Source of the DNA: a virus
Length of the DNA stretch: 20,094 nucleotides
IMG/VR virus record: IMGVR_UViG_3300006484_000077
Span: 1 to 20,094 of that record
Direction: 5' to 3' (one strand)
Position 1 is the stretch's first letter. Each line of letters starts with the position of its first letter. The position numbers and the translations under genes are program-made. Below are positions 1 through 20,094 of the stretch, piece by piece. Below the pieces are notes generated by a model. The model searched no databases, had not been told where the DNA came from, and saw only the letters and a program-made list of their open reading frames with translations.

Positions 1-258
1 GTATTCTTTTGTTCCATCTTCGGCGCCACCTTCTTCTCTTATCCAGAATACATTTTCCTGTAACCATGTGCGAAGTTTCATATCTCTTTCGCTTCTTCCT
101 AGATACATCCAAAAGTGTCCCTTAATACTACACTGGCTAGGAATATTATTAATTACTGTTTGTAAATATTTTAAATCTTTTTTTGGTATATCAGTGTTTT
201 CTTCTGAAAAGAATCTTGTTGTGGTCCTATTTGTCCATATTGATTTATTCAGTATCAT
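1..258 (-). CDS. Nitroreductase-like protein, N-terminal part (gene runs off left edge)
   Basis: An open frame of 86 codons starts with ATG at 258 and is still open at base 1, so only the N-terminus is present. It overlaps the stop of the upstream gene as ATGA, and an AGGAG box lies 7 bases before the ATG, inside the last codons of that gene. This points to coupled translation. Residues 7-16 (IWTNRTTRFF) and 38-52 (IPSQCSIKGHFWMYL) follow the N-terminal pattern of nitroreductase-fold FMN proteins: an Arg-x-Thr/Ser-x-Arg-x-Phe segment, then Pro-Ser before a short hydrophobic strand. In that family these arginines and serine contact the flavin. The catalytic half and dimer segments are outside the window, so enzyme activity cannot be judged. 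The alternative is an unrelated phage protein with a chance match. Confidence 0.5.
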   Translation of the reverse strand, partial: MILNKSIWTNRTTTRFFSEENTDIPKKDLKYLQTVINNIPSQCSIKGHFWMYLGRSERDMKLRTWLQENVFWIREEGGAEDGTKEY

Positions 259-1232
259 TTATTTTCTCCTATACTTAGTGTTATATAATTACTCTTATAT
301 AATAACAACGGCTTCTTTGGCCATTTAAAATCGATTGTAGTAGTAATTTTATCTTCGTCAATTAAAAGTTTAGTTGGCACACTAACTGCACCTACAAAAT
401 TATCTGGTTGATCATCGCATACAATAAACTTTAGTGAACTCTTGCCTTCAAAGAAATAAAGAAGATCTTTATTTAATTCAGACTCAATTGTTAATTGGTT
501 ATCTACTACGTTAATATTTATGCTAGTCTTATTATCTGCATTTGCTTGTTTTAATATCTTATACGATTCGGTTGCTTTAGAAATAGACTTTGTTGATAGT
601 AACTTATAACCATAATTTTCAAATACTGGCTTTGCATATAAACTTATATTATTCCAGTCTACATGTTCTGTAATTGTTTTATCCAACTCTATTGTTTGCG
701 ATCCTTCTTTAAAAAGTGTTAAGGGATCTATGTTAATCACTGTAATTAAATAATCTGGATCATTCTTTTTTGTAACATATATGTCTAACAGCTCTGTCTT
801 TTTTGTTGATATTTCTTGTATGTCACTTAAATTTTTAATGCTTTGTATGTTTCCTTTATTAGCATGAACTACAGCAGCATTGTCATTATAATGTATGTCA
901 ACAAATAATTCTGTATCTTTTCTTTCAATGTCGTTTTTAAATGGCAGTAATTTATTATCACTTGATTCTAATATTAATCTAGTACTGCGTTTACCAATGT
1001 TCCATTTATCATTAACAAGGTCCCATATAATTCCATACTTTTTTATACTTGCTTGTCCCTTTATTAATTTCTTACATACAGGATTATTACTTTCAATCTG
1101 AGTAAGGGTAGTGTCAGCTAGCTTACCCACAGGTGAACTATTGATCTTACGAATGTTACCGTTAGTATCAAATACTATATAATAAGTACGGCTATCGTTT
1201 TGCTGTGGCTCTGTAAGTGTTTTTGTGACCAT
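255..1232 (-). CDS. Hypothetical protein, 325 residues, unrecognised
   Basis: I do not recognise this protein. It is acidic to neutral, rich in Lys, Asn, Asp, Ile and Thr, and has no signal peptide or membrane segment. The N-terminus contains a strand-like segment YYIVFDTNGNI (17-27), and the C-terminus ends in a beta-rich stretch with FKWPKK (303-308). The pattern of alternating hydrophobic residues suggests a mostly beta protein, which would suit a fibre or virion accessory part, but that is inference. The ATG at 1232 lies 41 bases inside the preceding gene in another frame. No other ATG, GTG or TTG start was found before the homogeneous part of the protein, and only a weak AGAAG stands upstream. 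Its stop overlaps the next start as ATGA. It belongs to the same coupled cluster as the two glycosyltransferases. Confidence 0.8.
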   Translation of the reverse strand: MVTKTLTEPQQNDSRTYYIVFDTNGNIRKINSSPVGKLADTTLTQIESNNPVCKKLIKGQASIKKYGIIWDLVNDKWNIGKRSTRLILESSDNKLLPFKNDIERKDTELFVDIHYNDNAAVVHANKGNIQSIKNLSDIQEISTKKTELLDIYVTKKNDPDYLITVINIDPLTLFKEGSQTIELDKTITEHVDWNNISLYAKPVFENYGYKLLSTKSISKATESYKILKQANADNKTSININVVDNQLTIESELNKDLLYFFEGKSSLKFIVCDDQPDNFVGAVSVPTKLLIDEDKITTTIDFKWPKKPLLLYKSNYITLSIGENK

Positions 1233-2046
1233 TAAAAATATCTTCTGTTAGGAACTCTTGTTCTCCGTAATATAAATTAGTAGCAACTGCATAATTTTGT
1301 ATTTTTACTTTTGCATTGTTACTCGACCATGTGTTTAATCTATCAGTCCATTTATTCCATCTACCAATGTTACCATGCACTAGTGTAGCCGGCATATTAA
1401 TTGTGTTGATAATATTATGTGCAGGTGCGTTATCGTATAATACTATTGTGTTTAATATACTATACATTAAATCGCTATTGTATAGATCTGGAATATGTGC
1501 CTTTGATAAGTAATGTGCAAAAGTATCTCGCCAGTTTTGCATAAATGCATCTGCTAGTTTAAAAAATGCAAGCGATAAATCAGTGTCATGCTTAAAGTAA
1601 AACATATGCGAATACACTGTATTAAGTTTATATTCTGTTTTTAGTATTTCAAAGTTTTTATTTATTAACGGCGCTCCTCTAAAATTAAAACAATTATCAA
1701 AAAAGTAAATGTCATAATGATCTTCTAAGTATTCCCATATGCTATCGTGGTTTTCTTTTACAAGACTTGCACAATCAATAACAATGTTATGTGTATATGG
1801 TGTTGCCCAATATAGTTGCCAATCGTTTGTTCTTGTGCCATCTGAAAAGCCATATGGCAATTTTATTAAATGATCAAATATTTCTCTACAATGCTCTGGC
1901 ACACGATCTGTAAAGTTAGTTACTAGTGTCACACTAGCATCTTGGTTGAGTATCTTAATACTATATGCAAGTGCAGTAGCCTGTTCAAACTCAAACGATT
2001 CCATTGCTAATATTACGTAACCGCGGTGTTCTTTAACTGTTTCCAT
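1192..2046 (-). CDS. Glycosyltransferase-like protein with degenerate metal-binding motif
   Basis: This 284-residue protein is a paralogue of the gene just upstream. The N-terminal beta-alpha-beta unit (GYVILAMESFEFEQAT at 9-24, then SVTLVTN at 38-44) matches the nucleotide-sugar-binding start of GT-A glycosyltransferases. The segment TPYTHNIVIDCASLV (82-96) lines up with SPFEQTLLLDIDYIV of the neighbour. The second Asp of the DxD metal-binding motif is therefore replaced: D91-C92-A93-S94. A later block around 134-190, with a Phe-rich helix and NSDLMYSIL, also lines up with the neighbour. GT-A enzymes generally need DxD to hold the metal and nucleotide-sugar, so this copy may be inactive, metal-independent or a partner of the other copy. 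GGAGG stands before the ATG, which overlaps the end of the upstream gene by 14 bases. It ends with TAG, 41 bases inside the next gene. Confidence 0.7.
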   Translation of the reverse strand: METVKEHRGYVILAMESFEFEQATALAYSIKILNQDASVTLVTNFTDRVPEHCREIFDHLIKLPYGFSDGTRTNDWQLYWATPYTHNIVIDCASLVKENHDSIWEYLEDHYDIYFFDNCFNFRGAPLINKNFEILKTEYKLNTVYSHMFYFKHDTDLSLAFFKLADAFMQNWRDTFAHYLSKAHIPDLYNSDLMYSILNTIVLYDNAPAHNIINTINMPATLVHGNIGRWNKWTDRLNTWSSNNAKVKIQNYAVATNLYYGEQEFLTEDIFNGHKNTYRATAKR

Positions 2047-2938
2047 CTAGTGCCTCCATTAAATCCGGTAGCACACGACCAAGTGCTCTTTTATTCATAA
2101 CATGTATATCTTGGTTGGACGAATTAACTAAAATATGTTTCCATACTTCTTTCTGATCGTGTGCAACCATTATCCATTCATTGTCATTTTTAGCTTCAAT
2201 AATATCATCCTTCTGGCTCATGTTCATTAGAGAAGTGTCGTCGAAGTTACCTAACAGTAACTGAGTCTCTTGCATTCCTGCTAGTATATGTACTGCTATA
2301 CTAACACAATAGTCTGTGCGAAATAGTTTGCTAGGGAAGTTATACAAGTATTGATAGAATTCATAGTTCTCTGCTACATGAGCCCATGTATCAAAAAATA
2401 GTTTACTAAAGTCGCTACGGTCAAAATACACAACAGTACTCCACCACATTTTAATTCCTGCATCATATAAGAAGCGTTCTTCATTTGCAGGTAATTCGTG
2501 TCTAAGTGTAGTAGCTCGATCAAACATACACAACGGTCGTTCGTTATCAAAATACTTTAATAGCATATCAGTCTTTACAATATAATCAATGTCTAGCAGT
2601 AGCGTTTGTTCAAACGGACTGTATTGATATATTTTATGCTTATTACTATTATTAAATTGTGCAGCAAATTGTGTCCATGGACTATCAAAGTGCCGTCTTT
2701 TGTTTTGTTTCATCTCGTCATTGGTAGTTACAATATAATCAAATGCTTGATTAATTTGCTCTTTAGAATGACTTTCTTCTAGCCAGCCTTCACTTCCTTC
2801 ATCAGTAATTAAACACACTGGAAGTTTTAAATTCTTTTTAACATATCTGGCAGCTACTGTTGCCATCTTAACATAATCTAATTGATCGTTGTTGTAAGCA
2901 AAGAAGCATACGCCTTTTGGTTCTAGAATAGATTCCAT
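2033..2938 (-). CDS. GT-A-type glycosyltransferase with intact DxD motif
   Basis: This 301-residue cytosolic protein has no signal peptide. Residues 8-46 (KGVCFFAYNND..., then LPVCLITDE) form the typical opening of a GT-A fold. SPFEQTLLLDIDYIV (107-121) carries an intact D116-I117-D118, the expected divalent-metal and sugar-nucleotide site. A Trp/Phe-rich block (165-190) and a C-terminal HVMNKRALG (279-287) resemble late acceptor or nucleotide-binding elements of such enzymes, where a His often follows the DxD site in sequence. The donor and acceptor cannot be read from the sequence. In a tail-gene neighbourhood, likely roles are decoration of virion proteins or alteration of host surface glycans (inference). 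The ATG shares one base with the upstream stop (TAATG), with only a weak GGAC-like box. The end overlaps the paralogous gene by 14 bases, so translation of the three genes looks coupled. Confidence 0.75.
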   Translation of the reverse strand: MESILEPKGVCFFAYNNDQLDYVKMATVAARYVKKNLKLPVCLITDEGSEGWLEESHSKEQINQAFDYIVTTNDEMKQNKRRHFDSPWTQFAAQFNNSNKHKIYQYSPFEQTLLLDIDYIVKTDMLLKYFDNERPLCMFDRATTLRHELPANEERFLYDAGIKMWWSTVVYFDRSDFSKLFFDTWAHVAENYEFYQYLYNFPSKLFRTDYCVSIAVHILAGMQETQLLLGNFDDTSLMNMSQKDDIIEAKNDNEWIMVAHDQKEVWKHILVNSSNQDIHVMNKRALGRVLPDLMEALDGNS

Positions 2939-3285
2939 TACCAGTCCATTATTTTCTTAATGTTTCGTGCTTTCTTTATCTTTTCATTTTCAATATCAAA
3001 TTCTGTAGTAGCACTAGTGTATGCATCAACTAATTTTTCTAATAGTTCTGATAATTTCTTTACTGTAATAGGATTGTTTTTGCTATCAATGACAATAGAT
3101 TTTTTATGTTTTAAATCTATTAATGTTTTTATAAACGCTATTGTTTCATGGTCAGCAATAAACACACCACCTAAGTGATGTACAATTTGTAGTTGTGCTA
3201 CTCTGTTCCTGATGTTTCTCTTTTGATTGTTAATCGTTAAAGCATAGTTACTAAAGTCTAATGCCTTTTCGAGTCTTTCGTCCAT
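2938..3285 (-). CDS. Small conserved-looking phage protein, 115 residues
   Basis: This is a basic, mostly alpha-helical 115-residue protein. The N-terminal block RLEKALDFSNYALTINNQKR (4-23), a central HHLGGVF (36-42) and a C-terminal helix with KIKKAR (102-107) resemble a small protein I associate with virion regions of marine T4-like phages, but I know no function for it. A short strand KSIVIDSKNNPITV (62-75) looks like a beta hairpin between two helical regions. There is no membrane segment or cysteine. It is the first gene after the promoter region at 3286-3348, with an AAGGAGT box 7 bases before its ATG. It is coupled to the glycosyltransferase by TAATG. Possible roles are a chaperone, an assembly factor or a small regulator; none can be favoured. 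Confidence 0.8.
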   Translation of the reverse strand: MDERLEKALDFSNYALTINNQKRNIRNRVAQLQIVHHLGGVFIADHETIAFIKTLIDLKHKKSIVIDSKNNPITVKKLSELLEKLVDAYTSATTEFDIENEKIKKARNIKKIMDW

Positions 3286-3297
3286 AGAATACTCCTT

Positions 3298-3317
3298 TAT
3301 TATATATGTATATAATA
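3298..3317. repeat. A/T palindrome, 9-bp arms around 2-base centre
   Basis: The arms TATTATATA and TATATAATA are perfect inverted copies around the dinucleotide CA on the minus strand. The palindrome contains the -10 hexamer of the sigma-70-like promoter and ends just before the AAGGAGT box. In RNA it could fold into a weak all-A/U hairpin at the extreme 5' end of a late transcript. As DNA it could be an operator. Nothing in the window shows which, and A/T-rich palindromes also arise by chance. Confidence 0.5.
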
Positions 3318-3340
3318 CACTATTTAGTAGGGTTTGTCAA
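3312..3340 (-). promoter_or_regulatory. Sigma-70-like promoter for the 115-residue / glycosyltransferase cluster
   Basis: On the minus strand the -35 hexamer TTGACA (3335-3340) is an exact consensus match. It is followed by a 17-base spacer and TATTAT (3312-3317), one base off the TATAAT consensus. The predicted start of transcription lies near 3305, upstream of the AAGGAGT box of the 115-residue gene. Such a promoter could be read by unmodified host RNA polymerase, so this cluster could be expressed before the late genes. Finding both hexamers at ideal spacing in a 63-base gap makes chance unlikely, but A/T-rich DNA produces TATTAT easily. Confidence 0.6.
3321..3327 (-). promoter_or_regulatory. 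T4-like late promoter motif CTAAATA
   Basis: The minus strand reads CTAAATA followed by GTGTAT. Late promoters of T4-like phages consist of a lone -10-type TATAAATA box read by the phage late sigma factor, and marine relatives use the looser CTAAATA or ATAAATA form. The same core followed by GTGTAT stands before the 197-residue gene at 6138-6144. The motif lies inside the 17-base spacer of the sigma-70-like promoter, giving two overlapping promoters. Transcription would begin near 3315. Confidence 0.55.
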
Positions 3341-3348
3341 TAGGGGAT

Positions 3349-4584
3349 TTAAGTATTTTTTTTGTATCTGCTACCGCTGTGTAGCGTCCATTCCGGATCA
3401 ACATTTGTATCTGAAGTCCAGTCAATTAGTTGTTCGCCATCTGGTGCATCCACTGGTGTCCATGGTGTTTCTTCCATAACTGTTGGTGCATTGCGTTCTA
3501 AAAATCTAAATACAGTAGATCCCACTGTTGTATAATTTAATCCAGGATCACTTGGATCATTTAACACTGGAGCAGTACTTGGTTGTGCATATCCAGATGT
3601 AAGTGTTATATCTTGTGTAATAGCTGATATATCATCAACATCTTCAATTAGTATAACTTTAACATATACATTAAATGTTCCGCCAACTTGATCTGCTTTT
3701 AATTGGATTCTTATTCTTCTACTATTATACTCACTATACATGTATACATATGCATATGCGTATGCATCTCCGCCTACACTATGATAATGAAAAACACCTG
3801 CATCAAGTATAGTATTAAATTCTGGTGTAGTTGAATATAGTATTCCTGTATAAAATCCTTTGTTCAATCCACTTGTAGATACAACATCCCATTGTGTTTC
3901 GCCCGAGTCGTCGTCTGTTACAACTCTACAAGTTTCTGCACCAATTCTAATACTATCAAACTGATCAAATATATCTCTCCATACATTATTATATGCATCG
4001 CCACCCTCGACCATTCCTAGCTCAAGTGTTAGCTCGCCACCACTATTAAAAAAGTGTCTAGCTTCGTTATAGTCTGTAAACATAAATTTATGAATTATTT
4101 CTAAGTCGTCTGTCCAGCTAGCAGTATTAGTTGATATCACTTCTGCTAAACTTAAATTAATCCAGTCTACTTTGTATTTGTCTGTTTTTAAACTTTCAGC
4201 GTAGTCAACTACAGAGTTATATAATGTGGTAGGAATTTTAACCTCAGGTGTTACAGTAAGATCAGTGAGAGGCATTAGCCCTGCTGTAATGACATTGTCT
4301 TCTTTGTGATATGCGCCTGCATTAAGTTGAGAAGTGATCTGATTAATATCGCTTATGGTTACTATTGTTGCATTGGGAGGACCTTGTGGTGTGGGTGTTA
4401 TAGTTGCTAATGTTTGTCCCCATCCATATCTTCTGTCGTCTGTTCCTGTGCTATGATCATCATCAAAAGAAAACCCACCGGTAATAGGATCATGCCAGAA
4501 TTCATTATAATAATCTACAAGATCATTTAAATGATTGGCTTCTATTAATCCACCTGTGATAACCGCAGTAGGCTTAACTTGCAT
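3349..4584 (-). CDS. Tail fibre-like virion structural protein, 411 residues
   Basis: This protein has the look of a phage tail or fibre component. Residues 51-57 (RRYGWGQ) and 176-185 (RHFFNSGGEL) are motifs I associate with tail-fibre proteins of large myoviruses. The middle and C-terminal parts are beta-rich, with an alternating tyrosine strand at 273-283 and Thr/Ser/Asp-rich turns. There is no signal peptide or catalytic motif, and only one cysteine was noticed (C219). It starts directly after the stop of the upstream gene (TAA then ATG) with GGAG about 11 bases before, so it belongs to the late structural operon. It ends just before the promoter region at 3286-3348. It would be assembled onto the baseplate or act as a fibre segment; the exact position in the particle cannot be told. 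Confidence 0.7.
   Translation of the reverse strand: MQVKPTAVITGGLIEANHLNDLVDYYNEFWHDPITGGFSFDDDHSTGTDDRRYGWGQTLATITPTPQGPPNATIVTISDINQITSQLNAGAYHKEDNVITAGLMPLTDLTVTPEVKIPTTLYNSVVDYAESLKTDKYKVDWINLSLAEVISTNTASWTDDLEIIHKFMFTDYNEARHFFNSGGELTLELGMVEGGDAYNNVWRDIFDQFDSIRIGAETCRVVTDDDSGETQWDVVSTSGLNKGFYTGILYSTTPEFNTILDAGVFHYHSVGGDAYAYAYVYMYSEYNSRRIRIQLKADQVGGTFNVYVKVILIEDVDDISAITQDITLTSGYAQPSTAPVLNDPSDPGLNYTTVGSTVFRFLERNAPTVMEETPWTPVDAPDGEQLIDWTSDTNVDPEWTLHSGSRYKKNT
3735..3767. repeat. 33-base alternating pyrimidine-purine tract in the fibre-like gene
   Basis: Every base from 3735 to 3767 alternates pyrimidine and purine without a break, built from TA, CA, TG and CG steps. It encodes D273 to Y283, in which tyrosine occupies every second residue (YAYAYVYMY). 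The tract could arise by slippage of a short repeat and be kept because the alternating side chains suit a beta strand. Such tracts can also adopt left-handed DNA, though this one is TA-rich. Confidence 0.8.
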
Positions 4585-5523
4585 TTACTTTACTCCAACT
4601 ATTACTTCTATTACGCCTTCGCCCGGAGTTGTTTTAGACTGAAGTGCTCTGCCTATAACTTGCTGATAACTGTGTTCATTAACATTGTGTGCTGACTGTC
4701 CGTGTCCTGGAGTACCACTAGTAACAATCCTGTCACCCTTGGTAATTTGTCCAGTAACTTTACATGGAACTCTACCAAGCAATGCTATGCCCACTGTAAC
4801 TCCTGCTAACTTACTGTTCATTAATAACGCTGGATCAGTTGTAACAATACCTAGTACATCTGTATCAGCTGCCTCTGATGTTTCTGTAACCTCGGCAGTT
4901 CCACCTATTTTCATAACATGTCCTGGTTCGTATTCTTTATCCGAAGTATAAAGCTCTGCCACGTCAGCGTATAGTGCCGTAGTTGCAGTTCCGTGAAACT
5001 TCATTGCCTTTACACTATTTGTATTTAAATTAATACCTGCTTTGATAGTTGCCGTATCAGCTGCATTAATATCGCCTGCATCTCTAAAATAAGGTTCGAT
5101 ATCTGTTTCAGAAATATTAATAACCCAGTCTGTAGTATCTGAACTTGCAAGAGATGTAATTACTCCGTTTACTTTAGATAGAACAACTGTATGGGAAATA
5201 TTTCCTGTGTCTAATACTTGTACTACTTTTGATCCTGCATCAACTCCTATCCATGTACCGTTGCTTCGTACAGACAACTGGTCATCTGCTGGATTCCACC
5301 AAAGCTGTCCTTCAATGGGATTATTTGGAGCAGTGTCGCTTGCAAAATTTTCTAATAAGCTGACTTGGTTTTGAGCAATGTCGGCACCGTATCCAACATG
5401 ATACTTGCCCACTAAACTTAAACTAGTATCTGTTACATTTACAGTTTCATCAGCAATATTAAAACTTCCGCCATTGTTAGTGCCTGTTACACCGTGTTTG
5501 CTAATTGTATATCCTGATGCCAT
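4585..5523 (-). CDS. Tail fibre-like structural protein with LLENFA and GRVP-type domains
   Basis: Two domains can be seen. The N-terminal half has SLSLVGKYHVGYG (34-46), SLLENFASDTAP (55-66) and GQLWWN (72-77), a signature of T4-like marine phage tail-fibre proteins near the particle attachment end. The C-terminal half has YADVAELY (185-192), then YEPGHVMKIGG, VLGIVTTDPALLMN (223-236), GRVPCKVTG (250-258) and VIGRAL (289-294). That series occurs at the ends of many phage fibre and host-specificity proteins and resembles the conserved part of the Peptidase_G2 self-cleaving chaperone domain. No catalytic residues for self-cleavage are evident, so cleavage is not claimed. AGGAGT precedes the ATG, and the upstream stop is one base away. 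It is probably a receptor-contacting or fibre-connecting protein made late. Confidence 0.75.
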   Translation of the reverse strand: MASGYTISKHGVTGTNNGGSFNIADETVNVTDTSLSLVGKYHVGYGADIAQNQVSLLENFASDTAPNNPIEGQLWWNPADDQLSVRSNGTWIGVDAGSKVVQVLDTGNISHTVVLSKVNGVITSLASSDTTDWVINISETDIEPYFRDAGDINAADTATIKAGINLNTNSVKAMKFHGTATTALYADVAELYTSDKEYEPGHVMKIGGTAEVTETSEAADTDVLGIVTTDPALLMNSKLAGVTVGIALLGRVPCKVTGQITKGDRIVTSGTPGHGQSAHNVNEHSYQQVIGRALQSKTTPGEGVIEVIVGVK

Positions 5524-5524
5524 G

Positions 5525-6118
5525 TTATACTCCTGCTCTAATTCTTAGAGTATATAATATCTCTAATTTTCTGTTATTACTTTTTTGAATAGGATGAAAT
5601 ATTAAATGTGTTAAGTATGTGCCTGCACTAGACATTAATGCAATCTCATCAAATACAAAACTATCTGGATCATCAAAGTCTGATGCATTGTCTGTAACTG
5701 GTCCTGTTGCGTCTGGTTCGTTATAATCTAATATAACTTTACACTCTAAGTCTGAGTATGGTTGGTTGGCTGCATTATTAACAATAAATGTAGCTGCTTT
5801 CTGTAATGGACTTACTGTTGGGTCTGCACCAATTGTTGCAGGACTTGTACTATATAATCCATCTACTGATTGACCAGATACTCTTGCATCTTTGTATGTC
5901 ATGTTTCCGTTAACGTCAATTGTAGTACCACCGTAACCAAATTCTAGTTTGTTTACTGCATATGTAGTGTCTCCACTCATTGCTTGTGCTACTGCAAATG
6001 CAAAGTTTTGGAAGTTAATTGCGTTATATTTGTCAAGTAAAACTTCACCTGAATCAGCATCTGTGATTACAACATGTCCTTCTACTTTAACGTTTGAGTT
6101 TTCGTTTAATGTTTTCAT
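5525..6118 (-). CDS. Virion structural protein, 197 residues, tail-associated
   Basis: This is a soluble, beta-rich protein with no catalytic motif. Residues 13-35 contain GHVVITDADSGEVLLDKYNA, and 59-65 read EFGYGGT. A start of the form GHV-x-I-x-D-x-x-SGE-V-LLDK-x-NAI followed by a glycine-rich G-x-GGT turn is typical of small tail proteins in T4-like marine phages. The Arg/Leu-rich C-terminus (IRAGV) ends on strands, as in small baseplate or fibre-adaptor proteins. It is the first gene after the gap at 6119-6162, which carries a late-promoter motif, and its ATG is preceded by AGGAAT. It is followed one base after its stop by the LLENFA-type fibre gene. It may connect fibres to the baseplate (inference from order only). 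Confidence 0.65.
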   Translation of the reverse strand: MKTLNENSNVKVEGHVVITDADSGEVLLDKYNAINFQNFAFAVAQAMSGDTTYAVNKLEFGYGGTTIDVNGNMTYKDARVSGQSVDGLYSTSPATIGADPTVSPLQKAATFIVNNAANQPYSDLECKVILDYNEPDATGPVTDNASDFDDPDSFVFDEIALMSSAGTYLTHLIFHPIQKSNNRKLEILYTLRIRAGV

Positions 6119-6133
6119 ATTCCTATTCCTTAT

Positions 6134-6163
6134 ACACTATTTATGCTTTTCTTTAAATAGTGT
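6134..6163. repeat. Perfect 10-bp inverted repeat after the giant gene
   Basis: ACACTATTTA (6134-6143) and TAAATAGTGT (6154-6163) are exact inverted copies separated by 10 bases. On the minus strand the first arm read begins at the last base of the giant gene's stop codon, and the second arm contains most of the late-promoter motif. The RNA could form a hairpin at the end of the giant-gene message, but no run of U follows, so a standard terminator is not supported. Each strand carries TAAATAGTGT, so a weak opposing late start is also possible. Confidence 0.65.
6138..6144 (-). promoter_or_regulatory. T4-like late promoter motif ATAAATA
   Basis: The minus strand reads GCATAAATAGTGTATAAGG, with ATAAATA as the late -10-type box. 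It is one base off the T4 consensus TATAAATA and is followed by the same GTGTAT as the motif at 3321-3327. A start about six bases downstream (near 6132) would give a leader of roughly 13 bases containing the AGGAAT ribosome-binding site of the 197-residue gene. No -35 hexamer is evident, as expected for a late promoter. Confidence 0.6.
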
Positions 6164-9100
6164 TATAACTCTATACCCTTGCCTAATGTCTGCAACTCTT
6201 GTGCTTGTGTTGAGCCTGGGCTGTTTAAAATCGTATCACTTAAATCATTATATTGATAATGACTTGGATCTTCGTTTGCAAATGTAAGTTTTGTATTAGT
6301 TACATCTGTTATTGAATCACCTACACTTGCTAACACTTTAAATGTTCCTGCTAGTTCGCGTTTTGTAATTCCTAGTGTTGTAGCATCTGCTACAACATAT
6401 TCTATTAGTTCACCGTTTACATAGGCAATACCAACACTACTAAATGCAGCTGTGCTTGCTACGGTTATTGTTGTGTCTGCTAATGCAAGTGGTACTGATA
6501 ATGTTGTTTCGTTTGCTTCTGTTAATGCATATGTGTTTACATATCCACTGTAGTCTTGTATGTGTGCAAATGTTAATGAGTCATTAGCATGTGTGCTACC
6601 TGATGCATTTGTTTGCACATTAATTCTTAATAGTTCTAATGGTTTAATTTCTACTAAACTGTTTCTGTTATGACCGGTTGTTGTATAATTAAATAATTCG
6701 GGACTTTGAAAGTCTGGGCCTGCATATACATCTGAACCTTCACCTGTAATTGAATCAACAAATGTTGCGTTTGTAAAGTCAGCTCCTGCGTATATATCAC
6801 TGCCTCCATACACTGCATCATATGACTGTGGCTTAACAGTTATAATTGTTTGTGGAGTTTCAGTAACAGTTAGTCCTACTTCGTCAACATGTGTATGCTT
6901 GTTTAGTATTGTACTTGATTTAGTATGGAACGGCTTGACTTCCTGTATGTATCCAATTACATTATTAATTTTATCTTTAGTATACTTTCTAGCAGTTGTA
7001 TTAATTGCACCAGTAAATTCTAATCTAACATATGTTGTTTTTCTAATCCAAGTAGTTTGACTGAACGAACTTAATATATAATGTATAACACTAAAGAAGA
7101 ATGTATTCATTTGATGTTTGTTATAATCAACAAATATATCATTGTTCAGTGCATCCATTAATGTTTCCCAATAGTTGGCAATGTTTGCAAAGTCATATGG
7201 AGTTGAGTCCCATGCATTTTTATCCCATCCACCAATTGCTGATAACAAGGCTTCATCAAATTTAACTGTATTGTTCTTTTTAAGAACTAATTCCCATATG
7301 TTAGTTGATTCGTTGTATGCATATATTTCGCTTCTATCTACTGCATCTATCTCATCAAATATTCTCATCTTAACAACAGAATGATAATCTCTATCTATTG
7401 TATCTAACTCTGCATAAGTTTTAATTATCTTTGTATGTGTATATGTGCCTGTGTATGATTCTAATGTATAGTCAATCCATTTCCATAATAGCGTAGGGAA
7501 ATTATTAGCATTGAGAGTTTTATCCCAAGTACCTTCAAATTCGTCTTTTAAATTAATATGTTCAAGTTGCGTATTAAGTGTTACAACAGCATTTCTTCTT
7601 GCATCCGGCAAATCGTCAAACCATGTTTGACCAATAGACATGTCGTCTCCGTATCTGTTGAACCTGTGTAATGCTGAGTTTGGTATAGAATCTCCATTGC
7701 TATCAACTCCAGCGAAGTTAAGTTTCATAGCATTAACATAGTACTCTGGAATTAAATCTGAATCTTTAGCAATAAGAGTCCATTCGTTGTGTGAGTTATA
7801 TTTGTTACCTGCTTTGTTAATTTGTAATACAGTGTTTTCATCTTCAACATAGTAACTTATATTATCAACAAGGATTTCGTTAGCACCTGTTACTGCAAAC
7901 CAACTAATACCACTTGTTGATGGATTCTTAATTATATTGGCAACATCAAATGCTGATAGTGTTCTTGTATCTGATATAGATGTTTTATTCTTAACCCAGT
8001 AGTAATATACATCACTGTAAGATCCAGTTTCGTTGTTGTATTGTTTTTCAGTTGTATAATAATATAAAGTTTCTTTTGCAACACTGTCGTACACAGAATA
8101 TGCTTCGCCAGTTGCAATTGTTCCAAACAATTCTGTTGCATTGGATACTGCATCAGCATAGTCGTCTGGAGCTACACTTGATTTAATCCATTCCCATACT
8201 ATTATTTCTGCATCAGGATATAATGCACCCCATGTTGTTGTCTTGTATGATAAATTACCTTGATCGTAATCATAGTATCGTGCTTTACTTATGTCCCACC
8301 ATCTTGTTCCAACTTGCTCTGTGCCCCAAGCATTGTCTAAGTCTTCTGAGTAGTTGTCATCTGTTGATGTTGTGTAAATTGCGTTATCGGAGAAGTTAAT
8401 ATAATCTAAGTTTTCTTGAGCTATGCCAGGAATAATTTTTCTCATAGGATCCCATACTTCTAATTGTATCCTTGAAATGTTCTCTTTGTGATTATAAATT
8501 ATCACACTGTCAATGTCTTTATTAGTTGGCCTTGTTTCGTTGACTCTTATTAAATCAGTTATAATAGTACCAGTTCCAGTTATGCTAGTACCGTTTGATT
8601 TAAATACAGTTCCCACTACATTTTGAGATGCACCTAGTGGTGTAAAGTCTGTATTGCCTAATGTTAATATCGTATACAAGTTACCTACAACAAGTGTATC
8701 TGCATTAGTTTTAGTTTTACCTATTGTTTCAGAATATACATATGTTCCTCTGCGATAGTTGTTAGGAGCTGCGTTAAATGTTTCTAAATTACTAATAAAT
8801 GTATTGGCTGCGTTAGGTATATTCCATCGTGCCACATTATCTGCACCTGTTATATTATTATAAAGTGCTGTGCCATTACCGTCTCTTTGATCTATGTTTG
8901 CAAACCTAGTAGTTACTAGTGGCATAATTGATTGTGCATTACCACACTTCTCAATGTATTCGTCAATATAAAATATTTGAGTATCAGTTGAGTCTACCTT
9001 TGTTACTTTGTGTATACCGTCTATTGTTGGAGTAGTGTCTGTATTTAATAATTGTACCCAGTCTCCTACCTGTAATCCGTGTGGAAGGTTAGTTGTTATT

Positions 9101-12100
9101 TCTGCATCATTACCGTCTTTACTCGAAGCGCCAGCACATATGCCACATGTAGTAGCTGTGCCGCCTTCTGCTACTGTTAAAGCATTTGCAGATGCACTTG
9201 GTAAACTATACAATGGTGTTGAAGTTAATACTCCGCCTACATCTCTTTGTCTTTGTGTAACTTGTAGTACATTCCAACTCCAAAACTTTGTAACTACTGA
9301 GCCTGAGCTTTCAATTTCAAAGTCACTGTCATCTGCTACTAATATATTGTACAATGCTGGGTCGTCTACTATTGCAGTAAACTTAGCTGCATGATCGTCG
9401 TCCCATACATTATCAACATCACCAACTACTGCATCTATGATACCTGTTGGTAAACCAATCTGTGAGTTAAATGTAGTATCACCTAGTGATAAACTTGAAC
9501 CAGTGGATGATATTTTAATTTGATTACCAACTACAAGAATACTAACATCTGTTACACTTGCAGCAATTAGAGCCGCCTGTATGTCTGCTACTGCTTCAGA
9601 GAATGTTGCTTCGCGATTAACTGTTGTTGTACTAGTTGGATAGCTTGCACTTAGTCCTAAGTATGTTAATGTTGATCCAAGGCCGTCGGATAGCATTAAT
9701 GGATTAGAACCATCTGTATCTGTTAATACTAAGTTTCCACTAACAACTGTTGCAGTTATAGTAGGAGAAAGTGCGGCAGTGCCATTAATTTGATCTTTTA
9801 CTTCTTCAACTGTTAAATTTGCTGAGTTAACAATATTTGATACTGTTTGAGGAATAGGTCCTTTTTGTCCATTAATTGGATTTGTTATAAATCCTAATTC
9901 GTTATTTGATGATCCAGCTTTTAATGTTAGTTCAATGTCTATACTATCCGATGCTGCGCCACCATAACTTAATAGCAACAAATCTGTTACGCCGGATGTA
10001 TCAAGTGATGCTGTAAATCTAGAATCTGTTACTTGTGTATTAATACGAGCTACAACCTGTGATGAACTCATCTGATCTGGAACATGTTCTAGTGTTACCA
10101 CAATAGCATCATTTAATGCTGGTGGTGTACTAAATGTTAATGATTGTCCAAGTACTGTAAATGCATTTGTTGGAGTTCCACCTACAGTTACACTACCAAC
10201 ACCATATGTACTTCCGCTTAGTACTGTTGATATTGTAAATGTATCTGCTACTCCATCGCCTGTAAAGTTTTCAGTTAGGTCTGATGGTGTTGTGTCAAAG
10301 TTAACTACATAATCAACACCGGCACTTCCTGAAGCTCCAATATTAATAGTAATAGCTCTACCAGTAACATTTGATAAACTAGGTGGGCCAGCATTTGCAA
10401 GTATTTGTGCTGGAGCTGTAACTGTTGGTACGACTACTTTCTTATCAAATGTAATAGTAGCCATGTTAAGTGGGTAACCTATTGACAATGTTTCAGTATC
10501 GTCGAATGCAGTAAAACTTGATCCAGTTGCGACAATGTCATTAAATTCTGTATCTGTTTTTGATATAGTAACTGTTGTTCCGGCAATGTTTGCAACTGTT
10601 CCAAAATCAATTTCTCTAGCTGCAGTTGCCAAAGTCGATGTAGCTTCAATTGTTGGAGATGTTACATCAAGTCCAGTATAATCAACATTACACTCCCACA
10701 GAAGACCTCTATATCTCATTCGGTCACCTTTTTTAAAGCTAACTCTAGGACTCCAAGTTGGAACTGTTGCATAGTCTTCGGTACTATCAAACACAGTACT
10801 AAGTTGAGTTGAATTTAAAACACTATATTTTGTTTCACTAACTAATGCTTCTCCACCTGTAAGTATGTCACTTACTGAATTATCATAATCCAGTGTATCA
10901 AATGTCATAGACTTATCATTAACAATTTTACCGTTTGCTGCTTTAATTACATTTGATTCTGTAGATGCTTGATCAAATGTTATCATCTGTGGAGACGAAC
11001 TAACATCACTTGATACTATTTCTATTTCAAGTGCATTTTCAAAATCATCATTACCTAAATGTGACTGTCTAAACATATATTGTTCGTATGCTGAGATAGT
11101 TGTTTCGTTATTGTGAAGTATATCGCTTTTGCCTATATGCTCTATTGCACCTTTAGTACCTTTTTCGTTTAGCATACCTTGGTAATATTTTGTAAGTACA
11201 TTTTTATTGATGCCTAAATTGTCTAGCAACTGTCCTTCTACATTTCCAATTGTTAAGTCTTTTGCTTTTGAGAAAGATGGATTAAATTCATCTACATCTG
11301 TTCTATACATGTCATCAACACTTTGTACTGCACTATCAAAGTTTTGTACAATACTGTCATCAAATACTAAGTAACCAGGTGCCTTCTTTTCGCCTGTCCA
11401 TTGTTGTGTTCGTTGTCCGTCTAGTAAAAATCTTTCTTGTTTATTATTTTTAATCTCATCAAAGATATTCACTCCTAGTTTTGTTTTGTTTTCAAATATA
11501 ATAACATGATCGTAGTCAACAACTGCACTAGTAGTACTTCCTATCATTTGATTATCTTTTGTTTCAATTGTAACTTTACCGTCTGCACGTTTAATGCCTA
11601 GGCTGCTATTATCTATTCTAGTTGAATCTAATGCTAAGATATCATTACTGTTATATTTTAAATTATTATATTGATACACATGACCGCTTTTAGGAGAAAA
11701 GTTAACTTGTCTTCCTATTGTTAAAGTTATCTCACTATCTACTTCAGCAGTTAGTGTCCATTCCACAAATTCTATTGCTGAAACATCACCGTTATATTCT
11801 AGCTCATATCCTTGCATGTTCATCCAATTCCAATAACCTCTTATAAAGTTATAAGTGTCTTGTATTTTTTCAAACTGTGCATCATATTCAACTATGCTAG
11901 GTGTTGTAACAAATTTATTATATCGTCTTATTGTTTGTCCAGAAACATTTTGTGTTGTGTAATCTACAGCACTAATTAAGTTTGGCTCGTTGAATTTAAA
12001 CTCTCTTGTATTATTATTAAAGCCTCTAACTTTGTAACCTGTTAATGTTTTTGTAACTACTACTGAGCTTGCAGTTATTGATTTATTAACTGCACCTTCG

Positions 12101-15100
12101 TACATGCTAACATTAAAGTCGTCCATACCTAATGTAATGTCGCCCATTGCACTAGTTTCTGCTGAGATGTTTAATAAATGTTTGCTAGTAAATCCATTTA
12201 GTTTTGCTTGCAATTTAGTTATTAATGTTGAATATAAATCTTCTAAACTAAGTTCTATGCTGTTTCTAACTATATAGTTGTATTGTGCTTGTGCTATACC
12301 GTTTGCAGTAAATGGAATTTGTTGAAGTTTTATATCAACATTTAATGTATCAATAACTGAATCTGATCCATGATACGAAACAATTGGATGTCCTGTAAAG
12401 TCTAATCCTCTATCTATTAAACTAAGAGCCTCAGTTGATCCTGTTGCTCCGGGTGTTGTAAATCTGTATCTTGCTTTAGCAATAGTACTTAAATTGTCAT
12501 CTAGTATTTTAAAGTATCCTGTGCGTTCTAATGTGGTTGCAGATGCTTTATTAAGTGTTAAGCTCTCAATACTATTCTCATAAATTTTTCCTGGAATCTT
12601 AAAGTCTTTAGCAGATGGTAATAATTCTGTATAATGATTTAGGTTTGATATAATTGAGTTATGCTTGCCAATAATGCCTGGTTGGAAAAACTCTGACCAT
12701 GCTTTTGCAGGATTCAATTTTAATATTGCATCTAATAATACTGCTTGTCCTTCTGCACTTAGTCTCCATTGTGCTTCTGTTGGTCCCCAATCACCAAACA
12801 CAAAGTCTTGTTCTTTATCAATGTTTGAAAGCAATGATGAAGAATCTAATACTGTGCTAGGATCTTCTAATGTACCTGCTTCGGTAACTGGAGATTGCAA
12901 TACCCAATTCCATGTGTATCTTGCATTTCGTACAACATGTGTGCTAGTGCTACTTGGATTTGATACTATGCCTTTTGTTAATGCATTAATCAATGCATCA
13001 CGCTTTGTATTATCGCCGCCATTTACTGTAGTACGCCAGTCATAATTTGCATCCCACCATGTTGGTTTAAATGCGTGTCCTAGCATGTGCCAAGGAGTAA
13101 GGTGTGGTGTGCATGTTCCAAATAAATGTGTGTATGCACCCTTCCAATGTCCTGGCATTGATTCACTACCAATTGATAATGTACTGTAGTTCCAAGTAAA
13201 TGGATCAGTAGCATCATAATAGTTATCTGTATTTAAACTTGTAATTTTGTGTTGTAAAGCCCAATTGTAATAATGTTTTTCTAAATAATTATTTAAATCA
13301 TTTAATGCAAACCATGTGTTAGAATGATTAGTTGGTAAGTGTTCTACTGGAGAATTAAATCTATCTCTTCCACGATTCTCATCATTGTACATGTAATCTT
13401 CTTTAACTAGTCCAGCGTATATGCGTTTTTCTATTTCATATACTACTGCATTTACAGGATCAAATGTTGTAGAATTTATATCTATCAAACTAGTTTCATC
13501 TGTAACATCTATTTCTTTACCATCGTGTGTATATAATATGCCGTTGTTTACTTGTGGTTCTACACCATATGCTAATCCAAGTTTTACCATACTAGGCGGA
13601 ACAAAACTTGCTTCGTCCATTTTAATATGATAAACTTCTAATTTAGGTTTTGTAAATACACTATCCAATGTACTTTCATAATCAATTACTATCTCTACTG
13701 TGTCGCTTAAGAATCTATAATCTCTGTCTTTTAAAAGAAGTCGTCTAACTTGCTTGTCGTTGCCATCGTGTTCAGTTAAGTAAACATATACATGATCTCT
13801 AATATTAGTATCACCATTAAATACAAATCTTGTTTTAAATATTTTAGGAAAGTTTATTGCTGGTGCTAGTCCTTCTAAAACAAATGTTTGCTGGTTAGCA
13901 AGGTCACCATATATCATATTTGATGTGCTATATAATTTATTCTTTTGTTTGTTTCTAATAATAGCAGCTAATGTATTATCTGCTAGTTCTTGGATACTAG
14001 CTGCGCCAGATGACACAAACTCTCTTCTAGCCTGAGCACCAATTCTTGTTCTAAATGCATCAAACTCTTTTCCTTGTTCTAGCAATGCTCCTGTAATAGA
14101 CACATGCTTATTAGAGTAGTTAATGTCGTGCATTGCACTACTATTCTCGTGTACAAAAATTGTTCCACCATATTGTGTAGTATGTGGTATGCTAGCAAAG
14201 TTATTATCATTAAGCATAGTGCCATTGAATCCTGGCATTGTGTTTAGTTTATCTGTCCAATGATTAATAGTTTCACTGATTGTAAATGTTTCGATCATTG
14301 TATTGGTTGTGTTGTGAACATGTACATCTGGCAAACTTACATTAGTTGTTTTGTTTTGTAAATCGTTGCTTCTCCAACTAAAGTCAACTAAGTCATCAAC
14401 TGCTAATACATTTTCGTCAATTGATATAGTTGTTGCATCAACTGTTACCTTTGATGGGTCAATGTTCTTGCCGTTTACTGTGAGTTTGTAAAGAGGGTGG
14501 TCGCATTCTTTTGTTATTATAAATGATTGCAAACATTCTGTACCATAAGCAATAATATCAAAGTAAGTATCATTACTTGATGCACTTGTTACTAATGTTA
14601 TTTTATTTCCTGTTCTTGTAAATGTAATTTCCGGAATAGGCGTTACTTCAATGTCAACACCATGTGAGAAAATTTTCAAGTTCTGGGTTGTTAAGTTTTC
14701 AAATTCAATTGTTTGATTTTCGCCTACTGTGTATAATTCTGCATTATATATTTGCATTACATTACAAGTACCGTTGTTGTGTTCTGTTGTAATTGAAATA
14801 TTGTCGTTTACATTATGAATCACATATACTGGTTGTGTGCGCCAGTTATCATATCCATGTGGTAGTATTAGTGGTGTGTCTACTGTATCTACTTTATACT
14901 GAGTAGTTGTAAACGCACCTGCATTATCACCTGCTGGTGTGTAAATAGTTTTTAGCACATTATCTTGTTTAAAGAAATTGTAACCTACTTGTTCCTTTGA
15001 GTAAGTTGCTCTATGGTATTCTGCATTTGAATGATTAGTATAATATTTGTGAGTTAATATAAAGTTTTCAAATTCATATTCAGCACCCTTGGGTGTGTCT

Positions 15101-16536
15101 TTGTAACTTAATGGAAAACCTAGTTCAGTATCGTTGGTACCAGTTCCTTCTTTGTAACCAAAAATCTTATCACCTGTAAATGATTTATTGCATCCACCTT
15201 CAAGTGCTTCGCCTTCTGTGTTAAAGAATTTGTACAAAGGATACTGATTAATTTTTGTTTTTGTTTGCGTGTCCCATAAGTGTAGTTCTGCATTATATTC
15301 TATAATAGGTCGTTGTGCTTTTCTTTTAATGTTTTTAACTTCTGTAAAATCGTATGTAGGTATCAGTTCTTGTAGTTTTTTAATTGTACTGATGTTAACC
15401 CAATGGTTGGCTCTACTCCATGCAGTTTGTCCGGAATCTTCTTTTGCAATTACAATATAATCTTTTTGTGGATCTACTGCATAGCCTTCATCATACATTA
15501 AATTGTTATCTGGTGATAGTGTTGTGTTTGCTGATGCTATCTCGTCAGCAGTTGCAGCCGCTATCGTTATATTGCCTGTAACATCATCTACTGTTAAAGA
15601 AAATATATCAGTACTGTTTGTTATACCTGTGTGCGTCCATCCACCTGTAAATCTTACAAGAGTATTTTTAATAAGCTGTGTACTGTTAGACTCTAGTTGT
15701 GGAAAGTTAAATCCGTCAAAGTATGGCAATCTATTACTTGCTGTTGTGTTATACGCTGATACTAATTGTTCTGGAGAACCACTGTAACTTGTGTTTAATT
15801 CTGCATTGTGTAATATTCTATTCCACCATACACCGTCAGTATTTTCAGTATGGTCTACGGTATTGTTATATACTCTGGTACCATTTTCATCTATGTATTC
15901 ATACAACTTGTGCTTGCTAACTGAGCCTGCTACTATATATGTTTTGTTTAAAACACTTGAATCCCATCCTGCACCAGTAAACTTAATAAGCATATTATTT
16001 TCAATTGTAAATGTATTGTTATCATCTACTAGTGTTGACTTACCATTTTCTATATCTGTTTTTGGATTCTTACTTGCACCCGTCCATATACTTTCGTATA
16101 CCGGTAATTCTTGTACCCAACGATAGTTGGTATAGTTAATAAATTTGTCAATGTTAATTGGTGGGTTAAATGTATATCTATTAGATGAGTATGCTGAGTT
16201 ATAGTTATAAGTAGCAAAATTAGAGTTAATAGAATTTGCAATGTCATCGAATGTAATTGCATTGGTTAATTCTTGTTGTTTGTTGTACGAAAAAAGTCCT
16301 GGCTTTAGTTGATTTTTAGTTTCTTTGTTTTCTAAATAATCATCACCTGCAACTGATACTTTTCCGTTTTTACTTCCAATGTATCCGTGTATATTTTCTA
16401 ATGGTCCTTTGGAAACCATTTGGTCTAATGTACTATCTAACCAACTCTTGTTAAGTTCTGTTTGAAATACATTAGGTAAAAAATTACTAGATTTTACACT
16501 ATTGACTTTTTGCTGTCCTGCTCTTTTCTTAGCCAT
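6163..16536 (-). CDS. Giant baseplate/tail virion protein, 3457 residues
   Basis: One unbroken frame of 10.4 kb lies directly after gp6, where T4 has the wedge protein gp7; no separate gp7 or gp8 is seen. The N-terminus FLPNVFQTELNKSWLDSTLD (19-38), KFINYTNYRW (131-140) and QRPIIEYN (408-415) fit the large virion structural protein of marine T4-like phages. Later parts include W1928...KKGDRMRYRGLLWEC, like the small carbohydrate-binding fold (CBM5/12); a FTGDG beta module (2091-2150); three flagellin-hook-IN-like repeats (2156-2365); a CGIC motif (2464-2467); a PHGL-x-x-GDWV module (2485-2492); an LYTILTLGNTDFTPLGA module (2620-2636); VKPFHTK (3200-3206); and a 22-residue duplication near 3246-3276. 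AGGAAG precedes the ATG, three bases after the gp6 stop. It probably forms a wedge or peripheral baseplate structure. The gp7 equivalence is inferred from position. Confidence 0.7.
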   Translation of the reverse strand: MAKKRAGQQKVNSVKSSNFLPNVFQTELNKSWLDSTLDQMVSKGPLENIHGYIGSKNGKVSVAGDDYLENKETKNQLKPGLFSYNKQQELTNAITFDDIANSINSNFATYNYNSAYSSNRYTFNPPINIDKFINYTNYRWVQELPVYESIWTGASKNPKTDIENGKSTLVDDNNTFTIENNMLIKFTGAGWDSSVLNKTYIVAGSVSKHKLYEYIDENGTRVYNNTVDHTENTDGVWWNRILHNAELNTSYSGSPEQLVSAYNTTASNRLPYFDGFNFPQLESNSTQLIKNTLVRFTGGWTHTGITNSTDIFSLTVDDVTGNITIAAATADEIASANTTLSPDNNLMYDEGYAVDPQKDYIVIAKEDSGQTAWSRANHWVNISTIKKLQELIPTYDFTEVKNIKRKAQRPIIEYNAELHLWDTQTKTKINQYPLYKFFNTEGEALEGGCNKSFTGDKIFGYKEGTGTNDTELGFPLSYKDTPKGAEYEFENFILTHKYYTNHSNAEYHRATYSKEQVGYNFFKQDNVLKTIYTPAGDNAGAFTTTQYKVDTVDTPLILPHGYDNWRTQPVYVIHNVNDNISITTEHNNGTCNVMQIYNAELYTVGENQTIEFENLTTQNLKIFSHGVDIEVTPIPEITFTRTGNKITLVTSASSNDTYFDIIAYGTECLQSFIITKECDHPLYKLTVNGKNIDPSKVTVDATTISIDENVLAVDDLVDFSWRSNDLQNKTTNVSLPDVHVHNTTNTMIETFTISETINHWTDKLNTMPGFNGTMLNDNNFASIPHTTQYGGTIFVHENSSAMHDINYSNKHVSITGALLEQGKEFDAFRTRIGAQARREFVSSGAASIQELADNTLAAIIRNKQKNKLYSTSNMIYGDLANQQTFVLEGLAPAINFPKIFKTRFVFNGDTNIRDHVYVYLTEHDGNDKQVRRLLLKDRDYRFLSDTVEIVIDYESTLDSVFTKPKLEVYHIKMDEASFVPPSMVKLGLAYGVEPQVNNGILYTHDGKEIDVTDETSLIDINSTTFDPVNAVVYEIEKRIYAGLVKEDYMYNDENRGRDRFNSPVEHLPTNHSNTWFALNDLNNYLEKHYYNWALQHKITSLNTDNYYDATDPFTWNYSTLSIGSESMPGHWKGAYTHLFGTCTPHLTPWHMLGHAFKPTWWDANYDWRTTVNGGDNTKRDALINALTKGIVSNPSSTSTHVVRNARYTWNWVLQSPVTEAGTLEDPSTVLDSSSLLSNIDKEQDFVFGDWGPTEAQWRLSAEGQAVLLDAILKLNPAKAWSEFFQPGIIGKHNSIISNLNHYTELLPSAKDFKIPGKIYENSIESLTLNKASATTLERTGYFKILDDNLSTIAKARYRFTTPGATGSTEALSLIDRGLDFTGHPIVSYHGSDSVIDTLNVDIKLQQIPFTANGIAQAQYNYIVRNSIELSLEDLYSTLITKLQAKLNGFTSKHLLNISAETSAMGDITLGMDDFNVSMYEGAVNKSITASSVVVTKTLTGYKVRGFNNNTREFKFNEPNLISAVDYTTQNVSGQTIRRYNKFVTTPSIVEYDAQFEKIQDTYNFIRGYWNWMNMQGYELEYNGDVSAIEFVEWTLTAEVDSEITLTIGRQVNFSPKSGHVYQYNNLKYNSNDILALDSTRIDNSSLGIKRADGKVTIETKDNQMIGSTTSAVVDYDHVIIFENKTKLGVNIFDEIKNNKQERFLLDGQRTQQWTGEKKAPGYLVFDDSIVQNFDSAVQSVDDMYRTDVDEFNPSFSKAKDLTIGNVEGQLLDNLGINKNVLTKYYQGMLNEKGTKGAIEHIGKSDILHNNETTISAYEQYMFRQSHLGNDDFENALEIEIVSSDVSSSPQMITFDQASTESNVIKAANGKIVNDKSMTFDTLDYDNSVSDILTGGEALVSETKYSVLNSTQLSTVFDSTEDYATVPTWSPRVSFKKGDRMRYRGLLWECNVDYTGLDVTSPTIEATSTLATAAREIDFGTVANIAGTTVTISKTDTEFNDIVATGSSFTAFDDTETLSIGYPLNMATITFDKKVVVPTVTAPAQILANAGPPSLSNVTGRAITINIGASGSAGVDYVVNFDTTPSDLTENFTGDGVADTFTISTVLSGSTYGVGSVTVGGTPTNAFTVLGQSLTFSTPPALNDAIVVTLEHVPDQMSSSQVVARINTQVTDSRFTASLDTSGVTDLLLLSYGGAASDSIDIELTLKAGSSNNELGFITNPINGQKGPIPQTVSNIVNSANLTVEEVKDQINGTAALSPTITATVVSGNLVLTDTDGSNPLMLSDGLGSTLTYLGLSASYPTSTTTVNREATFSEAVADIQAALIAASVTDVSILVVGNQIKISSTGSSLSLGDTTFNSQIGLPTGIIDAVVGDVDNVWDDDHAAKFTAIVDDPALYNILVADDSDFEIESSGSVVTKFWSWNVLQVTQRQRDVGGVLTSTPLYSLPSASANALTVAEGGTATTCGICAGASSKDGNDAEITTNLPHGLQVGDWVQLLNTDTTPTIDGIHKVTKVDSTDTQIFYIDEYIEKCGNAQSIMPLVTTRFANIDQRDGNGTALYNNITGADNVARWNIPNAANTFISNLETFNAAPNNYRRGTYVYSETIGKTKTNADTLVVGNLYTILTLGNTDFTPLGASQNVVGTVFKSNGTSITGTGTIITDLIRVNETRPTNKDIDSVIIYNHKENISRIQLEVWDPMRKIIPGIAQENLDYINFSDNAIYTTSTDDNYSEDLDNAWGTEQVGTRWWDISKARYYDYDQGNLSYKTTTWGALYPDAEIIVWEWIKSSVAPDDYADAVSNATELFGTIATGEAYSVYDSVAKETLYYYTTEKQYNNETGSYSDVYYYWVKNKTSISDTRTLSAFDVANIIKNPSTSGISWFAVTGANEILVDNISYYVEDENTVLQINKAGNKYNSHNEWTLIAKDSDLIPEYYVNAMKLNFAGVDSNGDSIPNSALHRFNRYGDDMSIGQTWFDDLPDARRNAVVTLNTQLEHINLKDEFEGTWDKTLNANNFPTLLWKWIDYTLESYTGTYTHTKIIKTYAELDTIDRDYHSVVKMRIFDEIDAVDRSEIYAYNESTNIWELVLKKNNTVKFDEALLSAIGGWDKNAWDSTPYDFANIANYWETLMDALNNDIFVDYNKHQMNTFFFSVIHYILSSFSQTTWIRKTTYVRLEFTGAINTTARKYTKDKINNVIGYIQEVKPFHTKSSTILNKHTHVDEVGLTVTETPQTIITVKPQSYDAVYGGSDIYAGADFTNATFVDSITGEGSDVYAGPDFQSPELFNYTTTGHNRNSLVEIKPLELLRINVQTNASGSTHANDSLTFAHIQDYSGYVNTYALTEANETTLSVPLALADTTITVASTAAFSSVGIAYVNGELIEYVVADATTLGITKRELAGTFKVLASVGDSITDVTNTKLTFANEDPSHYQYNDLSDTILNSPGSTQAQELQTLGKGIEL
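6709..6801 (-). repeat. Tandem 22-residue duplication near the C-terminus of the giant protein
   Basis: The giant protein reads GSDIYAGADF and then, 22 residues later, GSDVYAGPDF (residues 3245-3254 and 3267-3276). The DNA of the two copies has diverged, so the duplication is old. Repeated Ser-Asp-x-Tyr-Ala-Gly turns suggest two stacked loops on a beta scaffold. Confidence 0.65.
8563..8685 (-). other. Portable LYTI-x-x-x-GNTDF beta module within the giant protein
   Basis: Residues 2618-2658 follow a pattern found in many unrelated phage tail and fibre proteins: Tyr-Thr-Ile, Gly-x-Thr-Asp-Phe, Gly-Ala, Val-Gly-Thr-x-Phe, then Gly-Thr-Gly-Thr. It is about 40 residues long and probably folds as a small beta unit. 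It sits directly after the A/G/S/T/V-rich block and looks like an inserted module. Confidence 0.5.
9442..10071 (-). repeat. Three flagellin-hook-IN-like repeats within the giant protein
   Basis: Three successive units share one plan: a helix of the form V-x-x-I-(N/Q), a beta strand, L-x-L or I-x-I, a Gly/Ser loop and a closing (L/I)G(F/L). They are residues 2156-2219 (SSSQVVARINTQ ... NELGF), 2242-2298 (TVEEVKDQINGT ... TYLGL) and 2311-2365 (TFSEAVADIQAA ... SQIGL). The plan matches the flagellin hook IN motif of bacterial flagellin and FliD-type proteins, which forms surface-exposed beta domains. The units are only loosely alike in sequence, so they are old repeats or independent insertions. 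Confidence 0.55.
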
Positions 16537-16539
16537 TTA

Positions 16540-19500
16540 TTAACTTCCTGCTTTAATGTTTGCGTCTGTAATATTTGTAATAATATCTATATCATTTACA
16601 TTCACATCTGGTATAATAAGTTCATCACTGTTTGGAGTAAATTCAAACATGTCTCCAAATACACTTCCTGCTCCTTGCGGTACAATAACAAAACTACTTA
16701 GTACGCCAGCTAGTTCCTTGTGTACATATGCAGCTAGTTCTGTAAAGTAAAATGTTTCACCAAACTCCCAATTGCTTGAATCGAAGAAACTTTTTATAGC
16801 TGTTACTGTTTTTGATTTTAAATCACTGTCAGTAATGTTTGAGCCAAACAATTTAATTATTCTAAATCTTGCTTTAAGATGTGACTCAGCATGTTCTCCG
16901 AACACCGGCTTGTACTTAACTGGTTTATAAACAATAGTATCACTTACTGCCTTTTTACCAGTAATACTAGAAAACTGCGATCCTAGTTGGAAACTAGTAG
17001 GTGGTGTTGGTTCTGTTAAAATTGCATCGTTTAAATAATTTTTGTATTCTGTATCGTATGCAGTTGATAATGCAAACACATCAATAATATTAGTAAAGCT
17101 AGGATCCACTACTTGGTTATCTGTAGCAATATGTTCCCATTGAAAGTTTACCGGAATACTATCTGTTGCTTTTAATGAACTGTTTGTGTTATCATTTGTT
17201 GTGCCTACTACTTCTCTGAATACATCAGGATTATCAGGTCTGCTATCAGCATTACTATCAACAAGTGTTAATTTATAATCACTGTTGCTTCCTGTAACAT
17301 TATAACCATATACAAAAAATGTTCCTGTGTTAGTTATGTTTGTACCATCTGTTCCTAACATAGTAATAACATCTCTTTTTGCTTTCTTTGTATAGTTTCC
17401 TATATCTAATTCATTTTTGATATTTCCCAAAGACACTGTGTCGCTTTTAAATTCAAATCCCAATGTTCTTAAGTAAATGTTATACGATATGCTTGTCCAG
17501 TCAAAGAATATAATCCAACTGTCATTGGATGGATAAAAGTTTGTAGGGTAATCGCTTGCCCAATCGTTGTCTGTTGGCTGAAAGTCTGCTCCCCATTCTT
17601 TGGTTGCTGGTGTATATTTTAAACTAAACTGTCTTTTTGATTCTATCATGTCTATGATTAATTCTTGCTCTCTTGCAGAAAATTTCTTAGATAACGCAGG
17701 ATATATAATTTCAATAGTACTACCTGTTATAATTCCGGCATCTAATACTACAGCACCCGTGCCGTCTGCTTTCTTACCAGTTGGTTGTCCAGCATTACTT
17801 CCTGTACCTTCTATTCCTAGTCCATGTCCGACCATACTAACTACTTTTGCCCACTGAAATGTATTATCTGGTTTTCTAAATTTAATCATTGCACCTGGTG
17901 TAATATATTGTGTATAGTCTGCTGTAACTGTAGCACCTATGCGTTTAATAACATTTGATGCATCAGTAAAGTAACCATTTAAAATATTACTTGCAGTATT
18001 ACTATTAGTATTCCAAGTATATGTTGATGCTGCTTCTACAGTTTCTGTAGTGTCTCCAGCAGATACTGAACCATCAAAGTGGCCTATTGCAACTGCAAGA
18101 TTAACAAAATGTTTTCTATATCTTGTGTAATATAAATTTACAAGCTCGTCATTGTTTAAAATGTTTTTAATATACTTTTCAAATATTTGTTTTGCATTTT
18201 CAGTAGACGATGTAGAAAACTCTTGTACATTTTCTTTCCATTCTATTTCTGCATCTTTACCTGTTAGGTATAGGTTAGTGTATGTTCCTGTAGGATCAAT
18301 AAACTTTGAATATCTACTGTGTCCACTAAATGTTCTGTTAACACTTTTAATTTTTAATACGCTACCATTACTGTTACCTAACATTGTATTGTAGTCTTGT
18401 GCTGTAATCATTCTATCTTGACTAGCATAGTTTCTTGGAGCGTTTTCTCTAATTTCGTCTAAGCTCTCATTTGAGCTTGCATTTGATATTGGTTGTTTAA
18501 TTTGTATAACAAATACAGCAGTATATGTATTACCGTCAATACCAGTATAATTTATTTGTACTTTTTTAGTTGGAAGATCATCTGGTCTCAATATGTATGT
18601 ACTGTTGGCACTTGTTCTGTACCATACTCTAATAGCTTCTTTTGGTAGATTACCAAATGTGCTATCAGGGAATAAAATAGATACTTGATTGTTTTCTCTT
18701 GTCTTGACACTGAATATATCTCGCTGACCTGTTGTTAAGTTGTTGTATATTACATTACTGTTTACATCTTTAACTTTGGTCCACTCTTTAACAATGTTAC
18801 CAGTGGCATTAATATTTTGTACCCATATGTCTGTATTGTTAACATTTTTAGCATCAACATCCAATGATGTAGAATCAACTGGATTAGAAATATTATAATC
18901 CTGGTATTGCAATGTTCCTTGTTTAACACCAAAGAAGAATCCAGTACTAGCACTGTTCATTCCTTTGCCATCATCTTTAAAATATATTCCAAAACTTCCT
19001 TCTGGGTCTGGAGATTTTTCTGTAAATGTTCTTAAGTCATTGTCGTAGTCACTGCTTATGATATCAAACGAGGATGATGTTCCTGCTACTGATCCTAGTG
19101 TATCAAATTTAATTTGATTAGGAGTATTATTAATATCATAGAATTCTGTTTTTATATTATTAATTACTACTGACTTTTTTGGACTACCATAATGATTGCT
19201 GTTCTGTAGGATAGAGTTTAACACAGTAATAAAGTCATCTAAGTTGTTAACATTATTTGAAACTTCATATTTAATATCTCGTCCACCTAAACTTGTTCCG
19301 TCACTGCCGATAACACTTTCATTTGTTTTAATACTAATTACTTTCATCTCACCGTACGCTGGCACATTGCGTCTTGGTTGATAACCTAAAAATTCTGCTA
19401 ATTTGTAAACACTCTCTTGTCTTTGGGAAGTACTTAAAAAGTTATTCCTTGCATTCATATCTACTCGATATGCTAAGTTGTGTCCAAACTGTGCAACTAC

Positions 19501-19698
19501 ATCTAGTAGTGATACAAATTCAGCTGATTCAACCCAGTCATTGTAGTTCTCTGGGTAATTGTTGCGTACATAGTCAACCATTGCAGTTCTAATAGTATCA
19601 AAGTCAAATGCTTGAAAGTTTGCATTGATGTATGATTCATAGATTACTGTAAAGTCCTCTGCCGCAAATAGTTTATTTTGTCTTGATTTCTGTGCCAT
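16540..19698 (-). CDS. 6: Baseplate wedge protein gp6
   Basis: This protein forms the ring-forming wedge scaffold of T4-like baseplates. The N-terminus carries the family signature: NYPENYNDWVESAEF (47-61), a run through YRVDMNARNNFLSTSQR (77-93) and YQPRRNVPA (106-114). ENAPRNYASQDR followed by MITAQDY (418-437) matches the baseplate-J-like core. The last hundred residues (SDLKSKTVTAIKSFFD, then FYFTELAAYVHK) fit the C-terminal domain that pairs gp6 copies around the ring. At 1052 residues it is well above the 660 of T4 gp6; the extra length lies between about 500 and 900 and includes a MIKFRKPDN...W strand set and RQFSLKYTPATKEW, a pattern I associate with marine relatives. It starts two bases after the gp25 stop with only a weak AGAG box, so it is probably coupled to gp25. 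Confidence 0.9.
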   Translation of the reverse strand: MAQKSRQNKLFAAEDFTVIYESYINANFQAFDFDTIRTAMVDYVRNNYPENYNDWVESAEFVSLLDVVAQFGHNLAYRVDMNARNNFLSTSQRQESVYKLAEFLGYQPRRNVPAYGEMKVISIKTNESVIGSDGTSLGGRDIKYEVSNNVNNLDDFITVLNSILQNSNHYGSPKKSVVINNIKTEFYDINNTPNQIKFDTLGSVAGTSSSFDIISSDYDNDLRTFTEKSPDPEGSFGIYFKDDGKGMNSASTGFFFGVKQGTLQYQDYNISNPVDSTSLDVDAKNVNNTDIWVQNINATGNIVKEWTKVKDVNSNVIYNNLTTGQRDIFSVKTRENNQVSILFPDSTFGNLPKEAIRVWYRTSANSTYILRPDDLPTKKVQINYTGIDGNTYTAVFVIQIKQPISNASSNESLDEIRENAPRNYASQDRMITAQDYNTMLGNSNGSVLKIKSVNRTFSGHSRYSKFIDPTGTYTNLYLTGKDAEIEWKENVQEFSTSSTENAKQIFEKYIKNILNNDELVNLYYTRYRKHFVNLAVAIGHFDGSVSAGDTTETVEAASTYTWNTNSNTASNILNGYFTDASNVIKRIGATVTADYTQYITPGAMIKFRKPDNTFQWAKVVSMVGHGLGIEGTGSNAGQPTGKKADGTGAVVLDAGIITGSTIEIIYPALSKKFSAREQELIIDMIESKRQFSLKYTPATKEWGADFQPTDNDWASDYPTNFYPSNDSWIIFFDWTSISYNIYLRTLGFEFKSDTVSLGNIKNELDIGNYTKKAKRDVITMLGTDGTNITNTGTFFVYGYNVTGSNSDYKLTLVDSNADSRPDNPDVFREVVGTTNDNTNSSLKATDSIPVNFQWEHIATDNQVVDPSFTNIIDVFALSTAYDTEYKNYLNDAILTEPTPPTSFQLGSQFSSITGKKAVSDTIVYKPVKYKPVFGEHAESHLKARFRIIKLFGSNITDSDLKSKTVTAIKSFFDSSNWEFGETFYFTELAAYVHKELAGVLSSFVIVPQGAGSVFGDMFEFTPNSDELIIPDVNVNDIDIITNITDANIKAGS

Positions 19699-19700
19699 AA

Positions 19701-20084
19701 TTAAAACTCTGCGTTTTCTATAAATTCTTTGTCGAATTTAATCTGCAACTCTGTTGCAGTTGTTTCTGGTAAGTAAGTTAGTTTTACATTAACTGTTACC
19801 GAATGTGTGTCGTGTACAACTCTTATATCTGAATCGTTTACTTCGAATCTAGGATCGTAATTTATTATTGCATTGACTTCTTCTTCAATAGCATCTTGTG
19901 TTTGCTGATCTAATGGATCAAACACATATAGTTCTAAGTTACTTCCAAATTCAGGGTCAGTCCATTTCTCGCCTTTGCGAATTTTAAAATGATTTAATAG
20001 ATCCTGCTTTGCCAATTCAAGGCCAGAAAGCGTTTTACTAGTATATGATTGATTGACTGTTGTGTATCCAAATATATTGCTCAT
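19701..20084 (-). CDS. 25: Baseplate wedge protein gp25 (lysozyme-like fold family)
   Basis: This 127-residue protein is close in length to T4 gp25 (132). DLLNHFKIRKGEKWTDPEFG (28-47), FDPLD (55-59) and DPRF (77-80) are the conserved blocks of the GPW/gp25 family. The family was named for a supposed lysozyme activity but is structural: it joins gp6 and gp53 in the wedge and nucleates the sheath. The start is the only Met near the N-terminus. The ten bases left before the window edge contain AAATAG, which looks like a late-promoter core, but no Shine-Dalgarno box. The frame stays open to the edge, so a start further upstream cannot be excluded. It leads straight into gp6. Confidence 0.9.
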   Translation of the reverse strand: MSNIFGYTTVNQSYTSKTLSGLELAKQDLLNHFKIRKGEKWTDPEFGSNLELYVFDPLDQQTQDAIEEEVNAIINYDPRFEVNDSDIRVVHDTHSVTVNVKLTYLPETTATELQIKFDKEFIENAEF

Positions 20085-20089
20085 ACAAC

Positions 20090-20094
20090 TATTT
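20090..20094 (-). promoter_or_regulatory. Possible truncated late promoter motif before gp25
   Basis: The minus strand shows AAATA followed by GTTGTATG at the edge of the window. It matches the core of the motifs at 3321-3327 and 6138-6144 (AAATAGTGTAT), but the first bases of the box lie outside. If real, transcription would start at or next to the gp25 ATG. Confidence 0.3.

Follow-up and report, generated by a model that had tools for sequence, protein, structure and literature searches.

Pseudoenzyme partners of glycosyltransferases are already known from eukaryotes and also from bacteria. EXT1-EXT2 joins an active glycosyltransferase to a DxD-less paralogue in one complex, and the genes gtfA and gtfB lie next to each other, GtfB being non-catalytic and acceptor-binding. 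The chondroitin polymerase CHSY1/3-CHPF is likewise composed of an active transferase and a DxD-less paralogue that, according to its description, is retained and essential to the complex (PMC12748766). It differs from the pair that we describe here, GT1-GT2, in being eukaryotic, in carrying two glycosyltransferase domains per chain and in belonging to GT31/GT7; its complex is demonstrated, whereas GT1-GT2 is known from sequences and single-chain models. GtfA-GtfB, which PMC8561734 describes as a heterodimer of two related transferases in streptococcal adhesin glycosylation, is unlike GT1-GT2 in its GT-B fold, its bacterial origin and its secreted adhesin target. Among phages, section 12 of the account of the moraphages, which are large and aquatic and have gp25/gp6 baseplate families, places four putative glycosyltransferase orthogroups in the core genes (PMC12619734); that section mentions neither pairing nor motif loss, and the likeness to GT1/GT2 is one of description. 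Pelagimyophages also carry genes for glycosyltransferases, among which family GT8 is best represented; these genes often lie in a variable region with tail-fibre genes (PMC7029224). Within the portions of the open-access literature that our search returned, there was no report of a phage glycosyltransferase pair with one disarmed partner.

The GT1-GT2 locus

The window, that is the whole 20,094-nucleotide stretch of viral DNA analysed here (IMGVR_UViG_3300006484_000077), encodes GT1 and GT2 among the following genes:

255-1232, minus strand: 325-aa protein with no assigned function, directly after GT2 (open reading frame; start codon uncertain)
1192-2046, minus strand: GT2, a 284-aa paralogous GT-A-fold protein (open reading frame; donor site degenerate)
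2033-2938, minus strand: GT1, a 301-aa GT-A-fold glycosyltransferase-like protein (open reading frame; donor-site residues intact)
2938-3285, minus strand: 115-aa protein with no assigned function, directly before GT1 (open reading frame and gene order of relatives)
3349-6118, minus strand: three upstream genes (411 aa, 312 aa and 197 aa) whose order relatives share
6163-16536, minus strand: 3457-aa protein (open reading frame)
16540-20084, minus strand: baseplate wedge proteins, gp6-like (1052 aa) and gp25-like (127 aa), from Pfam/PHROG-type matches

GT1 and GT2 overlap by 14 bases (2033-2046), and the sequence-only reading, which had described two adjacent, overlapping genes with D116-I117-D118 in GT1 and D91-C92-A93 in GT2, was accurate in its coordinates and motifs. 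GT2 in turn overlaps the 325-aa gene by 41 bases, given the latter's uncertain start codon. Among relatives the gene block that includes GT1 and GT2 has a fixed order and is located after the baseplate genes. The family of the 115-aa protein lies upstream of GT1 in 108/109 distinct loci (immediately upstream in 107), and a cluster of large open reading frames (c7) occupies the place of the 3457-aa gene in 63/109. The 312-aa protein matches tail-fibre and virion PHROGs; the 197-aa protein matches a PHROG without assigned function, its 411-aa neighbour is also without one, and the 115-aa protein has no Pfam match at E 1 and a best PHROG match at only E 0.037. The gene cluster also encodes radical-SAM enzymes and a third GT-like protein, whose resemblance to GT1 is suggestive only (hhalign 38%, E 3e-4). 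One of our protein clusters (c1) merges the 325-aa family with a 328-aa family, and a 595-aa open reading frame of one locus (L039) seems to contain both. A short protein (c8) that follows GT2 in a distant clade was considered as the start of the 325-aa protein, an identification that hhalign did not support (probability 1%).

GT1 and GT2 are adjacent in 320/323 retrieved virus loci, drawn from two sets (163/164 and 157/159), and in the remaining three the contig breaks off within GT1. The two genes are always on the same strand and overlap or lie close together, save for a 234-base gap in two loci (L221 and L222). Because the whole gene block is conserved, this adjacency by itself is no proof of an interaction between the two proteins. 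Their evolutionary distances correlate across 101 loci (Mantel r 0.71, the best of 500 permutations reaching 0.07); the two genes are inherited together.

Kinship and predicted folds

In a pairwise blastp comparison GT1 and GT2 align across ~90 residues (E 0.008). Their end-gap-free global score was reached by 0/1000 shuffles and their local score by 1/1000, and profiles of 24 sequences each align over 219 columns (hhalign probability 97%, E 3.2e-11), placing D91 and A93 of GT2 opposite D116 and D118 of GT1. In a joint tree each family forms one clade (100/100). The similarity that had been noticed from the sequence alone is thus real, the proposed duplication is borne out, and we conclude from these alignments that GT1 and GT2 are distant paralogues.

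AlphaFold models of GT1 (pLDDT 89.6) and GT2 (pLDDT 90.3) predict for both, over nearly the entire length, a GT-A fold of the type seen in glycogenin, LgtC, GlyE, LARGE1 and UGGT. Foldseek and VIA match the GT1 model to glycogenin, LARGE1, UGGT and LgtC, and VIA matches the GT2 model to GlyE (Z 15.9) and glycogenin (Z 15.7). The best Foldseek E values for the models are 7e-7 and 2e-9, and the best VIA matches have Z 15.5 for GT1 (rmsd 4.0, 224 aligned) and Z 15.9 for GT2 (rmsd 3.8, 223 aligned). Going by family labels, we take glycogenin, LgtC, GlyE and LARGE1 to be GT8-type GT-A enzymes and set the catalytic domain of UGGT beside them; the 50 structure matches listed per search are, as far as their folds are known, GT-A enzymes. 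A GT-B fold, as in T4-type DNA glucosyltransferases, may still occur beyond these listings. GT1 shares the DxD of glycogenin-type enzymes and has a conserved C-terminal His and Lys. By contrast with GT8, neither GT1 nor GT2 has a Glyco_transf_8 Pfam match and the window GT2 is without the metal-site residues; unlike glycogenin/LgtC-type enzymes, the two form a tandem pair in viruses.

Pfam at E 1 returned no family for the window GT1 or GT2, and PF01501 (Glyco_transf_8) was found neither in the window record, nor, at E 0.1, among the 25 Pfam families that 103 GT2 proteins hit between them or the 21 hit by 109 GT1 proteins. Individual members have weak hits to other glycosyltransferase families: Nucleotid_trans (E 0.016) and Glyco_transf_56 (E 0.0053). 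The only family to recur in the Pfam and PHROG scans is a PHROG without assigned function, phrog_1903. Counting matches up to E 0.1, it is hit by 30/103 GT2 proteins (best E 1e-10) and 7/109 GT1 proteins (best E 1e-5), and it probably contains distant relatives of both, judging by these profile matches; the window's own GT1 and GT2 do not match it. For 26 distant GT2s, NCBIfam likewise supplied no usable family. In tblastn searches of 50,697 phage records, the GT1, GT2, 115-aa and 325-aa proteins of the window and the GT1 and GT2 of another locus (L095) had no match at E 1e-3, nor did the GT2 of L113 or the GT1 of L080 at E 0.1. The gp6-like protein matches jumbo myophages among phage records. 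Profiles detected no GT1/GT2 relative in the ~43 kb around the gp6-like gene of Sinorhizobium phage Phosso (L166) and Salicola phage SCTP-2 (L167), and a gene named glycosyltransferase in that region was dismissed as a relative by this profile test. Two scans of GTDB genome contigs, each with two peptide patterns, yielded no relative of GT1 or GT2. Against the PDB, GT1 profiles returned nothing credible and a GT2 profile matched glycogenin (E 1e-5) along a stretch that takes in the DAD motif. A profile of distant GT2s (A6) retrieved a weak RtcB match only and no glycogenin, which indicates that the glycogenin match stems from profiles containing the window clade.

Donor sites of GT1 and GT2

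The residues at issue are the following:

2873-2875, minus strand: GT1 Tyr22, kept in 224/224 distinct GT1 proteins
2585-2593, minus strand: GT1 D116-I117-D118 (DxD), D116 and D118 in 224/224
2090-2104, minus strand: GT1 H279...K283, the C-terminal His and Lys, kept in 224/224
1990-1992, minus strand: GT2 Glu19, in the place of the nucleotide-loop Tyr of the intact ExD clade (column comparison)
1768-1776, minus strand: GT2 D91-C92-A93 at the DxD position, Asp93 being absent in 48/48 proteins of two degenerate clades
1270-1272, minus strand: GT2 Tyr259, in the place of the C-terminal His of the intact clades (column comparison)

Active-site assignment draws on an alignment to glycogenin that ends just past the DxD, on the GT1-GT2 alignment and on conservation; the C-terminal His and Lys lie beyond the glycogenin alignment. 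All 224 distinct GT1s have the complete donor-site signature of five residues: the Tyr, both acids of the DxD, the His and the Lys. Tyr22 is presumably the nucleotide-binding-loop tyrosine, with its role as in GT8 structures, and we take the C-terminal His to complete, with the DxD, a metal site as in GT8; from position and conservation, we infer that H279 is this metal His in GT1. The GT8-type combination of DxD and C-terminal His is present in GT1 (D116, D118 and H279) and absent from the window GT2, which has DCA and Tyr259 instead.

When GT2 proteins are grouped by a tree from which the motif columns had been left out, their donor sites fall into intact, half-eroded and eroded states. All five residues occur in 137/140 proteins of the ExD clade. 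The DxD clade (n=21) has three to four of the five, keeping the metal site and lacking the Tyr in 21/21, and two degenerate clades, the window's own with 38 distinct members (support 100/98) and another with 10, have only zero to two. Losses in the window clade affect Asp93 (38/38), His (36/38), Tyr (38/38) and Lys (35/38). Because the degenerate clades were chosen for missing Asp93 (0/48), that residue is no independent test; the independent finding is the loss of the C-terminal His, which just 2/48 retain. The two intact clades share 20 further conserved columns, and His259 is the sole one to collapse in the 10-row clade (0/10) as well as in the window clade (2/38); Pro142 collapses in one (0/38 vs 7/10), and the rest drift partly, Ala158 most (4/10 and 19/38). 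The first acid of the motif persists in 39/48 degenerate proteins, which, together with the His kept in 2/38, indicates that the pocket is not fully erased. Column comparison also revealed newly fixed acids, at positions 54, 147 and 221 in the 10-row clade (each 10/10) and at position 19 in the window clade (Glu/Asp in 35/38), and such an acid may serve as a substitute ligand, the circumstance that the sequence-only reading had named, for the metal-binding place, as one that would refute it. Q77, W233, K248, N251 and Y260 are fixed in 48/48 degenerate-clade proteins. Distinct GT2s filed under loci found through GT1 alone were intact in 2/20, 18/33 and 66/66 cases; this split at GT1-found loci shows that the division was not made by motif searching.

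With GT1 as the root, the degenerate GT2 rows branch within a clade of 32 rows (99/98), alongside ExD rows, so that donor-site loss reads as derived and limited to part of the tree. The best tree needs two changes at Asp93 and three at His259. A topology that holds the 50 motif-lost rows together was rejected (p 1e-13), and one that adds L153, a row with an ESD motif and a lost His, was not (p 0.229). We therefore dropped the claim of several independent losses; one to three losses are possible. A test of whether Asp93 and His259 change together had only two independent pairs to work with, too few to reach significance.

The sequence-only reading had looked to consistent loss of the second Asp in an orthologous group as support for a conserved pseudoenzyme, and in the window clade the residue is absent throughout from a conserved protein. 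It had also counted DxD-bearing homologues of GT2 against itself, and these, taken literally, exist: acid pair and C-terminal His are retained in 162/213 distinct GT2 proteins. What survives is a motif loss that is derived within part of the tree, not one general across the GT2 family; the pseudoenzyme reading likewise stands for a conserved donor-site loss wider than the Asp (His, Tyr and mostly Lys) and fails as a family-wide statement. In that sense of donor-site loss, the sequences make a derived, conserved pseudoenzyme well supported.

Function and target of the pair

On balance we lean slightly towards the reading that GT1 functions as a metal-dependent GT-A glycosyltransferase and that its paralogue GT2, in the window lineage, is conserved but non-catalytic, a pseudo-glycosyltransferase. 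Near the window dN/dS is ~0.15 for GT2 and ~0.11 for GT1, values that place GT2 under purifying selection. As in a pseudo-glycosyltransferase partner, GT2 is the paralogue of an intact transferase, co-occurs with it, and has lost donor-site residues across an orthologous group under such selection. From the loss of key parts of the site in a protein that is nevertheless conserved, we infer that the window GT2 is without catalysis and is probably a helper of GT1. The two would form a complex in which GT1 would bind the sugar nucleotide and transfer the sugar, and GT2 would stabilise GT1 and/or hold the acceptor. Judging by gene neighbourhood, the acceptor would be a tail or baseplate protein encoded nearby, and the modification would be completed jointly with the third GT-like protein and the radical-SAM enzymes of the same cluster.

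Outright decay of GT2 towards loss is highly improbable. Its divergence does exceed that of GT1 in the degenerate rows (mean distance ratio 1.50 vs 0.88 in the ExD clade), but the ratio is also 1.33 in the intact DxD clade, and the low dN/dS, the near full-length open frame in relatives with room for it and the five invariant residues all speak for a maintained protein. That GT2 is still an enzyme, now metal-independent, with a basic residue or other group neutralising the diphosphate in the way of the GT14 family of GT-A enzymes, strikes us as quite unlikely. The third motif position is basic in part of the degenerate set (DCK, DCR, DRR, DRH and others), the 38-row clade has gained some conserved basic columns (position 72, 92%; position 246, 89%) and K248 is invariant across both degenerate clades. 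However, position 93 is inconsistent in the 38-row clade (A in 13, Y in 10, K in 8, S in 4, R in 2 and one other), and K248 corresponds to an Arg in the intact ExD clade and is thus no new substitute. The nucleotide-loop Tyr is gone (0/48) and replaced by an acid in 35/38 of the window clade, which disfavours ordinary donor binding, an argument weakened by the DxD clade, which also lost the Tyr yet keeps its metal site.

A non-catalytic role of GT2 on its own, as a sugar-binding or structural virion protein that stays beside GT1 through block conservation, is unlikely, if somewhat less so. The order of the entire block is conserved, not just that of the pair, and GT2 possesses newly conserved columns of its own; against this, the two are paralogues, adjacent in every locus with room. 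Moreover, the GT1 partners of DxD-clade and window-clade GT2s differ at nine positions, each at least 85% fixed per group, although this difference may reflect shared ancestry alone. A separate alternative concerns the target alone and overlaps with the other readings: the pair may act on the host envelope (LPS O-chain) or on phage DNA instead of the virion, with GT2 as helper or vestige. We regard this as a serious minority possibility. Pelagimyophage glycosyltransferases are interpreted as O-chain modifiers in PMC7029224, and those of moraphages are discussed for DNA, serotype and virion in PMC12619734, whereas the genes here sit in a fixed-order block after the baseplate genes. That position is uninformative on the state of GT2.

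Returning to the pseudo-glycosyltransferase reading, both subunits of the ExD clade probably still bind donor, judging from their residues, which suggests that the disarmed version derives from an ancestor in which both transferases were active. More speculatively, a wide group of uncultured phages may share an obligate GT-A heterodimer, at first of two active transferases, whose GT2 in the window lineage became a donor-blind, acceptor-holding subunit and which, with the third glycosyltransferase and the radical-SAM enzymes, would assemble a glycan on the tail or baseplate of the phage itself. This places a candidate modifying complex in the block of tail genes of numerous uncultured phages, whose proteins have no family name. 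One viral gene family holds donor sites in every state from intact through half-eroded to wholly eroded, with the site kept in every GT1 partner seen, and these natural GT1/GT2 pairs would make the transition from enzyme to subunit directly testable by comparison.

A glycosyltransferase-like pair in a conserved setting

A minus-strand tail block occupies the window (a 20,094-base virus record), and its genes run in the following order:

gp25-like baseplate protein
16540-19698 (-), gp6-like baseplate protein
3457-aa protein
197-aa protein
312-aa protein
411-aa protein
115-aa protein
2033-2938 (-), GT1, glycosyltransferase-like, 301 aa
1192-2046 (-), GT2, glycosyltransferase-like, 284 aa
325-aa protein

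The 312-aa protein matches tail-fibre and virion PHROGs. The top phage matches of the gp6-like protein, at 34-35% identity, are the jumbo myophages SCTP-2, Phosso, Atu_ph07 and GAP32. Positions 1-258 (-) hold the beginning of another gene, within which the window edge falls; by eye it resembles a 253-aa protein at the equivalent site in the related virus locus L001, which gives a weak, below-cut-off match to Pfam Nitroreductase (E 0.009).

As described in the sequence-only reading, GT1 and GT2 overlap and carry D116-I-D118 and D91-C-A93, respectively; the overlap measures 14 bases. Their alignability likewise held up: pairwise similarity is weak (blastp E 0.008), profile-profile homology is clear (219 columns, E 3.2e-11), and none of 1000 shuffles equalled their global alignment score. 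In a joint tree of 28 GT1 and 46 GT2 representatives, each forms one clade (100/100).

Viral contigs were scanned with GT1 or GT2 as query, two of the scans taking the best 80 of 134 and the best 80 of 119 relatives; this yielded 164 loci besides the window. GT2 follows GT1 in 163 of them, and the remaining contig stops within GT1. Two later scans with distant members as queries (best 80 of at least 598 and best 80 of at least 585 relatives) added 159 new loci; 157 hold the pair and the other two contigs stop within GT1. Many contigs were retrieved twice across scans. Because every scan queried a single protein, the pairing was not selected for. The two genes share a strand in 320/320 pairs and overlap or lie at most 30 bases apart in 318 (at most 3 bases in the first set); L221 and L222 have gaps of 234 bases. 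Scans of GTDB genome contigs with two peptide patterns each found no relatives of either protein.

Gene order near the pair is conserved: of 109 distinct loci, 108 have a member of the 115-aa family upstream of GT1 (directly before it in 107), and 100 have a third, 328-aa GT-like protein (family range about 300-330 aa; L001:8556-9542) downstream of the pair. This third protein keeps D65 and D67 of a DxD motif in all nine aligned members and is weakly similar to GT1 (hhalign 38%, E 3e-4); one member weakly matches Glycos_transf_2. It also carries a YGNGG stretch. ORF cluster c2 follows downstream in 80/109 (for example L001:9539-11113 and L081:11337-12653), and the two members scanned both proved to be radical-SAM proteins; one of them also has a SPASM domain. 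Radical-SAM proteins after the GT cluster frequently stand in tandem. It is possible that the GT cluster and the radical-SAM proteins jointly modify virion proteins. At L039:7683-9470, a single 595-aa ORF appears to fuse the 325-aa-type and 328-aa GT-like proteins, hinting that these work together. At L030:9653-10992, genes for dihydrofolate reductase and thymidylate synthase (an identification made in that locus) separate the GT cluster from radical-SAM-type genes; the corresponding clusters, c11 and c12, occur in nine loci each.

Fold and donor-site residues

Of the predictions that the sequence-only reading had called for, AlphaFold models built from alignments of each window protein with 23 relatives supplied the two single chains and were confident (pLDDT 89.6 for GT1, 90.3 for GT2). 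In Foldseek and VIA-align comparisons, with matches up to 1 Z apart treated as tied, both models fall among GT-A enzymes of the glycogenin, LARGE1, LgtC, GlyE and UGGT kind (GT1 against 3u2w_A: Z 15.5, rmsd 4.0, 224 aligned; GT2 against 5gvw_D: Z 15.9, rmsd 3.8, 223 aligned). By sequence, a 103-member GT2 profile matches glycogenin (E 1e-5) and aligns the GT2 motif site with glycogenin DAD; a profile restricted to 26 distant GT2s did not match glycogenin, and GT1 profile searches returned no solved relative. Since neither window protein matches Pfam Glyco_transf_8, we describe them as GT8-like in fold rather than as GT8 members.

We followed five donor-site residues (Tyr, the two DxD acids, a C-terminal His and Lys) across distinct complete proteins. 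GT1 keeps all of them (Tyr22, D116, D118, H279 and K283) in 224/224; GT2 falls into several states.

State of the donor site by clade, distinct complete proteins
GT1: five of five in 224/224
GT2, ExD clade: five of five in 137/140, four in 3/140
GT2, DxD clade: metal site in 21/21, Tyr lost in 21/21, Lys mostly missing
GT2, two degenerate clades (38 rows including the window, and 10 rows): zero to two of five; first acid 39/48, Asp93 0/48, His 2/48, Tyr 0/48, Lys 3/48
GT2, L034, L040, L153 and L080: intermediate or isolated, outside the four clades

The sequence-only reading had looked to consistent loss of the second Asp in an orthologous group. This is found in the degenerate clades but not in GT2 as a whole, where 162 of 213 proteins keep the acid pair and His and 51 do not. 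For the first 103 GT2s, a tree that excluded the motif columns aided the sorting; the 110 from later scans, all intact and three with D in place of E, were assigned to the ExD clade without a tree. One later scan is biased, as its peptide pattern includes the GT2 motif. The unbiased GT1-only scans gave intact GT2s in 2/20, 18/33 (best 80 of 119 relatives) and 66/66 (best 80 of at least 598), tallied as distinct GT2s with identical proteins counted at one locus only.

Both degenerate clades are starred in the tree that excludes the motif columns, and the absence of Asp93 is itself no test because the label was given for its lack. We scanned the 21 columns of GT2 that the two intact clades both conserve (at least 90%, D/E pooled), Asp93 among them. 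Of the other 20, His259 alone collapses in both degenerate clades (0/10, 2/38). Pro142 collapses only in the 38-row clade (0/38, against 7/10), and the remaining columns are kept or partly drifting, most at Ala158 (4/10, 19/38) and Thr87 (7/10, 22/38). In alignment columns, as distinct from spatial positions, no newly fixed acid is common to both degenerate clades except at position 156 (87%, 80%), where the DxD clade already shows 48% acids. At position 19, the site of the nucleotide-loop Tyr in the ExD clade, 35/38 of the window's clade carry an acid. The 10-row clade, for its part, has fixed several new acids, among them those at positions 54, 147 and 221.

Two GT1 stretches, R-x-H-x-D-S-P-W (residues 81-88, window 2675-2698) and QKDD (residues 242-245, window 2204-2215), are nearly invariant in the window's half of the family and absent or unconserved in the ExD clade. 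Judged by sequence, they are candidates for an interface or acceptor loop.

History and selection

When the joint tree is rooted on GT1, the degenerate rows nest within a clade of 32 rows (99/98) beside ExD rows; the basal order of these ExD rows is unresolved. The GT2 tree splits them into separate groups; a single clade of 51 including L153 is not rejected (p 0.229), and one of 50 without L153 is (p 1e-13). The states seen in GT1 and in the ExD clade make loss the direction of change in GT2.

GT1 and GT2 distances correlate across 101 loci (Mantel r 0.71, reached in 0/500 permutations), with 0.90 within 70 near loci and 0.90 within 30 far loci. GT2:GT1 distances stand at a ratio of 0.88 for the ExD clade, against 1.33 for the DxD clade and 1.50 for the degenerate rows, so that GT2 already has more freedom in the DxD clade. 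For the window and 11 near relatives, median dN/dS is 0.15 for GT2 (60 usable of 66 pairs) and 0.11 for GT1 (52 of 66), values that are rough at a dS to the window of 0.7 to 2.2. The GT2 value indicates purifying selection rather than decay.

A putative non-catalytic partner and its target

Read most simply, the pair would descend from two transferases that both bound donor, of which GT2 lost parts of its donor site and GT1 kept its own. GT2s of the DxD clade lack the Tyr, and mostly the Lys, with the metal site retained; in the window's clade the metal site is gone too. The conserved GT2 paralogue is probably donor-blind, and the best explanation for such a protein beside an intact GT1 is a non-catalytic subunit. 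GtfB plays a non-catalytic role in the GtfA-GtfB complex. A tested precedent for a non-catalytic glycosyltransferase partner is CHSY3-CHPF (PMC12748766), and GtfA-GtfB, of GT-B type, is a second example of a glycosyltransferase heterodimer (PMC8561734).

As to what the pair would modify, a virion protein is the favoured target, since the pair keeps a fixed position within the tail block. Other possible targets are the host O-chain, whose modification is described in PMC7029224, and DNA.

Putative core glycosyltransferases have been published for large aquatic phages (PMC12619734). Our searches of open-access papers found no phage glycosyltransferase pair with one disarmed member. Pseudoenzyme partners of glycosyltransferases are already known; new here would be such a partner that is virus-borne, of GT-A type and preserved at graded stages.
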